Assembly (NCBI GenBank): GCA_014871385.1
Contig: CM026421.1
Coordinates: forward strand, 18,458,295 to 18,522,294
Source: Ceratodon purpureus
Lineage: Eukaryota; Streptophyta; Bryopsida; Pseudoditrichales; Ditrichaceae
Reading direction: 5' to 3'
Length of the DNA: 64,000 nucleotides
Part shown: piece after piece, positions 1-64,000 of the stretch
Layout: every line of letters begins with the position of its first letter
Numbering within the stretch: position 1 is the first letter of the stretch
Notes under the pieces: model-generated
The model's database searches: none
The model's input: only the letters and a program-made list of their open reading frames with translations
Told to the model about the DNA's origin: nothing
Position numbers and translations under genes: made by a program

Positions 1-588
1 ATCACAACAACAACAACAACATTATCAGTCAAGACTCAATCAAATGCAATGTGGCCCATATCAGATTTGTGAGTTCATTGGAAGGGTGTTTCCACCTAGA
101 ACTGGCTGGGTTATCATTCCTACTTGTTTCTAACTATAAAATATTTTCTAACTAAACTAGACATTGCGTCCGATCAGTAAACTATTATCTCTAGTTAAAC
201 ACATTGCAAGAAAACAACATGCAGAAATCATTTCACGAGCCATGCACAAATAGGTTTCACATACTGCAACCACAATAGTACTGAAGGCAGGCGGTGGCAA
301 CAAAGGTAATAGATTTCTAAACATACCTAGCAGTTTCCTTGAAACCGTAAGACCCGGCTGCTCCAATTCGAACTCCCCTCGGCCGCCCAAGACCTTTACA
401 TCACAACAACAACAACATTATCAGTCAAGACTCAATCAAATGCAATGTGGCCCATATCAGATTTGTGAGTTCATTGGAAGGGTGTTTCCCTAGTTAAACA
501 CAGAGCAAGAAAACAACATGCCGAAATCAATTCACGAGCCATGCACAAATAGGTTTGACATTCTGCAACCACAGCATTACTGAAAGCA
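1..588. repeat. Direct duplication, second copy with internal deletion
   Basis: Bases 1-92 and 192-290 reappear joined together at 401-588. The intervening 99 bp (about 93-191) is missing from the second copy. Both breakpoints lie beside CTAG, which suggests loss between short direct repeats; the missing piece lacks GT-AG ends on either strand, so it is not a removed intron. No convincing gene is seen here. The short open frame on the minus strand at 157-390 has no recognisable features. Confidence 0.6.
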
Positions 589-654
589 CAGAAACAAGCT
601 CGCGCACCTCACGGAATTCGCCCTTCGCAAACCTGGTTCTAAAGTACTATGCTA

Positions 655-775
655 AATAAAGCAACACACACGGCCAAAAGCCTCTGGTAGCAACACGCAC
701 GGCCACATTACTCTGGTAGCAACACACACCGCCACAACCCTTTGGTAGCAACACACACGGCCCGAACTCAACGCT
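655..775. repeat. Minisatellite, about 32-bp unit
   Basis: About four degenerate units built on GGTAGCAACACACACGGCC, separated by variants of ACAACCCTCT. A further partial unit occurs near 805. The surrounding 590-1,020 stretch shows no gene. Confidence 0.55.
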
Positions 776-1029
776 GTGGTAAAATCCTATATTTATTTAA
801 TAATCACGGCCACAACCCTCTGCTAAACCCTTGACCTAATTCGTGGACGCCCAACCCCTAAAGCTGGGACTTTTTACTTTTTAGAACTTAAAATTAATCA
901 AGCAACATTAATCAATCAGGGAAATCAGTACTTTTCTCATTTAGTAATTGCTAAACTACCAAATTCCAAGTAAAAGTGGTTATACGGCTCTTGAGGTTTC
1001 ACATTGGAGTCTAAAGCTTAGACCTTGAT

Positions 1030-1185
1030 CCCTTTGGATGTGCTTATATTGTTATACTTTTGGTGAATTTTGGCATTGAGATCTTTTAGAAAGATATTTC
1101 AGAATTAGTACTGTTCGGAACTCTGGGAAGTTGAACTGTCCAGGGACTCTTAGATATAGTGAAATGTCAAGGGGCAAAACAATTT
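1030..1185 (-). repeat. Inverted copy of a short dispersed repeat
   Basis: The reverse complement of this stretch matches about 3,044-3,165: both contain a block ending in TTGTTTTGCCCCTT, a CTGGACAGTTCAACTT-like block, and AAAGATCTCAATGCCAAAAT. A third partial copy lies at 1,465-1,512. It may be the remnant of a small non-autonomous transposon. Confidence 0.5.
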
Positions 1186-1304
1186 ACTGAAGGCAGGCGG
1201 TGGCAACAAATTTGAATTTTTTTAATTTTTTTAATTTTTTCTGTATTTTTATCGACTCAGTTTGGATATAAGTACAATCACAAAGTTTGAATCATCGATG
1301 AAAG

Positions 1305-1450
1305 CCTTGGTGGCTTGGTGATCCGAGGCTTCGGGTTCGAACTGTCGTGGCAACCCCAGGGTGCTAGTGCCGGGTTCGAATCCACCCTCCGACACCCACC
1401 CCACCACGCTTTCCGATGCGCAGTTGATGGTGCAAATTTTCTTTTTTTTA
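1305..1450 (+). repeat. SINE-like fragment with Pol III B-box-like motif
   Basis: Contains two GGTTCGAA motifs (near 1,333 and 1,373). The second is followed by TCC, giving GGTTCGAATCC, which matches the B box of tRNA-type RNA polymerase III promoters. A TGGTGGCTTGG stretch upstream could be a weak A box, and a long T-run follows at about 1,437-1,460. It does not fold as a standard tRNA in my reading. A tRNA-derived SINE remnant is the best guess, but weak. Confidence 0.3.
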
Positions 1451-1793
1451 ATTTTTTTGTTTTACTAATTCTAAAATATCTCTCTAAAAGATCTCAATGC
1501 CAAAATTCACCTGCCACATAAGATGTTTGAAATTACTATGTGTAGAATTTGAAATTACTATATGTAGAATTTTGGAGGTTTAATCTAAACGTGGATGAAT
1601 TGTAATAATGGACTTATGAGAAAGTATATATTGAATACAGTTCTGATAAATCGTAGAGGATGTTGATGCAGAATTTATGTACATTAGCATGCTAAGGCAC
1701 AAAATAAAAGTTTGAAACTATTCGAAGAAAATTAGAAAATTTTGAAGTCAGACGAGTCAATAAAAATACAGAATCAGTTTTTACGATACTCAT

Positions 1794-1911
1794 CACTTTA
1801 AATTTCAAGTCAAACATGAATTTCACAACAACCTCCTATGCAGTAATTAATCTAAATAAATTGTTTTGCCCCTTAGAGATGTCACTAAATCCAAGTGTCC
1901 CTCGACAGTTG
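1794..1911 (+). repeat. Direct repeat, left copy
   Basis: About 118 bp nearly identical to 2,980-3,097; the two copies bracket a 1.07-kb segment. The left copy stops at GACAGTT and passes into the GGAAACAAAGGCAGAC minisatellite. The right copy continues into sequence shared with the inverted copy at 1,030-1,185. Confidence 0.6.
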
Positions 1912-2015
1912 GAAACAAAGGCAGACTGTCATCGTTGGAAACAAAGGCAGACTAATTCAAGGCGCTGGAAACAAAGGCAGACTGATTTAAAGGCGGTGGA
2001 AACAAGAACGGTGGA
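1905..2015 (+). repeat. GGAAACAAAGGCAGAC short tandem repeat
   Basis: Three to four units of about 30 bp with the core GGAAACAAAGGCAGACT, spaced by ATTCAAGGCGCT or TTTAAAGGCGGT. The same repeat occurs at 3,283-3,357 and in variant form at about 6,415-6,470, and inverted (TTTGTTTCCACT) at 5,955-6,035. This pattern suggests subterminal repeats of a transposon family. Confidence 0.6.
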
Positions 2016-2280
2016 ACCGTGAGGCTCTGTCCCCAATAATGATAGTTTATATATATATTTTTTAAATCAAATTAAATTCAACTTAAAAATAATACAATAT
2101 TTTATTGAAATGATTTTATCAAATGATAACTAAGTCATTTCAATTAATGTTTAAAATTTGGTTTTTCAAATTCTCTATTTTTTCTACAGAGGGATTTAAC
2201 ACGTAAATTTTAGTTCCTACAAAAAGAGGGGATTTTATTAAACCTTCTACATTAAAAGTATTTCCAATCAAGATTAAATT

Positions 2281-2892
2281 TCAATCTTGTGGTAAATAAC
2301 ACTCTATTAAGTAATTAAAATTTAATATTCTTCTCTCACTAGAAACGCATTGAACTTCATCTTTAGTAAATATGAGTGGCAACGGTTCACTTAAAAACTT
2401 TAATGGAAAATTTAAAGATGGAGCACTTTTACTTTGGTAAGAAAAAATAAAAATAATTTCGGATTTTTGTTGAAAACATATTGAGTTTTGTTGATTATTA
2501 TCTTGTAAAATTTCGCCTTCATGTTGTTTAGGATACCCCCAATTGCCTTGCATTATAATATGTTCATCATTTATTTCAAGATAAGAAAGTATCTCATGTG
2601 CAGAGGTGTCTATTGGCAATAAGAGAATTACATTCCAACGTGAAATTGAAGAAGTCCATCTTTTGAAATTTGTTCCAAATAAAGTATAATCATTCTTGGA
2701 CCAATGCCGTCCATTAACTCCTTGGCGTGGTGTATCAAAAACAAATAAAGAATCATTTGAAAGAGCATAGGAAGTTATATCAAAGTTTCCAATTTTTGCA
2801 AAAATTTCAATGGACTTATTTAAAATAGGACTTTGAATTTTCTCATTCCATGTCCAGAAATTAGAAGAACTTGGAACCATTGATTGGTTCAA
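2281..2892 (-). CDS. AT-rich hypothetical ORF, 203 aa
   Basis: An uninterrupted frame of 203 codons starting at the ATG at 2,892. It is rich in Asn, Ile, Lys, Phe and Ser, and its base composition is far more AT-rich than the other genes in the window. I recognise no family, catalytic motif, signal peptide or membrane segment. Just upstream on the same strand (about 2,986-2,906) another frame reads as the end of a protein and stops shortly before this ATG, so there may have been two tandem genes. The ORF lies between the direct repeats at 1,794-1,911 and 2,980-3,097, so it probably arrived inside a mobile or viral-like insertion. That origin is inference. It could also be a decayed fragment of a larger gene. 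Confidence 0.35.
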   Translation of the reverse strand: MNQSMVPSSSNFWTWNEKIQSPILNKSIEIFAKIGNFDITSYALSNDSLFVFDTPRQGVNGRHWSKNDYTLFGTNFKRWTSSISRWNVILLLPIDTSAHEILSYLEINDEHIIMQGNWGYPKQHEGEILQDNNQQNSICFQQKSEIIFIFSYQSKSAPSLNFPLKFLSEPLPLIFTKDEVQCVSSERRILNFNYLIECYLPQD

Positions 2893-2979
2893 TAAAAATT
2901 AATTTGATTTGTAATGATCAGATATGAGTGGAGGAATGTATCTTTCATAATTAGGTAATTCTTTAATTTGTTTAGGTAA

Positions 2980-3165
2980 TCACTTTAAATTTCAAGTCAA
3001 ACATGAATTTCACAACAACCTCCTACGCAGTAATTAATCTAAATAAATTGTTTTGCCCCTTAGAGATGTCACTAAATCCAAGAGTCCCTCGACAGTTCAA
3101 CTTACCGGAGTTCCCAACAGTACTAATTCTAAAATATCTCTCTAAAAGATCTCAATGCCAAAATA
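2980..3165 (+). repeat. Direct repeat, right copy, with extension
   Basis: Matches 1,794-1,911 and extends to about 3,165, where it matches the inverted copy at 1,030-1,185. Bases 3,091-3,119 (GACAGTTCAACTTACCGGAG and following) are also close to 4,763-4,792 inside the RING gene, so this small repeat may carry a piece of that gene or of its transposon. Confidence 0.5.
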
Positions 3166-3282
3166 CTTTATGCTTCATCAGAATACTTGGGTAATCATTG
3201 TTGATGATATATTGGATCAAGGGGGTGGATCAATGACCAGAAAAAACATAATAGACTGATTCAAGACTGATTAAGGTTGATG

Positions 3283-6060
3283 GAAACAAAGGCAGACTAA
3301 TTCAAGGCGCTGGAAATAAAGGCAGACTGATTTAAAGGCGGTGGAAACAAAGGCTTACACCAAAGTATAATACTGTTCTATACAAGCCGTAAGAAAGGGG
3401 ATGAAAGTCAACAGGCTACTCCCAGTACTATTCACCTAGTTGACAACGACTGCCCCACTAAGTCTACGGGGGTCATAGGACTGTCCCAAGCCGAGTCCAT
3501 CTCGTTGGCGGCTGCGTTGTGCGCTTCCATCATCTAAATGTACCAACCCTAATTTTTTAAGGTTCAAAACATGGCCTCTTTGTGGTACATCAACCATTCC
3601 CGCCAGATTTAGTGTTGCTTTGCTCTGAACTGTGTCCACCATTGTTTCCACAGTTGTTTCAATCACCTGCTCTGCATTAGACTTCTAGCTTGCTGCCGCT
3701 CCTTGTTGTCGATCTGGTTGCTGTAGCTTTGTTGTAATCGAGGTAAATAGTTTCCACCATGCCTCCCTTGGGCAAGAGAACCCAACGTCCCAACAGAGGA
3801 AAAGCGGTTTTGCGAATTGAAGCAACTGATCGTGAGGCAATAGTTGTCAAGTCCGAGGTGCCATCACAGTGTCATACAGAGTCTACCTGGGAAGCGCCAT
3901 TTGACTTAGAGGGGATTCCAACAGAGTTGAGAGAGAAGCTTGTCCTGGCTGCACCATGCTTGCTGGGTCGATCAGCTGCTGTCCACGACCAAGATTTCTT
4001 CCATAGAGTGGTAGGACTTTGCAAGGAAGGTTGTACGCCCAAAGAAGTCACGGAGAAGATGGTTCCAACAAACACATATGAGGAGACTTGGCCGCCTGGG
4101 GAGGGTGCAAACAAGACGCGCTACTTGCTGGACCGGTGTAAAGACTCCAAAGCAAGGGACTTGTATCTGAGGATGTACCAACGAGTATATGGCGATGCTC
4201 CCGACAACAAAGCATTCAGCCAAACTTTTCTACGCGCATGTGTGTATTACTACAGTGGTGGGCGAGACAGCAACGTCAACTGGGCTGCTGCAGCTGCAAA
4301 GGTGAATCAAGAACGCCGAGCCCATGCTGCCAACAACCCACAGAAGCTGAGTCCTCCGGCGTTGAAGCAACAGATGGCGGGCATCATCTCGGCGGTGGCA
4401 ACGTATTATCATCACAATGGTGTTGGCACCGGTGCTAGGAAAGTGGATGCATTGCTTAAGGAGTTGCAGTTGCAGACTTCAAAACTCGAGCAGTCTGCAT
4501 CTGCGCTAGACAAGAATAAGTTAGCTCACCTCGGTTTGCATGCCCAGATATTGGCGTTGGAAACCGAGGATGAGCGGTTGAACTCTAAGAAGGAAGATCT
4601 GCGGAGAAGAAGCAAGAAGCATGCTACAGCCAGAGAGCTCCAAGAGAAGGCGGATGTAGACAAGGAGCAACGGGAGATCAGCAAAGCAATTGCTGCAAAC
4701 AACGATGCATTGGAGGCCGCCCAAGAGGAAGCAGCAACGCTGGCATCAACCTTAGAGCGCGACAGTTCAGCTTACCGGAGTTCCCAAGAGCAGCTGCGCC
4801 AACTCGAGAAGAATTGTGCATCTGAGAGAATTGCGCAGCATTCTATCAAGCCGAAACGCCCTGTTGGGAAGAATATGTCTGAAGCAGGCGTCCCTCTAAA
4901 AATTAATCTTGACTCAGCGTGTAGATGCTGCGACTACCTCTTTGTTTCAAACTGTGCAGTGCCATATTCATGTGGTTGTTTGTTTCACCCTTGGTGCTTG
5001 TTTCCAGCGCTGATTTCGGGACGTGGCAATTGCCCTCTCTGCGGCAAACTCGGTGATGCAAGTTGGTTGGAATCATGGGGGTTTGATGGGCTGGAGCGCT
5101 CTGGTCCAGTCTCTCGTGACAGCAAAGGCAAATGTCTATCGAGTCCACCAGACTCTGGCTTTGTGAAGCGAATGAGAGAAGGTGCTGGCGATGCTCAAGG
5201 TCGACCAGCTCCAAAGGTGGCCAAAACGAAGGTCAAGGTAAAGGGTCCATCGCCTCAACCACCAATTTCTCCATTTATTCCAGCGTTCCCACGTCCCAAA
5301 CCACTTGCTAGCCGACCCGCTGGCAGCATACACAGCGAAGTTGTCAATGTGGCCGTTGCAACCTTGGCGCATCACAGTAAGTTTTAGTGTTTTTTTGCTC
5401 CCTGCATTTTTCAGAATTTTAGCCAAGGTTCTTTTTAGTTTAGTATCATGCTTACAATTTCAGTTATGATTTAATGTGCCGGAATTGTCCATGTGTTCGT
5501 TTGGAACAGCGTTGTCTCTCTAAAGAAATAAGTACTAATGCTAGATGTGTTGCCCTCTAAACAGCAAAACAAAAGCTAGAAGAGTTCAAGAGGGGGCTCC
5601 AGGAAGGTACAAGCCTTGTTTGGGACGTTGAACCATGCCCAACAGCTGCAGAGGACGTGCCAAGCCGTTCTTCCAACAAGCCAAGTACTGGCAAGTTGCC
5701 ACCAGCGCCACATTCCTCCCCAGTGTCACTGGATTTGTTGGTTGAGCAAAGCATATCGACCGTTGAGCAGAGCATATCGACCTAGTGTTTAGTTCAAAGA
5801 TGTTAGCGGCCGAGTTTTATTATCATGGCGTTAGTACCAAAGTGGTTGTAGTGTTTATAATAGCTAAGCCTGTACTCCATTCACTTCCTGGCCTTGTGCT
5901 GAACATTTTGATGAAAAAAAAGTTGGCATTTTTTCACAACTTCATGACTTCATGGACGTTTCCACTTCCCCTTTGTTTCCACTCCATGGTCTTTCCACTT
6001 CACTCTGTTTCCACTTCGCTTGTTTCCACTTCACGCGTTACAATTCTACACTCTGTTTCC
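3283..6060 (+). mobile_element. Putative small transposon carrying the RING gene
   Basis: The RING gene is bracketed by the same short tandem motif in opposite orientation: GGAAACAAAGGC units at 3,283-3,357 and CTTTGTTTCCACT/GTTTCCACTTC units at 5,955-6,035. Inverted subterminal tandem repeats of this kind are common in DNA transposons, and the giant MULEs in this window have an analogous GAGAGCGGAGAGC arrangement. I could not define exact ends or a target-site duplication, and the gene inside is not a recognisable transposase, so the call is tentative. Confidence 0.3.
3759..5785 (+). CDS. Coiled-coil protein with RING-like zinc finger, two exons
   Basis: Predicted 612-aa protein. Exon 1 is 3,759-5,376, ending at a strong GTAAGT donor. 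Exon 2 is 5,565-5,785, after an AACAG acceptor. The join keeps the frame and replaces the read-through end with a tail finishing in a duplicated VEQSIST. Residues about 225-365 are Glu/Lys/Gln-rich with heptad-like spacing, a likely coiled coil. Near residues 385-430 a cluster of Cys and one His (CRCC, CGCLFH, CPLCG) fits a RING-type cross-brace. RING domains usually act in E3 ubiquitin ligases, and some are only DNA- or protein-binding modules. The C-terminus is basic and Pro-rich, suggesting a nuclear protein. Family not recognised. The flanking inverted short repeats suggest it is transposon cargo or a domesticated transposon gene. Confidence 0.6.
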
Positions 6061-6908
6061 TCTTCCCGAGCTTACTGACGAATTCATTTAGTTCAGTCTC
6101 CATACTATGCATTGGAGAATCTTTCAATGAAGGATTTGCGGTGTTCATATGTGCCTGGCTTGTATGATTGTGTTCTTTTATGTTACCCAATGAGTCACAG
6201 CCTAGTTTCTGTTGAATGAGTTTGCAGCTCAAGAATGATACTTTGGAGTTGTTGCTTCACTACTTTAATCAGCCTTTTTTCCGAGGATAGGTGAACTCTA
6301 ATTGGACAAGATAAGCGACCAAAGGACCGATTCTAATCACCGTTGACATGCATGCAACTCGCATCGACGTCGTCTAGATGTTGCTAGCAGTTTATATTCT
6401 TTGTGTTGTATTTGCAGGTGGCGGCAACAAAGGCAGATTATTTTAAAGGCGGTGGCAACAAAGGCAGACTGAATTATATTCTCTGTGTTGTATTTGCAGT
6501 TTGTTCAGATTTCTTGAACACCTGATTCAAAGCGAGGCACATTACATCGTAATTTATGCCACCAATGAAGAAAATATTGAGGTTTGGTTAACTGTGCTGG
6601 GGTGATCTGGTTTTTCTGAATTTGTGTGAACACTGATCGCACATTTTTGTGAACACTGAGAATGGTACAAATAAGCTAATAAAGAATATACAAATTGAAA
6701 CATGGATAATTGGGTAGAAAACAAACGTGTATTTATGAAACCTCCACCATTTAGCTAGAATTCAACCATGGCTGAGCCATAGTTCCTATTCAGCTTGAGA
6801 TGTATACAAAACTACCTTTCCAGGTCTACATCTGTTTAACTGCCTCGCGTGTTTACAACGTGTCTACTTAAAAATACACCTGTGGCACTAGCCACTCTAA
6901 GCTCAAAA
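5786..6908. other. Intergenic, only short repeats seen
   Basis: Contains the inverted GTTTCCACTTC repeats (5,955-6,035) and a short GGCGGCAACAAAGGCAGA repeat (about 6,415-6,470). TATATTCTNTGTGTTGTATTTGCAG occurs twice, at about 6,393 and 6,475. I see no convincing gene in the remainder. Confidence 0.5.
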
Positions 6909-7575
6909 CTAGCTGGTAAGTGCTACTATCTCAAAAGTCCACGATGGTAGAACTTGTGATACAGTGTTGGAACCTTCGTGTCTGCGGTTCACCTTGACGT
7001 CTGGATACCCAACTCGCTTGAGCACAAAGCGGAATTCCTCTGAAGCCACGTTGCCTAAGGTGATAGCAACCTCTCGACGAATATGTGACAACGGCCACCC
7101 TCGACCAACTTCAAACCGTGCCACTGGCAGTCCTTGAAAAAAACATGGAAGCACCACCATGTCTTCTTCCCGCACTTGGTCAATTAGTTCCCAAGTTACA
7201 CCATCTTGCGCCAGACGCTCCCTCCCGTATTTACAGTTCGAGTACAACACTGATCTTCCAACGTGGTACCTGTGCAATAAACACATACGAGAGCTTCACA
7301 CAAGAGAGCTTCAGTCATAGCATGCAGAAATGGCATTACAATGGCAACAGCGGCAACAGTGGCAACAAGCATCAAACGATGACAACAGTGGCAACACACC
7401 TGAAAGTTACAGAAGGTAAGGATATTGTGCACCGCACAATATGCTTACCAAACACCACTTTGGTTTGCCAACCTGAATCCATCAGAGATGTGAACACTTC
7501 TTCCGAGGGATTCTCCACGATATACAACGTGGATGTTCGTCTCATAGTGTCTTCAGCTGCAGCAAAAAGGTCTAC
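6909..7575 (-). pseudogene. Host gene, 3' part, cut by element A
   Basis: The minus strand carries two coding-like blocks. The block at 7,449-7,575 reads VDLFAAAEDTMRR and onward and ends at a GTAAGC donor. The block at about 6,909-7,269 follows a CACAG acceptor and encodes roughly 118 residues to a stop. The first block is the direct continuation, through the target duplication, of the frame that stops at 43,405 on the far side of element A. The two blocks do not join in frame with the simplest splice choice, so an exon may be missing from my model or the gene may be decayed. Family not recognised. The host exon was broken when element A inserted. Confidence 0.5.
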
Positions 7576-7655
7576 GAGGGAGACTTGTATGCGAGCGGCG
7601 AGCGGAGAGCGGAGAGCAGAGAGCGGAGATTTGGAGAGCGGAGAGCAGAAAATGA
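7576..7655 (+). repeat. Element A left terminal inverted repeat
   Basis: Starts GAGGGAGACTTGTATGCGAG and continues as repeated AGCGGAGAGC/AGCAGAGAGC units. A conserved inner motif, CCTATGACCGTGGA, lies at 7,770-7,783 and has counterparts near the other element ends. Confidence 0.85.
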
Positions 7656-7981
7656 AGTCTGAAATCTAAAAACAGTACTTTATTTACTAAAATTAGACAC
7701 TAAAATTAGAAAACTGGAATATTCTGAGAATATTCCCCGACTGTTTCCTATTAAAAGCTGAATTTAAGACCTATGACCGTGGAATTTTTTCAAATATTCA
7801 GGGAAATATATGACATTTTGATCCTATTACCGTTTTATTGTTTTAAATATTTTTGGTGGTGGACAGTAAATTTGACGCATTCCTGTAAATTTCTGCTTGT
7901 TATTGATCCCATCCCGTCTGATGAATGTTGGTGTCTGGTGCCATGTCCGTGATCTTAGGGCGCCAAGTCAATGCCTTAAGA

Positions 7982-7988
7982 TATTTAA
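7982..7988 (+). promoter_or_regulatory. TATA-like box of the acidic ORF (A)
   Basis: TATTTAA about 90 bp before the ATG at 8,076. The same box stands at 19,244-19,250 (B) and 46,502-46,508 (C), upstream of the homologous ORFs. Confidence 0.45.
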
Positions 7989-8075
7989 GTTCAAGGTGAG
8001 AGGAATGTCTTCTTCATTTCCGCATTCTTTTCGTTTTGTGTAAGGGACACTTCTGTTTTGTACCGATCCTCGATT

Positions 8076-8519
8076 ATGGAGGACATCAAGGTGGTTGCTG
8101 TTTCCCTTGGTGATGTTGTGTGCCCGTTTCAACCTTACGTGGAGGGTGAGGGGGAAGACGAGCTATTTGGATGTGGCGAAGCACTTACACTTCCGGAGGT
8201 CGTGGATGTTGGAGTGGAGTTGGGAACAGACCCTTCAGTGTTACGAGATCCTAGGGAGATCATAGTGGTTGAGGACGAGGTGGAGAAGCCGCTGCCAGCT
8301 CATGCATACTCTAAGGTTGGGAAGATCCCACCCGGGACTTATTCGAGGGACGCAGTTAAAGGGTCAAGTGGGAGTAGTCCATTATTGAAACGTCCCTACC
8401 TAGGTTTGGGAGTGCCCAAAATGGACAAGAATGTAGCTTCTCAAGTACAAGAGTCTGATATTGGTAGATATGCTGAGCATGCAAAGGGCAAAACTAAACG
8501 CATTAAGTACAGAGAATGA
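8076..8519 (+). CDS. MULE-associated acidic ORF, 147 aa (element A)
   Basis: Single-exon ORF next to the left terminal repeat, convergent with the transposase gene. The start chosen is the ATG in ATTATGGAGGACATC, which aligns with the first codon of the element C homologue. Conserved blocks across A, B and C are MED near the start, VCPF.PYVE, an acidic middle, KVGKIP.GTYSR, PLLKR.Y, and a basic C-terminal tail with KRI/V.(Y/F). I recognise no known domain. Its fixed place in all three elements suggests an accessory transposition protein, perhaps a transposase partner or regulator; this is inference. Confidence 0.65.
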   Translation: MEDIKVVAVSLGDVVCPFQPYVEGEGEDELFGCGEALTLPEVVDVGVELGTDPSVLRDPREIIVVEDEVEKPLPAHAYSKVGKIPPGTYSRDAVKGSSGSSPLLKRPYLGLGVPKMDKNVASQVQESDIGRYAEHAKGKTKRIKYRE

Positions 8520-11047
8520 AATAGCTATTTGCAGCAGTTTCTTGGTTGAATTAAAGTGATGATTTACTATAATATTTCCGTGCTTAACGGGGTGAAGGGT
8601 ACAAGTGGTCGAATATAGTAATGTGACATGCATTGCATTATTAGTTGGACCAATTACTAGGCGTGTCAATCAATGTGAATAGTGGGACTCTATATATTAA
8701 AAAAAACAATACAAACATGTATTGCTAATTCGATACAGAGAATAATTCAAATAGCAACTACTTTGCAACCAAGTTGCCACCGTCCACGTGAAAGAACATG
8801 GACTAAAAGTAGCCTGCCCCTTAGTTTCTTGCTGAAGGGTGTGTCAGAATTCCGCTTTCGAGAAGTATCTTGACCTCGTTGAAGCTATAGGTAGGCGCGT
8901 GGATGAAAAGGTCATCGTCGGGATCGCGGTTGCAAACCTTCAATAGGATGAAATAAACGTGCTTACAGTAGGAGAATTGGACCCGCCCACGAAACTTAGT
9001 CATGGTCTTCCGAAATGCTCGGCAACTGCAACCAGGGTTGGAGCTGATGGTGATCTGGTAGTGAGAGACATTAGGTGGAATGCCGGAATCCAACCCGATG
9101 ATGCAACCATGGCCAGGATGAGGTATCATGGTGACAGAACGGAGGCGAGCTCTGAGGGGTTTGGAGGAGCCCATGGAGAATCGCTGCGGCGGATTAGGGC
9201 GAGTGGCAGTGCGCTTCACCATCTTCCCGTCTCTCTTGCCTGGGTAGCGGTCAGCATCTGCAGGAACTGGCAAGGAACTTAGATTTGCAGGTGGCGGAGC
9301 GGAGGAGAAGAGGCGACGTGGGGAGACCGGCTTCTTCTCCGGGAGCTGGAATCCAGCCGCCTCTAGTGCACGAATTTCTGTGATGTTAAGGTTTGTCCCG
9401 AGCTTGACAGGCCAGACGGCTGGAATTGGAGGCATCTCCTGGGTTGCAGAGTACTTAGCAACCCACTTGCGCCTTGAGCCCTTCACGCACCTTTCGATGT
9501 GGTCAGAACAGAAGAAGAATTCCGTCCTCTCCGAAGTATTCCGGCGGATGTTGGTCCAAACTCCTGTGTAGGTAGGTGCAGCAGTAGCGTTCACGTTCCT
9601 CACAATTCTCTCCGTACATTTCTTCTTAGTGACAGCTCTCTGGGCCCAGCAGCACTTTGCAGAAGTCTTCAACAATCTTGCAATGTGCCATTCCTTGACG
9701 TCAACCTTGGACTCCTGAACTGCATTCACCTGGCGGATCCCGATATCGTTTCGTGGGGTCTCTGGAATTGTCACGGCAACCTCTGTAGGAGAGTGGCCTT
9801 CGTCGACCTGCGTGTCATCTTCGGTGTCATCCTCGACAATGATGGGCATCTGGGAGATGCGAGCCCTGACATTACGACCAGGTGCTTTTGGATGGGAGTA
9901 GTTTACCTTGTCCGGACGGTGAGATTCTTCCTCAGCTCCAAGGGGTAGGTCGGGCTTCCGCTTCATGGATCCGAACACTTCCTCTCCAGCTAGGCGTGGC
10001 AGACGTGTGCAGAACTCCTCTGCTCCAGGCATCTCTAACATGGGGTCTTTAAGCACATGCGGTCTCCCTGTCAACTTCGCTCTGCGCTCTGCCGCTCTTA
10101 GCTTCAGTTCCTTCTTGGATGGACCCGTCCCTCCAACTTCTCCTTTCAGAAACTGGTAGAAGTTGACAACTTGAAGAAATGCCCGAACGTAGTCATCAAC
10201 TGTAGCCACGTAGAGGTCGGCGCACTTGTTACCAGAGGACTGAAGCCATTTGCCGTGAACAGTTTCAGCAAGGTTACACGTAGGCATTTCTGCGAGTGCG
10301 TCCTCAGTAAATTTCTGTACATCCAATGGCAGTACTGGTTAGACCTGGTTCGGCATTAAGAGCGGTGGGGGTAACTGGGAAGTAGAAAACCGAGTGAATG
10401 AGTAAGGAAAAAAAAAGATACCTCAGTCATAAAGCCGCCCCACTGGCGAAATCTGAAGTGCCAGAAACAGAGCCAGAGCTCCAATCTAGCTAGGGCCTTC
10501 TCTGAGACAGCTCCAGTAGAAACCCACCAACCTTTGATTGCAAGGTAGAGAGTATCCGCCTCCTCCATTGTTTTCGCCGCCCGGTATTGCTGGCACATTT
10601 TCTTGTGTTGCTCCCACAGTTCTTCAGGGATGTACTTCTCAGTATTATTGACCATGGACTGCGTCCAATGAAATAGGCAGGTCCTCTCCCGATCCTCCAT
10701 GCGGTCCTCCTTGTTCCCTGTCCCGTACACGATCCGTACTGCATTCCAATTGGCCTGTGCGCTGTCCGCCATGAAGCCCTTGAAGTTTGGCACTGCAACG
10801 CCATTCCTCTCCATGACAGCATTTAGGTTTCTCCAAAACAGGATCTGGGCATCGCAGTCCTCGGACATCATGTCACAGGTAGCAATCGTCATGACCCGGC
10901 AATACGTGGAGTCGTACACGTGGCATGCCAACGTGGTCCAATCGCGTACCCGCTTGACGTGGTCAAACATCACCCAGGCATTCTCGAGATCACCGCCGGG
11001 CTGCATCCTGGACACGAGGTCGACACCGCTTCCGGGACCCACCTCCG

Positions 11048-11502
11048 TGGTAAAGGGAGGATTTAACCACTAAACCCTAGCCTTCACAATCCCATCAAAA
11101 CCCAACAAAACCCAACTAAACTAAGTGCTCCAAACCCTCATAGAATGCTGGAAATGTACAATACAAGTGCAAAAAGAGGTCAAAACTGCATAAAATGGGT
11201 CAAAACAGCCCCAAAACATGGTACAGCAGCTCCTAACAGCTCTCAGACCTCTCTGACTCTACCTGCTCTAGTGTAGAATGATCTCCCAAAACCCTAAACC
11301 TGCCTCTTAAACCCCCTGAAAACGGACAGAATCATCCAGTCGGCTTCGACAGAGTTCATCCAGTCGGCTCCGACAGAGTTCATCCAGTCGGCTCGGACAG
11401 AGTTCATCCAACCGACTGGATGACTGTCGGGGACAGGGATGAAAAACTGTAAACAGCTAGTGGAGACTAAGGAAGGAGAGATTAAGGAATCTCCGGTTAA
11501 CA
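11048..11502 (-). repeat. 3' LTR of the gag-only element
   Basis: 455 bp. It carries three copies of a 24-bp unit (about 11,332-11,405) with the core AGCCGACTGGATGAACTC on the minus strand, and a partial inverted unit at 11,406-11,433 (AACCGACTGGATGACTG on the plus strand) that could form a hairpin. Confidence 0.9.
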
Positions 11503-11518
11503 TTATCCCCTTTTTCCG
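11503..11518 (-). other. Polypurine tract of the LTR element
   Basis: GGAAAAAGGGGATAA on the minus strand, directly abutting the 3' LTR: the expected position for second-strand priming. Near-copies occur at about 14,941, 15,495 and 15,908. Confidence 0.7.
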
Positions 11519-11631
11519 GTAGTTCTGCCCTCAGAACGCATGGAGACTCAGAGAAAGGGTGGTAAGTGGAAAGAAGGCAAAGCGGTGAAGTAAGAAATAC
11601 TAACTAAACTACTAAACGATGGTGAAGAAAA

Positions 11632-12873
11632 CTAATCCTTGGTATCAAAAACATGGAATCCCTGCCTAACTTCCAGCGATGCTGACACTTGCCATGAAGT
11701 CGTCCGTTGGTGGTGTCTCTCTTGCTTGAGCCCATCGGTGGAGCTTAAGTTTGAAACAGTCGGCGTTGTAGAAGTCGGCTGTGCACAAATTGGCTTCCTG
11801 GAAGCTTGATTGGCGCCCTGGTAATCATCGTGACAGCCCTCTGAAGAAAACTGTGGCGGTCGGCTGTGTAAAGGAGTCGGCTCGCAAGAGCCACCTAGGG
11901 AGCTGCCTCCTGGAATTGGGACTTCACTGTCTAGAGCGGTTGGCCAGTAAAAATGCTCCTGCCAGGCTCCTGTCTGCTCCGTTGCCAGGATCGTCTTCTT
12001 CAATGCAGTGTTGACAATTAGCAGCCGCTGCTTGAATTCAATGGCATCCTGTAATGCTTGTACCGTCACCTTCTCGTCTTCTATAATCAAGCTCACTCTA
12101 GAGCCTTCTTCCAAAAGTATGTTCTCAAAGGTCAAATCCTCGACCTGTACAGGAATCACAGGGAACCCAAGATCAATATCCACAGCTGCGACAACCACCG
12201 CAGGCTGTACCTTTGGATCGGTAGATGAATCTGGTGAAATGTGATTGGCGGTCGGCTCTGCAAGGTCAGCCAGTGGAGATGGCTGGACCGAGTCGGCACA
12301 CGCAGTCGGCTCTGCAAGGTGAGACGGTAGAGGCGGCTCGACCAAGTCTACAGACGCAACTGGCTTGATTGCACAGTCTGTTTGGACCAGAGTTTGAGGC
12401 TGAGGTTGGGTACAATCCTGAGTGGATGCTGCAGGCGCCTCCTTTGCAATGTCCCCAAAGCAGTCAGGGTCTGGAAAACCAATCCAGTCACCATCCAAAA
12501 TTGGTCCTGCAAGAGCATTGGCTTCCAAGTCGGCCGTGACCAACTTCTGCATTTCCTCCTTAGCTTGACAAGCCAACTCGTTCTCCCTGTTTATCTCTTC
12601 TGTGAATGCAATGAACTCCTTTCGAAGACGCTCCTTCTTCTCCCAATCAACCTGCTGTCTTGGTTCCGACCCGTTAACTTCCCTATCTGCCAAGGGTAGA
12701 CCAGCCTTCACCCTGGCAGCTCCGGTTAGCGTGACTGCCACCTCCGGATCGTCTTGCTCCTGCAACTCCACACTATTGACACCCACAATATGAGTACATT
12801 GTTTTTCAGAAGCTAGTAATTGCTGAAACTGCAATCGTAATGGACAGTTACGCATTTGATGATCAATGCCCAA
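11632..12873 (-). CDS. Second ORF of the gag-only element, 413 aa
   Basis: Open from about 12,899; first ATG at 12,873; stop 129 bp before the 3' LTR. It overlaps the end of gag in another frame. Its first residues (YLCLGIDHQMRNCPL) look like the second half of a CCHC zinc knuckle whose first half is not in this frame. So it is probably the continuation of Gag, either through a frameshift mutation or a programmed shift near 12,890. The remainder is acidic and rich in Pro, Glu and Ala, with repeated AEPT-type peptides, and has no protease (DTG/DSG) or polymerase motif. It may be an extended Gag tail left after loss of pol. Confidence 0.5.
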   Translation of the reverse strand: MGIDHQMRNCPLRLQFQQLLASEKQCTHIVGVNSVELQEQDDPEVAVTLTGAARVKAGLPLADREVNGSEPRQQVDWEKKERLRKEFIAFTEEINRENELACQAKEEMQKLVTADLEANALAGPILDGDWIGFPDPDCFGDIAKEAPAASTQDCTQPQPQTLVQTDCAIKPVASVDLVEPPLPSHLAEPTACADSVQPSPLADLAEPTANHISPDSSTDPKVQPAVVVAAVDIDLGFPVIPVQVEDLTFENILLEEGSRVSLIIEDEKVTVQALQDAIEFKQRLLIVNTALKKTILATEQTGAWQEHFYWPTALDSEVPIPGGSSLGGSCEPTPLHSRPPQFSSEGCHDDYQGANQASRKPICAQPTSTTPTVSNLSSTDGLKQERHHQRTTSWQVSASLEVRQGFHVFDTKD

Positions 12874-15197
12874 GCAGAGGTAGGAAGCATCGTTTTGCTA
12901 GAACCACCATTCTGATATCCTCCAGGTCGGCTGTTGACAGGCCTCCCAAAGCTGCTAGCCTCTTCATGAGCAAAAACAGCGTTGACTCCCACCATTGGTT
13001 TATCTTCTGGTCGGGGAAGTCTGTTGTTGGGGTTGTCTGGATTGAAGAAGCAGTATGTATCCTCATGTCCAAATTTCTTGCACACTGTGCAAAATCTCTG
13101 GTTGGCAGTGTCGGCTCCGTCTGTCTGCATTGGTGCGGTAGTAGACCGGCTGTTGGTCGGCTCTGTCTTCTTAGGCTGAAAGTACAGGTTCTTCCCTGAA
13201 GCATCTATACAGTGAGTCTCACAGCGTCGTGCTAACTCCTTCAGTTCCGTCAAGGTGTTGGCATTACAACTGCTGGTTGTCACCTTCAAATAATCCAACA
13301 GTCCTGCCCTGAAATACGTCAACTTAAAGCCTTCACCCACCTCAGTTTGGAGACACTTGACCAGGTTCATGAAGCGCTCGTAATAGTCCTGGACTTTCTC
13401 CCCTTCACCCTGTTTGAAAGTCCGGAGGGTCATGTACACCTGCTCATCGGAGTCTTGTTCTCTGTACCGCAACTTAAACGCCTTCTTAGCCTCCTCCCAA
13501 GTACAATTGGGGTGATGATCCAGCCAATCATCAAACCAACTCTGGGCCTTATCAACAAGGGTTGTTCCAAACAAAAGGATGAGTACAATCTCATCGGTTT
13601 CTCCATTAAACCAAGCGCACTTGTCAAAATGCCTTAGGTGAGCATCAGGGTCAGTTCCCTCCTTGTAGGTCCGATATGGTAATTGCTTCCGCTGTGCACT
13701 GACTGGTGGCTGTGGAGGACCAAACTTAAAGTTGGCTGTGCGTATGATTGGTACTTCAAGGGGATATCCTGCCGAAGTGGCCGGATAAGTCGTCTGTATC
13801 TTAGTGGCAGTCGGCACTGTCCGGTCGGCTCGCAAAAAATCAGCAACACTATAGTCCGGAGGTGCTGGAGTAGATCGAGCATCCACTAGCCGGGCCACTT
13901 GAGTTGGACCAGGTATTGAGTCTCTAACAGTCGGTTGTGCAGATTGCTGAGGATACCATACTGACTGAGTCGGCTCCCGAGCGTTGTACGCATCACCTGT
14001 CAGGTTGCCCAAATATCCAGAAAACCTGTGTGTCGTCAAGGTCGGCTGTGCAAGCAATGGTCTTGAAATGCTCCTGCCCATGGTAGATAGATCAGGCGGC
14101 CTTGCTGGTATCCCGCCAGAGCGCTCATGCTTTTGCCTCCTTTGAGGCTCCTTCCACCAATCCTTGATTTGCGTCTGCTCTTGTTGGTCTTGTTTTTGCT
14201 GCTCCTGTTCTTGCTGCTGCGCAGCCAACTGTTGAGCTGCCAACTGCTGCACTACCAATTGCTGGGCTGCCTTCTGAACACGCCAATTGAACTCGGCTTC
14301 ATGTAGTGTCGGGTGCTGCTCCACCGGCCACTGCGGCTCTGTGTGTTGCTGGTTTGACAATGCTACTCCCAACGGCGCAGTCTGCTGCAAGGCTTCCAGC
14401 TGCACGAGATATTTACCTTGGTCTGGCCTACCTTGGGCTTGAGTGGTATGCTGCTGTCTAGCCCGCTCTCGCTTAGCCAACAGGTCGGCCCTGAACGCCT
14501 CCACTGCCCATCGGTCCTCCTCATCTAGCTCCCACTCAGTAGGAAGTTGGAACTCATTCAGGAAGTGAACATGCTTACCAGGGATGCCTTCGGAGTGGTT
14601 CACCGCCCTGTGCTCTTGAACTGATCGACTCCTTGTTTCTTCCAAGTTCTGCCTTAAGTCCGAGAATGCGACTGGCAGTGTCTTGGGAGTTTTTGGCAGA
14701 TGCCCCGAAGAGACAGGTCGGCTGCGTAGCCGGGTCGGCTCAGCTTCTATGTCGGCTCTGCCAGTGACTGTGCTTGGCCACTGTGTCGGCTCCGCGATAA
14801 CCTCCTGTGTCTGACGTCTCTCCTTACAAAATGTGTTGTAGTCGTCCACTACAGGGGAGAAGTCCTCCCTGAACGAAGCAGTCTTTGTCCTCTCCTGATA
14901 TCTCCAAGGAATGTTGGCTTGATCAGGATGACTGTTTAGTCTATCCCCTTTTTCGAACTGCCTTCCCTCTTCAAATCGGCTCTCCTGTGTCCTCCCATCT
15001 GATGGTGAAATGTCATCTTCAACCTCCATGTCAACGAGTTCACCCTCCTGCATAGTTGTACTGCCCTGCGAGCTAAGTCGGCTGCGTACCTCAGGTGACG
15101 TCGGCTCTACTGTTTGCTCCCCATGTTGGAGCCAGCGTTTGTACCTCTCCATGGCTTGTCTCTCAGCTTGCAGATCATTCAAGTCACCTTCGTCCAT
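12813..15197 (-). CDS. Retrotransposon Gag, 794 aa
   Basis: Gag forms the particle shell that packages retroelement RNA. The N-terminal half is Arg/Gln/Glu-rich, with a Gln-rich stretch at about residues 300-345. Residues about 515-660 match the capsid-type retrotransposon gag domain (W-rich block AQSWFDDWLD, then FKLRYRE and YYERFMNLV). A CCHC zinc knuckle, CTVCKKFGHEDTYC, lies at about 700-713 and binds RNA in this family. The last 25 or so residues run out of frame across what seems to be a second knuckle. The 1.2-kb leader to the 5' LTR (15,198-16,409) holds no gene. Related to Ty3-type gag; exact clade not determined. Confidence 0.8.
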   Translation of the reverse strand: MDEGDLNDLQAERQAMERYKRWLQHGEQTVEPTSPEVRSRLSSQGSTTMQEGELVDMEVEDDISPSDGRTQESRFEEGRQFEKGDRLNSHPDQANIPWRYQERTKTASFREDFSPVVDDYNTFCKERRQTQEVIAEPTQWPSTVTGRADIEAEPTRLRSRPVSSGHLPKTPKTLPVAFSDLRQNLEETRSRSVQEHRAVNHSEGIPGKHVHFLNEFQLPTEWELDEEDRWAVEAFRADLLAKRERARQQHTTQAQGRPDQGKYLVQLEALQQTAPLGVALSNQQHTEPQWPVEQHPTLHEAEFNWRVQKAAQQLVVQQLAAQQLAAQQQEQEQQKQDQQEQTQIKDWWKEPQRRQKHERSGGIPARPPDLSTMGRSISRPLLAQPTLTTHRFSGYLGNLTGDAYNAREPTQSVWYPQQSAQPTVRDSIPGPTQVARLVDARSTPAPPDYSVADFLRADRTVPTATKIQTTYPATSAGYPLEVPIIRTANFKFGPPQPPVSAQRKQLPYRTYKEGTDPDAHLRHFDKCAWFNGETDEIVLILLFGTTLVDKAQSWFDDWLDHHPNCTWEEAKKAFKLRYREQDSDEQVYMTLRTFKQGEGEKVQDYYERFMNLVKCLQTEVGEGFKLTYFRAGLLDYLKVTTSSCNANTLTELKELARRCETHCIDASGKNLYFQPKKTEPTNSRSTTAPMQTDGADTANQRFCTVCKKFGHEDTYCFFNPDNPNNRLPRPEDKPMVGVNAVFAHEEASSFGRPVNSRPGGYQNGGSSKTMLPTSAWALIIKCVTVHYDCSFSNY

Positions 15198-16409
15198 CGG
15201 TGTGAACGGCTGATACTGTCAGTCGGCTGCGTTCAGTCGACTGTGTGTTCTGCCTAGTCTTGGCGGCTATTACTCCCTGTTTGCTGTGGTCGGCTCTGCT
15301 TGGCCTCCTCCAATCAGTCAGCTACCAGTACTTGGCTCCTTCCCTTTCATATTTGTAGTCCCTACCACTTTAGCACTCATCGACCCTACAGACGGCATTA
15401 TGGCCTAATTAGTGTTTAGAGACACTTTTTTTTTTTTTTTTTAGCAAATAGGAACAAACCAAGGCAGTTCAGTAAAATTGCCCCTAACTAGTTCCTATCC
15501 CCTTTTTCACACTGTATTGACCCTTAGCAAATCCAGTCCAGTGGTTATAGTGCTAGTTACTGTTCTGACAATATTTGAAACAAAAATCACTCTGAATCTG
15601 CCCAAATGCACTCAGCAACCCAAATTACCACTCTGTTCTGGCCTGTGCCAACCTCAGGTCCAGGTCCCAAATGTCCACCGAAGTCCCCAAAAATGACGTC
15701 CCATCGCCGACCCAGATCCTCAAATCGAGGTCCGCAAAGCCGACCGAGGTCCCAAATTGAGGTCCTCAAATTCAAAATTCAAAATTCAAATTTTTAAGAT
15801 CCCAATTTTTCGGATCTGAAATTTGAAATTTGAAATCCTAAAATTTCGGGTTACTTACCTTTCGCCCCTTTTCACAGTTGAAGTTCAAATCTGGCCTGAA
15901 GCAGCCTTATCCCCTTTTTCGCTCATGAACTGCCCTCAGTTCACAGGGTCAACGCCAAAGAAAATTTGTCCCTTCAACTCCTCTCAGCACCTACGCCCAC
16001 CAGCCTGCAACAGAGCCGCCCCTGCTACTACTGCTCCCTGGACACGTGCTGGACTGCCACCGTTGCTGCACGAATGTCTCCACCTCTGAAAACATCTGAA
16101 ACTCTTTGGCCGCCACTGCCCTCTCTACTGCAACAGTCTTGCTGGACTTCAAGAGTCTAAGGACCCTGCCAGTGGTTGGACAACACTCTGCCGACCAATT
16201 CTAACACTGCAGTGACTCCCCACACCCTGCCAGAAACTGTTCAGCACCTAGGAATTACAATAACAGCAGTTCAGCACCCCTAAACACTCCTGACAGTCAC
16301 TGCTGCACCTCTGCAGACCTAATGTGTGAACTTCAGGACCTCTCTAGTGTGTAGAACAGCCAACAACCAGCAGGAGATCACATGGTACGAACTAAAGCAT
16401 GGTCGCCAA
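15198..16409 (-). other. Leader region of the gag-only element
   Basis: Untranslated leader between the 5' LTR and gag. It contains a T-run (15,428-15,443), two extra polypurine-tract-like motifs (15,495 and 15,908), and a simple repeat of AATTTGAAATTTG/CAAATTCAAAATTC type (15,766-15,835). No gene seen. Confidence 0.6.
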
Positions 16410-16864
16410 TGGTAAAGGGAGGATTTAACCACTAAACCCTAGCCTTCACAATCCCATCAAAACCCAACAAAACCCAACTAAACTAAGTGCTCCAAACCCT
16501 CATAGAATGCTGGAAATGTACAATACAAGTGCAAAAAGAGGTCAAAACTGCATAAAATGGGTCAAAACAGCCCCAAAACATGGTACAGCAGCTCCTAACA
16601 GCTCTCAGACCTCTCTGACTCTACCTGCTCTAGTGTAGAATGATCTCCCAAAACCCTAAACCTGCCTCTTAAACCCCCTGAAAACGGACAGAATCATCCA
16701 GTCGGCTTCGACAGAGTTCATCCAGTCGGCTCCGACAGAGTTCATCCAGTCGGCTCGGACAGAGTTCATCCAACCGACTGGATGACTGTCGGGGACAGGG
16801 ATGAAAAACTGTAAACAGCTAGTGGAGACTAAGGAAGGAGAGATTAAGGAATCTCCGGTTAACA
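16410..16864 (-). repeat. 5' LTR of the gag-only element
   Basis: 455 bp, apparently identical to the other LTR. Transcription should start here and run on the minus strand. The AGCCGAC-containing repeats lie about 80-170 nt from its 5' end, in the expected U3 promoter part. Confidence 0.9.
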
Positions 16865-18370
16865 CTCCGACATCTTGAAGAGGAAGACCTTGTCCAGATC
16901 TTTTCCTTGGCCAGGGAATTTGTTCTCTTGGACATATGCCCAGAGACTGATTCCACGCAGCTTTGTTATGGCATCCATAACTCCATAATTTCTCAACTGA
17001 CGGAATGACATTACCTTGTTGCGAATGTTCGGAGATGCCATGTCCTTGCACCTGTCAAGGACTGGAATAAGCTCCTCCATGGTGAGTTTCTTGGGAGGTG
17101 CATCCTCTGGCTGTAGCAAGTAATTCCCAATGAGAACCTTGCTCGCCTCCAGCACCACAGAGCTCTTTGTTGCTCCAGGTGTATTCTCGACCTGTTCTGA
17201 GATCAAACTATTGATCTCATCCTTTGAATCTCTGTAGTCGCCAACCTTAACAAGGTGATCGTGAGTTCCAAGATGGATACACGCCCTCGTTTGGTTGACT
17301 GTACCAGACACGTAAAAAATTCGGGCCCCACAGGTAGCAATGCAGGCGGGGGGTTCTTTGCATACCTTGCATACAACCGTGGAATCTTTTGGTGGTGGCA
17401 GGTTGACACTGAAGGCTTGAAGTGTGCAGCCGTCGAAGTCGGTCTCGTTCACATCACGAATCCGGGGGCGGCGTTCCAGGAATGGGCAGTCTTTGTTGAT
17501 GCAGCGCAGCCATCCGACACAGGTGGAGGACCGGAAAGACAGCCCCAAGTCGTTGGTGATGTTGGTGGTGATGGTCTTCGTCCAGAAGTGGCCGTCGTAT
17601 CGTTTGTCCATTCCTTGCATTGACTTTGCCTGCGACCGCGATGCTCCTAGTGCTGCAGGGGGTAATTCGAATAGAACTGGTCCATCAAAAACGGCAGGCA
17701 GGTACCCTACTCTCTCGTGACGCATTCTTGAGTAGTTTAGTTTTTTCAGAACGTTCTTACTACCAGGTCTCTCGGCAAGTTTGCGAAGTGAATCGACAAT
17801 ACTGATAGTACTATGCTCTGAATTTTGAGAGGAAGTGGAGCACTTTACAGGAGGCGGAACTGGGGGCCTAGACTCTACAGCGTCTTCTGTGACAAGAGGG
17901 GACGACATAGGAGGACTAGTTTCTTCATCTGAAGAGAGGGAGATGACCGGAGTATGAAGAGTAGCATCCACGCCTGACTCTACCTTGACCTTCACGTGAC
18001 GAGGAAGCGGAGTTTGAACAGTGCAAGTAGAGGACCGACGGGAAGTAAGAATCTCAGTAGACGTCTGCATCTGCGACTCTGTAAGTCCATAAACTCTATA
18101 TGTTCCAGGATACAAGCGCCAGTACAAAATTCCATCTTCACCCCTCTCGGACAACTGACCTAGAGTGTGAGTGACTTCAGTTGTTATCTCGTCAAAAATC
18201 TCCTCCTCGACCGTGATTGTATCCTCTCTAAAAGTGAATCTCATACTTAGGTGCTGGGAGGACACGCTAGCCATACCATCGGCACTGGTCTGAAAAGAGA
18301 GAGGGACTCCGAGGCCGTGAGCATAAAGGACGACTGAGCCTTGGACTTCCCGAGGAGCTGCGTACGCCAT

Positions 18371-18841
18371 CGTGTAACGTAGAGTGTGGGGATATGACAG
18401 TAAACGATTGAAGGTGCACAACAATGAGAGACTGATGAGGTCGAGTACAATGATTATATACAGTTCTAGTTGTTCGTTAAGAAATGAATCTGAATCACGA
18501 GTAACGGTAGTTAGTTAGACTGTAACAAACAGAGTTAGTTATTCCTGGCGCCGTAATGAGAATTTAAGTACACTTATATTAACTCATGTCAGTAGCACTT
18601 TAGATCGTGGTATGATTTTTTGTTGAAGACAGCATATCTAGGATTAGCTCTAGCCGTCTTTCATTCTGTAGTTCTAGCCAGGCCCTCTGTGATGGCTGAC
18701 CCATTGTCACCCATTCTATTTTAGTGGAGATTTTATTGAATTTTCGATCAATTTTAATTATATTTATTCGCACATGTACTTTAATTCAAAATTCATATAT
18801 CTGTAGTTGTACAATGTCAGTGCCCATTTTTAGAGGTACAT
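18371..18841. other. Transposase upstream region of element A up to the B insertion
   Basis: Homologous to 23,809-24,275 in element B. The promoter region is cut at GTCTACATCT, the target duplication of element B, and resumes at 34,189. No separate gene. Confidence 0.7.
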
Positions 18842-18851
18842 GTCTACATCT

Positions 18852-18930
18852 GAGGGAGACTTGTATGCGAGCGGAGAGCAGAGAGCGGAGATTTGGAGAG
18901 CGGAGAGCAGAAAATGAAGTCTGAAATCTA
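18852..18930 (+). repeat. Element B left terminal inverted repeat
   Basis: GAGGGAGACTTGTATGCGAG followed by AGCGGAGAGCAGAGAGC units and GAGATTTGGAGAGC; nearly identical to the element A left end. Confidence 0.85.
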
Positions 18931-19337
18931 AAAACAGTACTTTATTTACTAAAATTAGACACTAAAATTAGAAAACTGGAATATTCTGAGAATATTCCCC
19001 GACTGTTTCCTATTAAAAGCTGAATTTAAGACCTATGACCGTGGAATTTTTTCAAATATTCAGGGAAATATATGACATTTTGATCCTATTACCGTTTTAT
19101 TGTTTTAAATATTTTTGGTGGTGGACAGTAAATTTGACGCATTCCTGTAAATTTCTGCTTGTTATTGATCCCATCCCGTCTGATGAATGTTGGTGTCTGG
19201 TGCCATGTCCGTGATCTTAGGGCGCCAAGTCAATGCCTTAAGATATTTAAGTTCAAGGTGAGAGGAATGTCTTCTTCATTTCCGCATTCTTTTCGTTTTG
19301 TGTAAGGGACACTTCTGTTTTGTACCGATCCTCGATT

Positions 19338-19781
19338 ATGGAGGACATCGAGGTGGTTGCTGTTTCCCTTGGTGATGTTGTGTGCCCGTTTCAACCTTAC
19401 GTGGAGGGTGAGGGGGAAGACGAGCTATTTGGATGTGGCGAAGCACTTACACTTCCGGAGGTCGTGGATGTTGGAGTGGAGTTGGGAACAGACCCTTCAG
19501 TGTTACGAGATCCTAGGGAGATCATAGTGGTTGAGGACGAGGTGGAGAAGCCGCTGCCAGCTCATGCATACTCTAAGGTTGGGAAGATCCCACCTGGGAC
19601 TTATTCGAGGGACGCAGTTAAAGGGTCAAGTGGGAGTAGTCCATTATTGAAACGTCCCTACCTAGGTTTGGGAGTGCCCAAAATGGACAAGAATGTAGTT
19701 TCTCAAGTACAAGAGTCTGATATTGGTAGATATGCTGAGCATGCAAAGGGCAAAACTAAACGCATTAAGTACAGGGAATGA
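19338..19781 (+). CDS. MULE-associated acidic ORF, 147 aa (element B)
   Basis: Almost identical to the element A copy; I noticed Lys-to-Glu near the start and Ala-to-Val near the C-terminus. ATG chosen as in A. TATTTAA at 19,244-19,250 is the likely promoter box. Convergent with the transposase, 301 bp between stops. Function unknown; see the element A entry for conserved blocks. Confidence 0.65.
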   Translation: MEDIEVVAVSLGDVVCPFQPYVEGEGEDELFGCGEALTLPEVVDVGVELGTDPSVLRDPREIIVVEDEVEKPLPAHAYSKVGKIPPGTYSRDAVKGSSGSSPLLKRPYLGLGVPKMDKNVVSQVQESDIGRYAEHAKGKTKRIKYRE

Positions 19782-20082
19782 AATAGCTATTTGCAGCAAT
19801 TTCTTGGTTGAATTAAAGTGATGATTTACTATAATATTTCCGTGCTTAACGGAGTGAAGGGTACAAGTGGTCGAATATAGTAATGTGACATGCATTGCAT
19901 TATTAGTTGGACCAATTACTAGGCGTGTCAATCAATGTGAATAGTGGGACTCTATATATTAAAAAAAACAATACAAATACGTTTTGCTAATTCGATACAG
20001 AGAATAATTCAAATAGCAATTACTTTGCAACCTAGTTGCCACCGTCCACGTGAAAGAACATGGACTAAAAGTAGCCTGCCCC

Positions 20083-23000
20083 TTAGTTTCTTGCTGAAGG
20101 GTGTGTCTGAATTCCGCTTTCGAGAAGTATCTTGACCTCGTTGAAGCTATAGGTAGGCGCGTGGATGAAAAGGTCATCGTCGGGATCGCGGTTGCAAACC
20201 TTCAATAGGATGAAATAAACGTGCTTACAGTAGGAGAATTGGACCCGCCCACGAAACTTAGTCATGGTCTTCCGAAATGCTGGGCAACTGCAACCAGGGT
20301 TGGAGCTGATGGTGATCTGGTAGTGAGAGACATTAGGTGGAATGCCGGAATCCAACCCGATGATGCAACCATGGCCAGGATGAGGTATCATGGTGACAGA
20401 ACGGAGGCGAGCTCTGAGGGGTTTGGAGGAGCCCATGGAGAGTCGCTGCGGCGGATTAGGGCGAGTGGCAGTGCGCTTCACCATCTTCCCGTCTCTCTTG
20501 CCTGGGTAGCGGTCAGCATCTGCAGGAACTGGCAAGGAACTTAGATTTGCAGGTGGCGGAGCGGAGGAGAAGAGGCGACGTGGGGAGACCGGCTTCTTCT
20601 CCGGGAGCTGGAATCCAGCCGCCTCTAGTGCACGAATTTCTGTGATGTTAAGGTTTGTCCCGAGCTTGACAGGCCAGACGGCTGGAATTGGAGGCATCTC
20701 CTGGGTTGCAGAGTACTTAGCAACCCACTTGCGCCTTGAGCCCTTCACGCACCTTTCGATGTGGTCAGAACAGAAGAAGAATTCCGTCCTCTCCGAAGTA
20801 TTCCGGCGGATGTTGGTCCAAACTCCTGTGTAGGTAGGTGCAGCAGTAGCGTTCACGTTCCTCACAATTCTCTCCGTACATTTCTTCTTAGTGACAGCTC
20901 TCTGGGCCCAGCAGCACTTTGCAGAAGTCTTCAACAATCTTGCAATGTGCCATACCTTGACGTCAACCTTGGACTCCTGAACTGCATTCACCTGGCGGAT
21001 CCCGATCTCGTTTCGTGGGGTCTCTGGAATTGTCACGGCAACCTCTGTAGGAGAGTGGCCTTCGTCGACCTGCGTGTCATCTTCGGTGTCATCCTCGACA
21101 ATGATGGGCATCTGGGAGATGCGAGCCCTGACATTACGACCAGGTGCTTTTGGATGGGAGTAGTTTACCTTGTCCGGACGGTGAGATTCTTCCTCAGCTC
21201 CAAGGGGTAGGTCGGGCTTCCGCTTCATGGATCCGAAGACTTCCTCTCCAGCTAGGCGTGGCAGACGTGTGCAGAACTCCTCTGCTCCAGGCATCTCTAA
21301 CATGGGGTCTTTAAGCACATGCGGTCTCCCTGTCAACTTCGCTCTGCGCTCTGCCGCTCGTAGCTTCAGTTCCTTCTTGGATGGACCCGTCCCTCCAACT
21401 TCCCCTTTCAGAAACTGGTAGAAGTTGACAACTTGAAGAAATGCCCGAACGTAGTCATCAACTGTAGCCACGTAGAGGTCGGCGCACTTGTTACCAGAGG
21501 ACTGAAGCCATTTGCCGTGAACAGTTTCAGCAAGGTTACACGTAGGCATTTCTGCAAGTTCATCCTCAGTAAATTTCTGTACATTCAAGGGTAGTACTGG
21601 TTAGATGTGGTTCGGCATTCAGTGCGGTGGGGTAACTGCGAAGTAGAAAACAGAGTGAATGAGTAAGGGAAAAAAAGGTACCTCAGTCATGAAGCCGCCC
21701 CACTGGCGAAATCGGAAGTGCCTGAAACAAAGCCAGAGGTCCAATCTAGCTAGGGCCTTCTCTGAGACAGCTCCAGTAGAAACCCACCAACCTTTGATTG
21801 CGAGGTAGAGAGTATCCGCCTCCTCCATTGTTTTCGCTGCCCGGTATTGCTGGCACATTTTCTTGTGTTGCTCCCACAGTTCTTCAGGGATGTACTTCTC
21901 AGTATTATTGACCATGGACTGCGTCCAATGAAATAGGCAGGTCCTCTCCCGATCCTCCATGCGGTCCTCCTTGTTCCCTGTCCCGTACACGATCCGTACT
22001 GCATTCCAGTTGGCCTGTGCGCTGTCTGCCATGAAGCCCTTGAAGTTTGGCGCTGCAACGCCATTCCTCTCCATGACAGCATTTAGGTTTCTCCAAAACA
22101 GGATCTGGGCATCGCAGTCGTCGGACATCATGTCACAGGTAGCAATCGTCATGACCCGGCAGTACGTGGAGTCGTACACGTGGCATGCCAACGTGGTCCA
22201 ATCGCGTACCCGCTTGACGTGGTCAAACATCACCCAGGCATTCTCGAGATCACCGCCGGGCTGCATCCTGGACACGAGGTCGACACCGCTTCCGGGACCC
22301 ACTTCCGACATCTTGAAGAGGAAGACCTTGTCCAGATCTTTTCCTTGGCCAGGGAATTTGTTCTCTTGGACATATGCCCAGAGACTGAGTCCACGCAGCT
22401 TTGTTATGGCATCCATAACTCCATAATTTCTTAACTGACGGAATGACATTACCTTGTTGCGAATGTTCGGAGATGCCATGTCCTTGCACCTGTCAAGGAC
22501 TGGAATAAGCTCCTCCATGGTGAGTTTCTTGGGAGGTGCATCCTCTGGCTGTAGCAAGTAATTCCCGATGAGAACCTTGCTCGCCTCCAGCACCACAGAG
22601 CTCTTTGTTGCTCCAGGTGTATTCTCGACCTGTTCTGAGATCAAACTATTGATCTCATCCTTTGAATCTCTGTAGTCGCCAACCTTAACAAGGTGATCGT
22701 GAGTTCCAAGATGGATACACGCCCTCGTTTGGTTGACTGTACCAGACACGTAAAAAATTCGGGCCCCACAGGTAGCAATGCAGGCGGGGGGTTCTTTGCA
22801 TACCTTGCATACAACCGTGGAATCTTTTGGTGGTGGCAGGTTGACACTGAAGGCTTGAAGTGTGCAGCCGTCGAAGTCGGTCTCGTTCACATCACGAATC
22901 CGGGGGCGGCGTTCCAGGAATGGGCAGTCTTTGTTGATGCAGCGCAGCCATCCGACACAGGTGGAGGACCGGAAAGACAGCCCTAAGTCGTTGGTGATGT

Positions 23001-23808
23001 TGGTGGTGATGGTCTTGGTCCAGAAGTGGCCGTCGTATCGTTTGTCCATTCCCTGCATGGACTTTGCCTGCGACCGCGATGCTCCTAATGCTGCAGGGGG
23101 TAATTCGAATAGAACTGGTCCATCGAAAACGGCAGGCAGGTACCCTACTCTCTCGTGACGCATTCTAGAGTAGTTCAATTTCTTCAGAACGTTCTTACTA
23201 CCAGGTCTCTCGGCAAGTTTGCGAAGTGAATCGACAATACTGATAGTACTATAACCTGAAATTTGAGAGGAAGTGGAGCACTTTTCTGGAGGGGGGACTG
23301 GGGGCCTAGACTCTGCAGCGTCCTCTGTGACAGGAGGGGACGAAATAGGAGGACTAGTTTCTTCATCTGAAGAGAGGGAGATGACCGGAGTATGAAGAGT
23401 AGCATCCACGCCAGACTCTACCTTGACCTTCACGTGACGAGGAAGCGGAGTTTGAACAGTGCAAGTAGAGGAGCGGCGGGAAGTAAGAATCTCAGTAGAC
23501 GTCTGCATCTGCGACTCTGTAAGTCCATAAACTCTATATGTTCCAGGATACAAGTGCCAATACAGAATTCCATCTTCACCCCTCTCTGACAACTGACCTA
23601 GAGTGTGAGTGACTTCAGTTGTTATCTCGTCAAAAATCTCCTCCTCGACCCTGATTGTATCCTCTCTAAAAGTGAATCTCATACTTAGGTGCTGGGAGGA
23701 CACGCTAGCCATACCATCGGCACTGGTCTGAAAAGAGAGAGGGACTCCGAGGCCGTGAGCATACAGGACGACTGTGCCTTGGACTTCTCGCGGAGCCACG
23801 TACGCCAT
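20083..23808 (-). CDS. MULE transposase, two exons, 1,206 aa
   Basis: Cuts and pastes the element. Exon 1 is 23,808-21,682 and exon 2 is 21,576-20,083, with a 105-bp intron (donor GTACCT, acceptor TACAG) in phase 0. Near residues 285-370 a GCM/WRKY-type finger is visible: CINKDC then THDH. The catalytic core follows: Asp in ACHVYDSTY (about 546), Asp in GFMADSAQ (about 594), the MULE C-x2-H signature CLFHW (about 623), and a candidate Glu near 662. A second Cys/His cluster (KKKC...FFFCSDH) lies in exon 2. A SWIM finger (CSCPAF...YCKH, about 1,135-1,158) is near the end. The gene diverges from the plus-strand gene across a 600-bp shared promoter; the minus-strand TATATAA at 23,892-23,898 is about 85 bp upstream of the ATG. 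Intact by eye. Confidence 0.88.
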
Positions 23809-23891
23809 TGCGAAACGTAGAGTGTGGGGATAAGACAGTAAACGACTGAAGGTGCAGAAGAATGAGAGACTGATGACTTCGAGTACAATGA

Positions 23892-23898
23892 TTATATA
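23892..23898 (-). promoter_or_regulatory. TATA box of the element B transposase
   Basis: TATATAA on the minus strand, 84-90 bp before the start codon. The same box is at 18,454-18,460 in element A. Confidence 0.5.
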
Positions 23899-24339
23899 CA
23901 GATCTAGTTGTACCTTTGGTAATAAATCTGAATCACGAGTAACGGAAGTTAGTTAGAATATAAGTGACAGAGTTAGTTAACCCTGGCGCCGTAATGAGAA
24001 TTTAAGTACACTTATATTAACTCATGTCAGTAGCACTTTAGATCGTGGCTTGATTTTTTGTGGAAGACAGCATATCTAGGATTAGCTCTAGCCGTCTTTC
24101 GTTCTAGGACTCATGGCCAGGCCTTAGTGATGGGTGACCCTTTGTCATCAATTCTATTTAAGTGAAGATTATATTGATTTCCAGATGAATTTTAATTATA
24201 TTTATTTGCACATGAACTTTAATTCAAATTGCATATATCTTTAGTTGTAGAATGTCAGTGACCATTTTTAGAGGTACATGTCAGTGATCATTAATATTAT
24301 GAAAGGAGGAGTTGATCACCATTAGTTAGGATTGATCAG

Positions 24340-24347
24340 TATATAAG
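24340..24347 (+). promoter_or_regulatory. TATA box of the long plus-strand gene (B)
   Basis: TATATAAG, 61 bp before the ATG at 24,408. Equivalent boxes: TATTTAAG at 34,406-34,413 (A) and 50,084-50,091 (C). Together with the transposase box it makes the region 23,809-24,407 a bidirectional promoter. Confidence 0.5.
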
Positions 24348-24407
24348 CAGAGCTGAAGTTCTATAGTGTACTTTATTGTGAGGAGGGTCATTAGCTTACT
24401 TAGACAC

Positions 24408-25722
24408 ATGAAGGATAGTGGAGGGTCTACTCCCTCCACTTATGTCACTCCTAAACCGAGAAGAAAACCATGTAAGACAGATTTTACGAATAGGAGAGCG
24501 AGGAAGAGGAGAGCATCACGTAAGAAGGTAGATACGAAAGGTGACAATTTGAGTGCACCTGTTAAGAGGAGAGGAGAGGGACTGCCTGTAGCCTTAAAGT
24601 TTTGTAGCATACGTAAACTCATCCTAGAATCTATAGTGGAGGTTAAGGAGGAGGTTGTTGAGGACAGCGTTGTTGAGAATCGAGATCAGGATCAAGACGT
24701 TCGCTTAAGTGGGGTTGGACGTGAAGAGATGACGGATGAATTAGAGTTTAATTGTAGTCAAAGAGTAGAGTCTCCGCAACCATCGTTTGGGAAGAAGGAC
24801 TCTGGCTTAAGGGAGGTGCATTCCCAATCAGACGAAGATTGTCTCTCTGAACCAGTAAGTGTACTACACTGTCTTTGCAAATGTTTTATATTGTTGGGCA
24901 ACAACACCATGTTATGTTAATCAAGTTATTTTAGACACATTTGAACTTTAGTATGTAGTGATAGAAGTTCAACACTTGAACCAGCTATTGAACGTAAAGG
25001 GATTTTATACTGTACCGTAGTGTACATTGAGTGAAGGAAGTCCAGTGCTTGTAAATGGCTGAACGACACCCGTGCCATATCGAGTGGTCAGATTGTACAT
25101 AATGGTGCTTGGTAATTTCGTTACGAGTACTGGAGGGAAGCGCGAGAATTGAAGGCATCAAATATTTAAATGAGACCCGTAGTGGGTGTGGGCCGTAACC
25201 AGTTTACTTGGCAGTAGAGAGTTGCCGGTAATTGTGATGGGATGTTTAACTGAATCTTTCGCTTGGAGTGTAAAAGTCAACTTAGCATGGTGGATTCTCT
25301 TCGAACCGGCCTGTAGGACAGACACTCAACTGGATAGGTCCGATGCGATTTCCACACCTTGGAAAGAAATGCTTGGTAATTGTCCACTTCATTGTTTGTT
25401 CTCTCAGAGGTTTCGAGTGGACGGAGTGGAGGGAGACGAGCTGCGTGGGTGCGCGAGGAGGGTTCGTGCAGCCATCATGGAGGCGGGGAGCGACTCGGAC
25501 GGCGTTGCGGGGCGAGGCAATGCACGAGAGGGTCAGCGGGTGCCGGGAGTGGGAGATGGAGAACCTGCCGGAGGATTCGTCGATGTCGGAGGAGATACCG
25601 ACCAGGAGGAATCCGCAGGAGCAGGTGATGCAAGAGTCGGGAGTGGGCGGGATTCGGATGGGAGGCTTGAGCGAGCTGCAAGATTCGGAGATGCCGAGCG
25701 AGAATCAGATGAAGAGGACGAG
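24408..25722 (+). CDS. Long MULE gene, 5' exons: basic then acidic region (B)
   Basis: Exon 1 (24,408-24,854, 149 codons, donor GTAAGT) encodes a Lys/Arg-rich stretch (PRRKP, RRARKRRASRKK, PVKRRG) that looks like nuclear localisation or nucleic-acid binding, then an acidic half. Exon 2 (25,408-25,722, 105 codons, acceptor CTCAG, donor GTAAAT) starts near ARRVRAAI and is Gly/Glu/Asp-rich. Both joints are in phase 0, and the next coding exon (28,736) is also phase 0, so I read these as the N-terminus of the ParB-like/methyltransferase protein with the palindrome array in its big intron. They could instead be a separate gene. No known domain. The start is the ATG conserved in A and C (ACACATGAAG). 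Confidence 0.55.
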
Positions 25723-26445
25723 GTAAATGAGGTTCTGGGTTATGATGTTTGGGGTGGTGCGTTGTTGCTTGCTTGGGGTGCATTGTTGCTTGCTTGGGGT
25801 GAGTTGTTGCTTGCTTGCGGTGCTGCTGGAAGCAATGGCTGCGGTGCTCGAGGTGATGAAGCTATGCCTTGCTGCTGTGCTTTCGGATCTATGCGGTAGT
25901 CCCCTTGCTGGTTATGCTTGCGGTGCTTGCAGTGTTTGACTTCCTTGCAGTGTTTGACTTCCTTGCAATGTTTGACTTCCTTGGTTGTTGTCAATGGATT
26001 GTGGGTAGTGGAGATTTGTGTTGGTTGCGGCTCGTGAATGGATTGTGGTTTTTGGGAGTTGCAGATTCTGGATGGATTGCGGTTTGTGGGGCTTTCGGTT
26101 TGTGGGGGTTGCGGTCCATGGGGGTTTGTTGGAAGTTCGGATCGATGTTTGGGTTCCCATCTTGGCTGCTGTAAGCCTTGCTTGCGGTGCCGCGGTCGTT
26201 ACCCTTGCTTGGGATGGCTGAGGCTATGCTTGCTAGGGATGGCTGAGGCTATGGCTGCTTTTGCCTTGCTTGCTATGGCTGAGGAGCCTTGCAGAGCTAT
26301 GCCTTGCTTGCGGTGGCGGAGGCTCTGCCATGAGGGCAGGGCCGATGAGGCACATTGGATTCATTTTTCTTTGTGTATTTTTTTGAGAATTTGTTTGGTA
26401 TTTGTTTGGTATTATTTTGGTATTTGTTTGGTATTTGTTTGGTTT
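25723..26445 (+). other. Start of the large intron (B), short simple repeats
   Basis: Non-coding by position. It holds local duplications: TTGCTTGCTTGGGGTG units at 25,760-25,820, and CAGTGTTTGACTTCCTTG units at 25,928-25,984. GGTATTTGTTT units occur at 26,395-26,445. Open frames cross it on both strands but are compositionally simple, and none continues the flanking exons convincingly. Confidence 0.5.
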
Positions 26446-28615
26446 TTTTTTAATTTTCTTTGAATTTTTCTGTTAATTATAAGGAATTATCCTCACAAAT
26501 TAATGATGCGAATTTTAATTATTCTGAATTTGTTTGGGTATTTTAATGAATTTTTTTGTATTATTTTAAAAAAAAAACCCCCGCAAGCCTACTGTCGTCA
26601 ACGACAGTAGGCCGCGAGGGGGGGGGATAATTTGGGGATTTTTGCAATTTGTTTTTTTTTTTAATTTTCTTTGAATTTTTCTGTTAATTATAAGGGATTA
26701 TCCTCACAAATTAATGATGCGAATTTTAATTATTCTGAATTTGTTTGGGTATTTTAATGAATTTTTTTGTATTATTTTAAAAAAAAAACCCCCGCAAGCC
26801 TACTGTCGTCAACGACAGTAGGCCGCGAGGGGGGGGGATAATTTGGGGATTTCTGCAATTTGTTTTTTTTTTTAATTTTCTTTGAATTTTTCTGTTAATT
26901 ATAAGGGATTATCCTCACAAATTAATGATGCGAATTTTAATTATTCTGAATTTGTTTGGGTATTTTAATGAATTTTTTTGTATTATTTTTAAAAAAAAAC
27001 CCCCGCAAGCCTACTGTCGTCAACGACAGTAGGCCGCGAGGGGGGGGGATAATTTGGGGATTTCTGCAATTTGTTTTTTTTTTTAATTTTCTTTGAATTT
27101 TTCTGTTAATTATAAGGGATTATCCTCACAAATTAATGATGCGAATTTTAATTATTCTGAATTTGTTTGGGTATTTTAATGAATTTTTTTGTATAATTTA
27201 AAAAAAAAAAACCCCCGCAAGCCTACTGTCGTCAACGACAGTAGGCCGCGAGGGGGGGGGGATAATTTGGGGATTTCTGCAATTTGTTTTTTTTTTTTAA
27301 TTTTCTTTGAATTTTTCTGTTAATTATAAGGGATTATCCTCACAAATTAATGATGCGAATTTTAATTAATCTGAATTTGTTTGGGTATTTTAATGAAATT
27401 TTTTGTATTATTTTAAAAAAAAAACCCCCGCAAGCCTACTGTCGTCAACGACAGTAGGCCGCGAGGGGGGGGGATAATTTGGGGATTTCTGCAATTTGTT
27501 TTTTTTTTTAATTTTCTTTGAATTTTTCTGTTAATTATAAGGGATTATCCTCACAAATTAATGATGCGAATTTTAATTATTCTGAATTTGTTTGGGTATT
27601 TTAATGAATTTTTTTGTATTATTTTTAAAAAAAAACCCCCGCAAGCCTACTGTCGTCAACGACAGTAGGCCGCGAGGGGGGGGGATAATTTGGGGATTTT
27701 TAAGATTTTGTTCCTTTTTTCTTTTATTTGAGCTATTTTGTTCATTAAAATGGATTTTGCTCTTTGAAATGATGATAATTTCAATTCGGTTGGAATGGTT
27801 AACGTTTTTTTAATGTTTTTTTTTAAAAAATTCAACAAAATTAAAACCCGCAAACCTACTGTCGTCAACGACAGTAGGCCGGGAGGGTGGGGGTCCATTT
27901 GGGGATTTGTTAATTTTTGTTTTTTTTTTGTTTTCTTTGAATTATTTGGTTCAAAAAAATGGATATTGCTTATTGGTAATGATCATAATTTCAGTTCGGT
28001 TGTGGTGGTTTACGTTTTTTTTAAGTTTTTTTTTTAAAAATTCAAAAAAAATAAAACCCGCAAACCTACTGTCGTTGACGACAGTAGGTCGGGAGGGTGG
28101 GGGTCCATTTGGGGATTTGTTAATTTTTGTTTTTTTTTTTGTTTTCTTTGAATTATTCGATTTATTAAAATGGATATTGCTTATTGGAAATTACCATGAT
28201 TTCAGTTCGGTTTGGATGGTTATCGTTTTTTTAATGTTTTTTTTTTAAAAATTCAAAAAAATTAAAACCCGCAAACCTACTGTCGTTGACGACAGTAGGC
28301 CGCGAGGGTGGAGGGGAATTCGGGGATTTGTTTATTTTTGTTTTTTTTTTTTTCCTCTTTGAATTATTTGGTAGTCTAAAATGGATATTGCTTATTGGAA
28401 ATGATCATGATTTCAGTTCGGTTGGGATGGTTAACGTTTTTATAATGATGTTTTTTTTTTTTCTGAGAAATATAAAGTCCCGCAAACCTACTGTCGTCAA
28501 CGACAGTAGGCCGGGAGGGTGGGGGTCCTTTTGGGGATTTTTAAATTTTTGTTTTTTTTTTTTTTTTCTTAGAATTATTTGGTTCATTAAAATGGACTTC
28601 GCTCACGAAAAATGA
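26446..28615 (+). repeat. Intronic palindrome array of element B, 10 units of about 211 bp
   Basis: Each unit is AT-rich with T- and A-runs. It carries a palindrome with 11-nt arms CCTACTGTCGT and ACGACAGTAGG around a 2-nt centre, then a G-rich run and TTTGGGGATTT. Palindromes start at 26,588, 26,799, 27,010, 27,222, 27,435, 27,646, 27,855, 28,065, 28,276 and 28,487; spacing 209-213 bp. The first six units form one subfamily (GCAAG before, GCCGCGAGGGGG after). The last four form another (GCAAA before), three of them with GCCGGGAGGGTGGGGG- or GTCGGGAGGGTGG-type flanks. The centre is CA in most copies and TG in two. The arms are perfect in every copy I read. Confidence 0.92.
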
Positions 28616-28735
28616 TGATGATTTCAATAAGTATTGATGAGTTATTAAGGTCTTTTTGGGAGCCATGTCGCGGTTGTGGTTTGTTATTTCGTAGTTGTTG
28701 TTTTTCAAATACTTATAACATTGTTTGTGATTTAG

Positions 28736-29382
28736 GACTCTGACGGAGATCATCTGGGGAGCGAACGTCAAGACCCGACGCCTGCAGAAACTGAGGTATT
28801 TTATTCAATTCTCAATTTATATTGCTTTCTTATGTTTATGAATTTGAGTTCTATTCGGCTTATACCCATCTTTGTTTCCTTCTCTTTTAAATATGGAAGT
28901 TAATCCTTACTTCATTTCCTCTACTCTAGGTATCTTCTGATGCTCCTGAGATGTCTGCTACTTCTCCCATTTCTGTGATCAATGTTTCCGATCTATCGGA
29001 TTCATTTGATCAGTACTACTGTACCTGTGATGTAGCGAACCCTGTTGGTGTGGAAAGTGGACCTCTCGAGGTCCACTCTCCACAGTACATGCCTACCTCT
29101 CCAGTGTACATGCCTACCTCTCCAGTGTACATGCCTACATCCCCGGTGTATGAGCCAACTTCCCCGGGCTATATGCCCACGTCTCCTCTACAGGGCTCTC
29201 CGCCGATGTCTCCACCCTCTCCTTCCTCGCCGATTAGAGTCAGGAGGCCAGCCCATGTCGTCTTTGCTCTGCCGGCAATTCTACCGTTCCCTGTCCAACA
29301 GACCAGGCGATTTTGGAGGAGGCGCCGTCACTGGAACTGTAGACAGTCTAAGGAGTACTATAGTCGATCCTCACGTAGATAG
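28736..29382 (+). CDS. Long MULE gene, exons with RNA Pol II CTD-like heptads (B)
   Basis: A 60-bp exon (28,736-28,795) encodes a short acidic segment. The next exon starts at 28,930 (acceptor CTCTAG, phase 0) and runs at most to an in-frame stop at 29,382. At 29,086-29,190 it encodes five consecutive heptads: YMPTSPV three times, YEPTSPG and YMPTSPL. They match the Y-x-P-T-S-P-x pattern of the RNA polymerase II C-terminal domain. A Ser/Pro-rich stretch and an Arg-rich tail (RRFWRRRR) follow. I could not find a good phase-0 donor linking this exon to the next one at 29,528. Either the gene ends here or the link uses an unusual site. CTD-like repeats could recruit CTD-binding factors (capping, splicing, termination); this is inference. 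Confidence 0.55.
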
Positions 29383-29527
29383 TTTTATCAATCACGATTG
29401 ATGATTGAGTTGTTAAAAGAGAGATGACAGTATGAAGATATATTGTTACTTTCTTTTACATACTTGTCTACTTTGCATGACTTTCTTCGATTGTGCTTGT
29501 TTTCCTAATTTGCGCACCCCCTCGCAG

Positions 29528-32500
29528 GTTACGCAAACACAAGATGTGTTGGTGAAACCATCTTGTCCGATAAACTTGAAGACTGCTACGGAAGGGGAAC
29601 TGGAACATCAATCCCAGTACAAGATTGACTCCAACGCCGTCATCAACAAGCTCAGGATCAAGCCATCGCAGAAGTCCCGAATGACAGTTCCCCTGTGCAG
29701 GATGATCCCAATGGCAAAGGTTAGACCAGTGGGCGAAGTGGGGGTACAGCATTTGGAGCGGGAGTTCGTGAAGGGGTATAGAGATGGCGACCGCGTCATG
29801 TACATCTCCATGTACAACAACGAAGAGCAGACAAGAGATGTTACGGATGATGTCATGGCTAGATGGAGCCCATTATGGAGGGATGCGAATGATGCCTTTG
29901 AATCTGAGCTTCAAAGTGACGAGGAGTGGTCGCGATTCTCGGGGAAGATGTTTTTTGTCTGGGAAGGTAACCATCGCCTCTCAGCATGGCTTCGTCATAT
30001 CAACAAGCATCATGCAGACGACCCGTCATGGCACATATCTGTGCACTGCATAGTCCTCGACCCCCGTGGCCATGTTGGCAATCTTCTTCACGCAATGCAT
30101 GACATCAACTGGTATGTACTTGTTCCATTTGTTTCTCTTATTCCATTTGTTACTTTATCTCATATCCATTATTCATCATACTTAATGTGGTTTATTTTCA
30201 GGTTGACTGAGAATGACTACGTGAAGAGTAATCTCCCCGCCAAACTATTTCGAATCCGCTCTTTCGGAATGATGAAGCTGGAGGAATTTAAAGACCTCCT
30301 CAGTCCTCAGGAGTATGACGCATGTCAGAAGAACAAGCCACCTAATCCCTCCTGGTTTCCCTTGACAACTAAAGTTTTCATCGCATTTCTGTACCGAGTA
30401 AGTCCTATCTCCTCTCTCTATTTGCTTCTTATTTTTCAATACCCATGGAATTTCCTAAGGCTTACTTCTCTTTCTATAGCGGGAACTCGCTACGGCCTCC
30501 GATGAAGCAGCCACTGCCTACCGCAAGAAGACACCCGAGAATGAGCAGTCTGCAAGTGCAGTTTGGGATGTCATGAATGAGGCAATGGATAGAATGGTCG
30601 AAGCCATCAAGAAGAAGGACTTTACCAAGTACTTGGCTATCGCAAATCCCAAGAATGGTGACGACTTCCTCAATGAGGTGACTCACTGATCATTGTTCGA
30701 TTCACTGTTTCGTTTGACTTCAATAATTTCTGTATTAATCCTTTTAAAATGTTCGGTGCTTCTTGCAGATCAATCGCCATTACAGTCTCAATAATAAGCC
30801 TGAGATGTCGCTCGAAAAGCTTCAGAGGTTTGTTCCAGCGGCCGTTGAGGCCAAATACAAGGCTCGTTGGTTGAAGTGGTGGAACTCATCCCCGAGTGCT
30901 CGAACGTCTTACAGATTTCTGCCATCTGAATTCAAAGACACCGAACTGGACCCATGGTTGAACAAAGCTTCATTCTGGGCTGGGGTAATTTCCATACGAA
31001 ATCCTTTCCGATTCATTATTCCCTTGTTTTTTTACCGTATACCTTCTTGGTTGCAACTTATATGATTTTTGTATTACAGTTGGAGGAAGCCGTCATTTAC
31101 GAAGTCGAGGACATAATCAAAAGGGAGAACCTCGACATCAATTGGATGGCATTTCCTGATGTCCAACAGCCGGGCGATTTTGTCGAGAGTTCACGTATTC
31201 TCTTGTGGGACAAGGCCTTCCCTACGTTCATTGGAAAAAAGGCTGTTAACCACTTCGACAAGAAGTCCGACTTCGCAAAATTCCCTGGAACCGCTGAAGT
31301 TGTGAAGCGGGTTACTTACCGGTACGTGAAGTAACTTAATCGCATTTCCATTTCATAATTTTCATTGCAAATACTTACCTTTATATGTCTTCCCTTAGGT
31401 ACTTCAAGCGAGAGCTTATTTTGAAGGGGGCCATCAGCGTTCAGCAACTCTCCAAGTACTTCAAGCTTTGGACGCAGACAACATCGGACCAATGTATGTA
31501 CTCTCCCCAGCAGATAAAAAGGTACAAAGCTGCTCACCTGGATGCTGGATGCTGGTATCTTGATTGTATTGGTGGTTTCACTATTGACTCGGAGGCGGAC
31601 GTCAAGATGCTACACGATGCCGGTGAGGTGGTGGTGGAAGCCTCCTTCGATGGTGCAGACGAAGACAAAGGACAAGAGGATCAATCTTCCGCTCCTCCAC
31701 CAAAGAAAGGGAGAGGGAGGCGACTGAAATCTCTTCGTTCTAAGTCGGAGGCATCACAGCAAACCGGTGCGGCGTCTTCCCAGCCAAAACAGAAGGAACC
31801 AGAGCCCTCTCCAGGTATTGTCGTTACGAAGCCTACTCCAGCTTCTTCGCCGGCTCCTTCCTCGATCAGTGCTTCCGAGGTCACCAGAAGTCTCCTCGAG
31901 CAGAGGAAAACCAAGAAATACCCACAGAGTACCTCTTCGGCTGGAACTCTCAATTCCTCTCAGGTTTATGTCATCAACTCCTCTGTGCCTTTGGTTCTAT
32001 CCCGACACAAGGAACTTGAAGACGTTGGTGGCGATCCCGAATGGAACAAGGCTCTAGACATCATTCGAATGGTATGATTCGTTGATTCATTCATTCCCTT
32101 CAATTCTGATATTCTGTAATCCTTATATTTTCTAACTATGATTTCTTGTTTATTTAAGTTTGGAGGAGGCCGCCACAGCCGAGTTCCTGAGAGATGCCAA
32201 CTGGAGAATCACTTGGGATTCGACTTGATCATTGCCGACATTCCTGAGAATCTTCCAGTCCCCACCATATCCAATCCCTCCTACGTCCCTCCGCCTTGGA
32301 ACAAACGCGGCAAGGATTATTTGGAGGACCTCTTCGAATTCGCAAGACATTTCTTGCAGTTTGATGGTGCTCTCTGCATCATCCACAACAACGACCAACG
32401 TCTCGCTTCGAAGATTTCCGAAGTTGCTGCTGAGGATGGCTTCGTGCAGCACCAAGACTGGTGGGGCTTCAATGGACTAGGCTTGGCTCACCCAACGATG

Positions 32501-33505
32501 CCCGGCTCCTTGGTATGTACATCATAATCTTTGCTTGTCTTTGAATTCTACTAAGTTATCTTCTTAATTGCACTTACACATTGTTGTTTCTCGCAGTCTC
32601 TTCGATTCTGGGTGCGCGTCTTCATTCGTGGTGGTACCCCCCCATCCAAGTTTTCTTTTCAAACGAAGAAATCCGATGTCGTTCACAACGACCTCCACAT
32701 TACCGAGAGTGATGCCATTCTTAACTTCACCCAGCTAAACTCGCAGCTCATGAATGGAGAGGTGCCGTGGAGAGGCCCGAGGGAGAAAGCCCCTGAGATG
32801 ATGCAGGGCATCATTGAGGAGATGACTAAGCCCGGTGACATAGTCTTCGAGTGGTCGGCGGGAACAGGTAATCCTCCAATAACAGTTTCGGCATTTCCAA
32901 TCCTCTGATTTTCTCCACAGGAACTCACTACTTATCTATGCTACGTGTTTTCAGGTGCCTCCCTCAAGGCTTGCCAGAGTATTGGTCGTCATATTATAGC
33001 TTGTGAGGAGGACGAAGCAATCTTCAACGCCCTTCTCAAACCGTATATGGCTACGTCATCTGCCATGGGCCCTCCTAAACATCCTAGGCCGGCAGCAGCA
33101 GACGAAGCGCCTCCAAAGAGAGCAAGAAGACCTGATAAGTGGTGTAAGTCTTCTATTTTTTGTTCAAATTCTCCAAGCATTTCTTCTCTTTGCACCTCTA
33201 CGTATTCAATCTAACCACAATCGGTTTTCTATTGCAGAGTAGTTTCGGCAACACCGCCACGTGGGCCAACATCAGTGTCCACTCCATCGTGGCGTCTTCA
33301 TTCCAGCCCGATTCAGCCTTTTATACTTCCGGACTACGCGGAGGACTTAGCACAGGCGTTTCAATCTAGAGCCCTCACATATGTTCCTACTCGGCCAACT
33401 ACTTTTGATCCTAGGGCTCTGATATTCGTCGATGACGAGGCGGTAGAAGGAGATTCCGAGTCATCTAGTTCTGAGGGTGGAAGTAGTGATTCTAGCATAT
33501 TGTGA
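29528..33505 (+). CDS. ParB-like / beta-class DNA methyltransferase-like protein (B)
   Basis: Ten exons: 29,528-30,111; 30,202-30,397; 30,480-30,677; 30,769-30,984; 31,080-31,321; 31,399-32,071; 32,159-32,512; 32,597-32,867; 32,955-33,143; 33,240-33,505. Introns are 77-98 bp, all GT-AG and in phase, giving 1,062 codons. The first exon holds a ParB/sulfiredoxin-like block with WEGNHRLSAW at 29,960-29,989; GxHR is the nucleotide-binding signature of that fold. A basic Ser/Pro/Lys-rich linker follows in exon six. The last five exons form a methyltransferase fold in beta-class order. The motif IV region (LIIADIPE; canonical DPPY/W) comes before motif I (PGDIVFEWSAGTG, then GRHIIACEED; canonical DPFAGSGTT...GR..IG.E). 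Prokaryotic ParB-N-like/methyltransferase fusions are known. Catalytic residues diverge, so activity is uncertain. The last acceptor is my choice to keep the frame. Confidence 0.7.
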
Positions 33506-34099
33506 GTTTGAACGAGGCTTCGGTCTTTCATTGTTTGCATTTGATTTGATTTGATTGAATTGGAGTTCATTGCCTATTCCTTCGTCTACTCTACTCCAAA
33601 CATCTTAAAGTAGTTATGTTTCTCATTTCCAATTCGTCTCGGGTTATGTAAAGGATGAAACGCCAACTGTAAAGCTCAAAATATAACACGAAGAGTGAAA
33701 TGTTATAAAATAAATGCTCAAAATTTAGTGTTTCAGACCATAAACTTTAGCTTTCAGACCATAAAGTTTAAGGTTTCAGACCATAAACTTTAGCTTTTGT
33801 GATTTTTTTTTTCCCTTTACTTTTCTATTAAATATTTAATGTTGTGATCTAAGAACATGATGCTGGAATACTCCTATCTAGATCCAAGAAGGGACCAAAT
33901 CTAAAGGATTGAATGGATGACGTCATCATGACATCAGCCCTAATTTGTACCAAAAAAATAAAACGTAAAAAAATTTTTACCAGACATAACCCTGAATTCC
34001 ACGGGAATACGCTCCTTTACTAAAAAAAGTAAAAAGACCTTACCTTTTTTTAGTTTCTTTCCACGGTTATAGGGTTTACTTTGCTTTAAAAAATTTGGC
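33506..34099. other. 3' flank of element B
   Basis: Holds a triple repeat of TTTCAGACCATAAACTTTA (33,733-33,796) and the subterminal motif TCCACGGTTATAGGG (34,060-34,074). No gene. Nearly identical to 42,723-43,315 in element A. Confidence 0.7.
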
Positions 34100-34178
34100 T
34101 AAATGTCAAATCTCTGCTCTCCATTCTCTGCTCTCTGCTCTCCGCTCTCTGCTCTCCGCTCACATGCTAACTTTCCCC
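34100..34178 (-). repeat. Element B right terminal inverted repeat
   Basis: Read inward on the minus strand: GGGGAAAGTTAGCATGTGAG, then GCGGAGAGCAGAGAGC units and GAGATTTGAC. It matches the left end from TGNGAGCGGAGAGC inward. Confidence 0.85.
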
Positions 34179-34472
34179 GTCTACATCTAAAACAGAGAAT
34201 ATTTTTTAATAAGACATGCATTAAAGGCATCATTCAAATCTTTTAATTAATAGTGTGCTTTGATTTTTTCTCCATTTTAAAAGGTTGATAATTTGAACTG
34301 TAGAACTGTTATGGGCACTCTTAAAATAAAGAAGGTCGAAAATGTGTCAGTTGTCAAGATGCTATATCAACTTAGGGTTGTAACGAAATAGTTGTACGTT
34401 ATAGGTATTTAAGCTGGGAGGAAGTTCTGAAGAGAGCCTTTATTTGAGAGAGTCCTCCCTTTGGTTAGACAC

Positions 34473-35441
34473 ATGAAGCAGAGTGGAGGGCCATCTCCCT
34501 CCACTTATGTTTCTCCAAAACGTAGAAGAAAACCAGGTGGTACAGATTTTACGGATAGAAGAGCTAGGAAGAGGAAGGAGTCACGTAAGAAGGTAGAATG
34601 TAAACGTGACCATTTGAGAGCTCCCGTGAAAAGGAGAGGAGCAGGTTTGCCTGTAGCTTTAAAGTTCTGTAGCATTCGTAAACTCATCCTAGACTCTATT
34701 GTGGAGGAGGGGAAAGAGTTTATAGAGAATACCGTCGTCGAGAACCACGAGCAGGAACATGAGATACTCTTAAGTGGAGTTGAACGTGAGGCCATGACGG
34801 AAGAATTGGTTTTTAATTGTAGTCAAAGAGTAGTGTCACCGCAGCCGTCAATCAGATTCTATGACTCTTTAACAGGGGAGCCGGATTCTCAATTAAGCCC
34901 AAGTCTCAAGTCCGATGAGGTAAGTATTACTATACCTTATGACTGCTGTGGATTCGTTTTTTTAATTCAGTATTATAAAGAGACGATTCTTTACATATCG
35001 AAATTTTACTTGTATTATGAAAGAGGCAGGAGGGTATACATTAACTCACTTAGGTTCCTCGGAATTCACACATGTAAATTTTGAATGTATTTGCGAGGTA
35101 ACCAGAGGATAAGAGAAGATGATGATGCAAGTGGAGAGGAGGGTTCCGAACTGGACCATATGCGTTTGATTGCGAGGCGAGCAAGGTTCGATATTCTCAG
35201 AGCAGGGGAAGGGGGCGACGCAATGTCTGCAGCACACGAGCAGATGAGAGGAGACGAGCAGATGAGAGGAGAGGAAGAGGAGCAGGTTGGCGGTGAGGCC
35301 GTGGGGCAGGCTCCAGTCGATATGGCCGCGGGGGAGCAGGGAGGTGGAGAAGAACAGCCTGAGCTGGCTGGGGATACAAGCGAGGACGAGGAGAGGACGG
35401 ACAGGGACGTTGGAGACGAAGATCCCGAGGATGGAGACCAG
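34473..35441 (+). CDS. Long MULE gene, 5' exons: basic then acidic region (A)
   Basis: Exon 1 (34,473-34,919, donor GTAAGT) is about 70% identical in protein to the B copy and keeps the Lys/Arg-rich block (RRARKRKESRKK) and LPVALKF..IRKLIL. Exon 2 (35,106-35,441, acceptor ACCAG, donor GTACGA) encodes RLIARRARFDILRAGEGG and then a strongly Glu/Gln/Gly-rich acidic run ending EDGDQ. All joints are phase 0. The promoter box is at 34,406. This part of element A is far more diverged from B than the flanking modules are. Confidence 0.55.
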
Positions 35442-36049
35442 GTACGAGGCTATGAGCTTGTGGGGAGGTAGAGAGAATCCCACGTGTTTGAATGATGAGG
35501 GTATTGAATGGGGTTTTGTTAGAATCTTTGGGTTTACTCAAATGTACGGACTTGGAGAAATGCTTTGTACTTTGTGATGTGGGTTGTGTGTCAGCATTGG
35601 ATTCTGTGATGTTTGGATTGTGGGCTGCGGGGTTTGTGTTCGGTTGGAGGATTCGTGTTTGTTGGTGATGGGGGATGCAGCTTGATTGAGAATGCGGGTT
35701 ATTTGCGGTTCGGTTGGGTTTTTGGGTTCTGGGTTGTGTGTCTTCGATGTGTGGGTTGTGGGTTGCTGCTGCTCGGGAGTTCTTTGGGATTTGCGTGGGG
35801 GTTTTTAAAAACGCTGCTCAGCTCGTATTCAGCATTCCGAATGAAGCCACTATGTCAAGCTGTGCCGACATGCTTCAGGTTGTGTTGCTGGTTATGTGGG
35901 CTGGCCGGGCGCTTGAGCTTCGTTGACGTGATCTCTTTCGGTTCTTTGTAGACTTGGTAAGGAGGAGTGACTAAGTGTCGAAGTGTCTTCGGAGCGACTA
36001 AGGTCATTGACTTAATATACGTGTATGATCGAGTTCGAATACGTATTTG
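35442..36049 (+). other. Start of the large intron (A)
   Basis: G/T-rich sequence with many TTGTGGG/TTGCGG words, similar in texture to the equivalent intron starts in B and C. No supported coding region. Confidence 0.45.
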
Positions 36050-37770
36050 ACTGGTATTTATTATTTTTTAAAAACTTTGAAAATACCCGCGGACCTACTG
36101 TCGTCAACGACAGTAGGCCGCGAGGGTGGGGGTCGGTTTGGGGATTCTTGGAGTTTTTTGATTTTTTTTGTTTTCTTTGAATTTGTTTATTAATTAAAAG
36201 GGAATTTGGTGTCAAATGATGGATGCGAATTTGAATTTTTTTTTGAATAATTTCCGTATTTTAATGCTTTTAAAGTGTAATTTAAAAAATAAAAATACCC
36301 GTGGACCTACTGTCGTCAACGACAGTAGGCCGCGAGGGTGGGGGTCGGTTTGGGGATTCTTGGAGTTTTTTGATTTTTTTTGTTTTCTTTGAATTTGTTT
36401 ATTAATTAAAAGGGAATTTGGTGTCAAATGATGGATGCGAATTTGAATTTTTTTTTTGAATAATTTCCGTATTTTAATGCTTTTTAAGTAGAATTTAGAA
36501 AATAAAAAAACCCGCAAACCTACTGTCGTCAACGACAGTAGGCCGGGAGGGTGGGGGTCGGTTTGGAGATTTTGGAGTTTTTTCCTTTTTTTTTTCCTTT
36601 GAATATTTCTGTTAACTTGAAGGGCTATTTTTCACAAATTATTGATGCGAATGTGAATTTTGTTCATTGGTTTATGAATTTAAATGATTTTTTTTGTAAA
36701 ATTGAAAAAATAAAAAATCCGCAAACCTACTGTCGTCAACGACAGTAGGCCGGGAGGGTGGAGGTCTGTTTGGGGATTCTGGGGTTTTTTCCTTTTTTTT
36801 TTTTCCTTTGAATATTTCTGTTAACTTGAAGGTCTATTCCTCACAAATTATTGATGCGAATGTGAATTTTTTTCATTGGTTTATGAATTTAAATGATTTT
36901 TTTTGTTAAATTGAAAAAATAAAAAATCCGCAAACCTACTGTCGTCAACGACAGTAGGCCAGGAGGGTGGGGGTCTGTTTGGGGATTCTGGGAATTTAAT
37001 TATTTGTTTGGTTATCTTTGAATATTTCTGTTAACTTGAAGGGCTTTTCCTCAGAAATTCTTGATGCGAATGTGAATTTTTTTAATTGGTTTATGAATTT
37101 AAATGTTTTTTTTTATAAAATTGAAAAAATAAGAAACCCGCGGACCTACTGTCGTCAACGACAGTAGGCCGGGAGGGTGGGGGTCGGTTTGGGGATTTTG
37201 GGGGTTTTTTTATTTTCTTTGTTCTCTTTGAATTTGTGTATTAATTAAAAGGGATTATGGTGAAAAATGATGGATGCAAATTTGAATTTATTTCGATTTA
37301 TTTCCGTATTTTAATGCTTTTTAAGTATAATTTTTTTAAAAAAAATACCCGCGGACCTACTGTCGTCAACGACAGTAGGCCGGGAGGGTGGGGGTCGGTT
37401 TGGGGATTTTGGGAGATTTTTTATTTTTTTTGTTTTCTTTGATTTTGTGTATTAATTAAAAGGGAATTTGGTGACAAATGATGGATGCAAATTTAAATTC
37501 ATTTCGATTAATTTTCGTATTTTATTGCTTTTTAAGTATAATTTAAAAAAAAAAAATTACCCGCGGACCTACTGTCGTCAACGACAGTAGGCCGCGAGGG
37601 TGGGGGTCGGTCTGGGGATTTTGGGAGTTTTTTTATTTTTTTGGTTCTCTCTGAATTTGTGTATTAATTAAAAGGGAATATGGTGAAAAATGATGGATGC
37701 AAATTTGAATTTATTTCGATTTATTTCCGTATTTTAATGCTTTTTAAGTATTGGTTTGGGGGTCCATTTC
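36050..37770 (+). repeat. Intronic palindrome array of element A, 8 units of about 210 bp
   Basis: The same palindrome as in B (arms CCTACTGTCGT/ACGACAGTAGG, centre CA) starts at 36,094, 36,306, 36,519, 36,726, 36,935, 37,145, 37,356 and 37,568; spacing 207-213 bp. The flanks are CCCGCGGA or CCGCAAA before and GCCGCGAGGGTGGGGGT or GCCGGGAGGGTGGGGGT after. The rest of the unit has diverged from the B units, while the palindrome is unchanged. Confidence 0.92.
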
Positions 37771-37973
37771 GGGATTTCTGCAATTTTGGTTTTCGTATTT
37801 TCTTTCCTTTGAATTTTTGTTTTTAATTAAACGGATTGTGCTCACAAAGATATTATGAATCTCATGAGTTTTCACGAGTTTTTAAGGTTTATATGGAAGC
37901 CTTGTCGCGCTTCTGGTTTGTTTTTTCATATTTGCTATTTCTTCTAATAATTATAACGATGTTTGTGATTAAG

Positions 37974-38599
37974 GACTCTGATGGAGATCATCTGGGGAGC
38001 GAACGTCAAGACCCGACGCCAGCGGAAACTGAGGTATTTCATTCAATTTTCAATTTATATTGTTTTCTGATGTTTATGAATTTGAGTTCTATTCGGCTTA
38101 TACCCATCTTTGTTTCCTACTCTTCTAGAAATTGAAGTTAATCCTCACTTCATTTCTTCTACTCTAGGTATCTTCCGATGCTCCTGAGATGTCCGCTACT
38201 TCTCCCATTTCTGTGATCAATGTTTCCGATCTATCGGATTCATTTGATCAGTACTACTGTACCTGTGATGTAGCGAACCCTGTTGGTGTGGAAAGTGGAC
38301 CTCTCGAGGTCCACTCTCCACAGTACATGCCTACCTCTCCAGTGTACATGCCTACATCCCCGGTGTATGAGCCAACTTCCCCGGGCTATATGCCCACGTC
38401 TCCTCTACAGGGCTCTCCGCCGATGTCTCCACCCTCTCCTTCCTCGCCGATTAGAGTCAGGAGGCCAGCCCATGTCGTCTTTGCTCTGCCGGCAATTCTA
38501 CCGTTCCCTGTCCAACAGACCAGGCGATTTTGGAGGAGGCGCCGTCACTGGAACTGTAGACAGTCTAAGGAGTACTATAGTCGATCCTCACGTAGATAG
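37974..38599 (+). CDS. Long MULE gene, exons with CTD-like heptads (A)
   Basis: A short acidic exon at 37,974-38,033 (60 bp), then the heptad exon from 38,168 to at most 38,599. It has four heptads (38,324-38,407): YMPTSPV twice, YEPTSPG and YMPTSPL, exactly one fewer than element B (a 21-bp difference). Otherwise it is nearly identical to B. The same unresolved link to the next exon applies. Confidence 0.55.
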
Positions 38600-38744
38600 T
38601 TTTATCAATCACGATTGATGATTGAGTTGTTAAAAGAGAGATGACAGTATGAAGATATATTGTTACTTTCTTTTACATACTTGTCTACTTTGCATGACTT
38701 TCTTCGATTGTGCTTGTTTTCCTAATTTGCGCACCCCCTCGCAG

Positions 38745-41700
38745 GTTACGCAAACACAAGATGTGTTGGTGAAACCATCTTGTCCGATAAACTTGAAGAC
38801 TGCTACGGAAGGGGAACTGGAACATCAATCCCAGTACAAGATTGACTCCAACGCCGTCATCAACAAGCTCAGGATCAAGCCATCGCAGAAGTCCCGAATG
38901 ACAGTTCCCCTGTGCAGGATGATCCCAATGGCAAAGGTTAGACCAGTGGGCGAAGTGGGGGTACAGCATTTGGAGCGGGAGTTCGTGAAGGGGTATAGAG
39001 ATGGCGACCGCGTCATGTACATCTCCATGTACAACAACGAAGAGCAGACAAGAGATGTTACGGATGATGTCATGGCTAGATGGAGCCCATTATGGAGGGA
39101 TGCGAATGATGCCTTTGAATCTGAGCTTCAAAGTGACGAGGAGTGGTCGCGATTCTCGGGGAAGATGTTTTTTGTCTGGGAAGGTAACCATCGCCTCTCA
39201 GCATGGCTTCGTCATATCAACAAGCATCATGCAGACGACCCGTCATGGCACATATCTGTGCACTGCATAGTCCTCGACCCCCGTGGCCATGTTGGCAATC
39301 TTCTTCACGCAATGCATGACATCAACTGGTATGTACTTGTTCCATTTGTTTCTCTTATTCCATTTGTTACTTTATCTCATATCCATTATTCATCATACTT
39401 AATGTGGTTTATTTTCAGGTTGACTGAGAATGACTACGTGAAGAGTAATCTCCCCGCCAAACTATTTCGAATCCGCTCTTTCGGAATGATGAAGCTGGAG
39501 GAATTTAAAGACCTCCTCAGTCCTCAGGAGTATGACGCATGTCAGAAGAACAAGCCACCTAATCCCTCCTGGTTTCCCTTGACAACTAAAGTTTTCATCG
39601 CATTTCTGTACCGAGTAAGTCCTATCTCCTCTCTCTATTTGCTTCTTATTTTTCAATACCCATGGAATTTCCTAAGGCTTACTTCTCTTTCTATAGCGGG
39701 AACTCGCTACGGCCTCCGATGAAGCAGCCACTGCCTACCGCAAGAAGACACCCGAGAATGAGCAGTCTGCAAGTGCAGTTTGGGATGTCATGAATGAGGC
39801 AATGGATAGAATGGTCGAAGCCATCAAGAAGAAGGACTTTACCAAGTACTTGGCTATCGCAAATCCCAAGAATGGTGACGACTTCCTCAATGAGGTGACT
39901 CACTGATCATTGTTCGATTCACTGTTTCGTTTGACTTCAATAATTTCTGTATTAATCCTTTTAAAATGTTCGGTGCTTCTTGCAGATCAATCGCCATTAC
40001 AGTCTCAATAATAAGCCTGAGATGTCGCTCGAAAAGCTTCAGAGGTTTGTTCCAGCGGCCGTTGAGGCCAAATACAAGGCTCGTTGGTTGAAGTGGTGGA
40101 ACTCATCCCCGAGTGCTCGAACGTCTTACAGATTTCTGCCATCTGAATTCAAAGACACCGAACTGGACCCATGGTTGAACAAAGCTTCATTCTGGGCTGG
40201 GGTAATTTCCATACGAAATCCTTTCCGATTCATTATTCCCTTGTTTTTTTACCGTATACCTTCTTGGTTGCAACTTATATGATTTTTGTATTACAGTTGG
40301 AGGAAGCCGTCATTTACGAAGTCGAGGACATAATCAAAAGGGAGAACCTCGACATCAATTGGATGGCATTTCCTGATGTCCAACAACCGGGCGATTTTGT
40401 CGAGAGTTCACGTATTCTCTTGTGGGACAAGGCCTTCCCTACGTTCATTGGAAAAAAGGCTGTTAACCACTTCGACAAGAAGTCCGACTTCGCAAAATTC
40501 CCTGGAACCGCTGAAGTTGTGAAGCGGGTTACTTACCGGTACGTGAAGTAACTTAATCGCATTTCCATTTCATAATTTTCATTGCAAATACTTACCTTTA
40601 TATGTCTTCCCTTAGGTACTTCAAGCGAGAGCTTATTTTGAAGGGGGCCATCAGCGTTCAGCAACTCTCCAAGTACTTCAAGCTTTGGACGCAGACAACA
40701 TCGGACCAATGTATGTACTCTCCCCAGCAGATAAAAAGGTACAAAGCTGCTCACCTGGATGCTGGATGCTGGTATCTTGATTGTATTGGTGGTTTCACTA
40801 TTGACTCGGAGGCGGACGTCAAGATGCTACACGATGCCGGTGAGGTGGTGGTGGAAGCCTCCTTCGATGGTGCAGACGAAGACAAAGGACAGGAGGATCA
40901 ATCTTCCGCTCCTCCACCAAAGAAAGGGAGAGGGAGGCGACTGAAATCTCTTCGTTCTAAGTCGGAGGCATCACAGCAAACCGGTGCGGCGTCTTCCCAG
41001 CCAAAACAGAAGGAACCAGAGCCCTCTCCAGGTATTGTCGTTACGAAGCCTACTCCAGCTTCTTCGCCGGCTCCTTCCTCGATCAGTGCTTCCGAGGTCA
41101 CCAGAAGTCTCCTCGAGCAGAGGAAAACCAAGAAATACCCACAGAGTACCTCTTCGGCTGGAACTCTCAATTCCTCTCAGGTTTATGTCATCAACTCCTC
41201 TGTGCCTTTGGTTCTATCCCGACACAAGGAACTTGAAGACGTTGGTGGCGATCCCGAATGGAACAAGGCTCTAGACATCATTCGAATGGTATGATTCGTT
41301 GATTCATTCATTCCCTTCAATTCTGATATTCTGTAATCCTTATATTTTCTAACTATGATTTCTTGTTTATTCAAGTTTGGAGGAGGCCGCCACAGCCGAG
41401 TTCCTGAGAGATGCCAACTGGAGAATCACTTGGGATTCGACTTGATCATTGCCGACATTCCTGAGAATCTTCCAGTCCCCACCATATCCAATCCCTCCTA
41501 CGTCCCTCCGCCTTGGAACAAACGCGGCAAGGATTATTTGGAGGACCTCTTCGAATTCGCAAGACATTTCTTGCAGTTTGATGGTGCTCTCTGCATCATC
41601 CACAACAACGACCAACGTCTCGCTTCGAAGATTTCCGAAGTTGCTGCTGAGGATGGCTTCGTGCAGCACCAAGACTGGTGGGGCTTCAATGGACTAGGCT

Positions 41701-42722
41701 TGGCTCACCCAACGATGCCCGGCTCCTTGGTATGTACATCATAATCTTTGCTTGTCTTTGAATTCTACTAAGTTATCTTCTTAATTGCACTTACACATTG
41801 TTGTTTCTCGCAGTCTCTTCGATTCTGGGTGCGCGTCTTCATTCGTGGTGGTACCCCCCCATCCAAGTTTTCTTTTCAAACGAAGAAATCCGATGTCGTT
41901 CACAACGACCTCCACATTACCGAGAGTGATGCCATTCTTAACTTCACCCAGCTAAACTCGCAGCTCATGAATGGAGAGGTGCCGTGGAGAGGCCCGAGGG
42001 AGAAAGCCCCTGAGATGATGCAGGGCATCATTGAGGAGATGACTAAGCCCGGTGACATAGTCTTCGAGTGGTCGGCGGGAACAGGTAATCCTCCAATAAC
42101 AGTTTCGGCATTTCCAATCCTCTGATTTTCTCCACAGGAACTCACTACTTATCTATGCTACGTGTTTTCAGGTGCCTCCCTCAAGGCTTGCCAGAGTATT
42201 GGTCGTCATATTATAGCTTGTGAGGAGGACGAAGCAATCTTCAACGCCCTTCTCAAACCGTATATGGCTACGTCATCTGCCATGGGCCCTCCTAAACATC
42301 CTAGGCCGGCAGCAGCAGACGAAGCGCCTCCAAAGAGAGCAAGAAGACCTGATAAGTGGTGTAAGTCTTCTATTTTTTGTTCAAATTCTCCAAGCATTTC
42401 TTCTCTTTGCACCTCTACGTATTCAATCTAACCACAATCGGTTTTCTATTGCAGAGTAGTTTCGGCAACACCGCCACGTGGGCCAACATCAGTGTCCACT
42501 CCATCGTGGCGTCTTCATTCCAGCCCGATTCAGCCTTTTATACTTCCGGACTACGCGGAGGACTTAGCACAGGCGTTTCAATCTAGAGCCCTCACATATG
42601 TTCCTACTCGGCCAACTACTTTTGATCCTAGGGCTCTGATATTCGTCGATGACGAGGCGGTAGAAGGAGATTCCGAGTCATCTAGTTCTGAGGGTGGAAG
42701 TAGTGATTCTAGCATATTGTGA
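38745..42722 (+). CDS. ParB-like / beta-class DNA methyltransferase-like protein (A)
   Basis: Same ten-exon structure as B, displaced by 9,217 bp: 38,745-39,328; 39,419-39,614; 39,697-39,894; 39,986-40,201; 40,297-40,538; 40,616-41,288; 41,376-41,729; 41,814-42,084; 42,172-42,360; 42,457-42,722. I noticed only two or three base differences from B across about 4 kb (for example at 40,386 and 40,892), none breaking the frame. GNHR is at 39,183-39,194 and the motif IV region (DIPE) at 41,453-41,464. Near identity including introns implies very recent common origin or gene conversion with B. Confidence 0.7.
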
Positions 42723-43315
42723 GTTTGAACGAGGCTTCGGTCTTTCATTGTTTGCATTTGATTTGATTTGATTGAATTGGAGTTCATTGCCTATTCCTTC
42801 GTCTACTCTACTCCAAACATCTTAAAGTAGTTATGTTTCTCATTTCCAATTCGTCTCGGGTTATGTAAAGGATGAAACGCCAACTGTAAAGCTCAAAATA
42901 TAACACGAAGAGTGAAATGTTATAAAATAAATGCTCAAAATTTAGTGTTTCAGACCATAAACTTTAGCTTTCAGACCATAAAGTTTAAGGTTTCAGACCA
43001 TAAACTTTAGCTTTTGTGATTTTTTTTTTCCTTTACTTTTCTATTAAATATTTAATGTTGTGATTTAAGAACATGATGCTGGAATACTCCTATCTAGATC
43101 CAATAAGGGACCAAATCTAAAGGATTGAATGGATGACGTCATCATGACATCAGCCCTAATTTGTACCAAAAAAATAAAACGTAAAAAAATTTTTACCAGA
43201 CATAACCCTGAATTCCACGGGAATACGCTCCTTTACTAAAAAAAGTAAAAAAACTATACCTTTTTTTAGTTTTTTTCCACGGTTATAGGGTTTACTTTGC
43301 TTTAAAAAATTTGGC
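42723..43315. other. 3' flank of element A
   Basis: Equivalent of 33,506-34,099, with the TTTCAGACCATAAACTTTA repeats and the inner motif TCCACGGTTATAGGG (43,277-43,291). No gene. Confidence 0.7.
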
Positions 43316-43394
43316 TAAATGTCAAATCTCTGCTCTCCATTCTCTGCTCTCTGCTCTCCTCTCTCCGCTCTCCGCTCACATGCTAACTTTCCCC
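43316..43394 (-). repeat. Element A right terminal inverted repeat
   Basis: Read inward on the minus strand: GGGGAAAGTTAGCATGTGAG followed by GCGGAGAGCGGAGAG units. Followed directly by the target duplication AAAGGTCTAC (43,395-43,404). Confidence 0.85.
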
Positions 43395-43404
43395 AAAGGT
43401 CTAC

Positions 43405-44253
43405 GAAGACATGTAGAGGAAGAAACCACTGGAGGTGGCCCATACGGCTCCCAGTGGTGGACTTTGTTACAGACTGAAAGTCTGCATACAGTTTAGCTCT
43501 AAATGCCTCACTAGTATGCATATCTGGGAGAGGCCACTCCGGATCACTGAATGGTGGCAATAGCAATGGCTCGACTGATCCATACAAAAGCCCTGGCGTA
43601 GGTGGAACATAGACAAGATTAGAAAAAAAGATGCCAACATCAAGCAGCTCCTTATACGACCGCCCATTGCGAGTTGCTTCACCAACATCGCTGTGCACAA
43701 CCATGATCACTCCCAGTATGGAATCAGGGTCGACCCAATCTTCAAAATACGACTGGTATAATTCTGTTCCCAACACCCAAAGCAAACCACAAAATTAACG
43801 ACTCCTCGTCATAAAGGGATGGCCACATGAGAAAATTGATGGTTAGCTCAGAGTTAGTTGTGACTCACAATTGCATGGAACCCGATCCCAAGTAATCTGT
43901 GGATCCAGTAGCACCTGATGCCTGTGGTAGGCATGCGTCACCAACACGGACTGCAGTTCCGGCTTGTTGGTGACAACCTTGCGATGATCTACCTTGAATT
44001 TAAAATCCCTTATCTGAGCCTTGTAGGTTCCCCTCATGTCATCGCCGCCATGGCGTCGCGCATCTCTAGCCCAAGCTCCAATACTCCCAGGATTCTGCCT
44101 CACCCATGACATCCGCTCATACCTCGTTGGAATCCATTCCCCATCGGCGTTGTGAGTGCTGTGAAGAACAACTGCAGCAACCTGCGAAGTTGGTCGGCGG
44201 TTCTCCATACTTCCAACTACCTCAAGAACTTTCGATTCAAAGAATTTCGACAC
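43405..44253 (-). pseudogene. Host gene, 5' part, cut by element A
   Basis: Two minus-strand coding blocks. The block at 44,253 to about 43,872 follows a GAACAG acceptor and ends at a GTGAGT donor. The block at about 43,772-43,405 follows a GGAACAG acceptor, and its last residues, LPLHVFVDL, continue at 7,575 on the other side of element A. Joining the two blocks at the obvious splice sites would create TAA, so the gene may be decayed or my splice choice is wrong. Family not recognised; no zinc finger, kinase or transposase motif seen. Confidence 0.45.
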
Positions 44254-45607
44254 TGTTCCTCACTAGCAACAACATCACAGCAACAGTTGCAAGTTGATTC
44301 TTCCTAAACTCAAACAACCAATCATCCCACATTTCCCACCCAAAATCACCGTTGACCATCTATGGTCACATCAAGGTTCATTGAATTCCGGCGCCACTAC
44401 CTGTCCCGACTCTCCAGCACGTGTGATGGTGTTGCCAACAAGGACATCCACTACGCGGCCCCAACACGTGTGTGGGTGTTGCCACCAAGGACAGCCAAGG
44501 CCCCAAAACCGAGGTACACCCCACTCCCAACAAGGACCCTCGATTATCTTTTTACTATCCAGCATTATCCAGGACCACCATCCGCGATTGGCTCCCACCC
44601 ATTCAAAATCTGATGTCACCGCCTTATACTCCACCATGGCAATCTGCATGTGGAATTTCTTGGCAATTTTTATTTTGACAAAATCCGGATATTCCAATTT
44701 CGGATTTGAGCATCCCAGGACCTCAAATTTTCTCTAATGAAGAAACCTACATCTTTAAAGTATCTCCAATTGGAATGATTTTCGACAATATATGAATTCT
44801 GTCTCCAATGCAGAACAGAAATGTTCATTTCCCGAATGCTCTGTTCACATTGCTTTGAATGGACAGCTGTCCACTCCAATACCTAGATAGTGGCAACCTT
44901 GAGGTACATGTCTATGTCGTAAGAAATCAAGGATGTTTATAAACGTGGTACACACTGTGGGGAGACATCAGATCGATCCCTGTTTAAGTGCTGAGCTACG
45001 CACACATTACAGTAGCTCTCAAATGCAAAATCTAATACATGTGACAAACCCAAAAGGTGTTCTCTACGTCATCAGCAATGGTACAAAGTTCAGGCTGCAT
45101 TGACTTCCGAAATGAGATGCTAATTGATAGGTTTGACGTGAATGAAGGGTTACAGGATTCTCTCTCCACTTAAGATCACTTCGATATCTTGAAAATATTG
45201 TTCGGACAGATACTACTCTAAATCAAGCAGTACAACGTAATCTTTGTCATCTTCCTGACTGTCTCACTTGCTTAGAAAAAACTTTGTCAAACCTTCTGAA
45301 TTCATGCTTTACTCTTACCTTGGTATGCACAATCAAGACTCATATTCGAAGTTCTACAGTCTTCTATTAGTTTCGGCTCTGACCTCGGGAAGCATGGAGA
45401 AAGCTCTCATTGTAGCACGACGTGGTATCCGTATTCCTCCGGAAGGCGTTTAATTCACACTAAATACCTTCCAAAGTAAACCACTCCGTGTTCGTTCCCA
45501 CGAAGACCTATAGTTTTCCTCCTTTTAGATCATAACGGAAATCACCACCCGAATCCACCCGTATTCTGTCTTTCGACCGGTTGGCCTGATCCGGTAGTTT
45601 TTACCTT
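44254..45607. other. Host flank between elements A and C
   Basis: No supported gene. An imperfect direct repeat (CACGTGTGNTGGTGTTGCCA type) lies at about 44,418-44,500. Several short open frames exist on both strands but lack conservation clues. The last 10 bp (TTTTTACCTT) would be the target duplication of element C if its right end were known. Confidence 0.4.
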
Positions 45608-45690
45608 GAGGGTAGCTTGTACGTGAGCGCAGAGCGTAGAGCGGAGAGCGGTGAGCGCAGATTTGGAGAGCGGAGAGCACAGAATGGGGG
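45608..45690 (+). repeat. Element C left terminal inverted repeat
   Basis: GAGGGTAGCTTGTACGTGAG, then degenerate AGCGGAGAGC units and GCAGATTTGGAGAGCGGAGAG, as in A and B. Confidence 0.8.
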
Positions 45691-46586
45691 ACATAACCTT
45701 AAAATAGCACTTTTTTTACTAAATATAAATTATAAAATTAGAAGATTCGAATATTCTTAGTATATTTTTAGAAATTTACTAATTTTAGTTATTTACTTGA
45801 CCCTATAACCGTGGACTAATTACAGTATTTTCATTGAATTTGTAGTTCATATTATCTTTTCTTGGTGATTAATTATTTAACGTGCACCTAGTACTATGCT
45901 CCAGCTCCTTCTAACTAGTTCAGGCATACAGTAATTCCCCTTATCTCCTTAAATTTATATGCAAATTACTACTTAAAATGTATTGGTATTGAACCTCTGA
46001 ACAGGGATCAAGTAACATTTAATTTCGTAACATTTTCTTAACATTGCTAGAATTCATCCACCATAGTCTACATGCCTTTCTCCTTTTTATTATTATTTTT
46101 TTTTTTTTTTGATATTTGTCTTGTATTTTTTATAAAATTTTCTTTATTCTATCTATCTTGTTAGAGGGGTCAAAAGCCTCCTTTCATTTAATTCTCTCCT
46201 TCATTTTATTTTCACAATCATTTTATTTTCACATTCAATTTGTTAGTCTCCTTCATATTATTTTCAACCTTCATTTTAAATATTGCTATTCTTTTCTTTA
46301 ATCTTTTTAATTTCAATTTATATAATTTGTTTTTTTTTTTGTTTTTTTAAATTTTTTGCATTCTTTATTTTTAAAAAAAAAATTTAAATGCTAAATGACC
46401 TCTGCTAAACCTTCATCTTTTTCCATTCGGTTTAGGAGGATGACAACTTTTAAATGAATGAATAGCCGATTTTCAAGGGCGCCAAGCATCTTCTTCAGGG
46501 ATATTTAAGATAAGAGTAGGGAATGTCTCTGCCTCTTTTGTGTTGGTGTTATGTGAAGCTCTTTTCCGTAGTGCGGGACAGCAGCT
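45691..46586. other. Element C left flank, AT-rich
   Basis: Long T/A-rich runs, notably 46,080-46,385. Includes the TATTTAA box at 46,502-46,508. No gene before the acidic ORF. Confidence 0.5.
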
Positions 46587-47039
46587 ATGGAAGACGTCAG
46601 AGATATTGTTGTTTCACTTGCTGACGATGTTTGTCCATTTGAACCATATGTTGAGGTGGAGGACGAAGAAGAGGTGATGGCCAACAGCCAAGGGCGTCCT
46701 TCGACAACGGATGTTGACGTACAAGCGGATGTAAGAGCTGACCCTCCACGTTCAGAAAATTCGGATGAAATCATAGTGCTAGAGAAGGACGCAGATGTGC
46801 CTTTGCAACCACATGCATACTTGAAGGTTGGAAAGATCCCAAGGGGAACCTATTCCAGGGAATCAGTGAATCGGAGGCGGGGAGGTGGGCCATTGCTGAA
46901 ACGTTCATACCAAGGACACGCTCCAAGTGTGGGAACGAAAGTGAATGCGAATGTAGTTTGTCATGTAGTACAGTCAGCGGCTGGCAGTCCTGCTGATAGT
47001 GTAGTGGGCAACCCTAAACGTGTTAGGTTCGAAGATTGA
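46587..47039 (+). CDS. MULE-associated acidic ORF, 150 aa (element C)
   Basis: Diverged homologue of the A and B ORFs. Shared blocks: MED at the start, VSL.D.VCPF.PYVE, DEIIVLE, HAYLKVGKIP.GTYSRESV, PLLKRSYQG and a basic end (KRVRFED). The middle differs in length and sequence. Survival of these blocks despite wide divergence suggests selection on the protein. Function unknown. Confidence 0.65.
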   Translation: MEDVRDIVVSLADDVCPFEPYVEVEDEEEVMANSQGRPSTTDVDVQADVRADPPRSENSDEIIVLEKDADVPLQPHAYLKVGKIPRGTYSRESVNRRRGGGPLLKRSYQGHAPSVGTKVNANVVCHVVQSAAGSPADSVVGNPKRVRFED

Positions 47040-47290
47040 GACATCTAATAACAAGTATATGTTTGCTGTAATAAAAGATACATGTCAGGGGATACAAAGT
47101 ATATAGTGCACTTGTTCAAGATAGAATGTTGTCAAATAGAGTGCAATCAATGAGAACGACAAAGCCTATATAATGAAAAAGTCAATATAGCTAACGTATT
47201 GCGGACTTAGTACATGGGATATTACTAAAATCATTCACTACGTGACAAATGGCCATTGTGGAAATGGCAGTTCTAAAGTAGGAGGGCTAC

Positions 47291-49941
47291 CTACTTCTTC
47301 GCCAAGGGGTGACGCAAGATTCCACTCTCTAAGAGCAGCTTGACCTCGTTGAAGCTGAAGGTAGGCGCATGGATGAAAAGCTCGGCTTCGGGATCACGGT
47401 TGCAGACCTTCAAGAGTATGTAGTATAGGTGCTTACAATACGTGAACAGAGTCTTGCCACGGAACGTAGTCATCGTCTTCTTGAATGCTGGGCAAGTGCA
47501 ACTAGGGTAAGAACTGATGGTAATCTGGTACCGCGTGATGTGTGGAGCGACGCCCGAATCCAGCCCAATGATGCAACCGTGGCCCGGCTCAGGTATCATG
47601 GTGACGGAACGGAGGCGCGCTTTAAGAGACTCGGAGGAGCCCATGGAGAGTCGCTGCGCTTGATTGGGACGAGTGGCAGTGCGCTTCACCATCTTGCCGT
47701 CTCTCTTGCCTGGGTAGCGGTCAGCGTCTGCAGGGACTGGCACTGAGCTGAGATTTGCAGGGGGCGGGGCAGAAGAGAACAGGCGTCTTTGGGAGACCGG
47801 TTTTCTCGGCGGAAGTTGAAAGCCTGCTGCTTCGAGGGCAAGAATCTCAGTAAGTTTTAGGTTAGTACCTAGTTTCACTGGCCAGACCTCTGGAATGGAG
47901 GGGAATTCCTGGTCCTTTGAGTAGTGTGCTACCCACTTGCGCTTAGAGCCTTTCACGCAACGCTCAATATCGTCGGAGCAGAAGAAGAACTCAGTCTTCT
48001 CCACTAGGTTCCTGCGATAGTTAGTCCAGAGCCCACTGTAGGTCGGTGCAGGTGTGCAATGGGGCCCCCTGATGATTCTCTCAGTGCACTTCTTCTTCGT
48101 TTCAGCTCTTTGGGCCCAGCAGCACTTCGCAGAAAGTTTGTGAAGTCTCGAAATGTGCCACTCCTTCACGTCCACCTTGGTTTCTTCAACCGCGTTGACA
48201 TGGCGAATGCCGCCCTTGTTCACTGGTGAAGGTAAAGGGGAATCAACTTCCAGGGCAAGAGATTGGGTACCTTCTACCTCGGGGTGGTGTTCGGAGTCGT
48301 CTTCCACAATGACGGGCATCTGCATAGGTCGAGCCCTGACGGCACGTCTTGGGCCTCTTGGGCACGAGAAGTTTGTCTTATCCGGGCGATGAGACTCCTC
48401 GTCAGCTCCGATAACGACGTCCGCTTTTCGCTTCTGTGAACCGAAGACTTCCGCTCCAGGCATGATAGGCTGACGGGTGCAGAACTCATCCGCGCCTGGC
48501 ATATCGAGCATGGGCTTGTCGAGCAGTGTAGGATTTCCCCATTTCTTCGCGTTGCGTTCAGCCATCCGGAGCCTGAGTTCCTTCTTGGATGGTCCTCTTC
48601 CGCCGACGTCACCTTTGAGGAACTGGTAGTAGTTGACAACCTGTAGAAATGCCCGAACGAAATCGTCCACGGTAGCAACGCACAGGTCGTTCCCGTTGTT
48701 TCCTGAAGCTTGGAGCCACTTGTTGTGAACTGTTTCGGCGAGGTTACAGGTGGGCATCTCCGTGAGTTCTTCTTTCGTGAATTTCTGCAGATTTGACAGT
48801 ATATGCCGTTAGATTTACCGATTACAGTTTTGTAGTGTAGGGCTAGGAAACGAGTATCAAAAACATGAAAACAGAGTGCAGAGATAATACCTCGGTCATG
48901 AATCCCCCCCACTGGCGGAAGCGGTGGTGCCAGAATGACAGCCACTGATCAAGTTTGATGAGCCCGCTCTCGCCAACGACCCCGGTGGATGCCCACCATG
49001 CTCGCAACGCGTGGTACAGAGTTTCCGCCTCTGCCATGCTGGTCGCATTCTTGTACTGAGTGCACATCTTCTTGTGCTGATCCCAGAGTTCTTCGGGGAA
49101 GTGCTTCTGCGTATACGCCACCATGTTCTGAGTCCAGTGGAACAAGCATGACCTCTCCCGGTCCTCCATTGGGTCCTCTTTGTTGCCATTGCCGTAAAGG
49201 ATTCGCACTGCATTCCAATTCGCCTGTGCGTTATCCGCCATGAACCCCTTGAAGTTCGGCGCTGCAACGCCATTGATCTCCATGACCAGGTTCAGGTTTT
49301 TCCAGAAGACGAGCTGGGCGTCCGTGTCCTCGGACTGCATGTCGCAAGTGGCGATTGTCATCACGCGGCAGTAGGTGGCGTCGTACACATGGCACGCCAT
49401 CGTCGACCAATCTTTGACGCGTTTTACATGGTCGAACATGATCCATGCGTTCTCCAAGTCGCCACCAGCTTGCATTCGGCTGACCAAGTCGACACCACTG
49501 CCAGGCCCGACCTCCGACATCTTGAAGACGAAGACTTTGTCACGCATAGATCCCTGTCCAGGAAACCTATTCTCCTGGACATACGCCCAGAGACTGTTAC
49601 CACGTTGCTTGGTGATACCGTCCATGATTCCGTACCTTTTGAATTTTTTGAAGGTGGCGACTTTGTTGCGGATGTTGGGCGACGCCATGTCTTTGCATCG
49701 ATCCAGAACAGGAACCAGCTCCTCCATCGTCAGCTTCCTCGGTGGTGCATCCTCGGGCTGTAGAAGGTAGCTCCCGATGAGGAGTTTGCTCGCCTCCAGG
49801 ACAACGGCGCTCTTTGTTGCTTTGTTGTTCATCTCTACCTGCTCTTCTATTAAGCTACTAATTTCTGCTTTAGAGTCTCTGTAGTCTCCTACTTTCACTG
49901 GATGATCATGTGTTCCTATGTAAATACAAGCTCTAGTCTGA
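47291..49941 (-). pseudogene. MULE transposase of element C, N-terminally truncated
   Basis: Exon 2 (48,784-47,291) is 1,494 bp, as in A and B. Exon 1 ends at 48,891 (donor GTATTA) and can be followed upstream only to about 49,941, inside the GCM-like region just before RACIYIGTHDH. Beyond that the frame meets a stop and the sequence no longer matches. About 360 N-terminal residues, including the Cys pair of the first zinc finger, are absent. The DDE motifs (YDATY, GFMADNAQ, CLFHW) and the SWIM finger (CTCPAF...YCKH) are intact. It probably cannot make a full transposase, though a shortened protein from an internal start is possible. Confidence 0.75.
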
Positions 49942-50150
49942 ATATTTTAGGGCTGAAATTTTAAACTATACTTTAATATAGAAGTATCATTGGTACTCTT
50001 AATATAAAGTGGGTATATAATGTGTCAGTGGTTTAGAAAGTATTTGAGCTTAAGGTTTAATTAAAATAGTGGTACGTCATAGGTATTTAAGCTGGGAGGA
50101 AACTCTCATGAGAGTCTTTTTGTAAGAGAGTCCTTCCTGTGGTTAGACAC

Positions 50151-51111
50151 ATGAAGCAGAGTGGAGGGCCATCTCCCTCCACTTATGTCACTCCTAAACC
50201 TAGAAGAAAACCAGGTGGTACAGATTTCACGGATAGGAGAGCTAGAAAGAGGAGAGCATTACGTAAGAAGGTAGTTTTTAAAGGTGACAATTTGAGTGCT
50301 CCTGTAAAAAGGAGAGGAGTCGGCCTGCCTGTAGCATTGAAGTTCTATAGCATTCGCAAACTCATTCTCGAGTCTATAGTGGAGGAGAAGGAAGAGATAT
50401 TAGAGAACACCGTTGTTGAGAGTCAAGAGCACGAACTGGAGGTACTCGTAAGTGGAGTTGCACGTGAGGCCATGACGGAGGAATTAGTCTTTAATTGTAG
50501 TCAAAGAGTAGAGTCACCACAACCTTCGTTTACTTTCAATGAATTTTTGACAGAAGAGCCTGATTCTCAATCAGATCTGTATTTAAACTCCGATTTGGTA
50601 AGTAATTGCAAACCGTCTACAACCACGATGTTGTGAATTCTATGTGATAATTACTATACTTTTTAAACGTTATTCTCTAAATAGTTTAATTGAGTTTTAT
50701 GAATGAAATGCTTTAAGACTTATGAATGCCACTAACTCGCCTGTTTAATTTTTGTCTTATTTTTTATAGAGTAAGAAATGGATAAGGGAGGTGGGTGGAT
50801 CGAGATTACTCTCACAAGGAGGAGAGAGTTGCGAAACTGAGCAGCTTCGACTTGTTGCGAGGCGGGCGAGGGAAGGGATTCTCCAGGCAGGTGAGGGTGG
50901 CTTGGCGATGGCGGCACGAGAGGCAGATGAGGTCGAGCAACGAGTGGAAGAGGGAGAGCTTGCTGGTGGAGGAGGCGCGGCTGAAATGGCTGCTGAGCCC
51001 GAGCCGCAGCCTGAGCTCGGGGTAGGGGCTCCAGACGGGAGCGACGGGAGCGAGGGCAGCGAGGAAGACGAAGAGGAGAATCCTGTCGACAACGAGGAAG
51101 AAGAAGACCAG
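50151..51111 (+). CDS. Long MULE gene, 5' exons: basic then acidic region (C)
   Basis: Exon 1 (50,151-50,597, donor GTAAGT) and exon 2 (50,770-51,111, acceptor TATAG, donor GTAACG), both in phase 0. Exon 1 keeps the basic block (RRARKRRALRKK) and VKRRG.GLPVALKF; exon 2 reads LRLVARRAREGILQAGEGG, then an acidic, Ala/Glu-rich tail ending EEEEDQ. It is preceded by TATTTAAG (50,084-50,091). The exon boundaries align exactly with A and B, which is good evidence that these are real exons of a conserved gene. Confidence 0.6.
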
Positions 51112-51690
51112 GTAACGCCCACCACCGGTTCCTAGAGTCTGTTCCGGTTGTTTGAATGGTGGGATTTTTGAATCTTGGGTTGATTCTATCGTACGGACGT
51201 GAGAACCATCATGAGATCGTACGGCAAGATTTGTGATTATGATTTCGTACAATGTACTTGGATTCGAGCATTATTGTGGTTCGGTTCTGTGAGAATGGAT
51301 CTAATGCGGATTCTGGTTCTCAGATTGTTGTTGGGTATTGGGAGTTTCTTGTGATGGGTTGGAATGCGAGACTTGTTGGGTTGCGGCCTCTTGGGATGCG
51401 GTTCTTAAGCGATCGACTGCTACTGAGCAGCCCACTGCATGAGCAGTTGGAGGCCGAGGAGGCTTATGCCTTTGATGAAGCTTGGGTTTTGATTCCTTGT
51501 CCTAATGCGTTTGATGCTTGAGCACCCCACATTGCAGGGATTCGGGTTGAGAAATTCGGGAGGGAATTGTAAAGAGTTGTTGGGGATTCGGGGTTGTGAG
51601 AGTTGTTGGGAATGTCTAGTGCCGCAGCCTTACATGGGGTTTACAGAGGTTTACTTGAGATTGGAAGTGTCGTTATTTTCTTTTATTCAA
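51112..51690 (+). other. Start of the large intron (C)
   Basis: G/T-rich non-coding stretch resembling 35,442-36,049 in A. No supported coding region. Confidence 0.45.
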
Positions 51691-52300
51691 ATTTAAACCC
51701 CCCCCCCCAAGGCATTGTCGTTGCCAATAATGGCCGAGGAAGGGGCTCATCAGTTTGGGGCCAGCACTTGTTTATTTTGTTTTGTGAGTGCGGTGTTTGA
51801 TGCTTCCCTGCCTAGTTGCTGCTGCCTTGAGCTTGGAAGTATTTTTATTTTTTATTATTCAAATTAAACCCCCCCCCCCCCAAAGGCATTGTCGTTGCCA
51901 ACAATGGCCGAGGAAGGGGCTCATCAGTTTGGGGCCAGCACTTGTTTATTTTGTTTTGTGAGTGCGGTGTGTGATGCTTCCCTGCCTAGCTGCTGCTGCC
52001 TTGAGCTTCAAAGTGATGTTATTTTTTATTATTCAAATTAAACCCCCCCCCCCCCCAAGGCATTGTCGTTGCCCACAATGGCCGAGGAAGGGGCTCATCA
52101 GTTTGGGGCCAGCACTTGTTTATTTTGTTTTGTGAGTGAGGTGTGCAATGCTTCCCTGCCTAGCTGCTGCTGCCTTGAGCTTGGAAGTGTTTTTATTTTT
52201 TATTATTCAAATTAAACCCCCCCCCCCCAAAGGCATTGTCGTTGCCGACAATGCCTGAGGAAGGGGCTCATCAGTTTGGGGCCAGCACTTGGGGATTTGT
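51691..52300 (+). repeat. Palindrome array C1, 4 units of about 174 bp
   Basis: Units contain a C-run of 10-14, then GGCATTGTCGTTGCC and its near-complement, then GAGGAAGGGGCTCATCAG. Palindromes begin at 51,711, 51,885, 52,059 and 52,232. Only the last (GGCATTGTCG, TTGC, CGACAATGCC) is fully symmetric. The centre TGTCGTTGCCGACA differs by one base from the TG-centred palindromes of element B. Confidence 0.85.
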
Positions 52301-52329
52301 TCGGGGCCTGCACTTTGGGCCGTGGGGAT

Positions 52330-55300
52330 TTTTGGGGTATTTTTTTTTGAATATTTTCCATTTTCTAGAATTTGAGATCCCGCTTGAGTACATTCGTGGA
52401 CGAATGTAGGGCTGCGAGGGGGAAGGGGGGGGTTTGGGGATTTTGTTTTGATATATTTTTTTTTTGTTTGGTGACGATTTGGGTACTGTTAATGCATTCC
52501 TTCTCTCAAAATCTGATCTGAAATGAAAGGCCGAGGGGATTTTTGGGTTTTTTTTTTAAAATATTTTCCATTTTCCAGAATTTGAAATCCCGCTTGAGTA
52601 CATTAGTGCACGAATGTAGGGCTGCGAGGGGAAGGGGGGGGTTTGAGGATTTTGTTTTGATATTTTTTTTTTTTTGTTTGGTGACAATTTCGGTACTGTT
52701 AATGCATTCCTTCTCTCAAAATCTGATCTGAAATGAAAGGCCGAGGGGATTTTTGGGTTTTTTTTTTTTAAATATTTTCCATTTTCCAGAATTTGAGATC
52801 CCGCTTGAGTACATTCCTGGACGAATGTAGGGCTGCGAGGGGGGGGGGGGGGTTTTGGGGATTTTGTTTTGATATTTTTTTTTTTTTGTTTGGTGACAAT
52901 TTGGGTACTGTTAATGCATTCCTTCTCTCAAAATCTGATCTGAAATGAAAGGCCGAGGGGATTTTTGGGTTTTTTTTTTTTTAAATATTTTCCATTTTCC
53001 AGAATTTGAGATCCCGCTTGAGTACATTCGTGCACGAATGTAGGGCTGTGAGGGGGGGGGGGGGGGGTTTTGGGGATTTTATTTTGATATTTTTTTTTTT
53101 TTGTTTGGTGACAATTTGGGTACTGTTAATGCATTCCTTCTCTCAAAATCTGATCTGAAATGAAAGGCCGAGGGGATTTTTGGGTTTTTTTTTTTTAAAA
53201 TATTTTCCATTTTCCAGAATTTGAGATCCCGCTTGAGTACATTCGTGGACGAATGTAGGGCTGCGAGGGAGGGAGGGGGGGGGGTTTGGGGATTCTGTTT
53301 TGATATTTTTTTTTTTTTGTTTGGTGACAATTTGGGTACTGTTAATGCATTCCTTCTCTCAAAATCTGATCTGAAATGAAAGGCCGAGGGGATTTTTGGG
53401 TTTTTTTTTTTTTAAATATTTTCCATTTTCCAGAATTTGAGATCCCGCTTGAGTACATTCGTGCACGAATGTAGGGCTGCGAGGGGGGAGGGGGGGGTTT
53501 GGGGATTTTGTTTTGATATTTTTTTTTTTTGTTTGGAGACAATTTGGGTACTGTTAATGCATTCCTTCTCTCAAAATCTGATCTGAAATGAAAGGCCGAG
53601 GGGATTTTTGGGTTTTTTTTTTTTTAAATATTTTCCATTTTCCAGAATTTGAGATCCCGCTTGAGTACATTCGTGCACGAATGTAGGGCTCCGAGAGGGG
53701 AGGGGGGGGTTTGGGGATTTTGTTTTGATATTTTTTTTTTTTTGTTTGGTGACAATTTGGGTACTGTTAATGCATTCCTTCTCTCAAAATCTGATCTGAA
53801 ATGAAAGGCCGAGGGGATTTTTGGGTTTTTTTTTTTTTAAATATTTTCCATTTTCCAGAATTTGAGATCCCGCTTGAGTACATTCGTGCACGAATGTAGG
53901 GCTGCGAGGGGGGGGGGGGGGGGGGTTTTGGGGATTTTGTTTTGATATTTTTTTTTTTTTGTTTGGAGACAATTTGGGTACTGTTAATGCATTCCTTCTC
54001 TCAAAATCTGATCTGAAATGAAAGGCCGAGGGGATTTTTGGGTTTTTTTTTTTTAAAATATTTTCCATTTTCCAGAATTTGAGATCCCGCTTGAGTACAT
54101 TCGTGCACGAATGTAGGGCTGCGAGGGGGGAGGGGGGGTTTGAGGATTTTGTTTTGATATTTTTTTTTTTTTGTTTGGTGACAATTTGGGTACTGTTAAT
54201 GCATTCCTTCTCTCAAAATCTGATCTGAAATGAAAGGCCGAGGGGATTTTTGGGTTTTTTTTTTTTAAAATATTTTCCATTTTCCAAAATTTGGGATCCC
54301 GCTTGAGAAAATTCGTGCACGAATGTAGGGCTGCGAGGGGGGGGGGGGGGGGGGGGGGGGGTTTGGGGATTTTGTTTTGATATTTTTTTTTTTTTGTTTG
54401 GAGACAATTTGGGTACTGTTAATGCATTCCTTCTCTCAAAATCTGAACTGAAATGAAAGGCCGAGGGGATTTTGGGGGTTTTTTCTTTTTTAAATATTTT
54501 CCATTTTCCAGAATTTGAGATCCCGCTTGAGTACATTCGTGCACGAATGTAGGGCTGCGAGGGGGGGGGGGGGGGGGGGGGTTTGGGGATTTTGTTTTGA
54601 TATTTTTTTTTTTTTGTTTGGAGACAATTTGGGTACTGTTAATGCATTCCTTCTCTCAAAATCTGAACTGAAATGAAAGGCCGAGGGGATTTTGGGGGTT
54701 TTTTTTTTTTAAATATTTTCCATTTTCCAGAATTTGAGATCCCGCTTGAGTACATTCGTGGACGAATGTAGGGCTGCGAGGGAGGGAGGGGGGGGGGGGT
54801 TTGGGGATTCTGTTTTGATATTTTTTTTTTTTGTTTGGTGACAATTTGGGTACTGTTAATGCATTCCTTCTCTCAAAATCTGATCTGAAATGAAAGGCCG
54901 AGGGGATTTTTGGGTTTTTTTTTTTTTAAATATTTTCCATTTTCCAGAATTTGAGATCCCGCTTGAGTACATTCGTGCACGAATGTAGGGCTGCGAGGGG
55001 GGAGGGGGGGGTTTGGGGATTTTGTTTTGATATTTTTTTTTTTTTGTTTGGAGACAATTTGGGTACTGTTAATGCATTCCTTCTCTCAAAATCTGATCTG
55101 AAATGAAAGGCCGAGGGGATTTTTGGGTTTTTTTTTTTTTAAATATTTTCCATTTTCCAGAATTTGAGATCCCGCTTGAGTACATTCGTGCACGAATGTA
55201 GGGCTGCGAGGGGGGAGGGGGGGTTTATGGATTTTGTTTTGATATTTTTTTTTTTTTGTTTGGTGACAATTTGGGTACTGTTAATGCATTCCTTCTCTCA

Positions 55301-58300
55301 AAATCTGATCTGAAATGAAAGGCCGAGGGGATTTTTGGGTTTTTTTTTTTTTAAATATTTTCCATTTTCCAGAATTTGAGATCCCGCTTGAGTACATTCG
55401 TGCACGAATGTAGGGCTGCGAGGGGGGAGGGGGGGGTTTGGGGATTTTGTTTTGATAATTTTTTTTTTTTGTTTGGTGACAATTTGGGTACTGTTAATGC
55501 ATTCCTTCTCTCAAAATCTGATCTGAAATGAAAGGCCGAGGGGATTTTTGGGTTTTTTTTTTTAAAATATTTTCCATTTTCCAAAATTTGTGATCCCGCT
55601 TGAGTACATTCGTGCACGAATGTAGGGCTGCGAGGGGGGGGGGGGGGGGGGTTTGGGGATTTTGTTTTGATATTTTTTTTTTTTTGTTTGGAGACAATTT
55701 GGATACTGTTAATGCATTCCTTCTCTCAAAATCTGAACTGAAATGAAAGGCCGAGGGGATTTTGGGGGTTTTTTTTTTTTAAATATTTTCCATTTTCCAG
55801 AATTTGAGATCCCGCTTGAGTACATTCGTGGACGAATGTAGGGCTGCGAGGGAGGGAGGGGGGGGGGTTTGGGGATTCTGTTTTGATATTTTTTTTTTTT
55901 TGTTTGGTGACAATTTGGGTACTGTTAATGCATTCCTTCTCTCAAAATCTGATCTGAAATGAAAGGCCGAGGGGATTTTTGGGTTTTTGTTTTTTTAAAT
56001 ATTTTCCATTTTCCAGAATTTGAGATCCCGCTTGAGTACATTCGTGCACGAATGTAGGGCTGCGAGAGGGGAGGGGGGGGTTTGGGGATTTTGTTTTGAT
56101 ATTTTTTTTTTTTTGTTTGGAGACAATTTGGGTACTGTTAATGCATTCCTTCTCTCAAAATCTGATCTGAAATGAAAGGCCGAGGGGATTTTTGGGTTTT
56201 TTTTTTTTTAAATATTTTCCATTTTCCAGAATTTGAGATCCCGCTTGAGTACATTCGTGCACGAATGTAGGGCTGCGAGGGGGGGAGGGGGGGTTTATGG
56301 ATATTGTTTTGATATTTTTTTTTTTTTGTTTGGAGACAATTTGGGTACTGTTAATGCATTCCTTCTCTCAAAATCTGATCTGAAATGAAAGGCCGAGGGG
56401 ATTTTTGGGTTTTTTTTTTTTTAAATATTTTCCATTTTCCAGAATTTGAGATCCCGCTTGAGTACATTCGTGCACGAATGTAGGGCTGCGAGGGGGGAGG
56501 GGGGGGTTTGGGGATTTTGTTTTGATATTTTTTTTTTTTTGTTTGGTGACAATTTGGGTACTGTTAATGCATTCCTTCTCTCAAAATCTGATCTGAAATG
56601 AAAGGCCGAGGGGATTTTTGGGTTTTTTTTTTTTAAAATATTTTCCATTTTCCAAAATTTGAGATCCCGCTTGAGTACATTCGTGCACGAATGTAGGGCT
56701 GCGAGGGGGGGGGGGGGGGGGTTTGGGGATTTTGTTTTGATATTTTTTTTTTTTTGTTTGGTGACAATTTGGGTACTGTTAATGCATTCCTTCTCTCAAA
56801 ATCTGATCTGAAATGAAAGGCCGAGGGGATTTTGGGGGTTTTTTTTTTTTAAATATTTTCCATTTTCCAGAATTTGAGATCCCGCTTGAGTACATTCGTG
56901 CACGAATGTAGGGCTGCGAGGGGGGAGGAAGGGGTTTGGGGATTTTGTTTTGATATTTTTTTTTTTTTGTTTGGAGACAATTTGGGTACTGTTAATGCAT
57001 TCCTTCTCTCAAAATCTGATCTGAAATGAAAGGCCGAGGGGATTTTTGGGTTTTTTTTTTTTAAAATATTTTCCATTTTCCAGAATTTGAGATCCCGCTT
57101 GAGTACATTCGTGCACGAATGTAGGGCTCTGAGAGGGGAGGGGGGGGGTTTGGGGATTTTGTTTTGATATTTTTTTTTTTTTTGATTGGTGACAATTTGG
57201 GTACTGTTAATGCATTCCTTCTCTCAAAATCTGATCTGAAATGAAAGGCCGAGGGGATTTTTGGGTTTTTTTTTTTTAAATATTTTCCATTTTCCAGAAT
57301 TTGAGATCCCGCTTGAGTACATTCGTGCACGAATGTAGGGCTGCGAGGGGGGGGGGGGGGGGGGGGTTTAGGGATTTTGTTTTGATATTTTTTTTTTTTT
57401 GTTTGGAGACAATTTGGGTACTGTTAATGCATTCCTTCTCTCAAAATCTGATCTGAAATGAAAGGCCGAGGGGATTTTTGGGTTTTTTTTTTTTAAATAT
57501 TTTCCATTTTCCAGAATTTGAGATCCCGCTTGAGTACATTCGTGCACGAATGTAGGGCTGCGAGGGGGGAGGGGGGGGTTTGGGGATTTTGTTTTGATAT
57601 TTTTTTTTTTTTGTTTGGTGACAATTTGGGTACTGTTAATGCATTCCTTCTCTCAAAATCTGATCTGAAATGAAAGGCCGAGGGGATTTTTGGGTTTTTT
57701 TTTTTTAAATATTTTCCATTTTCCAGAATTTGAGATCCCGCTTGAGTACATTCGTGCACGAATGTAGGGCTGCGAGGGGGGGGGGGGGGGGGTTTAGGGA
57801 TTTTGTTTTGATATTTTTTTTTTTTTGTTTGGAGACAATTTGGGTACTGTTAATGCATTCCTTCTCTCAAAATCTGATCTGAAATGAAAGGCCGAGGGGA
57901 TTTTTGGGTTTTTTTTTTTTTAAATATTTTCCATTTTCCAGAATTTGAGATCCCGCTTGAGTACATTCGTGCACGAATGTAGGGCTGCGAGGGGGGAGGG
58001 GGGGGGTTTGGGGATTTTGTTTTGATATTTTTTTTTTTTTGTTTGGTGACAATTTGGGTACTGTTAATGCATTCCTTCTCTCAAAATCTGATCTGAAATG
58101 AAAGGCCGAGGGGATTTTTGGGTTTTTTTTTTTTAAAATATTTTCCATTTTCCAAAATTTGAGATCCCGCTTGAGTACATTCGTGCACGAATGTAGGGCT
58201 GCGAGGGGGGGGGGGGGTTTGGGGATTTTGTTTTGATATTTTTTTTTTTTTGTTTGGAGACAATTTGGGTACTGTTAATGCATTCCTTCTCTCAAAATCT

Positions 58301-61300
58301 GAATCTGAAATGAAAGGCCGAGGGGATTTTGGGGGTTTTTTTTTTTTTAAATATTTTCCATTTTCCAGAATTTGAGATCCCGCTTGAGTACATTCGTGCA
58401 CGAATGTAGGGCTGCGAGGGGGGGGGGGGGGGGGGGGGGTTTGGGGATTTTGTTTTGATATTTTTTTTTTTTTTGTTTGGAGACAATTTGGGTACTGTTA
58501 ATGCATTCCTTCTCTCAAAATCTGAACTGAAATGAAAGGCCGAGGGGATTTTTGGGGTTTTTTTTTTTTAAATATTTTCCATTTTCCAGAATTTGAGATC
58601 CCGCTTGAGTACATTCGTGCACGAATGTAGGGCTGCGAGGGGGGGGGGGGGGGGTTTGGGGATTTTGTTTTGATATTTTTTTTTTTTTGTTTGGTGACAA
58701 TTTGGGTACTGTTAATGCATTCCTTCTCTCAAAATCTGATCTGAAATGAAAGGCCGAGGGGATTTTTGGGTTTTTTTTTTTTTTAATATTTTCCATTTTC
58801 CAGAATTTGAGATCCCGCTTGAGTACATTCGTGCACGAATGTAGGGCTGCGAGGGGGGGGGGGGGGGGGGTTTTGGGGATTTTGTTTTGATATTTTTTTT
58901 TTTTTGTTTGGAGACAATTTGGGTACTGTTAATGCATTCCTTCTCTCAAAATCTGATCTGAAATGAAAGGCCGAGGGGATTTTTGGGTTTTTTTTTTTTT
59001 AAATATTTTCCATTTTCCAGAATTTGAGATCCCGCTTGAGTACATTCGTGCACGAATGTAGGGCTGCGAGGGGGGAGGGGGGGTTTATGGATTTTGTTTT
59101 GATATTTTTTTTTTTTTGTTTGGTGACAATTTGGGTACTGTTAATGCATTCCTTCTCTCAAAATCTGATCTGAAATGAAAGGCCGAGGGGATTTTTGGGT
59201 TTTTTTTTTTTAAAATATTTTCCATTTTCCAGAATTTGAGATCCCGCTTGAGTACATTCGTGCACGAATGTAGGGCTGCGAGGGGAAGGGGGGGGTTTGA
59301 GGATTCTGTTTTGATATTTTATTTTTTTTGTTTGGTGACAATTTGGGTACTGTTAATGCATTCCTTCTCTCAAAATCTGATCTGAAATGAAAGGCCGAGG
59401 GGATTTTTGGGTTTTTTTTTTTTTAAATATTTTCCATTTTCCAGAATTTGAGATCCCGCTTGAGTACATTCGTGCACGAATGTAGGGCTGTGAGGGGGGG
59501 GGGGGGGGTTTTGGGGATTTTGTTTTGATATTTTTTTTTTTTTGTTTGGAGACAATTTGGGTACTGTTAATGCATTCCTTCTCTCAAAATCTGATCTGAA
59601 ATGAAAGGCCGAGGGGATTTTTGGGTTTTTTTTTTTTAAAATATTTTCCATTTTCCAGAATTTGAGATCCCGCTAGAGTACATTCGTGCACGAATGTAGG
59701 GCTGCGAGGGGGGAGGGGGGGGTTTGGGGATTTTGTTTTGATATTTTTTTTTTTTTTGTTTGGTGACAATTTGGGTACTGTTAATGCATTCCTTCTCTCA
59801 AAATCTGATCTGAAATGAAAGGCCGAGGGGATTTTTGGGGTTTTTTTTTTTTTAAATATTTTCCATTTTCCAGAATTTGAGATCCCGCTTGAGTACATTC
59901 GTGCACGAATGTAGGGCTGCGAGGGGGGGGGGGGGGGTTTTAGGGATTTTGTTTTGATATTTTATTTTTTTTTGTTGGTGACAATTTGGGTACTGTTAAT
60001 GCATTCCTTCTCTCAAAATCTGATCTGAAATGAAAGGCCGAGGGGATTTTTGGGTTTTTTCTTTTTTAAATATTTTCCATTTTCCAGAATTTGAGATCCC
60101 GCTTGAGTACATTCGTGCACGAATGTAGGGCTGCGAGGGGGGAGGGGGGGGTTTGGGGATTTTGTTTTGATATTTTTTTTTTTTGTTTGGTGACAATTTG
60201 GGTACTGTTAATGCATTCCTTCTCTCAAAATCTGATCTGAAATGAAAGGCCGAGGGGATTTTTGGGGTTTTTTTTTTTTAAAATATTTTCCATTTTCCAA
60301 ATTTGAGATCCCGCTTGAGTACATTCGTGCACGAATGTAGGGCTGCGAGGGGGGGGGGGGGGGGGTTTGGGGATTTTGTTTTGATATTTTTTTTTTTTTG
60401 TTTGGTGACAATTTGGGTACTGTTAATGCATTCCTTCTCTCAAAATCTGATCTGAAATGAAAGGCCGAGGGGATTTTGGGGGTTTTTTTTTTTTTAAATA
60501 TTTTCCATTTTCCAGAATTTGAGATCCCGCTTGAGTACATTCGTGCACGAATGTAGGGCTGCGAGGGGGGGGGGGGGGGGGTTTGGGGATTTTGTTTTGA
60601 TATTTTTTTTTTTTTGTTTGGAGACAATTTGGGTACTGTTAATGCATTCCTTCTCTCAAAATCTGAACTGAAATGAAAGGCCGAGGGGATTTTTGGGGTT
60701 TTTTTTTTTTAAAATATTTTCCATTTTCCAGAATTTGAGATCCCGCTTGAGTACATTCGTGACGAATGTAGGGCTGCGAGGGAGGGAGGGGGGGGGGTTT
60801 GGGGATTCTGTTTTGATATTTTTTTTTTTTTGTTTGGCTGACAATTTGGGTACTGTTAATGCATTCCTTCTCTCAAAATCTGATCTGAAATGAAAGGCCG
60901 AGGGGATTTTTGGGTTTTTTTTTTTTTTAAATATTTTCCATTTTCCAGAATTTGAGATCCCGCTTGAGTACATTCGTGCACGAATGTAGGGCTGCGAGGG
61001 GGGGGGGGGGGGTTTGGGGATTTTGTTTTGATATTTTTTTTTTTTTTTGTTTGGAGACAATTTGGGTACTGTTAATGCATTCCTTCTCTCAAAATCTGAT
61101 CTGAAATGAAAGGCCGAGGGGATTTTTGGGGTTTTTTTTTTTTTAAAATATTTTCCATTTTCCAGAATTTGAGATCCCGCTTGAGTACATTCGTGCACGA
61201 ATGTAGGGCTGCGAGGGGGGGGGGGGGGGGGTTTGGGGATTTTGTTTTTGATATTTTTTTTTTTTTTGTTTGGTGACAATTTGGGTACTGTTAATGCATT

Positions 61301-64000
61301 CCTTCTCTCAAAATCTGATCTGAAATGAAAGGCCGAGGGGATTTTTGGGGTTTTTTTTTTTTTTAAATATTTTCCATTTTCCAGAATTTGAGATCCCGCT
61401 TGAGTACATTCGTGCACGAATGTAGGGCTGCGAGGGGGGGGGGGGGGGGGTTTTGGGGATTTTGTTTTGATATTTTTTTTTTTTTGTTTGGAGACAATTT
61501 GGGTACTGTTAATGCATTCCTTCTCTCAAAATCTGATCTGAAATGAAAGGCCGAGGGGATTTTTGGGGTTTTTTTTTTTTTAAATATTTTCCATTTTCCA
61601 GAATTTGAGATCCCGCTTGAGTACATTCGTGCACGAATGTAGGGCTGCGAGGGGGGAGGGGGGGCGGGTTTGGGGATTTTGTTTTGATATTTTTTTTTTT
61701 TTGTTTGGATGACAATTTGGGTACTGTTAATGCATTCCTTCTCTCAAAATCTGATCTGAAATGAAAGGCCGAGGGGATTTTGGGTTTTTTTTTTTTTTAA
61801 ATATTTTCCATTTTCCAGAATTTGAGATCCCGCTTGAGTACATTCGTGCACGAATGTAGGGCTTGCGAGGGGAGGGGGGGGGTTTGGGGATTTTGTTTGA
61901 TATTTTTTTTTTTTTGTTTGGAGACAATTTGGGTACTGTTAATGCATTCCTTCTCTCAAAATCTGAACTGAAATGAAAGGCCGAGGGGATTTTGGGGGTT
62001 TTTTTTTTTTAAATATTTTCCATTTTCCAGAATTTGAGATCCCGCTTGAGTACATTCGTGCACGAATGTAGGGCTGCGAGGGGGGGGGGGGGGGGGGTTT
62101 GGGATTTTGTTTTGATATTTTTTTTTTTTGTTTGGTGACAATTTGGGTACTGTTAATGCATTCCTTCTCTCAAAATCTGATCTGAAATGAAAGGCCGAGG
62201 GGATTTTTGGGTTTTTTTTTTTTTAAAATATTTTCCATTTTCCAAATTTGAGATCCCGCTTGAGTACATTCGTGGCACGAATGTAGGGCTGCGAGGGGGG
62301 GGGGGGGGTTTGGGATTTTGTTTGATATTTTTTTTTTTTTTTGTTTGGATGACAATTTGGGTACTGTTAATGCATTCCTTCTCTCAAAATCTGATCTGAA
62401 ATGAAAGGCCGAGGGGATTTGTGGGTTTTTTTTTTTTTAAATATTTTCCATTTTCAGAATTTGAGATCCCGCTTGAGTACATTCGTGCACGAATGTAGGG
62501 CTGCGAGGGGGGGGGGGGTTGGGGGGGGTTTATGGGATTTTGTTTTGATATTTTTTTTTTTTTGTTGGTGACAATTTGGGTACTGTTAATGCATTCCTTC
62601 TCTCAAATCTGATCTGAAATGAAAGGCCGGAGGGGATTTTGGGGTTTTTTTTTTTTTAAATATTTTCCATTTTCCAGAATTTGAGATCCCGCTTGAGTAC
62701 ATTCGTGCACGAATGTAGGGCTGCGAGGGGGGAGGGGGGTGGGTTTTGAGATTCTGTTTTGATATTTTATTTTTTTTTGTTTGGGTGACAATTTGGGTAC
62801 TGTTAATGCATTCCTTCTCTCAAAATCTGATCTGAAATGAAAGGCCGAGGGGATTTTGGGTTTTTTTTTTTTTTAAATATTTTCCATTTTCCAGAATTTG
62901 AGATCCCGCTTGAGTACATTCGTGCACGAATGTAGGGCTGTGAGGGGGGGGGGGGGGGGGGGGTTTTGGGGATTTTGTTTGATATTTTTTTTTTTTTTGT
63001 TTGGTGACAATTTGGGTACTGTTAATGCATTCCTTCTCTCAAAATCTGATCTGAAATGAAAGGCCGAGGGGATTTTTGGGTTTTTTTTTTTTTAAAATAT
63101 TTTCCATTTTCCAGAATTTGAGATCCCGCTTGAGTACATTCGTGCACGAATGTAGGGCTGCGAGGGGGGAGGGGGGGGTTTGGGGATTTTGTTTTGATAT
63201 TTTTTTTTTTTTTGTTTTGGTGACAATTTGGGTACTGTTAATGCATTCCTTCTCTCAAAATCTGATCTGAAATGAAAGGCCGAGGGGATTTTTTGGGTTT
63301 TTTTTTTTTTAAATATTTTCCATTTTCCAGAATTTGAGATCCCGCTTGAGTACATTCGCTGCACGAATGTAGGGCTGCGAGGGGGGGGGGGGGGTGGGGG
63401 GGTTTTAGGGATTTTGTTTTGATATTTTATTTTTTTTGTTTGGTGACAATTTGGGTACTGTTAATGCATTCCTTCTCTCAAATCTGATTCTGAAATGAAA
63501 GGCCGAGGGGATTTTTGGGCTTTTTTTTTTTTTTTAAATATTTTCCATTTTCCAGAATTTGAGATCCCGCTTGAGTACATTCGTGCACGAATGTAGGCTG
63601 TGAGGGGGGGAGGGGGGGGTTTGGGAGATTTTTGTTTGATATTTTTTTTTTTTTGTTTGGTGGAACCATTTGGAGTACTGTTAATGCATTCCTTTTCTCT
63701 CAAAATCTGATCTGAAATGGAAGGCCCGATGGGATTTTGTGGAAGTTTTTTTTTTTTTAAAATATTTTCCATTTTCCAGAATTTGAGATCCCGCTTGAGT
63801 ACATTCGTGCACGAATGTAGGGCTGCGAGGGGGGAGTGGGTGGGGGTTTGGGGATTTTGTTTTGATATTTTATTTTTTGTTTGGTGACAAGTGGGGTACT
63901 TTAATGCATTCCTTTCTCAAAATCTGATCTGAAATGAAAGCCGAGGGGATTTTTGGGTTTTTTTTTTTTTAAAATATTTTCCATTTTCCAGAATTTGAGA
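52330..64000 (+). repeat. Palindrome array C2, about 54 units of about 215 bp
   Basis: A near-homogeneous array running off the window. Each unit has a palindrome with arms TACATTCGT and ACGAATGTA and centre GC (GG in some early copies), followed by GGGCTGCGAGG, a G-run of 7 to over 20, TTTGGGGATTTTG, and a T-run. The body (GGTACTGTTAATGCATTCC, AAATCTGATCTGAAATGAAAGG) is highly conserved, and a second T-run ends in AAATATTTTCCATTTTCCAG. By my count the palindromes run from about 52,388 to 63,800, 54 copies. Open frames on the minus strand through the array are by-products of the repeat. Single-base irregularities become frequent after about 61.6 kb. Confidence 0.92.

What the first reader, a model, noticed from the sequence alone, without database searches (positions are those of the whole stretch)
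18852..34178. A giant MULE that carries a ParB-like/DNA methyltransferase gene with its own palindrome array
Element B is complete, with a perfect 10-bp duplication and terminal repeats. It encodes a MULE transposase plus a multi-exon gene I know of in no described MULE: basic and acidic exons, an intronic palindrome array, CTD-like heptads, a ParB-like domain and a methyltransferase-like domain. The same plan recurs in A and, as far as visible, in C. MULEs usually carry captured host fragments; here the cargo is a conserved, ordered system, so it may act in the element's life cycle (self-marking by methylation, silencing escape, copy maintenance).
Basis: partly seen in the sequence, partly recalled or inferred. 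Interest (0 to 1): 0.93.

Follow-up and report, generated by a model that had tools for sequence, protein, structure and literature searches.

The report
Giant transposon with ParB–methyltransferase-like gene
A large jumping gene from an unidentified eukaryote carries, besides its transposase, a multi-exon gene for a methyltransferase-like protein whose own intron holds a regular array of conserved palindromes; similar protein genes are already reported in algal transposons, but the palindrome array and an altered active site are new leads on how such elements might recognise themselves.

Summary
B (18852-34178) is a complete ~15.3-kb DNA element with a perfect 10-bp target duplication, nested inside a second complete element, A (7576-43394, its own 10-bp duplication); 34,178 and 43,394 are the right ends of B and A. 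B encodes a small acidic protein, a two-exon 1206-aa transposase (MULE-like by duplication, ends, a sub-threshold SWIM finger and motifs; no Pfam MULE hit) and a 13-exon gene for a 1336-aa protein. That protein's C-terminus matches permuted amino-methyltransferases (PF01555, E 6e-7), but its catalytic tetrapeptide reads DIPE, so methylation is unproven; the ParB-like part is motif-level only. The heptads lie in an alternative terminal exon with its own stop. The gene's second intron carries 10 (B), 8 (A) and 51 or more (C) palindromes 207-224 bp apart; A/B and C palindromes differ by compensatory changes on both arms. Best explanation: an element protein binds the array for self-recognition, VANC-like in logic. 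ParB-methyltransferase genes in algal transposons of other superfamilies are in print, so this is a new variant, not a new kind. Co-occurrence outside this window could not be tested.

The parts
18852..34178 (.). Element B, complete DNA transposon
   Evidence: 10-bp duplication on both sides, inverted terminal regions
18842..18851 (.). Left target-site duplication of B, GTCTACATCT (right copy 34179-34188)
7576..43394 (.). Element A, complete element into which B and an LTR element inserted
   Evidence: duplication AAAGGTCTAC 7566-7575 / 43395-43404; self-alignment
19338..19781 (+). Gene 1 of B, 147-aa acidic protein of unknown function
   Evidence: ORF in A, B and C; B-C 43.5% aa identity, dN 0.428, dS 0.955; no Pfam hit
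20083..23808 (-). Transposase gene of B: exon 1 23808-21682, exon 2 21576-20083, 1206 aa
   Evidence: SWIM-like CxC...CxH (PF04434 E 0.014, below cut-off); B-C dN 0.19 dS 1.44 for the C-terminal part
24408..33505 (+). Gene 3 of B, 13 exons, 1336 aa: 24408-24854, 25408-25722, 28736-28795, 29528-30111, 30202-30397, 30480-30677, 30769-30984, 31080-31321, 31399-32071, 32159-32512, 32597-32867, 32955-33143, 33240-33505
   Evidence: introns GT-AG, phases compatible, open throughout; prediction from sequence, no transcript data
28930..29382 (+). Alternative terminal exon with five YxPTSPx heptads and a stop codon
   Evidence: A has four heptads; 2 differences in 429 aligned bases between A and B
25723..28735 (+). 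Intron 2 of gene 3 of B, holding the palindrome array
26588..28510 (.). B array: 10 palindromes CCTACTGTCGT-NN-ACGACAGTAGG (NN = CA eight times, TG twice), spacing 209-213 bp
36094..37591 (.). A array: 8 copies of the same palindrome (NN = CA), spacing 207-213 bp
29528..30111 (+). ParB/sulfiredoxin-like stretch (KVRP...GYRDGD...VWEGNHRLSAW)
   Evidence: motif order matches phage ParB N-domains, not significant statistically
32159..33143 (+). Permuted amino-methyltransferase-like domain (exons 10-12 of the 13); catalytic tetrapeptide DIPE; SAM-binding motif EWSAGTG
   Evidence: PF01555 E 5.9e-7, 30.1 bits against a cut-off of 26.7, phrog_3008 E 9.5e-12, PDB 5hfj E 3e-5, alignment with five phage enzymes
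45608..64000 (.). Element C, left end to window edge (right end not seen)
50151..51111 (+). C gene 3, exon 1 (50151-50597) and exon 2 (50770-51111)
51654..52291 (.). C minor array, 3.7 units of 174 bp around GGCATTGTCG-TTGC-CGACAATGCC; four copies, one of them with all ten outer pairs
52318..64000 (.). C major array, 54.3 units of about 212 bp around TACATTCG-TGCA-CGAATGTA, runs off the window

Best explanation
B is a complete large DNA transposon, most likely of the Mutator (MULE) superfamily. Its third gene makes an element-specific accessory protein with a ParB-like part and a permuted amino-methyltransferase-like domain. The palindrome array in that gene's own intron is the cis-acting landing pad of an element-encoded dimeric DNA-binding protein, most simply the gene-3 product. 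Binding lets the element recognise its own copies and alter their chromatin or modification state, keeping them expressible, in the way VANC does for VANDAL elements. Shown: element anatomy, open gene models, methyltransferase similarity, arrays, symmetry-preserving change of the palindrome between array families, conservation of exon 1 across three elements. Inferred: the splicing, the ParB-like fold, binding of the array by this protein, and the anti-silencing or marking role. Because the catalytic tetrapeptide is DIPE, action may be by binding (with or without SAM) rather than by methylation.
For: Palindrome columns are more conserved than the other columns of the unit: A 1.000 v 0.845, B 0.983 v 0.854, C major 0.992 v 0.961 mean column conservation. 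Over all units, arms pair by Watson-Crick in 110 of 110 cells in B and 88 of 88 in A (11 pairs) and in 455 of 459 in C major (inner 9 pairs). On 10 chosen units (8 distinct rows) from A, B and both C arrays, 6 of 11 pairs changed on both sides, none on one side only, and 0 of 500 shuffles reached 6. Centre CA occurs in both orientations in B, as expected for a two-fold DNA site. Exon 1 is 447 nt in A, B and C, dN 0.14-0.25, dS 0.54-0.66. MTase similarity. A ParB-like plus MTase pairing is reported in algal transposons of other superfamilies, which argues that the pairing serves transposons. VANC precedent: an element protein binding tandem-repeat motifs in non-coding DNA of its own family.
Against: No binding, expression or methylation data. 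ParB likeness is not significant: one of 40 shuffles and a control segment scored as high. DIPE at the catalytic site. In the C minor array only 33 of 44 cells pair and three of four copies are clearly imperfect; the one nearly perfect copy was the one put into. The outer two pairs of A/B are absent in C major (0 of 102 cells). A and B share the palindrome although their exons 1 and 2 differ by 36% and 60% of aligned amino acids, so those exons do not track the palindrome. Array homogenisation alone could account for much of the within-array uniformity. C's MTase half is out of view. AlphaFold models were unusable (mean pLDDT 35 and 38).
Confidence: 0.5

Rival explanations
1. The palindromes are transposase sites (internal or regulatory), and the ParB-MTase gene acts independently of them.
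For: Transposase is conserved alongside the array in A, B and C; transposases commonly bind repeated inverted motifs (general knowledge).
Against: Of 79 matches to TCGNNNNCGA in the window 68 lie in the arrays; the 11 others have arms of only 3-4 bp, and none lies in the terminal repeats. C, with at least 51 palindromes, lacks the transposase N-terminal part, though a transposase could act in trans.
Confidence: 0.15
2. The palindromes act in RNA: each unit of the intron transcript folds into a strong hairpin that works as a processing signal, small-RNA source or splicing element.
For: Predicted RNA hairpins in the three units folded: -33.5 kcal/mol (z -5.6), -20.3 (z -3.1) and -23.3 (z -3.6); the array lies in an intron on the sense strand. 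No Rfam family in the window.
Against: No G-U pair among the arm cells of A, B and C major (one in C minor), no one-sided change, and the two-base centre occurs in both orientations in B; few independent changes, so this is weak.
Confidence: 0.15
3. Gene 3's right half is a passenger: a captured or decaying gene with no role for the element, and the array is a selfish satellite.
For: DIPE active site; from 28930 to the stop of gene 3, A and B differ at 5 of 4555 aligned bases, introns included (summed), so selection there cannot be measured.
Against: A 1336-aa frame over 13 exons is intact in B, and exon 3 to the end is intact in A; exon 1 is under purifying selection; the same kind of protein is reported in unrelated algal transposons.
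Confidence: 0.15
4. Active self-methylation: the protein methylates adenine or cytosine in its own array or element, marking it as self (a sub-case of the best explanation).
For: SAM-binding half kept (EWSAGTG; matches PF01555 and DpnA); published proposal for algal relatives.
Against: Catalytic DPPY/SPPY is DIPE; in a rotifer N4C enzyme, SPPY changed to APPA lost activity (PMC8885841, passage).
Confidence: 0.2

Closest known systems
ParB-like plus DNA-methyltransferase accessory proteins of giant algal transposons (Sola1-1_Ec32 of Ectocarpus, 1104 aa; PMC12477816, passages read; green and red algal cases cited there, not read)
   Same: Large DNA transposon with a separate gene for a ParB-like plus N4C/N6A-type methyltransferase-like protein, proposed to bind and modify its own element
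   Different: Here the transposase is MULE-like rather than Sola1 or EnSpm; there is a palindrome array in the gene's own intron, an alternative exon with heptads, and a DIPE catalytic motif. I did not see those sequences, so the last three may be shared
VANDAL elements with VANC (Arabidopsis; PMC10398659, passages read)
   Same: MULE-superfamily elements with accessory genes; tandem repeats with a short motif in non-coding DNA that diverges between families
   Different: VANC binding is shown experimentally; no ParB or methyltransferase domain is mentioned in the passages I read; the motifs here are long palindromes in an intron of the accessory gene
Bdelloid rotifer N4CMT (PMC8885841, passages read)
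   Same: Permuted N6_N4_MTase domain of bacterial type in a eukaryote
   Different: That is a host gene with SPPY and a chromodomain, linked to silencing of transposons; this is transposon-encoded with DIPE
Beta-type amino-methyltransferases of phages and bacteria (PF01555; phrog_3008; DpnA 5hfj; CcrM 6pbd)
   Same: Order of motifs (catalytic region before SAM-binding region) and the SAM-binding half
   Different: Catalytic tetrapeptide; embedded in a 1336-aa eukaryotic multi-exon protein
Bacterial ParB-parS (recalled)
   Same: ParB-like motifs, and palindromic sites present in the same genetic element
   Different: Fold not demonstrated; no ParB HTH match in Pfam; sites are more numerous and evenly spaced

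Membership tests
Mutator-like elements (MULE) | 8-11 bp target-site duplication (range from PMC6446971, passage) | tested here: met
   10 bp for B and for A
Mutator-like elements (MULE) | Terminal inverted repeats (usual, not universal) | tested here: met
   Inverted AGAGCGG-rich ends of A and B; similar left end of C
Mutator-like elements (MULE) | DDE transposase of the MULE family | tested here: inconclusive
   No Pfam MULE domain and no relevant PDB match; D...D...C-x2-H and C-N-x2-E motifs read by eye, MULE/IS256 signatures recalled, from no call
Mutator-like elements (MULE) | SWIM or other zinc finger | tested here: inconclusive
   PF04434 E 0.014 in B and 0.19 in C, both below the cut-off; CxC-x18-CxH kept in both
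Permuted amino-DNA-methyltransferase (PF01555) | SAM-binding half and permuted order | tested here: met
Permuted amino-DNA-methyltransferase (PF01555) | Catalytic tetrapeptide of the DPPY/SPPY type | tested here: not met
   DIPE at the aligned place; DPPY or DLPY in the five phage enzymes; same in A
ParB/sulfiredoxin superfamily | ParB N-domain by profile or fold | tested here: inconclusive
   No Pfam or PDB match; expected motif register to 9 phage ParBs but probability 2%, equalled by 1 of 40 shuffles and by the MTase segment; model pLDDT 35
Algal transposon ParB-MTase accessory proteins | Both domains in one protein encoded inside a DNA transposon | tested here: inconclusive
   Inside B: met; MTase part met; ParB part motif-level; no sequence of that family was at hand for direct comparison
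VANC anti-silencing proteins | Sequence-specific binding to tandem motifs with loss of silencing marks | not testable with these tools
   Motif array present; needs experiments; similarity to VANC proteins was not tested

The most novel reading that the evidence does not exclude
A eukaryotic transposon carries a parS-like system: a ParB-like protein loads on regularly spaced palindromes inside its own gene, spreads along the element and, with its SAM-binding but catalytically altered domain, marks the copy as self. Protein and palindrome drift together, so that each element lineage recognises only its own kind.
Probability: 0.2. Interest if true: 0.88.

Novelty: new variant of a known kind. 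Interest (0 to 1): 0.62.

Why it matters
Why giant transposons of algae carry ParB-methyltransferase-like genes is an open question raised in print. This element offers something that the passages I read do not mention: a candidate target. A 20-24 bp palindrome repeated 8 to 51 or more times, its symmetry kept while its sequence changed between element lineages, makes the question directly testable by gel shift, DAP-seq or native long-read modification calling. The DIPE motif warns that such proteins need not be methylating enzymes.

Tried and rejected
Viral contigs: ParB part, MTase domain and transposase core found no relatives (close relatives only); the A/B palindrome gave one contig with a single site in unremarkable context (I judge this chance, without knowing the collection's size) and the C palindrome none. 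Prokaryote contigs: no relatives. tblastn in phages: MTase hits in 336 records at E up to 1, none covering 80% of it; ParB part three hits at E 5. AlphaFold for the putative ParB exon and for the transposase core (alignment of B and C) gave mean pLDDT 35 and 38, so no fold search was run. Rejected: that exon conservation between A and B shows selection on the MTase. One search seemed to show it (5 exon against 72 intron differences), but the per-segment table shows that the differences cluster near the array (52 of the 72 lie in 28520-28735), while introns further right are as identical as exons; A and B are mosaics with near-identical right parts and a diverged centre. Rejected: KDZ superfamily (its CxC features and 8-bp duplication are recalled; not seen here). 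Rejected: heptads and MTase in one reading frame (stop at 29380). Nine literature searches listed no paper that I recognised as reporting a MULE with a ParB or MTase gene; I judged by titles, abstract starts and a few passages, and the library lacks most subscription journals, including the two works on green and red algal cases. A first full count of arm pairs in C used a frame shifted by one base (C major rows not used); one search is the corrected count.
Full report
What is there. No whole genome is held for this window; introns, an LTR element and the element type say eukaryote, species unknown. Self-alignment and the sequence show three related large elements. A runs from 7576 to 43394 and is flanked by AAAGGTCTAC on both sides (7566-7575, 43395-43404). 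It is interrupted by an LTR element (11048-16864; LTRs of 455 bp, 100% identical; of its two long ORFs tested one is gag and one has no match) and by B. B runs from 18852 to 34178 and is flanked by GTCTACATCT on both sides. C starts at 45608 and leaves the window inside its array. The ends share an inverted AGAGCGG-rich region.

Genes of B. Gene 1 (19338-19781) is a 147-aa acidic protein found in A, B and C. The transposase gene lies on the minus strand in two exons, 1206 aa. Gene 3 is divergent from it: 13 exons with GT-AG boundaries and matching phases give 1336 aa. After exon 3 there are two choices of equal phase: 28930-29379 (five YxPTSPx heptads in B, four in A, then a stop) or 29528 onward, which leads through the ParB-like stretch to the methyltransferase-like domain. 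So the heptads and the methyltransferase belong to alternative products, if both are used. The introns rest on sequence signals that I chose by eye, but the PF01555 and PDB matches run across the junction of 32597-32867 and 32955-33143, which supports that splice, and the boundaries of exons 1 and 2 are in phase 0 in A, B and C.

Transposase. The duplication length fits MULEs (8-11 bp, PMC6446971, abstract and passages). A CxC-x18-CxH segment gives a sub-threshold SWIM match (E 0.014 in B; 0.19 in C). The MULE domain of Pfam is not detected, PDB gives nothing relevant, and the AlphaFold model from two sequences is not usable. I file it as MULE-like, probably a MULE. B versus C: 72.4% amino-acid identity in the C-terminal part, dN 0.190, dS 1.441, that is, long purifying selection. 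C's match to B stops at 22707 of B, so C lacks the transposase N-terminal part and probably moves in trans if at all.

Methyltransferase-like domain. PF01555 matches at E 5.9e-7 above its cut-off, PHROG 3008 at 9.5e-12, DpnA (5hfj) at 3e-5 and 19 PADLOC models at E up to 1, mostly methyltransferases, best 1.1e-8. Most of this is the C-terminal SAM-binding half. Aligned with five phage enzymes, the catalytic tetrapeptide, DPPY or DLPY in the phages, is DIPE here. A has the same residues. Catalysis is therefore doubtful; in a rotifer enzyme SPPY changed to APPA lost activity (PMC8885841, passage).

ParB-like stretch. KVRP...VQHLEREFVKGYRDGDRVMYI...GKMFFVWEGNHRLSAWLRHI has the motif order of ParB N-domains. 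hhalign with the first 150 residues of nine phage ParBs aligns these motifs, but with probability 2% (E 0.024); one of 40 shuffles scored as high, and so did the MTase segment used as a control. So the likeness is suggestive only. Pfam, PDB and tblastn searches were negative. A genuine phage ParB (L007) also gave no ParB N-domain match in Pfam at E up to 0.1, only its HTH, so a Pfam miss says little.

Arrays. Intron 2 of gene 3 holds, in B, 10 copies of CCTACTGTCGT-NN-ACGACAGTAGG at 209-213 bp; in A, 8 copies at 207-213 bp. In C there are 3.7 units of 174 bp around GGCATTGTCG-TTGC-CGACAATGCC and then 54.3 units of about 212 bp around TACATTCG-TGCA-CGAATGTA: 51 palindromes found with up to 5 substitutions allowed, 44 of them with no change in the 21-base GTACATTCGTGCACGAATGTA, neighbours mostly 210-224 bp apart (47 of 50 spacings; the other three 427-441). 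Counting all units, the arms pair by Watson-Crick in 110 of 110 cells in B, 88 of 88 in A (11 pairs each) and 33 of 44 in the minor C array, where three of four copies are clearly imperfect; in the major C array 455 of 459 cells of the inner nine pairs and 0 of 102 of the outer two. Palindrome columns are more conserved than the other columns of the unit (A 1.000 v 0.845; B 0.983 v 0.854; C major 0.992 v 0.961). A, B and C major consensus units share a block CCCGC...palindrome...G-rich...TTTGGGGATT, outside which C has little in common with A and B. On an alignment of 10 chosen units, 8 distinct (7 of the 18 A and B units; of the minor C array only the best of 4; 2 of 51 of the major C array), 6 of 11 pairs changed on both sides, none on one side only, and none of 500 shuffles reached 6; 95.3% of 86 cells paired. 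The rows were chosen to show the variants, only about three lineages underlie them, and 4 of the 6 doubly changed pairs rest on the single minor-array row. What is firm without it: between A/B and C major two neighbouring pairs changed on both sides (TG/CA to AT/AT), in 18 of 18 against 51 of 51 units. The symmetry is kept while the sequence changes. RNA folding of three units also gives strong hairpins, so an RNA role is not excluded.

Mosaic history. A and B differ at 5 of 4555 aligned bases from 28930 to the stop of gene 3, introns included (summed), at 0 of the first 483 aligned bases (17 gap columns), by 0.8-2.7% in the transposase exon segments, 10.9% in the transposase intron, 12.8% just upstream of gene 3 and 24% at the right edge of the array intron, and by 36% of amino acids in exon 1. 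Exon 1 of A is closer to C (75%) than to B (64%). The centre has thus been exchanged or the flanks homogenised. It also means that A and B give no independent evidence on the MTase half. Exon 2 is acidic and fast-changing (34-47% identity over aligned residues), with a shared LRxxARRxR-type motif by eye.

How it most likely works. Anatomy, symmetry and precedent point to self-recognition: an element protein binds a two-fold site repeated about once per 211 bp (roughly a nucleosome repeat, my inference) and changes the state of the element. VANC proteins of VANDAL MULEs do this with tandem motifs in non-coding DNA (PMC10398659, passages). The CpG observed/expected ratio is 1.27 and 1.36 in the B and A arrays against 0.53-0.86 in the other twelve segments listed, the C array being 0.69. 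That fits unmethylated A and B arrays but may simply reflect the CpGs of the conserved block, and C does not follow it.

Known or new. [quoted passage not shown] So the cargo kind is known. I recognised no paper on such a gene in a MULE or on a palindrome array with it in nine searches (listed in Tried and rejected), with the limits stated there. Verdict: a new variant of a known kind, with a testable target site as its main addition.

Noticed in passing
11048-16864: LTR element inside A's transposase gene: LTRs 100% identical over 455 bp, 5-bp duplication CTCCG, Ty3-type gag (PF03732 E 1.9e-12); the second long ORF has no Pfam match; possibly gag-only.
   Followed up: partly
6909-7295 and 43315-44259: A appears inserted in a host region with minus-strand ORFs on both sides; the two ORFs on the right have no Pfam match, the left one was not tested.
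   Followed up: partly
7566-7575, 18842-18851: The target duplications of A and of B both contain GTCTAC; with two insertions a target preference cannot be told from chance.
   Followed up: no
52318-64000: Strong strand asymmetry of C's array (GC skew about 0.37-0.40, AT skew about -0.32 to -0.35 from 54 kb on), G runs on the sense strand: a possible R-loop-prone intron of more than 12 kb.
   Followed up: no
45608-49946: C's transposase lacks the N-terminal part present in B while its array is the longest, so C looks non-autonomous for transposase.
   Followed up: partly
2281-2898: GC-poor minus-strand ORF of 205 aa with no Pfam match.
   Followed up: partly
3747-5387: 546-aa ORF with a C-terminal cysteine-rich, RING-like stretch by eye; no Pfam match.
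   Followed up: partly
L007:110-1731: In Klebsiella phage vB_Kpn_F14 a ParB-family gene lies directly beside a PF01555 methyltransferase gene, the same pairing as separate genes.
   Followed up: no
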